NCBI GenBank assembly: GCA_949152475.1
Contig: OX424567.1
Span: 29,537,402 to 29,601,401, forward strand
DNA length: 64,000 bases
Direction of reading: 5' to 3'
Source of the DNA: Terebella lapidaria
Lineage: Eukaryota > Annelida > Polychaeta > Terebellida > Terebellidae
Both the position numbers and the translations under genes were made by a program. How positions within the stretch are numbered: the stretch's first letter is position 1; every line of letters begins with the position of its first letter. Below, one piece after another: positions 1 to 64,000 of this stretch. The notes beneath the pieces were generated by a model, which was given only the letters and a program-made list of their open reading frames with translations, was not told the DNA's origin and ran no database searches.

Positions 1-2254
1 CCCTACAATAGACCGTGGGCTGATAAGCTCGATTATGTTCGTAAGCTCACGGGGGAAGAATGGCCTGAGATGACTCTGACTCTCCTCCTCCAGCAAAACG
101 AGCCAGGTCGTTCACCAAGCAGGATCTTCATCAGCCCATGGCTTCCAGGGATTCTTTGAGCTTCATGTTGTCTCTCGGGCCAGTAATTCTGTGGCGGCCA
201 AACCAGAGGACACGGTCAAGCGTGGTCGGGCTCAGGTGGGAGCTTTTCCTTCCAGGCCTAAGATCTTGGACTTCTACAAGTCGACCCACTAGGCTGCAGG
301 AACAGGACATGTTTTCCCAGTCTAAATCACTCTCGCTACCGTGGAACCAGCTTTCGGATTTGCAGTCTCCTGTTCAAATGGGTGTGGTGATTGATTCGGC
401 GATGGACTGGATGGTACATGCCCAAATCATGGACAACGAGAACCTTGATAGGGCGGGGCTCTTGATGTCCTGCATGGTCCGTGGGACTTTTGCGTGCTGT
501 GGCAGATAAGGTATTGTTGGATGCTATCCTACAGTGTTTAGACTTCAAGGTCCAAGAGCAACTGCTGATCAAGCTTCGCCATCACCTTGTACTCCTCGAC
601 TCTGGTCCAGCGTCTCCTTTACTGTCCCCAGTGGACATGCACCAGGAGTTGGATGTCTTGAAAATGTCGCCAGGAGGAATGACACCTCCCTTCAGTAGTC
701 CAAGGCTATGGAGAGGTGATCAAATATGCTGCTCCAGCAGCAGCAACAGCAGCAACAACAACGTCCCCAACAGCAGCAGTCTCAGCCCATTACAAGCTCC
801 TCCTCGTCGGGTTGTGGCAGGGGGAGGTCTCGCAGCCCTTTCATGGGCCCCTGCTGGGGGGGTCAACGAGTGGGGCAGCAGGCATGCGCGGCCATGGGCA
901 TGGACGTTCTGCAAGCCAATCTTAGTTTGCAGGGGCGGAGAAAAGAGGTAGCTTCCGTGTTGGCAGTATTGGACCTCTGTACGAACTCCAAGTCAGCTCG
1001 GCTCCATAAATATCTTGAATATAAACGTGCCTTTAGGCGTGCGGCTAAGCAATTTTGGGACTCGTTAGTGAGACCTAGGAGCCAGCCCTTGTATAGTCTC
1101 CACTCTACGTCAGGGGTTTAGACTCGACTTCAATCAATTGCCACTATTGACGCTCATGCCAAGGGTCTTTTTGCTGACCACTAAAGGTATCCGGCTTCGG
1201 TAGAGAGATTCCGGCCATGATTGAAAATGAGCGCTGAGCCGGTGCCGGTTGCTTCTCGTGGGTTTCACAGTATTCTCTTTGTGGTTCCGACAGCGTCAAG
1301 CGGCTAGTGACTGGTGATGATCCCTCCACCCTCAACCGTTACCTTTCCATTCTGACGTTCACTTTGGAGACTCCAGAGGTGGTCAAGTCAGCAATGCCGG
1401 TGAATGCGTGGGTCGTGACTATCGACCTGAAGGATGCCTACTTCCACGTACAAATGAGGGGGTCAATCAAGAAGTACCTCAGGTTCTTCTATCAGGGCCA
1501 GGTATGGCACTTCCAGGCATTGCCGTTCGGACTGTCCATCACCCCTACTTGGATTTTCACGATGTGTGTCTGTTAGCTCCAGGTGGTAGTCCATCGAAAT
1601 GGCGTAGTCCTGTATCAGTATCTCGACAACTGGCTAGTCAGGCACCAATCACCAAGGGCGCTTGTTCGTCGGGCTCAGTGTGGTTGTTGGATCTTTGCCA
1701 GTCTTTGGGATTCAAGATCAACCAAAAAGTCTGACTTATCTCCTTGGCAAGACTTCGTCGTTCTGGGCTATCGATTTCGGACTATATCCACCTGTGTTAT
1801 ATCAACCAAAGAGCGTTGGTTAAAGTTATTAGAGTATTCCTGCAGTTTCTTAGAATGAGTCTGCAGTCCGCTTCTCGTTGGCAGTCTCTAATCGGCTCTC
1901 TGGCATGATTGGAGAAAATGGTGTCATTACGCCGCATCTACATGCCAATTGGTCGCAGGCAACAGGGACATGGCCCAGTTGGTGTTGGTGTACGACCGGG
2001 TAGTGGAGGATTTGAGGTGGTGGTTGAATCTCTTCCGGGGAGCTCCATTCCGTCAGTCTCCTCCCTCCAGGCAGTATGGAGGTGGAGGTGGCTTGAGTTT
2101 CTCTTTTGCAACAGGGCAAGCACATCAATATCATGGGTTGGAGAGCATTGGCGTTGCAGCACTTGGAACACCAGTTCTCGGCTCAGGTTGTTCTTCTCGC
2201 CATGGAAAATTCCACGGTCGTGGCACATATAAACAAGTAGGGAGATACCAAGCC
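1..2254 (+). mobile_element. DIRS-type (tyrosine-recombinase) retroelement fragment, broken
   Basis: A decayed retroelement that enters from the left window edge. A gag-like part with a CAG/CAA (polyglutamine) stretch near 726-785 is followed by a reverse transcriptase around 1390-1750, recognisable by the motifs TIDLKDAYFHV, LPFGLS and YLDNWLV, and then by RNase H-like sequence to about 2254. The motif spelling fits the DIRS/Ngaro group better than Gypsy. No tyrosine recombinase is visible. The element is interrupted at 2255 by a Harbinger-like insertion, and up to about 190 bp after that insertion may still belong to it. It carries several breaks and is not functional. Its 3' portion recurs at 8849. 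Confidence 0.75.
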
Positions 2255-2257
2255 TAA

Positions 2258-3147
2258 AGGCCCAGTCACACTGACGATACGACCAAGATACGACCACGCT
2301 GCGACCTAAAATTTTTGTAATCATGGACAAATCATGACACGAACGTACGACTGGTCGTACAGGTCGTGAATGGTCGCAACCAAGAAACTAGTCGCAGCAA
2401 GGTTGATGGACATGTTCAAAACTTCCAACCTATGATCTCTGGTCGCACGTTGGTCTTGCACAATCGTGTCACCAGTCGGGAAAAGTGGCACCACCAATCG
2501 GACATTGTCGCACGCTATTGACCAACCAAAATGGTCGTGCTACTAGTCGATCAACCTGGCGACTAGTGGTGCAATCAGTCGTACAACTTCATGATCAGTG
2601 GTGCGATTAATCACGACCTGTGCTGACTGGTAGTACGACTTTACAATTGGTGGTACCACCCGTTTGAAGCTTCCCGAAAGGAAGATAAAACATGCAGTGA
2701 AAAATATTTCACCCAACACAACAAAAATTTTCAGCATTTTTCTAAACTATAAAACTGCAAAATATGGTTTCTGTCCAAGTTTTGTGCCCTTCTGTCTAGT
2801 CAGACGGACGGTCGTGCGTCAGGTCGCAATTTATCGTACGACTGGTCATTGATTGCAACGACTGGAGGTACGACATGTCGGTGGTCGCTACGACTGAAGG
2901 CACGACAGGTCGGTGGTCGCTACGACTGAAGGCACGACAGGTCGGTGGTCGCTGCAACTTGGTTGCACGCCTGCTTGCGATCAATCTTTTCCATTCTTTC
3001 AGTGATCGTGCCACCAAGCGTACCACCAATCGTATGAACAGTCGCTACTTGCGATTGCAGTGGCGATCACTGGTGATCAGAGTAACTAAGCAAATTTGAA
3101 CCTGATCGTGCGACCATAAAATCGTACGACTCAGTGTAACTGGGCCT
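2258..3147. mobile_element. Harbinger-like non-autonomous DNA transposon (copy 1)
   Basis: The ends AGGCCCAGTCACACTGA (2258-2274) and TCAGTGTAACTGGGCCT (3131-3147) are inverted repeats, and the element is flanked by the 3-bp duplication TAA (2255-2257 and 3148-3150). A TWA target site of 3 bp is the hallmark of PIF/Harbinger. No transposase is encoded. The interior is packed with short GGTCG / CGACC / CGTACGAC motifs in both orientations. A 32-bp unit containing GACTGAAGGCACGACAGGTC is tandemly repeated near 2890-2950. The element sits inside the RNase H-like part of the DIRS element, so it is younger than that element. Confidence 0.85.
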
Positions 3148-3362
3148 TAAGTCTCTGTGTCAGCTGACAGTGGACCTCATAAGTTAGTGTTTTGATCGCC
3201 AGATTACTTCCATCAGGTCACATGAATGTTTAGGGATTAGTTCGTTCTATACTTCTATGATCATATTCATAGAGGGAAGGGGGTTAGCACACCTCCTGTG
3301 GTTATTCTGAGATAACCCAAAAGTGTTATTAAAGAGGTCAAAGTGTGGACATACAGTTTTAT

Positions 3363-3452
3363 CCTGTTGAAACCAATATTTATTACACACTTACGTCTAT
3401 AATAAACATGGTGATTCTCCTTAAGTGTGTAATAAATACTGGTTTTAACAGG
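3363..3452. repeat. Inverted repeat with 31-bp arms
   Basis: Arm CCTGTTGAAACCAATATTTA... (3363-3393) is the reverse complement of 3422-3452 with two mismatches. The loop is 28 bp. The same structure is at 11048-11137 in copy 2. It could be the ends of a very short insertion or a hairpin; no function is evident. Confidence 0.75.
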
Positions 3453-3659
3453 TTAAAACTTCATATTGAGGCGCTTAGACCATGGCCTTGTGTGCAGATT
3501 TATGCGATTTGGCCAGAATGTGTAAAAAGAACACTCATAGGACAATGGCCTTATATCCAAATGCAAGGTCCCTTAACAACATATAAGCCCGCACGTACAG
3601 TGGCTGATAGGCGACATTATAAAAAAACTTATTTATTTCTCAAAGTAATCATGACTGAT

Positions 3660-4430
3660 ACATAATTAACATAATTTACGCGGGAATAATATTTCTTACG
3701 TAGAAATAAGTTTTCTATGCGAGAATAAACTTTTTTATGCGTAACATTATTTCCGTGGAAATAACGTTATTTACTCCTGCCGTGTGTGAGGTACTAACCA
3801 AATACTGCCTACACGTGCTTTTATCTTTCTCTTGGTCGACAGGGGTAAATAACGTTATTTCCACGTAAATAATGTTATTTATGCATAAACAAAGTTATTT
3901 CTGCGTAAGTAGAGCTTTTTTTTGCATAAATAAAGTTTTTTAACGCGGAAATAACGCTATTTACGTGGAAATAATATTATTTACGCGGAAATAACAGTAT
4001 TTATTCCTGCCATGTGTGAGTTACTCCTCCCGTGTGTTTTTTTACGTGAAAATAACCTTTTTTATACGTAACATTATTTTCGTGGAAATAACGTTATTTA
4101 CGCGGAAATAACATTATTTACACGGGAATAACGTTATTTACGCGGAAATAACATTATTTAGTCCTGCCGTGTGTGAGATACTAACCGAACACTGCCTACA
4201 CGCGCTTTTATCTTTCTCTTGGTCGACAGGGGTAAATAACGTCATTTCTGCTTAAATAATATTATTTCCGCATAAATAATTATGTTTACGGGTGAATAAA
4301 GTTATTTTTGCGTGAGTACCCATAACTTATGCAGAAATAACTTTTTATGCCTGATGACATTATTCACGCGGTAACATTATTTTACGCAGAAATAACGTTA
4401 TTCACACGGAAATTACGTTATTTCTGTACA
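3660..4430. repeat. AT-rich palindromic array (AATAACGTTATTT)
   Basis: Dense, irregular repetition of AATAACGTTATTT, AATAACATTATTT and TTTACGCGGAAATAA in both orientations. A higher-order repeat of about 380 bp is also present: CTTTCTCTTGGTCGACAGGG occurs near 3831 and again near 4211. No coding potential. The copy-2 counterpart is at about 11345-12115. Confidence 0.8.
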
Positions 4431-4905
4431 AATTATGTCAATTATGAACAGGTCAAGATCACTCCGAAAAATAAATTAGTTTTTTTACACTGTCACTTAT
4501 CAGTCACTGTACGCACGTACTGGAAATGTTTGGAAGTGAAGGTGAAGGTGGCTGGTGTTTCTCACATTACCGATGCACTATGACTTTTGCACTTACATGC
4601 AGCAAACCGACAAAATAACTAAAACGAACTTTCTCCCAAATGGTGACAATAATACTTCGGTAACATGGCGTATTCCACAAGCTATAAATCGTCCTCAATT
4701 GTAATTGCTATGTTTGTTATTGACAACCCTATCGGCTTTATATTTAAAACATAGCACCATGGGTGGTGTAACTTACCCGCAGATTTATGATCAAGCGTGC
4801 TTTTGAGCTTCACTGAAGGTAGTCTGAGGTCAAGCTCAAGGTCACGAACAGATACAACTGTGAACATTTATGATACCACATATGCCCATAATACAACCAT
4901 AACTT

Positions 4906-4948
4906 ATGACTACAGATACATCTTATCATAAGATGTATCTGTAGTCAT
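4906..4948. repeat. Perfect 43-bp palindrome
   Basis: The 20-bp arm ATGACTACAGATACATCTTA is followed by the 3-base centre TCA and its exact reverse complement. It is retained unchanged at 12591-12633 in copy 2. Confidence 0.9.
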
Positions 4949-5290
4949 TTTGTTTGCACAGACCAATTTACACATTTCACGCTATAAATGCGATTTATCA
5001 CTCATCTGAAGGTCAAGTTCAAGGGCATCAGATGATTCAACATATATGACTTCGTAAATGCTGTAATACAAACCTAAGCCCTCTCTACATGCGTTTTGTC
5101 TGCAGAGGCCAATTTACATAGTTCACGTCAATCTTTACCTTGAGATTTATCACTTTTAAGGTCAACTTCAAGGTCATAAAAAGATCCAACTTATATCATT
5201 CCTATATTGTCACAATACAAAATATAAGCACTATTTACATGCGTTTTGTCTACGGGGACCAATTCACATATTTCAAGTTAGATATGACAT
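4949..5290. repeat. Diverged tandem repeat, about 147-bp period
   Basis: Three related units begin near 4949, 5091 and 5239. Each has a TTTTGT(T/C)T.. GACCAATTTACAYA-type core followed about 60 bp later by AAGGTCAA motifs. TCAAGGTCA occurs at 4836-4844 and 5168-5176. The counterpart in copy 2 is about 12634-12975. Confidence 0.6.
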
Positions 5291-7174
5291 TGAGACTTCA
5301 GGCGAAATACATCGTTTACAGTAGATCCATCATGTATACGATACGTGGCTTCCTATTTGCTCATAATGCATTCCTAATTTGTATCCACAAGCATTATTTC
5401 TCCAGTAGCCAATTAGAGCACTGCAGCCTATTTTGGGCCTTTTGGGTCTAAATTTCCGACCGTTCGAGCGATTCAAGGTCTATCTTTATACCCGTTACAA
5501 AAATAGCATGCTTGTACAGAATTAGGAAAAACAAATTATCACGTCAATTTTGAATAAATTATGTTTTTAATAAAGTCTGAAATTGTGTTAAATTGGTCAT
5601 TATCGGCACTAAATTGGCCAAACACGATTCTAACAATTTTTTGTTTATAAAACGTCTTTAAATATCGGCCCACAGTGTGTTTTGGTAAATAAATTATTAC
5701 CAAAAAAAAAAACATCACAAACCGGACAGGCGACGAAAAACCATGGCAATAGCTGGCCGGTAAGCTAATGAAGGGGAACGATTAGCGCTTCGAATTGGCA
5801 TAATCATACATCAAAAACAACACTTTGATTTGTAATCTCATTTATCTGGTACAATAGGCCTGTTTAAACAACCGATAACAGGCTGGTAACAAGTTGAACA
5901 TACAAGTTGAACATACTACCGTACGTATCAGAATTATAACACATTTGCCATTGATGAACAATCTATACTGTATGTACATCACGTTTATGCAAGATAAGTT
6001 TGTTTAAAGATAACAAACTTATATATGAACACGAAGAACATAATATACTAAATATACAATGTCCTATATTTGGTGTGAATTCATCACTTTTTCTCTCGAA
6101 TTTTTGTAGTATATGGAGTATAAACGTCAGCGAATAGAATTATAGTCACAAAATTTCATATCCGTCAACACCAATTAAAGATGTCTGCTACTTCGCTAAC
6201 ATAGTACAAAAATAAACATAATGCTGACGGACATGAAATTTTGTGTCGAACAAAAGCCTAAAAGCTTTTGTATTACGGACTTGTGGCGATAACTCTATTG
6301 CAGTTAATCAGAGATAAATACATTTTTTACACGGAAGATCACTCAAGGGCCTAAAAGCCATTGCATTTAAATGATAAATTAAACCATTCTATATCAGCAT
6401 ACTTCACAAAAACCTGCGTTATAACAAAGCCTGTTCGTAAAAAACAGATTTTATAAACAAGTATATCATATGAAGAATATGTGAATAGTGAAATAAGTTA
6501 AATTAACAGTACACACATACGTCGATTTCATGCAATTCAGGGCAACCAAATATATCTACTTTCTAGCAGTTCTCAAATGTAAAGAGTCAAGTCAGAATTT
6601 TGAAGTACACGTGAAAAAAATAATTTTGAGATGATACCAATAAGAACTAATAGTTGTAAATATTTTCAGATGCATCATTCAAATACTAGTACTCTCATTC
6701 TGAATTCTAGCATTCAGTCTCTTGTATATATATGTGCAGTCTCTTGTATATACCTACATACTATCACATTTGATCATCGCTCCAACAATAAACCGATTTG
6801 CACACAGGACATGAGGTCACACAGTTTAGGGCATGAACACCTCTGTTACAAGTTTACATTATGAACAGTGAACATCTTTGTTAGTAAAGCACCGCGACCA
6901 CTCATGAAATAAACTAAACAACTTCTTCTTCAGACAATCGTACGCTACATCTCAATCACCAACCGAAAAAAAACCCAAAAACAAAATCCACACTTCAACT
7001 TGAGCAAGATACATTCGTCGATACCCCTATAAGGGCCAAATAAATGTACCCCTATAAGGGCAAAACACAACATCAAATAAAACAGGCCATATAAAACATA
7101 TAATATACAATCTACCTAAGTTGTGTAAATGGAATAAAAAGAAAGCAACTGTCCTTTCATTTCACCAAGTGATT
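5291..7174. other. Non-coding AT-rich stretch, no gene seen
   Basis: No convincing coding sequence, RNA gene or element end was found. Since the PPxY gene reads leftward and stops at 7175, the right part of this stretch must hold its 3' UTR. I could not identify a strong minus-strand AATAAA close to the stop. The stretch is duplicated at about 12976-14845. Confidence 0.4.
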
Positions 7175-7909
7175 TTATGCAGTGTAACTAGGTGCCGTGA
7201 TGCTCCCCTCAGAGCATATCCCGTCTTCAGGAGAGGTCTCGCTGTAGGCGGGTGGCTCCATGCAGTACGGAGGCGGGTCAAAGACCGACTCGCCGGGAAA
7301 AGCTGATCCCGACCACATCTGCGAGTTGGCGTCCGTCGCCGGTGGAGCCTCCGCAGGATCGGTCTCTCCTACCTCTGGCACGGGGAGGCTCTCAGGGACA
7401 CCCGACTCAGATCTAGGTCTGCCTATGGGCGTGGCGTTGTTGCCTTGGTTACCAGTGGCGGGGGCGGGGGCGCGGGCGATGACGGGATGTTGGAAGCTGA
7501 TGGCGTAGGCCGGCGGGGCTGGAAGGACGACGTTCCTGTCCTGACCCCGGCCTGGAGATCGACGGTTTCCGCACTCCGCGTCCTCGGTGCTCTGGTTCGA
7601 CGACATGCTCAAAGTCCTGATCTTCTTCATGACCTGCGAATGGAGACAATAGAAAATGCCATCACGGGTAAAATACCTTGTTACATGTTTGAAGAGTAAT
7701 TGTAGGCTACACCACTACATCTTTGTGGATTTAAAAGGAGCAAAAACGGGTAACTTGCATTCCAACAAAAAGCATGTGCTGTACCCAAAGACTCACCTTT
7801 TTGTAGCCGAAGCATTTAGCGACAAATGCCACGATTGAGATCAGGATGATTCCAATAGCGGCGATGACTATGAAAATCCAGAATTCCATGTCTGTGGCTG
7901 TGTCGAACC
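7175..7909 (-). CDS. PPxY-tailed single-pass membrane protein, last two exons (copy 1, 5' part not found)
   Basis: Two exons on the minus strand. Exon 7909..7797 (113 nt) is preceded by TTCCAG and followed by GTGAGT. It encodes a short lead, GFDTATDMEF, and then a hydrophobic helix WIFIVIAAIGIILISIVAFV ending CFGYKK. The final exon, 7633..7175, follows a CGCAG acceptor in phase 0 and encodes VMKKIRTLSMSS and a 150-residue proline- and serine-rich tail with PPAY, PPPY and PPAY motifs, ending APSYTA. The positively charged residues after the helix place the tail in the cytoplasm. PPxY motifs bind WW domains, for example of NEDD4-type ubiquitin ligases. The layout resembles short Shisa / CYYR1 / WBP1-like proteins, in which a cysteine-rich ectodomain exon comes first. 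No such exon is convincing here, so the family is an inference. A candidate exon just upstream would need a 44-nt intron and was not accepted. Confidence 0.7.
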
Positions 7910-8339
7910 CTGGAACACAGCGTGTTTCTCGCGAAGAGCAGCCCTCGATTTACGCCCCTTGAATGTTTGATGACAGTCTGGCACATTGGACCGGACAGAC
8001 GGTTTGTCGCTATGGAAACACTCAGGAAAATCGGCGGGTTCCTCCAGACGGGAACCCGAGAAGTCAATTAGCAGTAAGATTGAGTGTAGTATGCTGAACC
8101 TCTCTTCCTTCTTGAATTTCTGTTTTTGAAAAGAAAAATAAATATAATGATACTTAACGGCTTTGCATGGTTACTGTTCATTACTGCTAGAATAACTAAC
8201 GTCCGCGAGACTATAAAACCAAGGATCCTACCACGATATGGTACGATCCTTGACAAAACATTGCAAAAACCTTAGGCCACACCACTATAATACGCCATAT
8301 AGTTATATTAAGATGTATAGGCTAGGACTACACTACAGT
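7910..8339. other. Upstream intron-like sequence of the PPxY gene copy 1
   Basis: The sequence lies 5' of the transmembrane exon on the minus strand and is shared with 15581-16026. It has no supported exon. A minus-strand open stretch with two cysteines (about 7954-8070) could be coding but lacks a credible donor. Confidence 0.3.
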
Positions 8340-8818
8340 ATACAAGCTACAGAATAGTAGGAATGGAAAGTGTTAAGAATATGTCCGGAGGAAATGTTTT
8401 GCTGTTATTGTTTTTTATTTATGAATTAAATTAATATCTCGCCTATTATTCCCCAGTGCTTGAGTCTTCACTCCAGGTTTTTTTATGCACATATGCCTAT
8501 ATCCTATTCTAAGTGCGATTCTGATATGATTCTATTACATCAGCGTTATATCAGCGCGTGCAAAAAGTCACTGCCTGGGCAAACAGAGTGACAATATTTG
8601 CGACCCCCACTGTACCACACAAACATCACTGACATCTGACATGAGACATTGTGAACTACTGTTCACAGCATAGTAAACGGGCGAAGCCCGCACAATAGTG
8701 CGCAACGTATGTCCACCGTGGAATCAATCCCTGCCCGTCACTGCGGGAGACCTCGCAAAACGGAACCAGCTGAAATTAGTGTGTTTTTAGTATATCCGGG
8801 CCCGGGGCCCGGACAAAA
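8340..8818. other. About 480-bp segment present only in duplication copy 1
   Basis: Copy 2 passes directly from ACTACAGTAT to AAACAGGTGTTC, whereas copy 1 has about 480 bp between them. The segment ends with a GC-rich hairpin, TCCGGGCCCGGGGCCCGGA (8795-8813). No target duplication or terminal repeat is clear, so it may be an insertion in copy 1 or a loss from copy 2. Confidence 0.65.
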
Positions 8819-8848
8819 ACAGGTGTTCAAGGGTTATTACCTTTTGCC

Positions 8849-10003
8849 GGCGTGCGGCTAAGCAATTTTGGGACTCGTTAGTGAGACCTAGGAGCCAGCC
8901 CTTGTATAGTCTCCACTCTACGTCAAGGGTTCAGACTCGACTTCAATCAATTGCCACTATTGACGCTCATGCCAAGGGTCTTTTTGCTGACCACTAAAGG
9001 TATCCGGCTTCGGTAGAGAGATTCCGGCCATGATTGAAAACGAGCGCTGAGCCGGTGCCGGTTGCTTCTCGTGGGTTTCACAGTATTCTCTTTGTGGTTC
9101 CGACAGCGTCAAGCGGCTAGTGACTGGTGATGATCCCTCCACCCTCAACCGTTACCTTTCCATTCTGACGTTCACTTTGGAGACTCCAGAGGTGGTCAAG
9201 TCAGCAATGCCGGTGAATGCGTGGGTCGTGACTATCGACCTGAAGGATGCCTACTTCCACGTACAAATGAGGGGGTCAATCAAGAAGTACCTCAGGTTCT
9301 TCTATCAGGGCCAGGTATGGCACTTCCAGGCATTGCCGTTCGGACTGTCCATCACCCCTACTTGGATTTTCACGATGTGTGTCTGTTAGCTCCAGGTGGT
9401 AGTCCATCGAAATGGCGTAGTCCTGTATCAGTATCTCGACAACTGGCTAGTCAGGCACCAATCACCAAGGGCGCTTGTTCGTCGGGCTCAGTGTGGTTGT
9501 TGGATCTTTGCCAGTCTTTGGGATTCAAGATCAACCAAAAAGTCTGACTTATCTCCTTGGCAAGACTTAGAAGTTATTAGAGTATTCCTGCAGTTTCTTA
9601 GAATGAGTCTGCAGTCCGCTTCTCGTTGGCAGTCTCTAATCGGCTCTCTGGCATGAATGGAGAAAATGGTGTCATTACGCCGCATCTACATGCCAATTGG
9701 TCGCAGGCAACCAGGGACATGGCCCAGTTGGTGTTGGTGTACGACCGGGTAGTGGAGGATTTGAGGTGGTGGTTGAATCTCTTCCGGGGAGCTCCATTCC
9801 GTCAGTCTCCTCCCTCCAGGCAGTATGGAGGTGGAGGTGGCTTGAGTTTCTCTTTTGCAACAGGGCAAGCACATCAATATCATGGGTTGGAGAGCATTGG
9901 CGTTGCAGCACTTGGAACACCAGTTCTCGGCTCAGGTTGTTCTTCTCGCCATGGAAAATTCCACGGTCGTGGCGCATATAAACAAGTAGGGAGATACCAA
10001 GCC
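8849..10003 (+). mobile_element. DIRS-type retroelement fragment, broken (copy 2)
   Basis: Duplicate of the 3' part of the element at the window start. It holds the reverse transcriptase (TIDLKDAYFHV, LPFGLS, YLDNWLV) and RNase H-like sequence up to the nested Harbinger-like element. Its 5' part was not included in the duplication. It is broken, with several breaks. Confidence 0.75.
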
Positions 10004-10006
10004 TAA

Positions 10007-10832
10007 AGGCCCAGTCACACTGACGATACGACCAAGATACGACCTCGCTGCGACCCAAAATTTTTGTAATCGTGGACAAATCATGACACGAACGTACGAC
10101 TGGTCGTACAGGTCGTGAATGGTCGCAACCAAGAAACTAGTCGCAGCAAGGTTGATGGACATGTTCAAAACTTCCAACCTATGATCTCTGGTCGCACGTT
10201 GGTCTTGCACAATCGTGTCACCAGTCGGGAAAAGTGGCACCACCAATCGGACATTGTCGCACGCTATTGACCAACCAAAATGGTCGTGCTACTAGTCGAT
10301 CAACCTGGCGACTAGTGGTGCAATCAGTCGTACAACTTCATGATCAGTGGTGCGATTAATCACGACCTGTGCTGACTGGTAGTACGACTTTACAATTGGT
10401 GGTACCACCCGTTTGAAGCTTCCCGAAAGGAAGATAAAACATGCAGTGAAAAATATTTCACCCAACACAACAAAAATTTTCAGCATTTTTCTAAACTATA
10501 AAACTGCAAAATATGGTTTCTGTCCAAGTTTTGTGCCCTTCTGTCTAGTCAGACGGACGGTCGTGCGTCAGGTCGCAATTTATCGTACGACTGGTCATTG
10601 ATTGCAACGACTGGAAGTACGACATGTCGGTGGTCGCTACGACTTGGTTGCACGCCTGCTTGCGATCAATCTTTTCCATTCTTTCAGTGATCGTGCCACC
10701 AAGCGTACCACCAATCGTATGAACAGTCGCTACTTGCGATTGCAGTGGCGATCACTGGTGATCAGAGTAACTAAGCAAATTTGAACCTGATCGTGCGACC
10801 ATAAAATCGTACGACTCAGTGTAACTGGGCCT
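10007..10832. mobile_element. Harbinger-like non-autonomous DNA transposon (copy 2)
   Basis: It has the same ends (10007-10023, 10816-10832) and the same TAA duplication (10004-10006, 10833-10835) as the element at 2258. At 826 bp it is 64 bp shorter, exactly two 32-bp internal units. Confidence 0.85.
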
Positions 10833-11344
10833 TAAGTCTCTGTGTCAGCTGACAGTGGACCTCATAAGTTAGTGTTTTGATCGCCAGATTACTTCCATCA
10901 GGTCACATGAATGTTTAGGGATTAGTTCGTTCTATACTTCTATGATCATATTCATAGAGGGAAGGGGGTTAGCCCACCTCCTGTGGTTATTCTGAGATAA
11001 CCCAAAAGTGTTATTAAAGAGGTCAAAGTGTGGACATACAGTTTTATCCTGTTGAAACCAATATTTATTACACACTTACGTCTATAATAAACATGGTGAT
11101 TCTCCTTAAGTGTGTAATAAATACTGGTTTTAACAGGTTAAAACTTCATATTGAGGCGCTTAGACCATGGCCTTGTGTGCAGATTTATGCGATTTGGCCA
11201 GAATGTGTAAAAAGAACACTCATAGGACAATGGCCTTATATCCAAATGCAAGGTCCCTTAACAACATATAAGCCCGCACGTACAGTGGCTGATAGGCGAC
11301 ATTATAAAAAAACTTATTTATTTCTCAAAGTAATCATGACTGAT

Positions 11345-12115
11345 ACATAATTAACATAATTTACGCGGGAATAATATTTCTTACGTAGAAATAAGTTTTC
11401 TATGTGAGAATAAACCTTTTTATGCGTAACATTATTTCCGTGGAAATAACATTATTTACTCCTGCCGTGTGTGAGGTACTAACCAAATACTGCCTACACG
11501 TGCTTTTATCTTTCTCTTGGTCGACAGGGGTAAATAACGTTATTTCCACGTAAATAATGTTATTTATGCATAAACAAAGTTATTTCTGCGTAAGTAGAGC
11601 TTTTTTTTGCATAAATAAAGTTTTTTAACGCGGAAATAACGCTATTTACGTGGAAATAACATTATTTACGCGGAAATAACAGTATTTATTCCTGCCATGT
11701 GTGAGTTACTCCTCCCGTGTGTTTTTTTACGTGAAAATAACCTTTTTTATACGTAACATTATTTTCGTGGAAATAACGTTATTTACGCGGAAATAACATT
11801 ATTTACACGGGAATAACGTTATTTACGCGGAAATAACATTATTTAGTCCTGCCGTGTGTGAGATACTAACCGAACACTGCCTACACGCGCTTTTATCTTT
11901 CTCTTGGTCGACAGGGGTAAATAACGTCATTTCTGCTTAAATAATATTATTTCCGCATAAATAATTATGTTTACGGGTGAATAAAGTTATTTTTGCGTGA
12001 GTACCCATAACTTATGCAGAAAAAACTTTTTATGCCTGATGACATTATTCACGCGGTAACATTATTTTACGCAGAAATAACGTTATTCACACGGAAATTA
12101 CGTTATTTCTGTACA
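11345..12115. repeat. AT-rich palindromic array (copy 2)
   Basis: Counterpart of 3660-4430, with the same AATAACGTTATTT motifs and the same two GGTCGACAGGGG positions. Confidence 0.8.
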
Positions 12116-12590
12116 AATTATGTCAATTATGAACAGGTCAAGATCACTCCGAAAAATAAATTAGTTTTTTTACACTGTCACTTATCAGTCACTGTACGCA
12201 CGTACTGGAAATGTTTGGAAGTGAAGGTGAAGGTGGCTGGTGTTTCTCACATTACCGATGCACTATGACTTTTGCACTTACATGCAGCAAACCGACAAAA
12301 TAACTAAAACGAACTTTCTCCCAAATGGTGACAATAATACTTCGGTAACATGGCGTATTCCACAAGCTATAAATCGTCCTCAATTGTAATTGCTATGTTT
12401 GTTATTGACAACCCTATCGGCTTTATATTTAAAACATAGCACCATGGGTGATGTAACTTACCCGCAGATTTATGATCAAGCGTGCTTTTGAGCTTCACTG
12501 AAGGTAGTCTGAGGTCAAGCTCAAGGTCACGAACAGATACAACTGTGAACATTTATGATACCACATATGCCCATAATACAACCATAACTT

Positions 12591-12633
12591 ATGACTACAG
12601 ATACATCTTATCATAAGATGTATCTGTAGTCAT
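12591..12633. repeat. Perfect 43-bp palindrome (copy 2)
   Basis: Identical to 4906-4948. Confidence 0.9.
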
Positions 12634-12975
12634 TTTGTTTGCACAGACCAATTTACACATTTCACGCTATAAATGCGATTTATCACTCATCTGAAGGTCA
12701 AGTTCAAGGGCATCAGATGATTCAACATATATGACTTCGTAAATGCTGTAATACAAACCTAAGCCCTCTCTACATGCGTTTTGTCTGCAGAGGCCAATTT
12801 ACATAGTTCACGTCAATCTTTACCTTGAGATTTATCACTTTTAAGGTCAACTTCAAGGTCATAAAAAGATCCAACTTATATCATTCCTATATTGTCACAA
12901 TACAAAATATAAGCACTATTTACATGCGTTTTGTCTACGGGGACCAATTCACATATTTCAAGTTAGATATGACAT

Positions 12976-14845
12976 TGAGACTTCAGGCGAAATACATCGT
13001 TTACAGTAGATCCATCATGTATACGATACGTGGCTTCCTATTTGCTCATAATGCATTCCTAATTTGTATCCACAAGCATTATTTCTCCAGTAGCCAATTA
13101 GAGCACTGCAGCCTATTTTTGGCCTTTTGGGTCTAAATTTCCGACCGTTCGAGCGATTCAAGGTCTATCTTTATACCCGTTACAAAAATAGCATGCTTGT
13201 ACAGAATTAGGAAAAACAAATTATCACGTCAATTTTGAATAAATTATGTTTTTAATAAAGTCTGAAATTGTGTTAAATTGGTCATTATCGGCACTAAATT
13301 GGCCAAACACGATTCTAACAATTTTTGTTTTATAAAACGTCTTTAAATATCGGCCCACAGTGTGCTTTGGTAAATGAATTATTACCAAAAAAAAAAAACA
13401 TCACAGACCGGACAGGCGACGAAAAACCATGGCAATAGCTGGCCGGTAAGCTAATGAAGGGGAACGATTAGCGCTTCGAATTGGCATAATAATACATCAA
13501 AAACAACATTTTGATTTGTAATCTCATTTATCTGGTACAATATGCCTGTTTAAACAACCGATAACAGGCTGGTATAAGTTGAACATACTACCGTACGTAT
13601 CAGAATCATAACACATTTGCCATTGATAAACCATCTATACTGTATGTACATCACGTTTATGCAAGATAAGTTTGTTTAAAGATAACAAACTTATATATGA
13701 ACACGAAGAACATAATATACTAAATATACCATGTCCTATATTTGGTGTGAATTCATCACTTTTTCTCTCGAATTTTTGTAGTATATGGAGTATAAACGTC
13801 AGCGAATAGAATTATAGTCACAAAATTTCATATCCGTCAACACCAATTAAAGATGTCTGCTACTTCGCTAACATAGTACAAAAATAAACACAATGCTGAC
13901 GGACATGAAATATTGGGTCGAACAAAAGCCTAAAAGCTTTTGTATGACAGATTTGTGGCGATAACTCTATTGCAGTTAATCAGAGATAAATACATTTTTT
14001 ACACGGAAGATCACTCAAGGGCCTAAAAGCCATTGCATTTAAATGATAAATTAAACCATTCTATATCAGCATACTTCACAAAAACATGCGTTATAACAAA
14101 GCCTGTTCGTAAAAAACAGATTTTATAAACAAGTATATCATATGAAGAATATGTGAATAGTGAAATAAGTTAAATTAACAGTACACACATACGTCGATTT
14201 CATGCAATTCAGGGCAACCAAATATATCTACTTTCTAGTAGTTCTCAAATGTAAAGAGTCAAGTCAGAATTTTGAAGTACACGTGAAAAAAATAATTTTG
14301 AGATGATACCAATAAGAACTAATAGTTGTAAATATTTTCAGATGCATCATTCAAATACTAGTACTCTCATTCTGAATTCTAGCATTCAGTCTCTTGTATA
14401 TATATGTCAGTCTCTTGTATATACCTACATACTATCACATTTGATCATCGCTCCAACAATAAACCGATTTGCACACAGGACATGAGGTCACACAGTTTAG
14501 GGCATGAACACCTCTGTTACAAGTTTACATTATGAACAGTGAACATCTTTGTTAGTAAAGCACCGCGACCACTCATGAAATAAACTAAACAACTTCTTCT
14601 TCAGACAATCGTACGCTACATCTCAATCACCAACCGAAAAAAACCCCAAAAACAAAATCCACACTTCAACTTGAGCAAGATACATTTGTTGATACCCCTA
14701 TAAGGGCCAAATAAATGTACCCCTATAAGGGCAAAACACAACATCAAATAAAACAGGCCATATAAAACATATAATATACAATCTACCTAAGTTGTGTAAA
14801 TGGAATAAAAAGAAAGCAACTGTCATTTCATTTCACCAAGTGATT
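12976..14845. other. Non-coding AT-rich stretch, no gene seen
   Basis: Duplicate of 5291-7174. It differs by scattered substitutions and small indels, for example a shorter run near 13570. No feature was recognised. Confidence 0.4.
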
Positions 14846-15580
14846 TTATGCAGTGTAACTAGGTGCCGTGATGCTCCCCTCAGAACATATCCCGTCTTCA
14901 GGAGAGGTCTCGCTGTAGGCGGGTGGCTCCATGCAGTACGGAGGCGGGACAAAGACCGACTCGCCGGGGAAAGCTGATCCCGACCACATCTGCGAGTTGG
15001 CGTCCGTCGCCGGCGGAGCCTCCGCAGGATCGGTCTCTCCTATCTCCGGCACGGGGAGGCTCTCAGGGACACCCGACTCAGATCTAGGTCTGCCTATGGG
15101 CGTGGCGTTGTTGCCTTGGTTACCAGTGGCGGGGGCGGGGGCGCGGGCGATGACGGGATGTTGGAAGCTGATGGCGTAGGCCGGCGGGGCTGGAAGGACG
15201 ACGTTCCTGTCCTGACCCCGGCCTGGAGATCGACGGTTTCCGCACTCCGCGTCCTCGGCGCTCTGGTTCGACGACATGCTCAAAGTCCTGATCTTCTTCA
15301 TGACCTGCGAATGGAGACAATAGAAAATGCCATCACGGGTAAAATACCTTGTTACATGTTTGAAGAGTAATTGTAGGCTACACCACTACGTCTTTGTGGA
15401 TTTAAAAGGAGCAAAAACGGGTAACTTGCATTCCAACAAAAAGCATGTGCTGTACCCAAAGACTCACCTTTTTGTAGCCGAAGCATTTAGCGACAAATGC
15501 CACGATTGAGATCAGGATGATTCCAATAGCGGCGATGACTATGAAAATCCAGAATTCCATGTCTATGGCTGTGTCGAACC
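14846..15580 (-). CDS. PPxY-tailed single-pass membrane protein, last two exons (copy 2)
   Basis: Exons 15580..15468 and 15304..14846, with the same splice sites, phases, transmembrane helix and PPAY / PPPY / PPAY tail as the copy at 7175. It differs by a few amino acids (for example TATDMEF becomes TAIDMEF, and VFDPPPY becomes VFVPPPY), with no stop or frameshift. This copy is nearer to the unique sequence on its 5' side, so if the gene's first exons lie beyond 16056 they would meet this copy first. The copy at 7175 would then be a spare set of terminal exons. The 5' exons were not identified. Confidence 0.7.
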
Positions 15581-16056
15581 CTGGAACACAGCGTGTTTCT
15601 CGCGAAGAGCAGCCCTCGATTTACGCCCCTTGAATGTTTGACGACAGTCTGGCACATTGGACCGGACAGACGGTTTGTTGCTATGGAAACACTCGGGAAA
15701 ATCGGCGGGTTCCTCTAGACGGGAACCCGAGAAGTCAATTAGCAGTAAGATTGAGGGTAGTATGATGAACCTCTCTTCCTTCTTGAATTTCTGTTTTTGA
15801 AAAGAAAAAGAAAAGGGAAAGAAAAAGAATATTATGATAATCAACGGCTTTGCATGGTTACTGTTCATTATTGTTAACAATAACTAACGTCCGCGAGACT
15901 ATAAAACCAAGGATCCTACCACGATGTGGTACGATCCTGGACAAAACATTGCAAAATACCTTAGGCCACACCACTATAATACGCCATACAGTTATATTCG
16001 GATGTATAGGCTAGGACTACAGTATGAAACAGGTGTTCAAGGGTTATTACCTTTTG

Positions 16057-18890
16057 ACGGTTCACAGCGTGGTTTTAAACACTATTGCGCAACAAACAGA
16101 ACGGTGGTTGAATCGCCCCCTCTTTCTACAATTTTTGCCGAGGGCGTCGAGACAGTCCTGAAATAGAGATATCGCCTGACTATAATTCTAGGCCAGGGCA
16201 ATATGTGGGATCTTCGTACTGCATATTTTAAATGAATGTAAATTTGACTGAATTCCTTCGTTCAAACGATTGCAAAATTTTGAAAATTTGCGGTTACTTT
16301 TCTGTCCGTTATCATAAAACATTATTCGCATAATTCCAGCAGGCCTTAATATATTTTTCCCGCAAACAGAAACAAAAAAGTCAGGGAAAAACGAACAATG
16401 GTTGTGGCAAATAATCAGATTCAACATAATCCCAATTATAAAATATTAAATATCCCAATTTTAGTGTTCACTTACCGCAAAACTGAACTTCAATAAATCT
16501 TTGATTAACCAATTACATCCTGAATTAAATAGGTCAAATTAGTTTTCCTGTTTTTCACTCTTTGTAAAATTTTCCTGTTTCTACAGCTAGTGACCGCACT
16601 GTTCCTTGTCTATGCGCAATAGAGTTGAGCTCAGCGCTTTGGTGGACTTTTATAAGGATTTTCAGGAAAATTTCCCAGCGCATGCGCACTAGGAGGTTTT
16701 GTAGCCATTTTGTATCAAAGATTAGTATGAATAATGTGACAAATTGGCTCCACACTTGACTTTGTTGTCGGTGTTTTGCAAAGTTGCATTCATTTGCATG
16801 CAATCTGCATGGGACTTGACCCCCCACACCCCCATTATACCCATGAACACCACTCGAAAAGTAACGATGTACACTAGAAAGTCCCCCAAATCAAGGGCTT
16901 TCCACATTGTTGCACGCCTTGACTTAGCAGAGTATTCAATGACGTTGCGCAGTCAATGATGTTTTTATCTGATCTTCAAGGACTTTGTTTATCACTAACA
17001 AAACATTACTACTGCTTGGCATCCAAAATCAAGGCCTGTCTCTTTGGGCTCAAGATAACCACGAGAGAGACTTCAACCGACGATTGTTCGATACAAACAA
17101 TTGTACTTATCGTTCGTAGAATTGCAGCAAAAATCTGGGACTTGTTTGTTTTCGGGCTTGGTTCAATGTGGACGCAGCACCTCCTTATCACCATAAAAGG
17201 CATGCATGAACCCAAATCAAGGATGGATTAACAATGGTGTACCGTATTTTGTTACATTGTATATAACCTTTCGACTGAATGAATCACAATCGATTGTTGA
17301 CAAAGTGGCTAGCTGACTTGTATAATCTTTATCAACACACTCTCCTCTACAGGATGTTGGTAGTAGAATCTTGAACTTTTTTTATGGAAAAAACCCCCGA
17401 AACCCGACCACTCAACGTGTTCCCGCCACAAGAGTCATTAACACTTTCTCATATTTTATCAGTTATACTATTATTGGATATGAGTGATATTGAAGTTTAA
17501 AAAAATTACTCCGATAAATTAAAAATTCTATACAGACCACAATAATCGTTTGATAAAAGTTCACCCCCCCCCCCCGGATGAATACGAGATATTGTCTATA
17601 AATATCTTGGGAGATTGATAATTGCATTAGTGAGGAGTGTTTACATGAAACTAGTGTCTTCCTGGTTTGTTCATCAATAGGCAATTAATGATAACACACT
17701 TATCATATCACAACCAGTCCTATTAAGCACTTGCCAGTAATTATAATGACAATGTGAGATAAAAATAATAAAAGTTGTATCGCTATATATAGCAATAAAA
17801 GAGACAACTTATCGATAACGATTGTGTGAATGAGGAAGAATTGTTTTGCATAAGCGATTATAAGATTATCCGATTATATATTCGGTCTATCACGAATGAA
17901 CGCTGATCCGGCACAACGTGTAGGGTTGAATATCCATAACTCATATATTGTAATACTGTGTAATTTATGAACAACAAGCTAGAACACTATAGGACACACG
18001 TATAAATTTGGAAGGTGTGTGTTGAAAGACAATATATTCAGTAAAATGAGTTAGTACAATTCAATAAAGAACAACATTCAATAAAGTCCACATTTGCACC
18101 CAAATTGGTGATCACCACACTCACTTTTTCAAAAGTACATTTTCCTAAGAAGTATTTTTTTCTCAAGGCAATACACATAGTTGCTTTTTTTTGACGACGA
18201 ATCTTTACGACCTTTATTTTACTGTCAGTGTACGAAGGCCAATGTCCTCAAGAGCAAACGGCCTGTGACACGACTTTTTGAAATATTTTACGATCTTCAA
18301 GGAAAAATTAAATAAGATTGCTCAGCCAGTGTCCTATATTTCCGCTCGGGCTGGTCTGAGTAACAAACGGGTTCTAAAAACAGTTATGAAACTGTAAAGC
18401 CTCATCCCATCTACAGATCTAATTGTGAAAACTCGTGATAATATCAAACATTTTGGCTTTTGTACAAATTCACCCTTCTTGAGCGTCTAGGATGCCCTCT
18501 TTAAATATTATAATCCATATATTTATATAGCAACTATGAAGAATAAATCCAATTTTCCACTTATAGATTAATGCCATACTGATAATCACTATAATCTTCA
18601 TGCAATATATACTAAAATGTTTCAATTAAGGTTCTCGCACGGCTCCCTTCACAACACCTGTACTATCGTTTTCTAACTCGTTTGCACCATGTTTTGTTAA
18701 TATCATTGCGATGCTAAATGATATCGTGTATGCCAATGAACATTGGCATATACATGAACAATTAACATTGGCATATTTCAGCTGAGGGTCAAACGAAATT
18801 TTTCTAATAAATTTTCTCTACCATATATCCCAAATATTATTTTCAATGGCACAAAACAGATAGTGACTTGATTTCAGAAAAAAAAAAACA
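16057..18890. other. Unique stretch without recognised gene
   Basis: Only short random reading frames are present on either strand. There is a C13 run at 17565-17577 and otherwise AT-rich unique sequence. It could contain introns or the unseen 5' exons of the PPxY gene, but nothing supports a specific exon. Confidence 0.4.
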
Positions 18891-18904
18891 TTTCTATGAC
18901 CCGT

Positions 18905-19030
18905 CAAAAAATGTTCGTCAAAGCAATTTCTGAAAGATTCGCCAGTAAACTTTGAAGATAGAAACGTGGACGAACGGACGGACGCAAAGCCATGCCAATA
19001 GATAATGAACCAAAAGTTCGGTAACCTGAA
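18905..19030 (-). repeat. Decayed fragment of the GTCCGTCC / GGTTACCGGAC repeat family
   Basis: Read on the minus strand, this gives GGTTACCGAACTTTTGGTTC, then CTATTGGCATGG and GCGTCCGTCCGTTCGTCC, and then CTTCAAAGTT. This matches the start of the element at 23170-23300 in the same order. A homopolymer C run (19070-19082) follows on the plus strand. Confidence 0.7.
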
Positions 19031-19099
19031 CAGGCTCTGGCTTCTGGGGCCTTTGTGCGGGCTGAGGACCCCCCCCCCCCCTGCCGCATTGGGCCCCTC

Positions 19100-20279
19100 C
19101 ATTTAATACCTGGATCTGCCCATGAAACGACTTATGAAAAGTAGAGTATAGAAACTCAATAAAACTATACGAGAAGTGGTTGACACCACTTGCATGACTT
19201 GTGACTTGTATGGTGAATTTTTGGTTGTGTACACATGGATAGACTACATGTTCACTATGCGACAGTACTCCACCCATAATGAAAAAGCTTTACAATGGCT
19301 ATTTTGCTCACGAATATACAATTTATACGCCTGTTTTTTTGCTTTAGTTAATATTCATAATTATGTGGTTTACAGGAACATGTCCAAACAGGCGCATATA
19401 TAATCATAAAAAAATACAACGCACATTTCACATGTGATTTGAGATGTCTCCCTTTGAATCCCAGTTAATTAATACTCACCAATTTCGCCCGGTTCACCAA
19501 CATCGCTTTACTCCGTAATATGTCAGTCGGTTTGTTGTCGAAAAGTTTCTCCAACACGGAAATTTGCTAGCTTTATCGTCGCAATACTTTTGAGCAACGC
19601 TTATACATCTATATGTAACACGGGTGTTATAAATATTTATATGTCTGGTTTTCTGTTGTTTGTACACTTCCGTGGACCCATCTAACCGTGTGCCCCTACA
19701 TAAGTTATTTATCGACCCACACTGGCCAAGCTGAACTAAGTGGGCCACTGTGTTCTCCATTCACACATGGCCGACCTGCCCAAAATAGCTATGCATATCA
19801 CAGAGAACATTCATAGATATAGGTAAATCGTAAACAAGCATTAATCGCATGTACATTGATGTGCTTGTCGATTTTATAACAAATATTCACCAAAAGTTGA
19901 TTCCAATATCACCGTGTTGCCTTTCATGACAACATAGTAGTCTTACACTTTCTTTTGATTGGTTTCAAAGTTTGTTCAAAGCAAATATAATAGTCTTGAA
20001 AAAATAAAACTGATTACACACTGATTGTTTATATGTAATTATATGAATCGCGCGCTAACATAACTACTGATAATTACATACATATTTCATTATCATAGTT
20101 GTTATACCAGTAAACATCATGAAGCTTTTAGTCGTATATACCATGCCTATGTTGTTGTCAAGTCTTACGAAAACAGAATGAAAGAAAGATAGAGTTGAAT
20201 TTTTTACTGTCCGACACATGACATCACGACACACAGGTAAATAAGGAGTCCTGTCCTCAACAAAAAAATTGAGTTAATT
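19100..20279. other. No gene recognised
   Basis: AT-rich unique sequence. A minus-strand reading frame at 19494-19760 has six cysteines but no signal peptide and no family resemblance. A good donor (GGTGAGTAT) follows it near 19478, in another frame. Confidence 0.35.
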
Positions 20280-20284
20280 TTTTC

Positions 20285-20755
20285 CCATATGTATGAGATA
20301 GTAAATCATATGTATAAAAAACTTATCTCATACGTAGAAATGCAAATACATACGTAGGGGATACTGTACTGAGTCATACATATGTGGTACTAATGAATAG
20401 TATAAGATACTAACTCATACGTATGGTATACTAACACATACGTATGGTATACCAATCATACGAGATACTCAAATTTCCATATACCCAAGTCCGATATGGA
20501 AGTAGATGTAATGGCTTCTTCCTCCATTTTTTCCCTCGGTCTTCTTGCTTTTTTTACGCTCTGCATGAAAATGTCATCTCGTGTACACATATATCTACTA
20601 AAATGAAATATCTCCTACGTCTGAGTTAGTATTTCATACGTATAAAAAAATATCTCATACGTAGGCCCTATGTGTTTTATGACTTATTATCTCATGAGTA
20701 TGACTTACTTTCTTACATGTATGAATTGGTATCTCATCGTATGAGTTGAAAAAAA
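20285..20755. repeat. TACGTATGAG-rich inverted repeat cluster
   Basis: Repeated ATACGTATGAGATA / TATCTCATACGTA motifs occur in both orientations (about 20285-20470 and 20600-20755), separated by unrelated sequence. The cluster looks like decayed ends of an AT-rich foldback element. Confidence 0.55.
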
Positions 20756-21099
20756 ACTCTTCACGTTTTATGGAACGAACGAGGCGCCATATGTAAAAGC
20801 ACATGTCAACATCGTAGTGCGCATTGAAAGTACACCAACCACGAAGTGAGTCATGGGGTCACCAGGTCAACTCAGAGCTCGGTACAGAAGATAAGACTAC
20901 ACATTGTATAGTATCTACAACACAGTACACAACCCCACTTCTTTCATAATTACTCTGCTCAAAAGCAAAATACAGCACCGAGGTTTTTGTAGCTACTCGG
21001 AATTTTCATAGGTATCCATTTCTTCAGAGGAAAAGCATCATACTCCAAGCTCGGACTTGAGGCAACCCTAATTTCTATCTTCAAGCATTATGGCCCAAA

Positions 21100-21960
21100 G
21101 ACCGATTTACACAATTCCATCTATATGTAACATCTTACACTCATGGTCATGTGTCGAATTCAATTTCACCAAATACACACTAGCATATAATTTTGGAATG
21201 GTTCATTTTCAGCTGTTTTTTTTTTGCATCCAAGACCTGATGTCCCTGATTCAGATTTCCATGGACCCTGTCTCAGCAGGCAGAGATGCATCCCTGAAAT
21301 CAGGTCAGTGTGAGCTGATTTTAGGTTTTGGAAGATGACAGTGGGGTAATTGGTGAACCTATGGGACCTAGACAAGATTTCAGTGAACACCTAGATCCAG
21401 TTAGAGGCGCTGAGATTCAATGAGATTGACGATGACACGCTGTGAGCGGCCAGCAAGATATGGTGCCAGCCATGTAGCGTGACCTTGTTACATCATACAA
21501 TGCACGATGATAGACTGTGACAAAACTCGAGCTGACTCATTTTGATAAATGGAGTTTCAGTTTCAATCTCCTGACCTTTTCTCCGACTAACAGTGCGGCA
21601 GAGGATAATTGATCGAAGAGTACCCTCTTCCATGAGCTTGGGAACATAATTGAAGTTCGGGAATTGGTCTGTAGTTGTGAGGTATAGGGTCGAATTTGGT
21701 CGTTTGGCATTCCAATGGAAACTTTCAAGATAAGAGAGATACGTCGATGATGTGACTCAGAATGGGCGAAATCTTTGAGAAGTTTTTTTGGGATTGGATT
21801 GTTGGCACTTGTTGAAGTTCTGAACTTGGCAACGAAGCGGCGGGCATCGCCTTCTGTGACAAGGTTGATTGCCGAGGAACGCATCTTTTTGATGCGAACA
21901 TGTATTTGTATAGCTGAATAAAAACCTCTGTCCTCCTGAGCTTGCAAGTATTTCATCAAT
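21100..21960 (-). mobile_element. Decayed LINE (CR1/L2-like) reverse transcriptase fragment
   Basis: Read on the minus strand, 21960-21540 encodes NPIPKKLLKDF, which corresponds to the LINE motif before the N-Y-R-P-I-S block. A shifted frame gives NYRPIPNFNYVPKLMEE, close to NYRPISNLPFLSKLLE. Further on, around 21460-21420, PYLAGRSQRVIVN matches the S-Y-L-x-x-R-x-Q-x-V motif, followed by a degenerate GVPQGS..LGP region near 21385-21340. The spacing between these blocks is too short, so an internal segment is missing. Frameshifts and stops show it is dead. Confidence 0.6.
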
Positions 21961-22619
21961 GATGAGAGGAATCCAAATTTATTCGCGAGTTCTTCGATCG
22001 AACTTGACGAAATGGAGATTTTCAGTTGAAAGTGGATTTTTTCCAGTTTTTATGCTGCTAGTGACAATATTTTTCAAAATCTGCGCTAGCATCAGAAATT
22101 CAGTATCCATGGATGAGATCATGTGGGGGTTGCTTCTCAGGATGTTGACGTAGGTGTTCGAGCTGTATGAAAATCTCTGATATTATCGTAAGTATTTTCA
22201 TGATGTCTCGATTTCCCGCCTTTCGCTAGACTTACTTGAACTCCTCATCAGACTATGGAACACGGGGTCTATCAATGGCCAGTCTGGTCCGCAGTTGGAG
22301 CATGTTTAGTAGATGCTCGAGCTTATTGCTGTATCTGTGATTCAGCGAGATAGCGGATGGTTGGAAATCCAAATGCCACTTCAGGGAGTTTGTGAATGCC
22401 ATTGAAGACTGAAGTTGAGTTCGTGATAGCAGACTTTACATGGATGAACAGTTACTCTGCGGACGTTAATATGTCAATGGACGAATGTGTTGTCCAAGTT
22501 GTTCAATCAAGAACGTATTAAACAATATACATGGTGTGCACTGAAACGCTTAATGATCTACATAATTTAACAAAATATAAACTGTACATGCACCAGACAT
22601 GGGGCGATTACAGGGTCAA

Positions 22620-22760
22620 TGTAATCAATTACGATTACGATTACTCACAAATTTGATGACTAAATTACGATTACATGCAAATATAGATGTAATCGAATTC
22701 AATTACGATTACTTATCCATTGTAACCATGATTACAATCATGATTACACTTTCCATATTA
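22620..22760. repeat. TAATTACGATTAC repeat cluster
   Basis: Several copies of TCAATTACGATTAC and its variants, some inverted (GTAATCG, ATGATTACAATCATGATTAC). Such clusters often mark ends of non-autonomous DNA elements, but no boundary is clear. Confidence 0.5.
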
Positions 22761-23216
22761 TATGTAGAGTGAAAACACAAGTAGGTGTCAGTGCTAACTA
22801 GTGATTGAGGAAAAAATATACCATCGAGAGAAAACTATCAAAGTAAGAAATATTTTTTGAGGAATTGCTTTGATATATCTGTTGGAAAAATATTAACAAA
22901 ACAAAAGCTGCTGTAATACAGCAAGGCTGAAGCCGACCCTGGAACCATACGCCGTGTTTATCGTATGTCATGACACTGAGATCATAGTACAGCAGCTAGG
23001 ATACTAATAACAACAAACACAACAGACTTTCCTTTGTTGGATGATTCTTCGCGTTTACACAATGGCAGTTTAATGAATGATCTGCCTAACAAGTTCTATT
23101 GGGTGTGAGGATGTGAGGAGTGGGAGCTACGGAAGCTCATATTCGCCACATAGAGGAGCACAAATTTTTAGGTTACCGGACCTTTGGTCCGATAACCTAT
23201 TGGCATGGCGTTGCGT

Positions 23217-23254
23217 CCGTCGTCCGTCCGTCCGTCCGTCCGTCCGTCCGTCCG
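23217..23254. repeat. (GTCC)n microsatellite
   Basis: About nine uninterrupted or nearly uninterrupted TCCG units inside the composite element. Confidence 0.85.
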
Positions 23255-23389
23255 GCGTTAACATTTTTATCTTTAAAGTTAACGATCGAATATTTCTGAA
23301 ATTTTGCACAAAAATGCCTAAAAATATTTTGAGAAGGAGGTATTTTTTTGTTTTTTGATTTTCGCATTTTTTTCAAAATGGCGGCCGTT

Positions 23390-24310
23390 TTTGTCGAAAA
23401 ACGCTCAATTTTGGACTTTGACGGCCATTTTCTCAAAAACTGTCTGATCAGTTTTGAGTTTTTGGTTTCAAAAGATTCCCCTCATATACCCCTGTGATAT
23501 GTATAAGTTTGGTTGCCCTAAATCTGCCGGTTTCCGTGTGGCGGCCATTTTGAATTTTTGGCGGGTCGGCGAAAAAAAAATTTTTCGCCCCAAATCGCAT
23601 TACTATCCATTTTGGGCCATTTCTAGGGCAGAAAAATTTTTTCACCCTTTGAAAAAAATTTTGGACTTAGAAAATTTTCGCCACTTTTTCCCTTCATAAT
23701 GGGAGCTGTCCGGACTGTACTCATAGAACGCTTGAAGATAGAGCTTAGAAATTGGCACTTTCAAATGGGAAGTCATATATGGCGACTTGTGTGGTGACCT
23801 TGAATTTGACCTTGGATGACCTTGAAAGGTCAAAACAGCCATTTTTGGGTCGAAAAACGCTCAAATTTGCACCTGGTCTGTATTTTCTCAAAAACTCTCT
23901 GATCAGTTTTGAGATTTTTGCTTATAAAGATTCCTCTTATATACCTCTGTGACGTGTATAAGTTTTGTTGCCCTTGAATCGCCGATCTCAGTGTGGCGGC
24001 CATTTTGAATTTTTGACGAGTCGGCGAAAAAAAATTTGTTCGCCCCAAATAACATTACTATCCATTTTGGGCCATTTCTAGGCAAAAAAAAATTTTCATC
24101 CTTTGAAAAAAATTTTGGACTTAGAAAATTTTCAGCACTTTTTTCCTTCATAATGGGAGCTGTCAGGACTGTACACATAGAACGCTTGAAGATAGAGCTT
24201 AGAAATTGGCACTTTCAAATGGGAAGTCATATATGGCGACTTGTGTGGTGACCTTGAATTTGACCTTGGATGACCTTGAAAGGTCAAAACAGCCATTTTG
24301 GGGTCAAAAA
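23390..24310. repeat. Two tandem 455-bp units
   Basis: GCGGCCATTTTGAATTTTTG at 23541 recurs at 23996. GGGAGCTGTC.GGACTGTAC near 23701 recurs near 24155. GTGGTGACCTTGAATTTGAC also recurs. Each unit carries TGACCTTGA motifs (23795-23803, 23817-23825, 24249-24257). Long A/T runs interrupt the units. Confidence 0.85.
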
Positions 24311-24699
24311 ATGCCCAGATTTGCCTTTGTAGATGAAATGCTTGCAGATAGAGCTCATGTTTGCATTATGAACATATAGGAAGACATATATGGCACAACT
24401 AATGATGGCCTTGAACTTGACGTCAGATGACCTTGAGTGCCAAATGTCTGACTTGGAATGTGTAAATTGACCTGAGCGGCCTAAACGATTCCACCCAACA
24501 TATAGAATATCAAATGCCGCACACATACAAGTAATGGGTACATCGAAGTTCATACGGATGACCTTGATTGGTAAATCCCAAGGTCATATGTTTACACTGC
24601 GAACCTTGATTGGTAAATCTCAAGGTCTGTTACCTGCCAATGCTGCCATGGCCAAACCAAAATTGTCCGGTAACCTATCTTAGCCTTTGGGCTAATTTT

Positions 24700-25130
24700 T
24701 TTAGAGCGTTATAACGCTCTAAATTAAACCGTTCACCTTCCTAGCATATTTCCATTATCGTGATTTGTAATAAACATATCTAGATCAGAATAATTTTGAG
24801 ATTTCCCTACAAATGATTGAGCTGATGAACTAGCAGGTCCGATGATGTCTCTGGCAGTGTAAATTAGAGCGTTATAACGCTGTAATTTACAGCGTAATAA
24901 CGCCTAAATTACAGCGTAATAACGCTGTAATTAGAGCGTTATTACGCTGTAAATTAAAGCGTAATTACGCTATAAATTAGAGCGTTATAACGCTGTAATA
25001 GAGCGTTATAACGCTGTATTAGAGCGTAATTACGCTGTAAATTAGAGCGTTATTACGCTGTAAATTAGAGCGTTATTACGCTGTATTACAGCGTTATAAC
25101 GCTGTATTACAGCGTTATAACGCTGTAAAG
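24700..25130. repeat. Palindromic GCGTTATAACGC satellite
   Basis: AGAGCGTTATAACGCTCT (about 24703-24720) stands alone, followed by about 140 bp of unrelated sequence. Then, from about 24864, come some dozen copies of a 20-25-bp unit alternating GCGTTATAACGC and GCGTAATTACGC or GCGTTATTACGC, spaced by TGTAAATTAGA. Each unit is its own reverse complement or nearly so. Confidence 0.9.
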
Positions 25131-25174
25131 AAAAAAAGTGCATTCCTCCATCTGGCGAATATGAGCCACCGTAG

Positions 25175-25932
25175 GGAGCCAATCGAATGCGGAATAGGAG
25201 GGAGAGATCGGAGAGGGTGGGGGGGGGGGGGGTGTTGATGGCGGCAGGGGAGGGGCGGGCGGCACTGGAATAATCAAGAGAGGCAACCGAACACCCTGCA
25301 ATTGTCATGCACCGCACTAGTAACGTCCTATTTATACAGCTATATGTAGACCTATATACTGTAGTTTCCACCATGTTTGAAGGTTGTTTGCTGAATAGTA
25401 TATTGTTACGGATACGACACGGAGACGACACGGAGTTGACTAATCACATAGGCCTACCAGCTATCTGTAAAGATCCCGTATTCACGAGGTGTAGAACTGG
25501 TAAATGAAATGGTGTACATGTATGACATGTTTTGGACACAAACTTGCATGAATGACTCTAATCTCTGATATCGGATCAATCGGAATTGAAACCCGATCAG
25601 AACCCGAAACAATGAAACCATAAGAGGTCAATTTGATTGAAATAGAACAATTTGAAATTTGAACTTTGTTGAATCCTAAACCTTCTTTCTATGATATAAT
25701 GTGAATTCATTGCAGGTAATACAATAGTGAAACATATAATCGTTCGCTCGTTTTTGAAAAACAACTAATCAAGATCGGTTTACCAATTAATCTCTCTTTA
25801 CTCGATATCATTGGATTGCACTAATCCACCTCGTTACATACAAAAACATTCACAATCACGACCATCGACTGCGATGGTAACGCTGCATCTCATTGTTGAG
25901 CAAATATCCGCTGGAAACTGTGAAAAGTCACC
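25175..25932. other. Intergenic, leading into receptor-family 5' flank
   Basis: Contains a G14 run near 25221-25234 and no recognised gene. From about 25735 it resembles the sequence upstream of the two intact receptor genes (AAAACAACTAATCAAGATCGG.. TTTACCAATT). Confidence 0.5.
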
Positions 25933-26133
25933 ATGAGGTTCATTGTGTTGATATTTTTTTCTACAGCCAGTTTCGACAATTTTCACAGGCCCGGCTGATT
26001 CAAACCAAGAGCTATTTACGAATCGCCTGAGCAAGGAAGAATTTGTCAGCAACATACTAACGTCCAACACGAAAGTCATTCTCTTTGAAACACTGAAGGA
26101 TGTCGGTCGCACTCCGAATACTATAAAAATGAC
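25933..26133 (+). pseudogene. Receptor pseudogene fragment: signal peptide and N-terminus
   Basis: It aligns with the first 65 or so codons of the gene at 30201. MRFIVLIFFSTASFDNFH corresponds to MKLLVLICFLSSAVSFNNFT, and after a frameshift NRLSKEEFVSNILTS and LFETLKDVGRT follow. The frameshift leads to a stop and homology ends near 26133, so it is dead. The flank upstream is also homologous, so the copy once included its promoter region. Confidence 0.85.
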
Positions 26134-26400
26134 TTTGGGAGAAAGTCAGATATTTTGCCATATATCTGACCTTAAGATAGAAAACGCACACCAGTATATA
26201 TATACACGATAGTCACATGCACTGTTTGGTTCAACATATGCCATTTCCTCATTGATTTCATTGTGAATTTTTAGTGAAGATCGTTTGAATTTGTTCAATT
26301 TCCCTGCATTCTCGGTGCTGCGTATCCCTTGTTGCAACGCGATTTCAACTTATTCGTGTTTGAATACGAATACATTACAAACACTTTTTGGTACATCCAA

Positions 26401-26460
26401 CATGACACTGTTGTTCTCTACAAATCTACTGTAACTTCCACGAGCCACAACATGGTTGAA
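26401..26460 (-). pseudogene. Receptor pseudogene fragment: helix 1 / first intracellular loop
   Basis: The minus strand encodes FNHVVARGSYSRFVENNSVM, matching STMLVARGNYNRIVKNSSVI of the intact receptors. The fragment is short and isolated, in the opposite orientation to the N-terminal relic beside it. Confidence 0.65.
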
Positions 26461-26641
26461 CCAGAGCTGATTACCACCAAGTGGAGATATTACCACCAAG
26501 TAAAAACTGGTAACAGAAATACGATATGGTGAACTGATCAAGATGTTAGTATCAGGTTTGGCCCCAACAAAATGGTGGTTCTATGGTCAAAGCACCAGAA
26601 CCAGTTGCACGAGTTAAAATTTTGAAGAGGAGCCTCAGAAG

Positions 26642-27445
26642 GGCTTAGACTAATTTGCACTCCGCGCGAGCGCGGTGCGCGGCGCGGCGCGCAGCGCGGC
26701 GCGCACGTATTTTATATTTTAGTCGGTGTTTAGCTTATCATATAGATCTATAGCGACCGAAAAGGACCAAAGGTACGGTAACCTAAAAACTGCACCCGCC
26801 CCTGTCTGAAGATTGTCGATATCATAGGTCACAATTATCGTAGTTCAGTCCAATTACGGGTGATCGTGCTAAAATTATCGTGTTACTCAGAGAAATGTCA
26901 TCACTGTTTTAACAGCATTAATTGCAGTGTTACAGCATTGTGGTAAACAATTCTAGTAGTAAACAGTTCTAGGGGTAAACAAGTTTAGCGCTCTCAAAAC
27001 CTACAAAAATAGTAGGACACACTGCCCTTCTTTGACAAATAGGGAGGACGAGAAAGGCCTGATGGATAAATATGACATCACGATTAACCAATGACAAAAA
27101 ACAAAGGAATAAAAATAAAAACACTAACATCTACATTCTGAATGAAGTCCATATTGAGCAAATCCATATTGAGTGTTTGTTTGGTAATTTTGGATTTAGT
27201 GCAGACTATTTGGCTTGCTTCTAAACTTCGAATATATTGTCCTATAAATTTGTCGTCGGTGTTTAATGCAATAACAGGAACTCCATCAGCGCGGGCGGAT
27301 CGAAGCCATTTCTTTACAATGCACGTAGGCTAAATTAAATATTAGGCCTACTTCCCTCCCTTCTGGAACAAACTAGCGCGCCGCGCCATATTTAGCGCGG
27401 CGCGCGGCGCGGCGCGCTGGCGCGGAGTGCAAATTAGTCCAAGCC
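26642..27445. mobile_element. Mutator-like non-autonomous element with CG-rich ends
   Basis: The terminal inverted repeats GGCTTAGACTAATTTGC at the left and its complement (with one mismatch) at the right continue into ACTCCGCGC and then into almost pure CG alternations (26664-26705 and 27377-27424). The 9-bp sequence CCTCAGAAG is duplicated on both sides (26633-26641 and 27446-27454). A 9-bp duplication is typical of the MuDR/Mutator group. The interior has no transposase. Confidence 0.85.
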
Positions 27446-27519
27446 CCTCAGAAGTCCGAATGGTTGATTTCTAGTGTGAATGATAAATATATGTTTCGCG
27501 ATATTCCTCGAACTTTTGC

Positions 27520-27920
27520 AGCAATTATTGTGATCAGATGTTCGCCAGGATGAGAAATACCAGAAAATATACGCCTGTATCTGTTCGTGTTCTGCATTCC
27601 AGGTCATCTCGACAGAAACACTGACCAGCCTAGTGCGACATGTGATATCCTGTTGTAAGTTTTGATGAAGATATTCAATACCCCTCTGGTGAAGTGCAAC
27701 GTGTGATCTGACTCCTGGAATACCTCAAGGCCTTACACGGTCATTTGAAAGCCACTTACAGCAACTAACCATCTGTTCAAAGTTTTGTGGCTTTCAACAT
27801 CAAATTTGTCTGCTTACACAAGGAATACAAGCACTGATTCTGTGTGTATCCACCCACTCTAGATACATGTACTCGATGTCGGCTGCCAGGAACCCGTGTC
27901 GGTCATTTGCAATGTCATTG
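27520..27920 (-). pseudogene. Receptor pseudogene fragment: mid-ectodomain
   Basis: Read on the minus strand it matches the intact gene over 31295-31670: ATGACATTGCAAATGACC, GCAGCCGACATCGAG, GTGGATACACACAGAATCAG, TTCACCAGAGGGGTATTGAA and CATCAAAACTTACAACA. Small deletions and insertions disrupt it. Its tail (AACATCTGATCACAATAATT) also matches the tail of the fragment at 43425-43890, so these two relics share a lineage distinct from the intact pair. Confidence 0.85.
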
Positions 27921-27929
27921 GACAACATA

Positions 27930-29539
27930 GATAGTTTGTCAACCTATTACCGCTTATAACAAGATTTTGATAATGACAATGAAATACCAAACATATATTT
28001 TACTACTTCCCTCAATATTGTATTACATGTACTTATTAAACAATATTTTACTACTTCCCTCCCTGACCGTGTTCAACTTGGGTTTGGTTTCATTAGCTTC
28101 AGTGCCTTCCATTGATACATTCCTTTGCTGCAGACATGACCAAATTATTTGCAAACGATGTACTTACTATGTTTCGTTGAACTTCAACTCTGGCGCAACA
28201 TGGTCAACGGTCATGAGCTATTATGGCTTGGGGACCCTATCAAGAATGTCAAAATATCCAACAATTCTCCAAAATCGGGGATAAATATTTGTTGCACAAT
28301 TATTCTGCAAAATATCACACTAGTTTGAGACGCATTAAGTTCGTTGAACTTTCGTAATATTATATATCCAATGCTATGATATTGCTCTGAATAATTTAGA
28401 GCATATTCTTATCGGGTGATATATATGTTGTACAGTAACTATACATTTTGTTTGTTATTACGCAAAATCGATGTAAATGTAGCGACGATCGGTGATTTTC
28501 ACAAATTAGAGCTTAGTTTCTCACAAATTAGAGCGTAGTACAAATTGAGTACTTATGTACTTGTCATACACTTATTTCACGGGGGTTGTTTCGGATTTCT
28601 AAATTGTTTTGATAAGTTGTTGGGCAGTTGTGCACTAATTTCATCTGGTTTACACTAGAAACAACTATTATTACACACTGTCTGCCCCTGATGACGCCAG
28701 TGTGGCTACAGATATGAATGTTTGGTCGGACTTTGTTTCTATTCCGAAAGTTTTTGTTAGGTTTCTTATTGGTATCATCAAAATCTAGTTATCAGCGGTA
28801 ATAGGTTGATACATACATTAATCTATAAAAGTTGACGATCATAAACAATAGAGGTATTACTGACAACATATGGGATTGTGGTCACGCCATTATCATGTTT
28901 GGGATATTTTTATGTGTTCCCTACCGATGTCTGATGTGCTGGTCTTTCAGCTCTGTCCCAGTGCTGACCAGAACTTGTCTCTCTCATGTTAAATCACCAT
29001 GTTAAGAAAATATAAGCATCGAGTTTGTTTAAAAATTGTTCAGCTCCAAATTATTTGAGCCGCCGAATCAGTTCGGTATTGATGCCGTTTTCACTTTGAA
29101 TTTTGTTTCAGCGCACAATATGCCAAATTGTCCTCAGTGTGATCCAATATATTGGCGACTGTAGTGAAGAACAGACATTAGTTAGGCTACACTACCAAAA
29201 ACAACCGAGGAGCCCTTTAACATATAACACGAGATAATCTCGCCTATGATTCTATCAGTAGGCCTTAATTCAGATGTGTTGTGACAATAAAGTATTCAGT
29301 AGATTATTTAAAGGAGTGGTTCATTCCATACACATAACTTTGTAAGAAGATTTCGTCAATCCTGTAGTACATACATGTATTCTTCGCGTCTATACTCTGA
29401 GCCCACAGCCACATGAGGCCCTCAATAACCATGATAACATCCCTCTGGTGATCCTCGCAACCTCGAACGGCCTGGGAGTCACTCCGGATGTTTTGAAATG
29501 CTTCAAATCGCCGGGATGATCAATGGCTCTGTCCGTATT
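27930..29539. other. Intergenic, nothing recognised
   Basis: AT-rich unique sequence with only short reading frames. Confidence 0.4.
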
Positions 29540-29880
29540 AACACTATGGCCGCACGATCTGTATAATGGAATCATGCTGTATCCAGAATGGCACTAGACA
29601 TTCGCACCACACACAGCTTATGTTCCCTGGATCGCCTTGGACATTCTCAACACTGGACATCATTGGCTTCCGTTGACTGGGACAGCAAGATTTGACATTC
29701 CCCGTGTGGCCGCAAAGCGTTGTATACTCCGTACATGTATGAGTGGTATTTGATACGTGGAGTGTTCTGGAACCAAAACTTGTATAAATTCAGAAAAACT
29801 CTAAACTTTGTTACCCTCAATGAGTATATAATTGAAACTTGATGAAATTCGGATACAATGTTATCTTCAATATGACCAAT
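29540..29880. repeat. Upstream repeat shared by both receptor genes (single unit)
   Basis: Homologous to 45112-45780. It holds one copy of the unit CATCATTGGCTTCCGTTGAC ... GTACATGTATGAG. The same unit is present three times in tandem upstream of the second gene. Confidence 0.8.
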
Positions 29881-29959
29881 GCGAGATGATTTGAAGCTTG
29901 AACTGCATTAAACCCGAATCCGAATCACCTAACGATGTAACCTGCAAACTAATGCCGTT

Positions 29960-30200
29960 ACTAGAACAACAAACGTAATAATAAAACTAATCAAGGTCGG
30001 TTTACCAATTGATTCGGTCGTGACACGTGCATTCTCCTCTAGTTGGGTATGATTGCCACTGCAGTCAGAAGATAATCCTTCACATTATCCCCAAAGCCAA
30101 TCACGATCAGTTTACAAATTACGTCTGAAGGTTGTGATGATAAATACGCTACAAATCTTGTTTTGCTTCTGACTTCCAGGGATGTCATCAAGAAAGCATC
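29960..30200 (+). promoter_or_regulatory. Conserved receptor 5' flank (probable promoter / 5' UTR)
   Basis: This flank is conserved upstream of both intact genes (29960-30200, 45930-46141) and of two dead copies (25735-25932, 44010-44255). Common blocks are AACTAATCAAGGTCGGTTTA, GATTGCCACTGCAGTCAGAA and CTTGTTTTGC near the start codon. No TATA box is obvious. Conservation with the gene may simply reflect the extent of the duplicated unit, so a regulatory role is an inference. Confidence 0.4.
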
Positions 30201-33200
30201 ATGAAGTTGCTTGTGTTGATTTGTTTTCTCTCCTCTGCAGTCAGTTTCAACAATTTTACGGGCCCTTCTGATTTCAATTATGAGATTTTTATGAATCAAC
30301 AGAGCAAGGAAGAATTTGACAGAAACATACTAACGTCCTACACGAAAGCCCTCCTCTTTGAAACACTGAAGGATGTCGGTCGCACCACGTATAGTATGAA
30401 AGAAGTGACCACTATGCTGTTCGGTGCGATCCGAGACATCATCACCTTGCGACATGAAACAAGTGTAATATGTCAACGAAACACCACCAGAAAAGTGGCT
30501 TATCTGCAGTATGCTGGGGGATTTGACATTCATGCCAAGTGTGACCATGAATGGTTCATTACAACCTCCCAGCTGGCATCAATCAACATCACTATCATTG
30601 CCCAGGAAATGTCATTCTTGCCACCATCCTGCAAGAACAGTAACCACTTGCTCATATCTCAGGTGCTGCCCAAGTACAAGAAGATTGCCTACCTCTGTGG
30701 CAGACCTCGGCCCTCGACGTTCCTAGTTCTCGGGTACAGGTCCAGGATCCATGTACACACGACCAGAGTACACGACAATACCCGTGTTGTACTGCAGTAC
30801 CAGAGCATACCCAAACTATCGGGAGTCAAAATTGTATATGAGAAGCATGAGAGTAAAGATGATGATAAGTGGGAAGAAACCACTCGGATTTGGACGCATG
30901 CACAGGACCTAGCAATACTGGAAAACAAATATATCATTAGTTTTACCCTTTCTACTTACCTGAGTATGCGAGTAGTGGTGAACTGCAATATGGCACGCTT
31001 GAACTCTTACCAATATGTGATGTTCATCGATGGACCTACCTTTCTCCACAACTCTATTTTTGATTTTCCCGTTACAGCCAAAAATACTACAGTTGGATCT
31101 TATAGATGGGTTTCTTCTTTGAATGATGCATCATTAATTTATTATTCTGAACGTGTACAATATGGTTTTGGTTTATCATTCGAGTACACATCCCGTGAAT
31201 GCCCAAGCTCTGTATGTGCCCTTCAAGAATCGTCAGTAGGACAAAATGTTCAGCACTCATTTGTCGAGCAGAACAACACATCACTATCCATATTCTCATA
31301 TGACATTGCGAATAACCAAGACGGGTTCCTTGCGGCTGACATCGAGCATCTAGAGGTGGGTGGATACACACAGAATCAGTGTTTGTATGGCGGTGTATTC
31401 CTTGTGTATACAGACATAATTGATGTGGAAGGTCACAAAACTTTCAACAGCTGGCTAGTGGCTGCATTTTGTTCTCAAGCGACCGTGGAAGGCCTGAGAG
31501 CATTCCAGGAGTCAGGTCACAAGTTGCACTTCACCAGAGGGGTATTGAATATCTTCATCAAAACTTACAACATGATATCACATGTCGAACTGGACTGGTC
31601 AATATTTCTATCGAGATGCCCTGGAATACAGAACATTAACAGATACATGCGGATATTTCCTGGTACATACAGTATTCAAGGACTGGATTATACCTATGTT
31701 CGCTCAAACATGGAGATTGAGGTTGTCCCAACAAACAGTGGTGCACTCTTTATTTTTGACTTGATAACACTGGACGTTCCTTGTGCCCATTACGGAATCA
31801 TCCCATCAGACGACGTCCACTGGATCTTCGTTCCTGCAGAAAAACTTGAAACGTACTCTGAAACTTATAATGGTCTTCTTTATGATCCATGGACATCAGA
31901 CATCGTTGTATCGTATCAGTCTCGACTTTCTATAAACACAATGACACGAGGTACTGAGGGTACCATTGTAACTCGAACCATCTTTAATATCCAAATTTTT
32001 TCGAGCAAGATGAAAAGTGGCAAAGTCAGGGATAGTCGCTACAACAAAAATACAAATTATCTTTACTCTAATTTTGCCAATCCCGTATCCTTCCCTGACA
32101 TCACTGACCAACCCCTGGGGTGTTTCGGAACGGTTTCTATGCTACCCACTCCACACTCCTGTGAGCACCCCCAAATAATAATTGCTTCAAAACCTGAAGG
32201 AATTTCAAAAATTGCGTGTGCATCCATTGTACTGGAAATAAACCATTTCGAGGCTCCAATGCAAGATTCTCCCTCGTATAGCTGGTTGTGGGACTTTTCT
32301 ATTGAAGCTCTCACTACAGGCGTGTACATATCGTTTGAAACTTCGTCAAAATCCTGTTTTCTGAGTGTTTTGCCAAAGATGGATGTGCATTTGGTTAGGA
32401 AGTACACGTGGCGAAGAAGTGTTGATGATGATGAATCGATGCTCTCTATGGATATATTGGAAGATGTGGCTGATGGTCTATTTTCTTCCATTCCTATCAT
32501 CAGTGAGGTTCGTGTTCTAGTCTTCTTCACAGGACTGAAACAGGACAGACCTTGTAGACTACAGCTCACGTACAAAACAAGGAGATTCCCTGAGATTGAA
32601 GGTTCTCTCTTGTTCCTTCGTCGTGGTCACATATTACGAGTTGACGAATCTGTTCAAGCTGATTTCAGATGGGCTCATATGTGTTCCAAGAGCCGGTGTT
32701 ATCGCCTGTTCTTGGGCAAAACTTCACTCCCATGGGATGCTGCTAACCGATTGTGTAAGGCTGATGGTTACAATCTCCTAAGTCTTCAGACTGATACGGA
32801 ATGGGCCATGATCAAGCTCTGGCTCTATAGTGAACATGTAGTACACCTCTCCAACATTCTGCAAAGTCAAATGTATACAGCATGGGTCCTGCATATCGGA
32901 TTAGTACACAAACATGAGGTAAGCTTCTTCATTAAAATATGGCACATCTTTTACGTTGCTATCGTTTATGTTTCAGTCAACTCACTGTATATTTTACAGG
33001 AAGTTGCTACCCAATGGACAGATGGAACATATTACATATATCGACATTGGTACACCAAGTCCCACTTTAGGTTCCCGTCCCAAGTCTATTCGTGTGCACC
33101 AGACTGTCGGGAGACCGCTGATGAACCCTACTCACACTCAATACTGGAACCACAGCACAGCGGGGACGTGAAATGTGTTGGTGTTATTTTATCTGGACAT

Positions 33201-36167
33201 TCAGACGAGTGGGTCACTTTGCCATGTGGTAGAGCAACAGTTCGTAGTTCTGTCATTTGTGAAACTGGCAATATGAAGGAAGAGCAACTTGATGAGGATG
33301 GTAATGAAATAGCAAGATTTACTAGCCACGAAGAAGCACAGAATATAAAAACAGAGTTTCAATGGAAAAGCCAACGTTGTCCACGAGGTTTATTGCCATT
33401 GAAAGGAACATGTTTTCGTTTGTTGAGTGTGACTGATATTCGAAATGTGAAAGAACTCATTTCCACAACCCGCCATGAAGTCTTTTCTGCAAAGTACCTA
33501 CAACTCCTACACTTTTATTTGAAAACTTGGCATATATCAGGATATATACTAGCGTTGACAGTTGACAATGATCACCGAACAACATGCACATTGCTAGACT
33601 CGAATCTTGATTCCCTTACCATGAACCATCTAAAGATAGCAGAACAGGGTGAATGTGCTGACATGAACACTACCCATAGCTACATTCTACAAGTATTTGA
33701 CATGATTGAGGTAGAACAGACATGTCCAAGCCCACTATTCCAGTGTGATACTGGAATGTGCATACACCGGGACCACCGTTGTGATGGAGATCTAGACTGT
33801 GCAGGAGGGGAAGATGAGTCAGACTGTCCAAAACCCTGCCAGATCATCAAAGCTAACGAGTCTTCTAACTGGTGTGAAACATGCGGCAGTTTTCACTTCC
33901 AATGCCCAGATGGCGAATGCGTAGCGCTACCTAAGGTAACTTTTACGATTTATCTCAGATATGTGGGTATGTATAATATGCATGTAAGCATATGATGTTA
34001 ATTGTTCCTGTGCTCGCCCATTGTACAGGTCTGTGATGGAGTGATGGATTGTTGGAGTGCCACTGATGAAGCCAGATGTGAACAGGAAATACACGAGCCT
34101 CACTCATCCCACGGGCCACAGATCAGCAACATGGCAAATTGTAGCTTGCTTCTTGAAGATTATCCTATGTTACAAAACGATTTGATTCCAGACTGTGAGA
34201 ACGCTTCAGATGAGACAGAATTCCTGTCCTTTTTATCAGGCGAGGTGCAAAGCGAACATGCTTGTTCGAACACGTTGCATGCAGCTTGCCATCCAGGTTA
34301 TTATTCAGTGTGCTATCCAAGACATGCAACTTGTACATACAGACAAGGGCCTTATGGTCTGCTAGGTCCGTGTCGGAATGGGGGGCATCTACACAACTGT
34401 GTCCTCCACGAATGTCCAACCATGTTCAAATGTCCTGATGCGTTTTGTGTACCTTGGAATTTTGTGTGTGATGGCAAGAAGCAATGTCCAGAAGGAGACG
34501 ACGAGGCGGGGTGTGGTGATTTGAGGCACTGTCAAGGGAGGATTAGATGTAAGGAGACAGATGTGTGTGTGGATCCCAGTCAGATATGTGATGGTATCAC
34601 AGACTGTCCCCTGAGAGGGGAGGATGAGAACAACTGTGCTGTCTTTGCATGTCCTCCTTCCTGTTCTTGTCTTGGACGGCACATTGACTGCAGTGATCGA
34701 GGATTAGTGAATGCTCTACAAATACCAACAGGAACTCTAGCATTGAGTTTAGCATTTAATATACTGCAATATATACCCACAATCAATGTCCCAGGCATGC
34801 TATCTGTGAACATATCATTCAATGCTTTCAGGGTTGTAAACTCATTAGCGTTTGAATTCCTCGGAAACCTTTTACACCTAGACTTATCATATAATCAAAT
34901 ATACAGTATACATGCCAACGCATTCATGGGACTCCACAATCTTATTCATTTGAACCTGGATGGCAACCAGATTATGGCTTTGTTTTCTACAAGTTTTCAT
35001 GGATTATTGTCTCTGCCACGATTGGCATTGCGGGGTCTCGTTGTGGATGACTTGCCAGACTGCATGTTCTCTCATCTCAAATCCGTCCAACATCTGAGTT
35101 TTCACTCGTCATCAATAAGAGAAATGACAGATTCCACATTCTGTCAAATTCCCATCTTGACAACGTTGAGATTCGATGACACAAATATTGTGGAAAGCAT
35201 ATGGGGCAACCCCTTTTCTGGTCCCAAGCCCAATACCAACATCCTGTTCAGTCCACAAGGAATCTGCTGCATGGCCAAGAGACTGTGTGGCGGGTATGGA
35301 GGGGAAATATGTTACATTGTTCTCCCCAAGGCCTCAGTTCCGATTTTCCACATGGCTGTCATAGTTTTAACCACATTTGCTTCAACCATGCTCGTGGCCC
35401 GTGGAAACTATAATAGAATTGTCAAGAACAGCAGTGTCATTTCGACCCTTTCGGCACTTTCGACCTGTACCTACCTCTCACTCTTCATCGTGTTGTTGGA
35501 TGAATGGCAACAGCAAACCTTTTCAGCTCATACAAAACCTGTATTATCTTGTCTAGTTATCAGAATACTTTCTCAGTGTGCACCACTATTATCATCCTTT
35601 TTGCTACTCATGACAGCATTTGTACGAATGCAGGCAATTGTGTACGCAACAAAAATGAGAACAGCCAGGAATACTGTTTTGACCAGGATTCTGGTATCAG
35701 GATGTCTTGCCATTTTTGCAAGCAGCCTGACAATGTATACAACATTCGGTGCCACAGAGATCGACTCAAATAAAGAGTGTGCATTTCTTTGTCTGAGCAA
35801 ATACAACTCACGCATTAAATGGGTGCAAATTGCAATATGTATATTTTGTGCGATGCCACTTTGCGTCATCACAGCTGTATCGGGCGTACACTTTTTGAAA
35901 GGAAAGCAGCATCTAGATGCCCTGAAAGTGATGCGAAGAAAACACCAAGAAGTGGGGCTGTTGGTTAGGATGTCACTACTGCCAATCCTTAACTTGGTGG
36001 TGTGGTCAGTCGTGTTTGTTTCAATCGTTAGCGACCAGGATTGCACAACTATGACTTACCTAACTGTCTATCTGTTGCCTTTGCTCTCTATTCTACACCC
36101 TGTGTTCAACACGTTAACCGGGTCAGCTTTCCTCCAGGGCTGTGTCCGTTCGGGATATGGAAGATGA
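30201..36167 (+). CDS. CUB-like / C-type lectin / LDLa / LRR seven-helix receptor, gene A
   Basis: Exons 30201-32918, 33000-33935 and 34029-36167 join in frame to 1930 residues. Introns are 81 nt (GAG|GTAAGC..TTACAG|G) and 93 nt (AAG|GTAACT..TACAG|G). Order: signal peptide (1-16); a large ectodomain with a CUB-like module (about 114-200, with C114, C144 and LCG at 165-167) and further beta-rich cysteine-containing segments; a C-type lectin domain (about 828-995, with WTDG and paired C-terminal cysteines); a diverged second lectin-like segment (about 1033-1145); LDLa modules at about 1148-1183, 1201-1235, 1347-1380 and 1386-1421 (CDGDLDC, CDGVMDC, CDGKKQC, CDGITDC); LRRNT at 1426 and about six LRRs; an LGR-type hinge (GICCMAKRLC); seven helices (about 1656-1917); and a tail of about 13 residues. 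The LDLa/LRR/7TM half resembles relaxin receptors and GRL101. Helix 3 ends FVRM instead of DRY, and helix 7 has HPVFN instead of NPxxY. It is a cell-surface receptor of unknown ligand. Start chosen because the signal peptide follows it and the dead copies share it. Confidence 0.88.
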
Positions 36168-36598
36168 ATTTATATACCTGATATGATTCACAGTTCTGTA
36201 AGTATTATTGATATGGTTGTTTAGCTATTCCACGATATTGTGACGTGATTCGGACGAAAAATTATAATATCATTGAGCAACATGGGTGTTTATACAGGAA
36301 GTCATCTTTCCATCTTTGTATGGAGCAGATGTGCAATGGTTATATTTACATTACCATGTATTCAGCGTTTCACTGAATGTATATTGACTGATTACTAGAA
36401 TTCACTATGAGTGAACTAGCTATGTGTGAGCTTAGACGAAAGTGTGATAAGTGTTAACCTGAGGATGTACCTGTTTAAGAGGGCATAGCAGGATCATAGA
36501 ACAGTACATGAGTGAAACGTGATAGCCACAAATCAGCAATCCAGTGAATTGTAGCTGTGTGAATAGTATTTCATGTTGTAGAAGTCCTGGCCTTTTAA
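36168..36598 (+). other. 3' flank / UTR of gene A
   Basis: Matches the sequence after gene B (52109-52350 and then 54654-54800) with moderate divergence. No strong polyadenylation signal is seen before the inserted foldback element. Confidence 0.5.
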
Positions 36599-37014
36599 GG
36601 TAGTACGCTACAGACAGTGAGGGGAGGGGGTCAAAGCGTTTTTTAATATAAACAACTGTATCAACATAATCTAGCGCTTCGAAATGATATATTTTATAGA
36701 GTAACTGTTCAGCATCCTAAAACTGAAAAGAAAATAGGGGGTCACCGTATCCGTTCGCATGGAAAACACGATGCAAGATGTGAATATGGACAAAAAAATG
36801 TGCAAAAATGCCATGATTTATGTCATTTTAGGTAAATGTGTGTGATTTTGATCGAATATGTAGAAGAAACGAGCACGGTGACCCCCTATTTTCTTTTCAG
36901 TATTAGGATGCTGATCATTTACTCTATAAAATATGTCATTTTGAAGAGATAATATTCAAGAATTGACTTTTAAATTTTGACTCTTCGTTACCTCACTGTT
37001 TGTAGCGGACTACG
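36599..37014. mobile_element. 416-bp foldback MITE with TTAA target duplication
   Basis: Flanked by TTAA (36595-36598, 37015-37018). The ends GTAGTACGCTACAGACAGTG and, inverted, GTAGTCCGCTACAAACAGTG are near-identical. Further inside, GAAAAGAAAATAGGGGGTCACCG and its complement also pair, so most of the element is one imperfect palindrome. A related copy is at 60493-60911. TTAA targeting is seen in piggyBac and Kolobok elements, and the sequence alone does not decide between them. Gene B's downstream region is uninterrupted at this point. Confidence 0.85.
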
Positions 37015-37029
37015 TTAAATCGGATAATG

Positions 37030-37310
37030 TGCCTGTTAAAACATAGTGCATTCAACTTGTCGTCTGGGTTATTATTCTGGGTCGTTTCAAACAACTTGCA
37101 CATACGTACAAGGGCCTTGTGGTCCACCAGGTCCATGTCGGGATGGGGGACTTCTTCATGATTCTGTTCCCCCACAAATCTCCAACCATATTCAAATATC
37201 CTGATGTATTTTTGTGTACCATGTCATTTTGTGTGTGACGGCAAGAAGCAATGTTCAGAAGGTGACGACGAGGCGGGGACGTGGTGACTTGAGGCACTAT
37301 CAAGGGAGAT
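37030..37310 (+). pseudogene. Receptor pseudogene fragment: third LDLa region
   Basis: Resembles gene A from 34270 to 34550 (ACAAGGGCCTTGTGGTCC, TGTGTGACGGCAAGAAGCAA, GACGACGAGGCGGGG) with frameshifts. It continues into a 3'-UTR-like tail that ends with AATAAA at 37455-37460. The same arrangement occurs at 54790-55270. Confidence 0.8.
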
Positions 37311-40300
37311 GTTCGCGGGCATCAAATTGGTTGTCATCGTAGTAAAGGATTGCTATCTACCTCTGCCTTTATATTTAAATATCTCTGTATGTATCAATGT
37401 CGTTTTGTGTTCGTGCCTTAATTGATGATATCATGATGTACTGACGACAATGACAATAAAAGTTCATTGAATGACACCAGTGTTTATTTACACCATAATG
37501 TGTCCAGCCTTTCATTGGGTGTTACCTAATAAATGGTACACTACATGTGATCATAGCCTGTCTAAACATCGGACTGAAAGTTTTTAAACTGAGATTTTTT
37601 TAATGAATAAATTTTGTAATAAAGATTATTTTTATGATGACGATTTCATTCCTTTTTTTCAACTTTGAGAAAATTGCTTCTGCGATACTACACATAAATT
37701 TGTGGTCTTTGGTATGATGCATCATCTCAGTAGCCTTTTGGCTTGTGATTTGGCTTGCTATTGGTACTAGATAACATCAGTGGCAAAAATAACAATGTCC
37801 CCAAAGACCTAATTGCTGAAAAATGCGTTGAATTTGGCAATAAACACAATCGCGGCGAAACCGAATTCGATCAACAATAAACACAAAGTTGTATATATCT
37901 TTGCCCCAAATTGTGCTAGAGACACAAAGTAAGTACCTAAACATATGTTTTTGATGGCAAGGAATGCAATAAAAATAATTTCAACTACTTCAGCATACCC
38001 CTTCTGCATGAAATCCAAGATGGCGACCATCAGAATCGCATATTTTGTCATATTTTTTCTTAAAACTTTAATATTTTAAGGAACTCTTTGGAGATTATCA
38101 ACAATTTTGTGCCTTAATACATGCTATTGGTACTTGATAACATCAGTGGCAATGATAACAATGTCCCCAATGCCTTAAATGCTAAAAAATTACCTTGTAT
38201 TGGCAATAAACAGAATTGCGAAAAAACCGAATTTAATCAACAATAAACAAAATGGCATGGTTTTTTTGCTACTAATTGTGCTAGAGACACAAACTTGGTA
38301 CCTAAACTTACGTTTTAGAGGTCAAGGAATGCAATGAAATTGTTTTCAACTACTTTAGCATAGCGCTCCGGCATGAAATCCAAGATGGCGTCCATCATAA
38401 TTGCATATTTTTTCATATTTTGTTCATGAAACTTTGATATTTTAAACAAATGTGTGGTCATTATCACCAATTATGTGCTCCAATACATGCTACTGGTACT
38501 CAAAAACATCATTGGTAGAACTAACAATGTCCCCTATGCCTTAATTGCTCAAGAATATGTTGACTTTGGCAATAAACACAATCGCGACAAGACCAAAATT
38601 GTTCAATGATAAGCACAAAATTGCATACATGTATATCTTTTACCCTAATTGTGCGAACTTTGTACCTAAACATATGTGTTAGAGTTTAGGAAATGCGATA
38701 ATATTGTTTTCAACTACTTTAGCATACTCCATTAGCATGAAATCCAAGATGGCAGCCACCAGAATGGCATATTTTAAAATACTTTTTCTTAAACTCTAAT
38801 ATTTTAAAACAAAATGTAGCCATTATCACCAATTTTGTGCCTTAATTACATGCTGGTGGTGCTTAACAACATCAGTGGTTAAAATAACAATGTCCCCAAT
38901 GCCTCAACTGCTAAAAGATATATTGAATTTGGCAATAAACACAATTGCAGCAATATTGAATTAGAACACAATCACTAGTTAAAGTCATGTAATGTGCATG
39001 AACATGACGTTAAATGTCATTAAGTTAGTTCATTTATCTGAAATATACACATGTACATGTACATTGCAAAAGCCATTTCCAACAAACGAAGCATTCATCA
39101 TGGGAAAAATCTAAGATGGCCACAATTATGCATAGCTGAACGAAGATAATGTACTCTCTTCACCGATATTTGGTCTAGAATTTGGTTTATTCTTATATTT
39201 CCATGTATGTAGATTTCAAATATGTACTTAATTTGGCATGAAATGAACTACTCCTCTTGCAAAAGAACATATCAAGGTCAAAGTGGTTCTGTGAAATGCC
39301 AAATCCAGGTACATATATTGTAATATGCCAGTGAATATGTGTTATAAGATAACGACTAATATGTCCATTGTTTTCACACATGCAGGATATAACGACACAC
39401 ATGTATTGGCCTTTATTATTGTGTCAGAAGTCAGGTTTACAACATTAAGTCATCCACATTCACTCCGTTCACACCATTGAGTCATCAGTAGTAAATCAGT
39501 TAATAAATATGTCATCAGTTATCACTCAGGTAAGAACATTACGTTACCAACATTCACTCAAATACCAACATTACCATAAGTATTCTGTGACCACATATTA
39601 CTCAATTTAACAACATTAAGTCAGACAAAGTCTCTTTTTTGTATGATCTTGATTTTGAGCAACTGTTCAGATAACAACATATTCAATGGTATGTGGTAAA
39701 AGAATACTTACGGTAGTATTGATATGTGAGTAGATGTTGGAGAAATGATGTTCTTACCGAAGTGATTACTGATGACATTTATTGACTGATTGACTACTGG
39801 TGACTCAATGGTGTGAACTGAATGATTGTGGATGACTTGATGTTGTAAACCTGAGTTCTGAAACAGTGATAAAGATTATCTTTTTGGCCAATACATGTGT
39901 GTCGTTGTATCCTGCATGTGTGAAAACTTAGATATGGACATATTAGGCATCATTCTAAAACAAACATTCACTGAAATATTACAATGTAATTTACCTGGGT
40001 TTGGCATTCCATAGAACCATTTTGACCTTATATGTTCTTTTGCAAAAGAACATTTCATGCCAAATTAAGTACATATATATTTGAAATCTACATACGTGGA
40101 AATATAAGAATAAACCAAATTCTAGACCAAATATCGGTGAAGAGAGTACATTATCTTCGTTCAGCTATGCATAATTGTGGCCATCTTGGATTTTTCCCAT
40201 GATGAATGCTTCGTTTGTTGGAAATGGCTTTTGTAATGTACATGTACATGTGTATATTTCAGATAAATGAACTAACTTAATGACATTTAATGTCACGTTT

Positions 40301-42453
40301 ATGCACATTACATGGATTTAACTAGTGATTGTGTTCTAATTCAATATTGCTGCAATTGTGTTTATTGCCAAATTCAATATATCTTTTAGCAGTTGAGGCA
40401 TTGGGGACATTGTTATTTTAACCACTGATGTTGTTAAGCACCACCAGCATGTAATTAAGGCACAAAATTGGTGATAATGGCTACACATTTGTTTTAAAAT
40501 ATTAGAGTTTAAGAAAAAGTATGATAAAATATGCCATTCTGGTGGCTGCCATCTTGGATTTCATGCTAATGGAGTATGCTAAAGTAGTTGAAAACAATAT
40601 TATTGCATTTCCTAAACTCTGACACATATGTTTAGGTACAAAGTTCGCACAATTAGGGTAAAAGATATACATGTATGCATTTTTGTGCTTATCATTGATC
40701 AATTTTGGTCTTGTCGCGATTGTGTTTATTGCCAAAGTCAACATATTCTTGAGCAATTAAGGCATAGGGGACATTGTTAGTTCTACCAATGATGTTTTTA
40801 AGTACCAGTAGCATGTATTGGAGCACATAATTGGTGATAATGACCACACATTTGTTTAAAATATCAAAGTTTCATGAACAAAATATGAAAAAATATGCAA
40901 TTATGATGGACGCCATCTTGGATTTCATGCCGGAGCTCTATGCTAAAGTAGTTGAAAAGAATTTCATTGCATTCCTTGACCTCTAAAACGTAAGTTTAGG
41001 TACCAAGTTTGTGTCTCTAGCACAATTAGTAGCAAAAAAATCATGCCATTTTGTTTATTGTTGATTAAATTCGGTTTTGTCGCAATTCTGTTTATTGCCA
41101 ATTCAAGGTATTTTTTTTAGCATTTAAGGCATTGGGGACATTGTTATCATTGCCACTGATGTTATCAAGTACCAAAAGCATGTATTAAGGCACAAAATTG
41201 TTGATAGTCTCCACAGAGTTCCTTAAAATATTAAAGTTTTAAGACAAAATATGACAAAATATGCGATTCTGATGGTCGCCATCTTGTATTTCATGCAGAC
41301 GGGGTATGCTGAAGTAGTTGAAATTATTTTTATTGCATTCCTTGCCATCAAAAACATATGTTTAGGTACTTACTTTGTGTCTCTAGCACAATTAGGGGCA
41401 AAGATATATACAACTTTGTGTTTATTGTTGATCGAATTCGGTTTCGCCGCGATTGTGTTTATTGCCAAATTCAATGCATTTTTCAGCAATTAAGTCTTTG
41501 GGGACATTGTTATTTTTGCCACTGATGTTATCTAGTACCAATAGCATGTATTAAGGCACATAATTGTCAATAATGGCCACACAGTTCCTTAAAATATTAA
41601 AGTTTTAGAAAAAATATGACAAAATATGCGATTCTGATGGCCGCCATCTTGGATTTCATGCTGAAGGGATAGGCTGAAGTAGTTGAAAATTTTTGTTTTA
41701 TTTATTTTCGATTTTTTCCATGTCCATGTTTCCCATTACCAACCATACTAAACTGAATGATGCTCAACGGACAACGCAAAGCGATGAAACCCTAATGCGG
41801 GTCATCCAATGAATAATGCATGTTAGCATCATACCACAGACCACAAATTTATGTGTAGTATGCAGAAGCAATTTTCTCTAACTTGAGATAAAATGAGTGA
41901 AAACATTGTCATAAAAATAAACACCGAAGTTCATACCATGATAACTGCACATTTATAGACGTAGTTAGTTACTTATTAGTTTGGTGATCTCTCGACAGTC
42001 CACGTGATGAGACGTGTGGTGTATCTATTAACGAAAATCCCAGTTTAAAAGTTTCAGTCTGATGTTTGGACGATAAAATTGTTCCAAGTACATTTTCTAT
42101 ATGGTAGCTATGAACACATGTAGTGTACCATTCATTAGGTGACACCCAATGAGAGGCTGGAGACATTATGGTGTAAATACATGTATATCACATAACCATT
42201 CTACAATTGACCCACATAAAGATGTCCAAGTAAATTAACACTAGTGCCATTCAATGAATTTGTATTGTCATTGTCGACAGTACATCACGATATCATCGAT
42301 TAGGACATGAACACAAAATAACATTGGTACAAACAGAGTGATTTCAATACAAAGGCAGAGGTAGATAGAAACCCTCCACTACGATGACAACCAATTTGAT
42401 GCCCGCAAACATCTTTGCATCTAACCCTCCCTTGACAGTGCCTCAAGTCACCA
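37290..42453. repeat. 5.2-kb inverted repeat (foldback) between the receptor genes
   Basis: Left arm 37290-39588, right arm about 39693-42453, central spacer about 100 bp. The arms pair from GGTGACTTGAGGCACT at 37290, which is found inverted at 42453, inward to the centre. Each arm contains an LDLa-gene tail (outer 400-700 bp) and then four or more tandem units of about 364 bp, and then a diverged inner part with ACATTAAGTCATC-type motifs. The right arm has one extra partial unit (about 41520-41690). No transposase is encoded. Confidence 0.9.
37750..38960. repeat. Tandem 364-bp units in the left foldback arm
   Basis: AACATCAGTGGCAAAAATAACAATG-type text starts near 37776, 38139, 38505 and 38868, and AAATCCAAGATGGCGNCCAT occurs near 38013, 38376 and 38740. 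Units differ at many positions, so the array is old. The right-arm counterparts lie at about 40365-41690. Confidence 0.85.
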
Positions 42454-42454
42454 G

Positions 42455-43337
42455 TAAGTGCCGAGATGGTTGAAATGATACTGCTGTTCTTCACAATTCT
42501 ATTATACTTTCCACGGGCCACGAGCATGGTTGAAGAAAATGTGGTAAAACTATGACAGCCATGTGGAAAACCAGAAATGAGGCTTTAGGGGAGAGCAATG
42601 TGACATATTTCCCCTCCATACCTACCACGCAGTCTCTTGGCCACGCAGCAGACATGGATGTTGGTATTGGGACCAGAAAAGGGGTTGCCCCATATGCTTT
42701 CTACAGTATTTGTGTCATCGAATCTCAGCGTTAACAAGATAGGAATTTGACAGAATGTGGAATCGGTTATTTCTCTTATTGATGACGAGTGAAAATTCAG
42801 ATGTTGGACGGATTTGAGATGAGAAAACATGCAGTCTGGCAAGTCATCCACAATGATACCTTGCAATGTCAATTGTGGCAGGGACAATCAACCACACAAT
42901 ATGGTTCCCATCCAAGTTCAAATGAGTAAGATTGTGGAGACCCACGAATGCACTGGCATGTATACTGTATATTTGATTATATGATAAGTATACATATTAA
43001 ATGCTAAACTCAATGCTAGAGTTGCTGTTGGTATTTGTGGAGCATTCACTAATCCTCGATCACTGCTGTCAATCTGCCGTCCAAGACAAGAACACAAAGG
43101 AGGACATGCAAAGACAGCACAGTTGTTCTCATCCTCCCCTCTCAGGGGACAGTCCGTGATACCATCACATATCTGACTGGGATCCACACACACATCTGTC
43201 TCCTTACATCTAATCCTCCCTTGACAGTGCCTCAAATCACCACACCCCGCCTCGTCGTCTCCTTCTGGACATTGCTTCTTGTCATCACACACAAATTGAT
43301 GCCCCCATTCTGACTTGGACCTAGCAGACCACATAAC
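42455..43337 (-). pseudogene. Receptor pseudogene, exon 3 (LDLa to helix 1), inverted
   Basis: Reading leftward it covers LDLa 3-4 (KKQCPEGDDEAGC, CDGITDCPLRGEDENNC), the LRRNT (CPPLCSCLGRQIDSS), LRR pieces (DDLPDCMFSHLKSVQHL, IREITDSTFCQIP), the hinge and helix 1 / loop 1 (MLVARGKYNRIVKNSS). Compared with the intact gene it lacks about 80 nt in LDLa 3 and parts of the LRRs, and has frameshifts. It stops within SALT and runs straight into an LDLa remnant belonging to the foldback arm. Confidence 0.88.
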
Positions 43338-43424
43338 GACACTTATGAAACACTGTGTACCATTGTGCGTGCCACCTAGTATGGTCTGGTTTTCTCAATG
43401 AGAAAAAATCCTCAACTGGTCTTT

Positions 43425-43890
43425 TAGCAGGACGAACTATCCATATTCTCATATCGCATTGCGAATAACCAAGACGAGTTCCTTGCGGCTGACATCGAGC
43501 ATCTAGAGGTGGTTGGGTACACACAGGATCAGTGTTTGTATGGCGGTGTATTCCTTGTGTACAAAGACATATTTGATGTGGAAGGTCACAAAATTACCAA
43601 CAGCTGGCTAGTGGCTGCATTTTGTTCTCAAGCCTACCGTGGCCTAAAATGGAAGGCCTGAAAGCATTCCAGGAGTCAGGTCACAGGTTGTATTCCACCG
43701 AGGGAATTTTGACTATCTTCATCAAAGCTTACGATGCAAATTACAAATACAAATTAAGTTGCTCTATATTACTGTCGAGGTGCCCTGGAATACAGAGCAC
43801 GAGCAGACACATGCGGATATTTCCTGGTACATCCATCATTCTAATACTTGTGAACATCCGATCACAACAATTCTTTTGGAAAAATATTGT
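43425..43890 (+). pseudogene. Receptor pseudogene fragment: mid-ectodomain
   Basis: Matches gene A over about 31285-31670: GCGGCTGACATCGAGCATCT, AGTGTTTGTATGGCGGTGTA, ATGGAAGGCCTGAAAGC and CATGCGGATATTTCCTGGTA. It has frameshifts and a diverged end shared with the relic at 27520-27920. It sits head to head with the inverted exon 3 relic to its left. Confidence 0.88.
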
Positions 43891-44009
43891 AAAGCTTATA
43901 TTTATCAGTGCCAGATTATCCCTCGTACTTGTAACAGGTTGTAGTCCTTTAATCATAGAATCATAGTCAACAGTATAGACAATATCTAACATACACATGC
44001 ACAACAAAT

Positions 44010-44330
44010 AAACATGCAATCGTTGACCAACCTTTACAATAAAATTAATTAAGGTCGGTTTACGTATTGACTTAGTCCTAACAAGTTTGATCTCTTCTAA
44101 CGCAATATGACAGTAGCTACAGTTAAAACGGTATATCCTATTATCCCCGTAGCTAATCAAGATCAGCTTGGAAATTATGTCTGAGGCTAGAGATAAAAAA
44201 AAAACTCTACATATCTTGTTTCGCATCTAACCTTCATGGATGTTGTTAGGGAAGCATCATGCGGTGGCTTGTGTTGATGTGTTTTATAAATTCTCTTCAG
44301 CCATTATCGACAATTTCTGCGTAATCTTAC
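44010..44330 (+). pseudogene. Receptor pseudogene fragment: promoter flank and start of exon 1
   Basis: The 5' flank (ATTAATTAAGGTCGGTTTAC...) and the first codons (MRWLVLM, from 44260) match those of the intact genes. Homology fades after about 20 codons at ATCGACAATTTCTG, with the frame lost. Confidence 0.8.
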
Positions 44331-45110
44331 ATGTGTATAATTCAGAGGTTAAATGCCGGCCATAGAAAAACTGGGCGGAAAGATTTCACATCAAGACCGA
44401 CTGGCGCCAGATAGCCAGAGCATGGCGAAAATGTTTTGCCTTGTCCACTGGTCACTCATAACCAACAATATAATTTCCTAGTTTTCGAACTAGAAAGAAA
44501 TTATTTCCTCTTCAGGGTCCTTTTTTCTTTGTCGGATGTTTACAAGTTTATTCACTTGTTATATACTGGGGGTTATATGAGTTGTGGTCAAAGCTGAGTC
44601 GTCCATACAGCACGACTTCAGCTCGAGGTATGTTGTGAGGATCTGTGTACACATTGTATTGCCATTAAAGCTGCAGACACCCACGACGGCCACGCTTAAA
44701 GACGACCCAACGACTCCAGGGTATGGCTGATGTTGGTCTGACAAAAACTGCACCTCTTCCGGGCCCGTTGTTTTATCATGACAAAGAAACAGGAACACAT
44801 GGTTTCAACTTTCACCACAAACCTGAAAACCCTGGCCCAAGCCAACAGCCATGATTATATGGTAAGTGCTCATCCAGCACTGTGAGAAATTGAAGACCTG
44901 GAACACAGACAACAACCTTCATTGCTCATGAGGATCCTTGTATATATGTATTCAATACTTATAATTCACTCACCAAATGTTTGGAAATGGTCAAATGGCA
45001 TGTGCTGATCTGTTGTACGCCACTCATGTTCCTTCCATGATGTATGTGATTGATTATCGCTGGCGTTGACGTCACGGTTCAGTCAATAGTTTAACAATCG
45101 ATGGTAGGGT
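44331..45110. other. Intergenic, nothing recognised
   Basis: Unique sequence with no coding, RNA or repeat feature that I can support. Confidence 0.4.
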
Positions 45111-45237
45111 GACACTATGGAAGCACGATCTGTACCACAAAGAGTTTCTAGTGTTTCACAAGTGTCTAATGAAATCATGCTGTATCCAGAATGGCACTAG
45201 ACACTCGCACCACACAGCTTATGTTCCCTGGATCGTT

Positions 45238-45735
45238 TTGGGTTTTCTCAACACTTTACATCATTGGCTTCCGTTGACTGGGAAAGCAAGATTTGACATT
45301 CCCCGTCTCGGCGTAAGGCATTGCTTACTCTATACATGTATGAGTGGTATTTGATATATGGCATGTTCTGGGACAAAAACTTGTATAACTTCAGAAAATG
45401 TTGGGTTTTCTCAACACTTTACATCATTGGCTTCCGTTGACTGGGACAGCACGATTTGACATTCCCCGTCTCGGCGTAAGGCATTGTTTACTCTGTACAT
45501 GTATGAGTGATATTTGATACATGGCATGTTCTGGGACGAAAACTTGTATAACTTCAGAAAATGTTGGGTCTCAACACTTTACATCATTGGCTTCCGTTGA
45601 CTGGGACAGCACGATTTGACATTCCCCGTCTCGGAGTAAGGCATTGTTTACTCCGTACATGTATGAGCGGTATTTGATACATGGCATGACCAAAACTTGT
45701 ATAACTTCAGAAAAGCTCTAAAGTTTGTTACCCGC
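45238..45735. repeat. Three tandem 164-bp units upstream of gene B
   Basis: TTGGGTTTTCTCAACACTTT-type starts lie at about 45238, 45402 and 45566, each followed by CATCATTGGCTTCCGTTGAC, GACATTCCCCGTCTCGG and GTACATGTATGAG. Only one unit is present at the matching place before gene A. Confidence 0.88.
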
Positions 45736-45929
45736 CACAAGTATATAATTGAAACTTGATCAGATTTGGATACAATGCAATTCTGAGACATACATGTGAG
45801 CATCTTCAATATGATCAATGCGAGATGAGTTGAAGTTTGAACCATATTGAATCCGAACCCGGATCACCTAACAATGTAGAATTCAAACTGATGCCATTGC
45901 TAGAACAACAAACATAATCGTTCACCAAC

Positions 45930-46141
45930 CTATACAATAAAACTAATTAAGGTCGGTTTACTGATTGACTCAGTCGTGACAAATGTAATCCGGGTATGAT
46001 TGCCACTGCAGTCAGAAGATAATCCTTCACTTTATCCCCAACGCCAATCACGATCAGGTTACAAATTACCCCAGAAGATTGTAAATACACTACATATCTT
46101 GTTTTGCATCTAACTTCCACGAATGCCATTAAGGAATCATC
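45930..46141 (+). promoter_or_regulatory. Conserved 5' flank of gene B
   Basis: Counterpart of 29960-30200 (AACTAATTAAGGTCGGTTTA, GATTGCCACTGCAGTCAGAA, CTTGTTTTGCATCTAACTTC). A regulatory role is inferred from position only. Confidence 0.4.
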
Positions 46142-49100
46142 ATGAAGTTGCTTGTGTTGATTTGTTTTCTCTCCTCTGCAGTCAGTTTCGACAATTTTAC
46201 AGGCCCTTCTGATTTCAATTATGAACTTTTTACGAATCAGCAGAGCAAGGAAAAATTTGGCAGAAACATATTAACGCCCTACACGAAAGCCCTTCTCTTC
46301 GAAACACTGAAGGATGTTGGTCACACCACGGATAGTATGAAGGAAGTAGCCACTGTGTTGTTTGGTGCGATCCGAGACATCATCACCTTGCGACACAAAA
46401 CAAGTTTAATATGTCAACAAAACACCACCAGAAAAGTGGCTTATCTGCAGTATGCTGGGGGATTTGACATTCATGCCAAGTGTGACTATGAATGGTTCAT
46501 TACAACCTCTCAGCTGGCATCAATTAACATCACTATCATTGCCCAGGAAATGTCATTCTTGCCACCATCCTGTAAGGACAGTAACTACTTGCTCATTTCT
46601 CAGGTGCTGCCCAAGTACAAGAAGATTGCCTATCTCTGTGGCAAACCTCGGCCCTCAGCGTTCCTAGTTCCCGGGTACAGGTCTAGGATCCATGTACACA
46701 CGACCAGAGTACACGACAGTACCCGTGTTGTACTGCAGTACCAGAGCATACCCAAACTATCAGGAGTTAAAATTGTATATGAGAAGCGGGAGAGTAAAGA
46801 TGATGATAAGTGGGAAGAAACCACTCGGATTTGGACGCATGCACAGGACCTGGCAATACTGGAAAACAAATATATCATCAGTTTTACCCTTTCTACTTAC
46901 CTGAGCATGCGAGTAGTGGTGAACTGCAATATGGCAAGCTTGAACTCTTACCAATATGTGATGTTTATCAATGGACCTACCTTTCTCCACAACTCTATTT
47001 TTGATTTTCCTGTTACAGCCAAAAATACTACCGTGGGATACTATAGATGGGTTTCTTCCTTGAATGATGCATCAATAATTTATTATTCTGAACGTGTACA
47101 ATATGGTTTTGGTTTATCATTCGAGTACACATCCCGTGAATGCCCGAGTTCTGTATGTGCCCTTCAAGAATCGTCAGTAGCACAAGATATTCAGCACTCA
47201 TTTGTTGAGCAGAACAACACATCATTATCCATATTCTCATATGACATTGCGAATAACCAAGATGGGTTCCTGGCGGCTGACATCGAGCATCTAGAGGTGC
47301 GTGGGTACACACAGGATCAGTGTTTGTATGGCGGTGTATACCTTGTGTACACAGACATGTTTGATGTGGAAGGCCACAAAATACTCAACAGCTGGCTAGT
47401 GGCTGCATTTTGTTCTCAAGCGACCGTGGAAGGCCTGAGAGCATTCCAGGAGTCAGGTCACAAGATGCATTTCACCAGAGGGGTATTGAATATCTTCATC
47501 AAAACTTACAACAAGATATCACATGTCGAACTGGACTGGTCGGTATTTCTGTCAAGATGTCCTGGAATACAGAACATTAACAGATACATGCGGATATTTC
47601 CTGGTACATACAGTATTCAAGGACTGGATTATATCCATGTTCCCAAAAACACTGAAGTGAAAACTGTCCCAACAAACAGTGGGGCACACTTCATTTTTGA
47701 CTTCATAACACTGGACGTTCCTTGTGCCCATTACGGAATCATCCCATCCGACTACGTCCACTGGATCTTCGTCCCTGCAGAAAAACTTGAAACGTACTCT
47801 GAAACTTATGATGGTCTTCTTTATGATCCATGGACATCAGACATCGTTGTATCGTATCAGTCTCGACTTTCTATAAACACAATGACACGAGGTACTGAGG
47901 GTACCATTGTAACTCGAACCATCTTTGATATCCAGATTTTTTCAAGCAAGATGAAAAGTGGCAAAGTCAGGGATAGTCGCTACAACAAAAATACAAATTA
48001 TCTCTACTCTAATTTTGCTAATCCCGTATCCTTCCCTGACATCACTGACCAATCCCTGGGGTGTTTCGGAACGGTTTCTCTGCTACCTACTCCACACTCT
48101 TGTGAACCCCCTCCGATAATAATTGCTTCAAAACCTGAAGGAATTTCAAAAATTGCGTGTGCATCAATTGTACTGAAAGTAAACCATTTCGAGGCTCCAA
48201 TGCAAGATTCTCCCTCGTATAACTGGTTGTGGGACTTTTCTATTGAAACTCTCACTACAGGCGTATACATATCGTTTGAAACTACGTCAAAATTCTGTTT
48301 TCTGAGTGTTTTGCCAAAGATGGATATTCATTTGGTTAGGAAGTACACGTGGCGAAGAATTGTTGATGATGATGAATCGATGCACTCTATGGATATTTTG
48401 GAAGATGTGGCTGATGGTCTATTTTCTTCCATTCCTATCATCAGGGAGGTTCGTGTTCTAGTCTTCTTCACAGGACTGAAACAGGACAGACCTTGTGGAC
48501 TACAGTTCACTTACAAAATGAGAAGATTCCCTGAGATTGAAGGGTATCTCTCGTTCCTTCGTCGTGGACACATGTTACGAGTTGATGAGTCTGTTCGAGC
48601 TGATTTCCAATGGGCTCACATGTGTTCCAAGAGCCGGTGTTATCGTTTGTTCTTGGGCAAAACTTCACTCTCATGGGATGCTGCTAACCAAATGTGTAAG
48701 GCTGATGGTTACAATCTCCTAAGTGTTCAGACTGATACGGAATGGGCCATGATCAAGCTCTGGCTCTATAGTGAACATGTAGTACACCTCTCCAACATTC
48801 TGCAGAGTCAAATGTATACAGCATGGGTCCTGCATATCGGATTAGTACACAGACATGAGGTAAGCTTCACCATTAAGATGTGGCACATCTTTTACGTTGC
48901 TATTGTTTACAATTCAGTCAACCCACTGTATATTTCACAGGAAGTTACTACACAGTGGACAGATGGAACATATTACATATATCGACATTGGTACACCAAG
49001 TCCCAGTTTAGGTTCCCGTCTCAAGTCTATTCATGTTCACCAGACTGTCGGAAGACCAGTTATGAACCCTACCCACACTCAATACTGGAACCACAGCACA

Positions 49101-52100
49101 ACGGGGACGTGAAATGTGTGGGTGTTATTTTATCTGGCCATTCGGACCAGTGGGTCACTTTGCCATGTGGTAGAGCAACAGTTCGTAGTTCTGTCATTTG
49201 TGAAACTGGCAATATGAAGGAAGAGCGACTTGATGAGGATGGTAATGAAATAGCAAGATTTACTAGCCACGAAGAAGCACAGAATATAAAAACAGAGTTT
49301 CAATGGAAAAGCCAACGTTGTCCACGAGGTTTATTGCCAGTGAAAGGAACATGTTTTCGTTTGTTGAGTGTGACTGATATTCGAAATGTGAAAGAACTCA
49401 TCTCCACAAATCGCCATGAAGTCTTTTCTGCAAAGTACCTACAACTCCTACATTTTTATTTGAAAACTTGGCATATATCAGGATATATACTAGCTTTGAC
49501 AGTTGACAATGATCACCGAACAACATGCACATTGCTAGACTCGAATCTTAATTCCCTTACCATGAACCACCTAAAGATAGCAGAACAGGGTGATTGTGCT
49601 GACATGAACACTACCCATAGCTACATTCTACAAGTATTTGACATGATTGAGGTAGAACAGACATGTCCAAGCCCACTATTCCAGTGTGATACTGGAATGT
49701 GCATACATCGGGACCACCGTTGTGATGGAGATCTAGACTGTGCAGGTGGGGAAGATGAGTCAGACTGTCCAAAACCCTGCCAGATCATCGAAGCCAACGA
49801 GTCTTCTAACTGGTGTGAAACATGCGGCAGTTTTCACTTCCAATGCCCAGATGGCGAATGCATAGCGCTACCTAAGGTAACTTTTACGATTTATCTCAGA
49901 TATGTGGGTATGTATAGTATGCATGTAAGCATATGATGTTAATTGTTCCTGTGCTCGCCCATTGTACAGGTCTGTGATGGGGTGATGGATTGTTGGAGTG
50001 GCACTGATGAAGCCAGATGTGAACAGGAAATACACGAACCTCACTCATCCCACGGGCCACAGATCAGCAGCATGGCAAATTGCAGCTTGCTTCTTGAAGA
50101 TTATCCTATGTTACAAAACGATTTGATTCCAGACTGTGAAAACTCTTCAGATGAGACAGAATTCCTGTCCTTTTTATCGGGCGAGATGCAAAGCGAACAT
50201 GCTTGTTCAAACACACTGCATACAGCTTGTCATCCGGGTTATTATTCAGTGTGCTATCCAAGACATGCAACTTGTACCTACAGACAAGGGCCTTATGGTC
50301 TGCTAGGTCCGTGTCGGAATGGGGGGCATCTACACAGCTGTGTTTACCACGAATGTCCAACCATGTTCAAATGTCCTGATGCGTTTTGTGTACCATGGAA
50401 TTTTGTATGTGATGGCAAGAAGCAATGTCCAGAAGGAGACGACGAGGTGGGGTGTGGCGGTTTGAGGCACTGTCAAGGGAGGGTGAGATGTAAGGAGACA
50501 GATGTGTGTGTGGATCCCAGTCAGATATGTGATGGTATCACAGACTGTCCCCTGAGAGGGGAGGATGAGAACAATTGTGCTGTCTTTGCATGTCCTCCAT
50601 ACTGTTCTTGTCTTGGACGGCAGATTGACTGCAGTGATCGAGGATTAGTGAATGCTCTACAAATACCAACAGAATCTCTAGCATTGAGTTTAGCATTTAA
50701 TATACTGCAATATATACCCACAATCAGTGTCCCAGGCATGCTATCTCTTAACATATCGTTCAATGCTTTCAGGGCTGTAAACCCATTAGCGTTTGAATTC
50801 CTCGGGAATCTCTTACACCTAGACTTATCATATAATCAAATATACAGTATACATGCCAATGCATTCATGGGTCTCCACAATCTTATTCATTTGAACTTGG
50901 ATGGCAACCAGATTGTGGCTTTGTTTTCTACAAGTTTTCATGGATTATTGTCCCTGCCACGATTGGCTTTGCGGGGTCTCGTTGTGGATGACTTACCAGA
51001 CTGCATGTTCTCTCATCTCAAATCCCTCCAACATCTGAGTTTTCACTCGTCATCAATAAGAGAAATGACCGATTCCACATTCTGTCAAATTCCTATCTTG
51101 TTAACGTTGAGATTCGATGACACAAATATTGTAGAAAGCATATGGGGCAATCCCTTTTCTGGTCCCAAGGCCAATACCAACATCCTGTTCAGTCCACAGG
51201 GAATCTGCTGCATGGCAAAGAGACTGTGTGGTCAGTATGGAGGGGAAATATGTTACATTGTTCTCCCCAAAGCCTCAGTTCCGGTTTTCCACATGGCTGT
51301 CATAGCTTTAACCACATTTGCTTCAACCATGCTCGTAGCCCGTGGAAAGTATAATAGAATCGTGAAGAACAGCAGTATCATTTGGACCCTTTCGGCACTT
51401 GCGACCTGTACCTACCTTTCACTCTTCATTGCATTGTTAGATGAATGGCAACAGCAAACCTTTTCAGCTCATACAAAACCTGTATTATCTTGTCTAGTTA
51501 TCAGAATACTTTCTCAGTGTGCACCACTATTATCATGCTTTTTGCTACTCATGACAGCATTTGTACGAATGCAGGCAATTGTGTATGCAACAAAAATGAG
51601 AACAGCCAGGAATACTGTTTTGACCAGGATTCTGGTATCAGGATGTCTCGCCATTTTTGCAAGCAGCCTCGCAATGTATACAGTAATCGGTGCCATAGAG
51701 ATCGACTCGAATAAAGAATGTGTATTTCTTTGTCTGAGCAAATACAACTTATACATTAAATGGGTGCAAATTGCAATATGTATATTTTGTACGATGCCAC
51801 TTTGCGTCATCACAGTTACCTCAGGCATACACTTTTTGAAAGGAAAGCAGCATCTAGATGCCCTGAAAGTGATGCGAAGAAAGCATCAAGAGGTGGGGTT
51901 GTTGGTTAGGATGTCGCTACTAGCAATCCTTAACTTGGTGGTGTGGTCAATCGTTTTTGTGTCAATCATAAGCGGCCTGGATTGCACAACTATGACTTAC
52001 ATAACTGTCTATGTGTTGCCTTTGCTTTCTGTTCTACACACTGTGTTGAACACGTTAACCAGATCAGCTTTAATCCAGGGCTGTGTTCGTTCGGGATATG

Positions 52101-52108
52101 GAAGATAA
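46142..52108 (+). CDS. CUB-like / C-type lectin / LDLa / LRR seven-helix receptor, gene B
   Basis: Exons 46142-48859, 48941-49876 and 49970-52108 again give 1930 residues. Every exon and both introns (81 and 93 nt) have exactly the lengths of gene A, 15941 bp away, so the two differ only by substitutions or compensating changes. The domain order is as in gene A: signal peptide, CUB-like ectodomain, C-type lectin domain, four LDLa modules, LRRNT and LRRs, CC hinge, seven helices and a very short tail. Replacements are spread throughout, for example VSFNNFT to VSFDNFT near the start and CGGYGGE to CGQYGGE in the hinge. Helix 3 keeps FVRM, while the helix 7 motif is HTVLN, having lost even the proline kept in gene A. 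There are no stops or frameshifts, so it is probably functional. It lies in tandem, same strand, downstream of gene A, with decayed family members between. Confidence 0.88.
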
Positions 52109-52354
52109 ATCTACATAATATGATTCATAGTTCAGTAAGTATTATTGACATGTTAGTTGTTTATCATATTCAACGATATTGTGATGTGATTCAACGAAAT
52201 TGATAAGATATTATTGAGCAACATGGGTGTTTATACATATAGGCATCTTTTTTGTGGAGCAAATGTAGAATGATTATATTTACATTTTAGCCTTTCAATG
52301 AACGTATTTTGACTAAGTACGTGAATTCACTGTGTCTGAACTAGTTATGTTTAA

Positions 52355-54649
52355 AGGTGAGGTGAAGCACTAAAACATATTTTAACCGCACAACGGTTAA
52401 TATATCATCAAAGAGTATATTTCCACCAGCAGTTCGGCTTTTTGCTGCCTGTGAGATGTTTGATCTGGGTTTGAATATCCCGCGGCCACTGTCTTAATGA
52501 CCGTGGGAGCCGCCATTAATCCTCTGGGCTGTGCAGCATGCTGCGTGACGTCACTGGCTGGGTTAGATTATCTGGGTCAGGCTGAGACCAGCATCTGTAC
52601 ATACATGTAGGGGCCTAGCCCAGCACTGTACCACATAGCAAGATAGCTTCTGGTTTTCAGAAAAATGAGGAGAAAAAGCACAAGTTGCCTTGCATTGTCC
52701 TAGGATGCACAAATATTTTCTATAAGAAAGCAAATGACCGTGTCCATTTTCATCATCCATACGTCCATGTGTAGTGAAAACTAGTGTTTGTCATGAATAT
52801 TACATCAGTTGAGAAGTAGTTCAGCCCAATAACACTGCCCGTGAATAGTGCTAGTTGAGAAGTGTCTCATAACAAGATAATAATAGCACCTGACCTTTTC
52901 TCATATTTATTCTCTCATTTATCAAGTCTATATGCTCCTGTACCTACATGTCATTATACATATTGTCATATCTGGATCAGGTTATGGTCAATGCTGTACA
53001 CATTTTAATGATAAATGAATATACCTTTGCTGTACTAAAAAAGGCAAGTTCACGTTTGGCCTTAGTTTTGTTTGGGATAATCGGATCAACTTTAAATGTT
53101 GTGTGTCTCAATTGGGTAACATGCCGTAATTTTTCTCCAAATTTCAGAATTCTATCTCGAAAATTAAAAAGTTGTCAAACTAACCCAATGTTGAATTTCA
53201 ACCTGGAATGAGATCAAGTAAATTTCAACAATTTATTCAGGGCTAATATCGTGTTTATGCCCGTACATGAACCCATTGTGTTGAAAAAGTTGATGTTTTT
53301 GTGCAGACTCTGAAATTCCATGCTGGGGCTGAAATTTATACTCACTCGCTGTTGACAGGTCGCTGCAGGGTCGCGATGAAATATAGGCCTACACATATTA
53401 ACATTAATGGAAAAGAAAAAACCCCAATTGTATTAATTAAAAATGATAAAAAGAAAACCTTGGACAAATATCCCAAGTGCGTGCCAGTTATTCACAGTTT
53501 ATTTGAAATCAGTGGGGTCAAAAGATGAAAAGAATGATGGGTCATGGTTTATTGGTCAATAGACTGGTGAAGGCCACGTCTGTGGTATTTAATCAGTATT
53601 AAATAGAACATAACGGGATATGATCCTCCATATACTGTGTTGTTGTTAGCTAGTATTGCAGTTACATGCAGTATTGCTGCCAGTAATAATGACTTTGTAT
53701 GGTATGAACCTTGGTATGAATGATGCAATGATGCATGTCTATGGTTTTATTTATTTTTATGTAATTGTATACGAAATAAAATTAATGATTAAGATGACAT
53801 CTGTTGAGTGACAGAGCAGGCTAACATTCACTGATGCGCGATGCGCCGCCACAGAGACAATGGCCTACATCAAAGATTTTCTATACAAAATCGTTGCCTA
53901 CATGATCAAAGGCTGGTGAATGACGGGACATCTAACAAAGAAATGCCGACGCCAATGAGCCAACAGCGATGGAAATAAAAATAGGTTTTGCGGTTAAATT
54001 CATCACGTATTGTTCTGAAATTTTCTGACGATACCTTTACACCAATAACATATCGAAATAATATGGTTTTGTGTAGTTAATGGCCCATTTCTGCAATATC
54101 CACTCCGATTCTACAAATCAGGCCCATTTCTCTATTCTTACGCACCACAGTTCTTGACAATAACAAGATTTGGTGTTTGTAGCAGTAGGCCCGGGCTCCT
54201 GATGTTCATGTTGTTCTACATGTATGTCACTAGAACTGTCTCCTGCATTATCCACCTGAACATAACAGGCGCAAAAGCATTAGCCAGTGGATTCGGAACA
54301 ATTTCATCAATAAGTTCCCTTTCATTGTCCGATGAATCCACGTACATTACCGGTGTTCACTTTACAACAACATGTAGGGCAGAGCCGCTAGTATAGGATA
54401 CTGTGTATAACAACACTAGGCAGTGTGCCAGAGAATGTCTGGAGCCTGAGAATTGACCCAGCCAGTGACGTCACTGGACAGAGTACACAAGATGGCGCGC
54501 TCCAGGCTCTGCCTGGGCTGTGCTGGCCTAATTAAAAACAGCTGTGTACAATAGAGGGGGTCTTATCACTAAATCTGAAAGTGTTAATCTTTGTTTACAG
54601 TGTATGTCAGTACTCTATACAAGTTTATTAGCAGTGTAGCATGTCCCCT
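52355..54649. mobile_element. 2.3-kb TTAA-flanked insertion downstream of gene B
   Basis: Gene A and gene B downstream sequences align up to GAACTAGYTATG and resume at GATAAGTGT. In between, gene B has about 2.3 kb bounded by TTAA (52351-52354, 54650-54653). The ends AGGTGAGGTG and, inverted, AGGGGACATG are weakly similar. About 200 bp inward GTGACGTCACTGGCTGGGT (52546-52564) pairs with an inverted copy near 54460. No transposase was found; probably a non-autonomous piggyBac- or Kolobok-type element. Confidence 0.6.
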
Positions 54650-54789
54650 TTAAGCTGTGACGATATTTTGATAAGTGTAAACCTGGGGAAGAACCGGTTT
54701 GAGAGGGCATAACAGGATGATAGAACAGGACATGAGTGAAACGTGGCATCCAGAAATCAGCAATCTAGTGAATTGTAGCTATGTTAACA

Positions 54790-55270
54790 GTTGTAGAAGT
54801 CCTGGCAGATGATGTGCTTGTTCAAACAAAGAGCATTCAACTTGTCATATGGGTTATTATTCTGGGTAGTTTCAAACAACTTGCACATACGTACAAGGGC
54901 CTTGTGGTCCACCAGGTCCATGTCGGGATGGGGGAATTCTACACACTTCTGTTCCCACGAATGTCCAACCATGTTCAAATGTCCTGATGCGTTTTGTTTA
55001 CCTTGGAATTTTGTATGTAATGGCAAGAAGCAGTGTCCAGAAGGCGACGACGAGGCGAGGTGTGGTGACTTGAGGCACTGTCAAGGGAGGGTTAGATGCA
55101 AAGAGACATATGTTCGAGTATATCACATTGTTGTCATTGTAGTGAATGATTGCTATTTACTTCTGCCGTTTATTGAATAACTTTGTATGTTACAATGTCA
55201 TTTTGTTTCCATGTCCTAATGGATGATATCGTGATGTACTGACGACAATGACAATAAACGTTCATTGAGC
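54790..55270 (+). pseudogene. Receptor fragment: LDLa 3 and part of LDLa 4 with polyadenylation signal
   Basis: An open frame reads HECPTMFKCPDAFC, VCNGKKQCPEGDDEARC and HCQGRVRCKETY, then diverges to a stop at 55180. AATAAA follows at 55253-55258. It matches gene B over about 50200-50500. The third LDLa keeps its six cysteines but has CNGKKQC where the intact genes have CDGKKQC. It lacks a start and upstream domains, so it is probably a relic, though it could act as an alternative terminal exon. Related tails are at 37030-37460 and, inverted, at 42240-42453. Confidence 0.75.
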
Positions 55271-56726
55271 AGCACCAGTGTTCATTTACTTGGTCATTTT
55301 TGATGTGGGTCGATTGTAGAATGGTCATCTAATATACATGTATTTACACCATAATGTGTCCAGAATTTCGTTGGGTGTCAGCTAAAAAAATGATACACTA
55401 CATGTGTTCATAGCTACCATATAAAATTATACTTGGAACCATTTTATCGTCTTGACATTGGAATGACACTTTTTAAACTAAGACTTTTTTCAATCAGAAC
55501 GCTACATGCTTCATCACGTGGACTGTCGAGAGATCATCTAACTAATGAGTAACTTACCATATCTATAAATGTGCAGTTATCTTGGTGTTGACTTCGGTGT
55601 TTGATTATCTTCATGATGATGTTTCAATTCATTTTTTTTCCTGAAGTTTGAGAAATTTGTTTCTGCGATACTACACGTAAGTTTGTATATTTGTGGTCTG
55701 TGGTATAATGCTGGTATGTATTATTTATATGACCGTTACTAGGGTTTCATCGTTCGCGTTGTCAGTTGAGCATCATTCAGTTTAGTATGGTTGCTGATGG
55801 GAAACATGGACATGGACAAAAAAAATGAAGACTCAATATTCCGAGTGAAAAAATTTGAGGAACTTGATAAACCTCCAAATATGACCAAAAGGAGGTGAAA
55901 TCAGGTGAAATTCCGGTCCCCACTTGTGCCACCATCACGAATTCTGAAAAAATTATCCAATGAAGTATCAACCAGATGGTGATGAAGTCCATAAAATTTC
56001 ATGGAGGCAGCTAGTAATGTGAGAGCATACGACAGCGTTTTTTGTCGCAGCGGTTTTAGAGACGAGCTGCACACGATGAACAAAATCCTCATATCTGCAG
56101 TTACGTCTGGGGAAATAAATCGTGAAGAAAAAACTGAGGTTTGTGTGAGATGATACAGTTCATTAGGGTTGGGCTTGCTTCTAGTTTTTGGTGTTCTAAT
56201 TGTTTTATCATGGGATTTTACGTGGGAACTTTACATCGGTGCCATACCGTTCATTGTAAAATGAACACCAGTAAAGTACGTGATGGATGGATAGTACGTG
56301 ATAGTACGTGATGGAGTAAAGTACGTAAAGAAGTAAATGACAGTTTCCCTGTCATTTTTGTTTTCTCTCACTTCGTATGCCTGATATGACTTTCTGTCCC
56401 CGGACTATGAGATTGGATAACGGACCCTGTTTTGTTTGCTCGGAATACTTGATACTGGGTATTGATTCCACGTCTATTACTATAACTGAGTCGGTGTCTT
56501 TGCTGGTGGATAATTATTTGTCCCCGCTGGCACCATCAGCTCAGTAAACCTAGTATAGTTAGGTTTAACCTAGTATTTGAAATGACTATGCAGTACAAAG
56601 ACAACGGAAACAAACTGGTTGACACGGCGCCCAGTATAAAAAGGTGTCAAAAAGCTGTGTCCAAGGGCACGGTCACAGCTTCCTCATAGACCGGGGGCCA
56701 AATCCGGTTTTTGGGAATTTGGTTTG
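55271..56726. other. Downstream duplicated tail, then unrecognised sequence
   Basis: About 55271-55830 matches the outer part of the foldback arms (inverted at 41730-42240, direct at about 37480-37720), for example TCATCACGTGGACTGTCGAG. From 55840 to 56726 nothing is recognised beyond short TAGTACGTGATGGA repeats near 56275-56330. Confidence 0.6.
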
Positions 56727-57213
56727 CACGGAGACACCCATTGGCGAATGTGGTATCGTTGGAAAGCTTAAGACCTAAGAGTCACATTTTGACATATCCC
56801 GTCTTTTGGGACAGGGGCGGTCACCATGGAAACGGGCTCAGAAGGTCAATGACCTCAAATTCAATCAAGCGTCCTGCTAGGCACCCGGAATGGCGTAACA
56901 TATCACTGAAAGTGCTCCTTCGAAAGAATGGTTCAACCGATTGGGTTTAATTTTGGAACTTAAACAGATGCTGGTACTAGGTATGTGTTGGAGGAGTGAA
57001 CCCAATGAGGTGTCAAGAATGGAGGCCCCTGGGGTCGGGATCACCACCCCCTGGAGTTCGCCCCTTCTCCAAATAATGACAAAAGTGTGGTTTGGGGTTC
57101 AAAAGTTTGTTTGTTCAAGAGACCAAGCAATATAAAAGTTATTAAATGGCACCATTCAAGGGCAAGACCAGTTAGGATTGCAATGATACCAGCATCACTT
57201 GTGGGTGGGGCCG

Positions 57214-57227
57214 GTTGCCATGGCAAC
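57214..57227. promoter_or_regulatory. Perfect RFX X-box-like palindrome (one of an array)
   Basis: GTTGCCATGGCAAC is a perfect 14-bp palindrome of the RFX-factor X-box type. Other perfect copies are at 57926-57939 and 63133-63146. Variants with one or two changes occur near 57409, 57580, 57756, 58280, 62043, 62405, 62575 and 62768. Binding is not shown; the match is to the known consensus only. Confidence 0.5.
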
Positions 57228-58929
57228 AGACGTTACAAATGGTAGGCGTCGGGACCATTTTTCACCCAAAAATGGCAAGAATATCGGGGTTTAGGCTGTA
57301 TAAAAGTGTTAACGATTGAAGACATGGCTATATGAGGCTACCATCATTGTCATAGATGAACATAATATGGGACACGGACATGCTGATAGCACCGTGGCCT
57401 CAGGGTGAGGCTCGTTTCCATGGCAATAGGTCTATTTTTCCATGAAATATGGCAAAAATAATGAAGATTTGGTTGCTTTAAAGTGTTGATATTTGAAGAC
57501 AGATCAACGATCTTGTCTCAGATAAAACACACGTGGGACAGATACGGAATGCTACCTCTGTGGCCCCTGGATGAGGTTCGTTGCCATGACAACAAACGTT
57601 TCTAATGGTAGGCGTCGGGTCTAGTTTTCACCCGAAAATGGCAAGAATTACGGGGTTCAGGCTGTTCAGAAGTGTTAATGCTCGAAGACATGGCTATATG
57701 AGGTTACCATCTTTGTCATAGCACTGTGTGATAGCACTGTGGCCTCAGGTGGGGCTTGTTTCCATGGCAACAGGTCTATTTTTCCCACATAAAAATGTCA
57801 AAAATATTGAAGATTGGGCTACTTCAAAGTGTAAATGATTGAAGACAGCTCAACGAACGTGTCTCAAATACAACACACGTGAAACAGGGACGAGATGCTA
57901 CCACTGTTGCACCTGAGTGAAGCTTGTTGCCATGGCAACAGAGGTTTCTATTGGTGGGTGTCGGGTCTTTTTTCACCCAAAAATGGCAAGAATTACGGGG
58001 TTTAGGCTGATTAAATTTATTGATGGTCGAAGACATGGCTATTTAGGGCTACTAACTTTGTCATAGATGAACATAATATGGGACACGGACGAGCTGATAG
58101 CACCGTGGCCTAAGGGTGGGGCTACATGGCAATAGGTCTATTTTCTAATAAAACTTGACAAATATTGAAGAGGGGGGTGTTCAAAGTGCCAATGGTCAAA
58201 GACAGATCAACGACATGATTCAGATAAAACACACGTGGGACAGGGACGGGATGCTACCACTGTGGCCCTTGGGTTGGCCTCGTTGCCAAGGCAACAGGGA
58301 GTATTAACCATCCGTGCCATATCTTTTTTTGGCACAAAATGGCTAAATGGCCAGTATAATCAGTTGGAATAAAACTTATTACTTACAGTTGTAAACGATA
58401 AATTCACAAAGAACAATATTGTACATTCAGCGCAATTTCACTGCAATAAGTTTTAAATATTTGTTTCTATTGTGAACCAGTTGTGTAAACCTGATAGTCA
58501 GATTCAATTCATATGACTAAATCGATTATTGAGTACAGGACCTATTTTACAATTGTAAACGATAAAATTTATAGATCAAATAATCATACTCCGGTGCCCC
58601 TGAAAGGACATGACGAAAAAAAACTACTTCGTTCGCACGACCTATTTCCATGGCAATAGGTCTAGTTGTCCACACACTGTTGCACATCAATGCTGCAACC
58701 CTACTCTACGGACTTTGTAAATTTGCGATATAGGTCTGTGATGGAAGTGTAGACTGGATGGTCTATATTATTGATACTCTTTTCCTTTATATCCATGCAT
58801 GTTCGTTAATCTATATGGCCATGACTTGAACGGGAAAGGGGTATGGGTATAATCAGCTCATGTATTATTCAATATATATCTTGATGTAAATGAAATGTTT
58901 AAAAATGTAAATGTGTGTAATGATAATGT

Positions 58930-60290
58930 GGGTTATTGGTCAGACTATTGGTCAGTGTTTTGCACCTTTGGCAAAAGGTTCAAGTGACCCTTGCCAATAC
59001 CGTAATAAGGAGAGTTGTTGATATCAAGCCTGCAGGTAACTAGTGAAAAAGCCAAGCTGCTTGCAGATTCCTGATATAATTTAGGTCTGATTTTGCCCAG
59101 ATGACGCAGATGGATCATGGTCGATCGGCAAGTGGATTTGACCTGTGGAACCATAGTCATCTCACTGTCCATTAGCACACCAAGGTTCATAACTTCGGGG
59201 GATTGCTGTATGATAGAGTCACCAACACGAATTTCAAAGAGTTTGTGCATCAGGCACACGTGCGATGGTTTACCTGGAGGCCAGTAGAACGATGTCCGTT
59301 TTAGACTGGTTCAGTTTAAACGGATTTGAGGACATCCAAGAAGATATCAGACTGACGCAGTAATCCAAGGGATATCATCATGATGACACGTGGTGTATAA
59401 TTGCTAGTCATCCTTATATAGATGATAGAATATTCCGCCGTTTCTGATCAACGCACCGAGTGAAGCTCTGTACAATGTAAACAGACGAGGGCCTAACACT
59501 TATCCCTGTGGTGATCACCAAGTCGCTGTTGGTTCCGATCGTGCCGCTCATACATACTGTCTGTGTACGGTTGGAAAGATAGGGTTCAAACCAGGTAAGG
59601 GTAGCTCCTCTGATGTTGTAGTCGGAAGAAGCCTTGACAGGAGCTGGATGTGATAAACAGTATCAAAGGCTGCTGATAAGTCAATAAATATTAGCAGCCC
59701 CACCTGACGCTGGTCATCTGCCTGTAACAAATCGGTGTGTGCATTGGCCAATGCAGTCTCCGTGCTGTTGTGCCACTGGTATGCTGAATAGAGTGCTTCC
59801 TCGAGACCAGACACTGTGTACTGTCGTAACTGTTGGTCGGTTGCCTTTCAATGATTTTAGATGGCAATGGAAGGTTCGATTCCGGTCTATAGTTTGACAG
59901 TTCTTCGGTGTCAGACCCATGTTTTTTTTCTCAAAATGGGTGCGATCAAGGCTCGCTTGAGTGGAGACGAAAATACACCACCGCAGAGCGAGGAGTTCAC
60001 AATTGCAGTTATCAAGGACAGCAAAACCTCCTGACATTTTTTTCACCGGCCAAGTTGGGATAGATCACTTCGCGATTATCTCGATAGTGAAGATTTGATG
60101 ATGTTACTGGCTTCGTCTGATGTTAGCCTTTTGAAGTTCTCGAGTTTGCATGTGATCAGATTGTCACTATTCTGCAGTCTGGGAGATCATCAGAAAACGT
60201 TGATGTATTCTTAGCAATTTTGTTGCTGAAGAAGTTACCAAAATGATAACACAACTTAGGATCCGAATCTGTGTCAGGAATTGTGCAAAC
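58930..60290 (-). mobile_element. Decayed LINE (CR1/L2-like) reverse transcriptase
   Basis: On the minus strand, reading leftward: FGNFFSNKIAKNTSTF (pre-RT motif, about 60240), NYRPESNLPLPSKIIER (about 59890), HNSTETALANAHTDLL and LIFIDLSAAFDTVYH (59770-59640), a degenerate PQGS..LGP region (about 59510), NPFKLNQSKTDIVLL (about 59310) and VMNLGVLMDSEM followed by the C-terminal SRLDYCN-like TCRLDINN. Frames change several times with stops, so it is dead. It fills the centre of the large inverted repeat. Confidence 0.8.
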
Positions 60291-60492
60291 GTGCGAATAA
60301 CTTGGTAATTTGTGCAAACGAAGTATTACTTCGTGCAAAGGACTTACTACATCTTGCAAACGGAGTAGTACTTCGTACAAACGACGTAGTCATGTCGTCA
60401 TGTCCTATCAGGGGCACCGAAGTATGATTACTTGTTCGATAAACTTTATCGCTCAGAAATGTAAAATCGGTCCTGTACTCAAAAATCCATTA

Positions 60493-60911
60493 ACGTAGTC
60501 CGCTACAAACAGTGAGGTAACGGAGAGTCAAAATTTAAAAGTCATTTCTTGAATATTATCCCTTCAAAAGAACATTATTTTATAGAGTAAATGATCAGCA
60601 TCCTAATACTGAAAAGAAAATAGGGGGTCACCGTGCTCGTTTCTTCTACATATTCGATCAAAATCACACATATTTACCTAAAATGACATAAATTCAGGCA
60701 TTTTTTCACATTTTTTTTGTCCATATTCACATCCTACATCATATTTTCCATGCGAACGGATACGGTGACCCCCTATTTTCTTTTCAGTATTAGGATGCTG
60801 AACAGTTACTCCATAAAATATATCATTTTGGAGCTCTAGATTATGTTGATACAGGTAGTTATTTTAAAAAAACCTTTGACCCCCTTCCCTCACTGTTTGG
60901 AGCGGACTACC
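60493..60911. mobile_element. 419-bp foldback MITE with TTAA target duplication (second copy)
   Basis: Flanked by TTAA (60489-60492, 60912-60915), with ends GTAGTCCGCTACAAACAGTG and the inverted GTAGTCCGCTCCAAACAGTG. Same family as 36599-37014. It interrupts the right arm of the 6.9-kb inverted repeat, and the left arm is uninterrupted at the corresponding place near 58530, so it inserted after the inverted repeat formed. Confidence 0.88.
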
Positions 60912-61084
60912 TTAAGTCATATGAATTGAATCTGACTATCAGCTGTAGAAAACTGGTTCACAATAGAAACAAATAATTAACAGGAATTGCAGTGAAATTA
61001 CTTGAATGTAAAATATTGTTCTTGTAAACTTATCATTTACAACTGTATGTAATAAACTTCATTCTTACCGAATTCTAGCTATTT

Positions 61085-61960
61085 ATCTATTGACAATTTC
61101 AAGGCCAATGATGACCTTTGGGGCTAAATATTTGCTTCCATAGATATTTTCCAAATTTGAGCTTGTTGCTATCGACCTTAGTGACCAAAATGTGAAATTT
61201 GAAGAAAATTGACCATTTGGTTCATGGAATATTATATTTTGAAATGACATGGTGAATTTTTAACCAGATTGTTGGACATTTACTAAAATCCTTTTCAACG
61301 ACATGTTCAACCGACTGCTGGGTATTGAAAATCAATGTGGATATGTTGTTGAGTCTTGTATGCCTTGTATTTCTTTCCTATTTGAATAATAAAATATGTT
61401 ATTAGCTTTCATCAAATATATTATGAAGATATCAGTTCCACCTGTCATCGCAATGCATCCCACAGGATTCGAGTAATATGTACTCATCATTGTAAAATCG
61501 ATTTATTTTTTTGCATAAAAAAATGATCGATTCCAAGGAACTTCCCAGAACTTTGATAATTACTAAAACATCTGTTTATTCGTAGTAGCCTCGAAAACAA
61601 CCTGACTTTCAGTCTTTTAGGCGTTAGTTATTGTATTTGACACCACAAATTACATGGAATATCGCATATAAATGGAAACAATGTGTATTTGGTGTTGACC
61701 GGATAGTTTCTGACAGAATGCCGTTTGAACAAACCAACCCCTATAGTTTGTGCGCTCGCCAACCATTGGTTTCAACACCACGCTGCACAATGTTTTGATA
61801 GGTTTTTTTTTTCAAAACGGCTTCTGTTATTTGCTTATACAACTCCAATGCACTAATAAACGGCATGACAAGTGATGACATGCTATATGATGAAGAAATA
61901 TTCAATACATAGACCACATAACAAACGGTTATTTGCACAATTTACTCACTAGGGGCGCCA
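61085..61960. other. About 870 bp present only in the right arm
   Basis: The left arm passes directly between the flanking homologous blocks near 58320-58390. This stretch has no counterpart there, no clear ends and no coding similarity. Confidence 0.5.
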
Positions 61961-63659
61961 CCCATTCGTCCACCATGGCCATTCTTCCACCTTGGCCATT
62001 TTTGTGCAAAAATAGAACTGAGACGGATGGTTAAGACTGTTGTCATGGCAACGGGCCCCACCCAGGGGCCATAGTGGTAGCATATCGTCCCTGTCCCATG
62101 GGTGTTTTATCTGAGACAAGGTCGTTGATCTGTCTATAACCATTGGCACTTTAAACACCCAATCTTCAATATTTTCCAATTTTTATGGGAAAATAGACCT
62201 GTTGCCATAGAAACAAGCCCCACAATAAGGCCACGGTGCTACCAGCATGTCTGTATCCCATATTGTGTATATATATATATGACAAAGATGATGGCTTCAT
62301 ATAGCCGTGTCTTCGACCCTTAATAAATTTAATCAGCTTGAACCCCGTAATTCTTGCCATTTTTGGGTGAAAAAAAAGACTCGGCGCCTACCAATAGAAA
62401 CCTCTGTTGCCATAGCAACGAGCTTCACTCAGGTGCAACAGCGGTAACATCCCGTCCCTGTCCCACGTGTGTTGTATCTAAGACAAGATCGTTGATCTGT
62501 CTTCATGGTCTTTAACCACTAAAAGCAGCACAATCTTCAATATTTTTGACATTTTTATGGGAAAAATAAACCTGTTGCCATGGAAACAAGCCCCACCTGA
62601 GCCCACGCTGCTATGTCCGTGTTCCATAATTTGTTCATCTATGACAAAGATGGTAACCTCATATAGCCATGTCTTTGACCATTAACACTTTTAAACAGCC
62701 TGAACCCCGTAATTCTTGCCATTTTCGGGTGAAAAATAGACCCGACGCCTACCATCAGAAACGTCTGTTGTCATGGCAACGAGCCTCACCCAGGCGCCAC
62801 AGAGGTAGCATTCCGTATCTGTACCACGTGTGTACCATATGAGACAAGATCGTTGATCTGTCTTTAAATATCAACACTTTCAAACAACCAAATCTTCATT
62901 ATTTTTGCCATTTTTTATGGGAAAGTAGACCTGTTGTCATGGAAACGAACCCCACCCTGAGGCCACGGTGCTATCAGCATATCCGTGTCCCATATTATGT
63001 TCATCTATGACAATAATGGTAGCCTCATATAGCCATGTCTTCGATCGTTAACACATTTATACAGCCTAAACCCCGATATTCTTGCCATTTTTGGGTGAAA
63101 AATGGTCCCGACGCCTACCATTTGTAACGTCTGTTGCCATGGCAACCGGTCCCACCCACAAGTGATGCTGGTATCATTGCAATCCTAACTGGTCTTGCCC
63201 TTGAATGGTGCCATTTAATAACTTTTATATTGCTTGGTCTCTTCAACAAACAAACTTTTGAACCCCAAATCACACTTTTGTCATTATTTGGAGAAGGGGC
63301 GAACTCCAGGGGGTGGTGATCCCGACCCCCGGGACCTCCATTCTTGACACCTCATTGGGTTCACTCCGCCAACACATACCTAGTACCAGCATCTGTCTAT
63401 GTTCCAAAATTAAACCCAATCCGTTGAACCATTCTTTTGAAGGAGCACTTTCAGTGATATGTTACGCCATTCCGGGTGCCGAGCAGGACACTTGATTAAA
63501 TTTGAGGTCATTGACCTTCCGAGCCCGTTTCCATGGTGACCGCCCCTGTCCCAAAAGGCGGGATATGTCAAAATGTGACCCTTAGGTCTTAAGCTTTTCA
63601 ACGATACCACATTCGCCAATGGGTGTCTCCGTGCATACTAACTCTCAAAATAACGACCT

Positions 63660-64000
63660 TTTGCAGGTTTGGCCTCCAGTCTATCAGAAGGTGCCCCTAG
63701 ACTCATCATATCAGATATTATGAAAACATCATACGTAGTCTCTTCTGATCGTTCCCTATGGTACAACAACTCGTGTAATTTTATTAATATTAGAGATTGC
63801 AAAATCAAACTTCCTGATATAATGAAAGCAGAGGGTGATGATTGTCAATATAGTATTAATAAATGTAGAGCAAAAAACTGCAAAACTTGTGATATATTAA
63901 TTACAGATTCACAGTTCACAAGTTCACTTACCAAACGTACATATACTAGTAAAAGTTATGAAAACATCAATTGCAAGACCAGCAATATCGTATATGGAAT
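63660..64000 (+). mobile_element. Probable Penelope-like element, pre-GIY-YIG region (runs off window)
   Basis: An open frame to the window end contains a cysteine pattern CRAKNCKTCDILI, then FTSSLTKRTY and NCKTSNIVYGI. In Penelope-like and related retroelements a CxxxxCKTC motif and C-K-T-x-N-V-V-Y precede the GIY-YIG endonuclease. The endonuclease itself would lie beyond 64000, so the assignment rests on these two motifs only. Confidence 0.55.

Follow-up and report, generated by a model that had tools for sequence, protein, structure and literature searches.

The stretch of Terebella lapidaria DNA analyzed here (the window, 64,000 nucleotides) harbors two genes, A and B, which lie on the plus strand and span positions 30201-36167 and 46142-52108, gene B repeating the layout of gene A with a shift of 15941. 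The spliced models of both genes yield a predicted product of 1930 residues with one terminal stop, and all four introns (81 and 93 nt in length) are of the GT-AG type and in phase 0. The genes and their component features are the following.

30201..32918, plus: gene A exon 1, an open frame with a donor at 32919; signal peptide, linker, CUB1, segment, CUB2, further segments and first half of the C-type lectin-like domain (CTLD)
30201..30248, plus: gene A putative signal peptide, assigned by eye, sequence MKLLVLICFLSSAVSF
30471..30818, plus: gene A CUB1, diverged, residues about 91-206, assigned by hhalign to the CUB of paralogues
30819..31325, plus: gene A segment between CUB1 and CUB2, with no segment match and no PDB match
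31332..31625, plus: gene A candidate CUB2, weakly supported, residues about 378-475, aligned by hhalign with the corresponding segment of the paralogues (76.8%, 2.1e-5)
32679..33263, plus: gene A CTLD, split by intron 1, assigned through the family profile
32919..32999, plus: gene A intron 1, 81 nt, phase 0, GT-AG
33000..33935, plus: gene A exon 2; CTLD second half, linker, LDLa1 and first half of LDLa2
33723..33827, plus: gene A LDLa1, Pfam Ldl_recept_a
33882..34079, plus: gene A LDLa2, interrupted by intron 2, Pfam LDLa
33936..34028, plus: gene A intron 2, 93 nt, phase 0, GT-AG
34029..36167, plus: gene A exon 3; remainder of LDLa2, a stretch that by eye resembles a degenerate LDLa, LDLa3, LDLa4, leucine-rich repeats (LRRs), seven-helix domain (7TM) and stop
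34413..34637, plus: gene A LDLa3 and LDLa4, Pfam
34650..35288, plus: gene A LRR N-cap and leucine-rich repeats, LRR_8 at 2.9e-17
35340..36131, plus: gene A 7TM of the LGR/relaxin-receptor kind with eroded activation motifs, by family profile and motif columns
42585..43334, minus: decayed, inverted, partial copy of the exon 3 core between genes A and B, seen in ORFs and as a 97% inverted repeat with gene A
46142..48859, plus: gene B exon 1, with the gene A layout and a 91% identical protein
48941..49876, plus: gene B exon 2, gene model as in gene A
49970..52108, plus: gene B exon 3, gene model as in gene A

The two proteins differ at 149 residues, with a dN of 0.037 and a dS of 0.131 (NG86). 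Divergence of the introns was uneven: intron 2 (33936-34028 and 49877-49969) differs at 1 of 93 bases, as compared with 10 of 81 in intron 1 and the overall dS of 0.13, a near-identity for which gene conversion or a constrained intron are possible explanations.

The minus-strand core matches at the decayed copy map to C14:29579854-29580315, which contains stops, and to 29580385-29580699, and further decayed fragments of the receptor family were noted at 43622-43966 and 54809-55180 (both plus) and, by eye, at about 37200-37300 (plus). The remainder of the window is rich in repeats. Positions 1-16000 are duplicated in tandem at intervals of about 7.7 kb (e.g. 1963-2262 and 9712-10011, 100% identical), and a proline-rich 151-aa ORF is repeated on the minus strand at 7175-7630 and 14846-15301. 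Two opposed satellite-like arrays of 366-base period, with arms 96-98% complementary, occupy 37756-41689 between genes A and B, and a long inverted repeat with 1017-base arms (95%) extends over 56705-63655, its right arm overlapping a 366-base-period array at 62037-63146. Scans of the window for tRNAs (ARAGORN, bacterial code) and with Rfam returned no matches.

The introns of gene A fall within domains, intron 1 splitting the CTLD just past its HIGL motif and intron 2 splitting the second LDLa. Since intron 1 is open in frame, the list of open reading frames reports exon 1 and what follows as one 1264-aa ORF that ends in intron 2. The LDLa profile reached 90.4 bits over four stretches (E up to 10) in the spliced 622-residue stretch, as compared with 46.0 bits and two stretches in exon 2 alone and 32.1 bits and three stretches in exon 3 alone, a difference that is expected if intron 2 divides one LDLa. 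The CTLD and LDLa2 become whole only once spliced, which constitutes good sequence-based evidence for a single transcript. The gene anatomy proposed by the first-pass annotation, with two short introns and a product running from signal peptide to seven helices, is hence borne out by splice sites, split domains and profiles.

The genome search (762 Mb, 438 contigs, with the window on C14) placed these genes in a broader context. Counted from the best candidates of the search, and hence as lower bounds, at least 45 merged ectodomain places (from two queries) and at least 54 merged core places were identified. Among the matches listed, 39 of the 45 ectodomain places have a core no more than 8 kb downstream on the same strand; these pairings use 38 distinct core places, and one of the 39 ectodomain places is a 195-base fragment near gene A. 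Sixteen core places had no ectodomain partner, and inspection by hand of the DNA upstream of two of them revealed an ectodomain exon of 838-863 residues in both. The six partnerless ectodomain places comprise fragments, a copy interrupted by stops and a duplicate whose core is missing from the listed matches. About 40 places thus hold both parts, some of them decayed, and the genes belong to a large family, not only to a pair. A third copy (93%) with exons 1 and 3 open is located beside the window at C14:29636844-29642790 on the minus strand. The description of the locus as a tandem pair accordingly stands insofar as both genes are real, but it overlooks this nearby copy and the genome-wide family. 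Two ectodomain exons at C3:32111497-32113944 and C3:32151027-32153474, 40 kb apart and with equal match scores, could stem either from duplication in the very recent past or from a region assembled twice.

The arrangement seen across the genome also bears on an explanation in which the locus would comprise two adjacent genes: exon 1 and part of exon 2 would encode a secreted protein with CUB and CTLD, and exon 3 a GRL101-like receptor of its own. In favor of this explanation, exon 1 and exon 3 both form a single long open frame, and their joining in one transcript is a prediction from sequence. However, both introns interrupt domains, in phase 0 and at consensus splice sites; the order and strand of ectodomain and core are conserved at 39 of 45 places, among the matches listed; and two-exon paralogues (L043 and L044) encode the CTLD second half (by eye), LDLa and LRR in one frame, with L044 also presenting a 7tm_1 match over the cut-off. 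We therefore reject the two-gene explanation as highly improbable, and the one-transcript reading advanced earlier for these genes gains support from the same domain-cutting introns and conserved order.

In the core of the predicted receptor, the four LDLa stretches lie ahead of the LRRs and pass the Pfam cut-off of 24.1 bits in spliced gene A, the LRR match exceeds its own cut-off by a wide margin, and the LRRNT N-cap fell just below its cut-off (24.5 versus 25.8 bits). The LRR ectodomain directly precedes the 7TM, and LGR4, LGR5 and RXFP1 were among the PDB matches of gene A. The 7tm_1 profile reached 12.7 bits in gene A alone, under its cut-off of 30.5, and matched six of the eight members of the family 7TM profile (A7, built from eight 7TMs) at E up to 10. 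Searched against the PDB, this profile returned relaxin receptor 1 (RXFP1) as its best match (6.1e-18), with TSHR (4.1e-14), LHCGR (4.7e-14) and the FSH receptor also matched. RXFP1 shares with the window proteins the combination of LDLa and LRR; to our knowledge, it contains one LDLa and no CUB or CTLD. On their predicted sequence, genes A and B present the features of type C LGRs: a 7TM of the LGR kind, LRRs before the 7TM and LDLa modules before the LRRs.

The region upstream of this core proved harder to classify. The HMM domain search proposed as a check by the first-pass annotation recovered LDLa and LRR in gene A, but it missed the CUB and lectin domains in exon 1 and left 7tm_1 under its cut-off. 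No Pfam family was detected in gene A exon 1, and a PDB search at E 10 returned no chain. Window-type exons were aligned with their relatives in a set of 13 sequences (A1), comprising genes A and B and 11 of the 30 ectodomain loci L009-L038; those left out were L009 and L011, which correspond to genes A and B, L035 and L036, which resemble L033, and 15 partial, broken or overlapping pieces. Identity to gene A was 19-28% in nine of the 12 other members, and Pfam CUB (PF00431) was detected in none of the 13.

A search of the genome with Pfam CUB, on the other hand, led to large open frames beside related cores on C3 and C8. An alignment of these canonical-CUB paralogues (A3, eight of the 16 rows of canonical-CUB ectodomain matches) contained CUB in all eight members at E up to 1; two paralogues scored singly reached 47.4 and 49.2 bits against a cut-off of 21.4, and the A3 profile matched cubilin in the PDB at 4.5e-27. 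Profile-profile comparison aligned the exons of the window type with the canonical-CUB ones along 729 columns (98.0%, 1.5e-13). All hhalign figures given here refer to single pairs and not to a database search. Segment by segment, like matched like for CUB1 (96.0%, 4.7e-9), the CTLD (96.5%) and the second module (76.8%), and no match was obtained for the middle and two later segments. CUB1 also aligned with the Pfam-CUB region of the paralogues (76.6%, 2.1e-5). For the second module, the paralogue segment profile returned ten PDB matches at E 10, of which seven are CUB proteins (PCPE-1 at 0.0037, MASP-2 at 0.11, TSG-6 at 1.5) and three are a coat protein (0.1), a zinc finger and a hydrolase. 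The middle segment, searched as a paralogue profile (A9), had no PDB match at E 10. An internal repeat relating CUB1 and CUB2 was only hinted at, with 38.9% (3.2e-4) for A1 CUB1 against A3 CUB2 and 0.3% within A3. A third exon clade (A8; L062 and L063) aligned with A1 over 384 columns (98.7%, 1.7e-16); it showed no Pfam CUB and only 0.8% against the canonical-CUB profile. AlphaFold2 models of residues 84-480 and 85-210, computed from the two near-identical sequences of genes A and B only, had mean pLDDT values of 28.6 and 38.2, too low to be informative on the fold.

By homology through paralogues, these data argue for two CUB modules in the window genes, the second weakly supported. CUB modules are hence present as originally described, but the extent of about 830 residues given for CUB-like sequence was too large, since the two modules measure roughly 100-115 residues each. 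Of the 826 residues that precede the CTLD, 596 lie outside the signal peptide and the two CUB modules and carry no domain assignment.

The assignment of the CTLD follows a similar logic. Pfam Lectin_C was not found in the window gene itself, and the CTLD rests on the family profile, whose C-terminal end (A1) matched the secretory PLA2 receptor best in the PDB (1.2e-8), followed by LY75 and mannose receptor 2. Five of the 13 A1 sequences matched Lectin_C with E values of no more than 10, the best being 2.7e-4, and the two third-clade sequences scored 22.8 and 21.7 bits around the cut-off of 22.6, so that one of the two just passes. The canonical calcium-dependent sugar site of C-type lectins combines WND with EPN or QPD. 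In nine CTLD copies checked for these motifs, WND and QPD were absent from all nine and EPN was present in one (L041, without WND), with genes A and B reading EPQ and WVT. The lack of WND makes calcium-dependent sugar binding unlikely, and protein binding by the CTLD appears more plausible on its sequence. The earlier suggestion that these receptors recognize glycans thus finds no support in the CTLDs checked.

To assess the 7TM itself, a motif table was compiled for 11 of the at least 54 merged core places, with the 7TM positions designated D2.50, R3.50, E/DRY and NPxxY. Both extracellular cysteines and R3.50 are kept in all 11 aligned 7TMs. D2.50 is replaced by A or S in the four 7TMs of the window clade and is D in the seven others; the same four carry V before R3.50 (VRM), and their NPxxY motif is replaced by HPVFN in three and by HTVLN in gene B. 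Across the table, D or E before R3.50 is kept in two of the 11 and the NPxxY tyrosine is missing in all 11. One member (L061) retains the full DRY motif, together with NPxxH, and the family spans canonical to eroded forms.

The loss in the window clade of D2.50, of the acidic residue before R3.50 and of the N and Y of NPxxY indicates that G-protein coupling there is probably altered or absent, with signaling that would be non-canonical or constitutive, or with the proteins acting as co-receptors or scavengers. Purifying selection nonetheless persists between copies despite the lost activation residues. The dN/dS ratio between genes A and B is 0.28 over the whole protein, and omega in the 7TM is 0.27-0.39 over six pairs. 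Comparison of gene A with the third copy gave an omega of 0.51 for exon 1, higher than between A and B, and that of gene B with the third copy an omega of 1.18 for CUB1, a short stretch with few changes.

The same residues could be read as those of pseudo-receptors, in which the 7TM of the window clade would anchor the protein in the membrane or make it a decoy, so that ligand is captured but no G-protein signal follows. The substitutions at D2.50, before R3.50 and in NPxxY, together with persisting selection, are in line with such a role, but R3.50 and the pair of extracellular cysteines are conserved throughout the 11 sequences, and the purifying selection acting on the 7TM points to a function beyond anchoring. 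We consider this explanation tenable but rather unlikely.

Parts of this architecture have been reported elsewhere. In Biomphalaria sudanica, the SudRes2 region associated with schistosome resistance encodes GRL101-like GPCRs with CTL, LDL and LRR domains, and the authors describe the N-terminal CTL domain as unique to these genes (PMC12297450). These proteins resemble those of the window in combining CTL, LDL class A, LRR and GPCR on one protein and in forming clustered paralogues, mostly absent from the first annotation; they differ in that CTL is named as N-terminal and the term CUB occurs zero times in the main text, whereas 826 residues precede the CTLD here (PMC12297450). This separation is one of description, and an N-terminal exon may have been missed in SudRes2. 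According to a review passage, Nematostella LGR4 and Trichoplax LGR-5 carry CUB among their N-terminal domains and share with the window genes the combination of CUB with LDL, LRR and a type C 7TM, but they have LDL at the start of the N-terminus and extra CUB and fibronectin type II domains, and the passage names no C-type lectin domain (PMC9545775). Lymnaea GRL101 and type C2 LGRs share multiple LDLa, LRRs and an LGR 7TM with the window genes (PMC8286064, PMC11863921, PMC4079206); the GRL101 ectodomain is described as an LRR series plus an LDLa series, with one gene per ambulacrarian species studied (PMC8286064). The Adhesion GPCRs of amphioxus that carry CUB, LDLa or lectin domains belong to a different class (PMC2246102), and passages of a survey on the C-type lectins of bivalves contain the term CUB and none of the terms 7tm, GPCR, leucine or LDL (PMC10140915).

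The arrangement, which the first-pass annotation had called unfamiliar, is therefore partly precedented, since CTL-bearing (PMC12297450) and CUB-bearing (PMC9545775) LGRs are published. CUB and CTL together on one LGR were not found in the open-licence PMC literature, among the matches listed, and unremarked database entries may well exist. In that literature, we found no report of CUB and CTLD jointly on an LDLa-LRR-7TM receptor, which would be what is new here.

Taken together, we favor, with a probability of roughly 0.55, the reading that genes A and B are intact-looking members of a genome-wide family of giant LGR-type receptors, in which an outer coat would capture ligand and the core would signal. 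From the outside in, the predicted order is signal peptide, CUB1, segment, CUB2, segments, CTLD, linker, four LDLa, LRRs and a class A 7TM akin to those of relaxin and glycoprotein-hormone receptors. The outer combination of CUB and lectin-type domains suggests sensing of large ligands, and the CUB-CTLD coat may capture a large protein or a particle-borne ligand. The LDLa-LRR hinge could then relay this capture to the 7TM in the manner of relaxin receptors, and the family, expanded in this lineage, might serve recognition in immunity, in chemosensation or of self.

The best-known role of LGRs is that of hormone receptors. A core resembling relaxin receptor 1 would fit a receptor for relaxin or insulin-like peptide hormones, along the lines of the ligand hypothesis for GRL101, with the CUB-CTLD region merely modulatory, and GRL101 has been argued to be a possible second IGF receptor (PMC8286064). 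A family of about 40 places, whose ectodomains have diverged strongly, contrasts with the one GRL101 gene described for the ambulacrarian species in that source (PMC8286064), and we regard the peptide-hormone explanation as improbable.

Within the favored reading of a ligand-capturing family of giant LGR-type receptors, a bolder extension, which we advance as speculative and doubtful, is that some 40 receptors form a germline-encoded repertoire for surface recognition built on a hormone-receptor core. The CUB-x-CUB-x-CTLD-LDLa-LRR-7TM coat would have diversified and at least one clade would have moved off canonical G-protein activation while remaining under selection, and a receptor for hormones would have become one that recognizes patterns or self. 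With activation residues lost by degrees among its members, the family also provides a natural gradient along which to ask which functions the 7TM retains. Furthermore, a CUB/lectin-coated LGR family, together with the published association of a CTL-bearing, GRL101-like cluster with schistosome resistance of snails (PMC12297450), would make a role in recognition and immunity, as opposed to endocrinology, directly testable.
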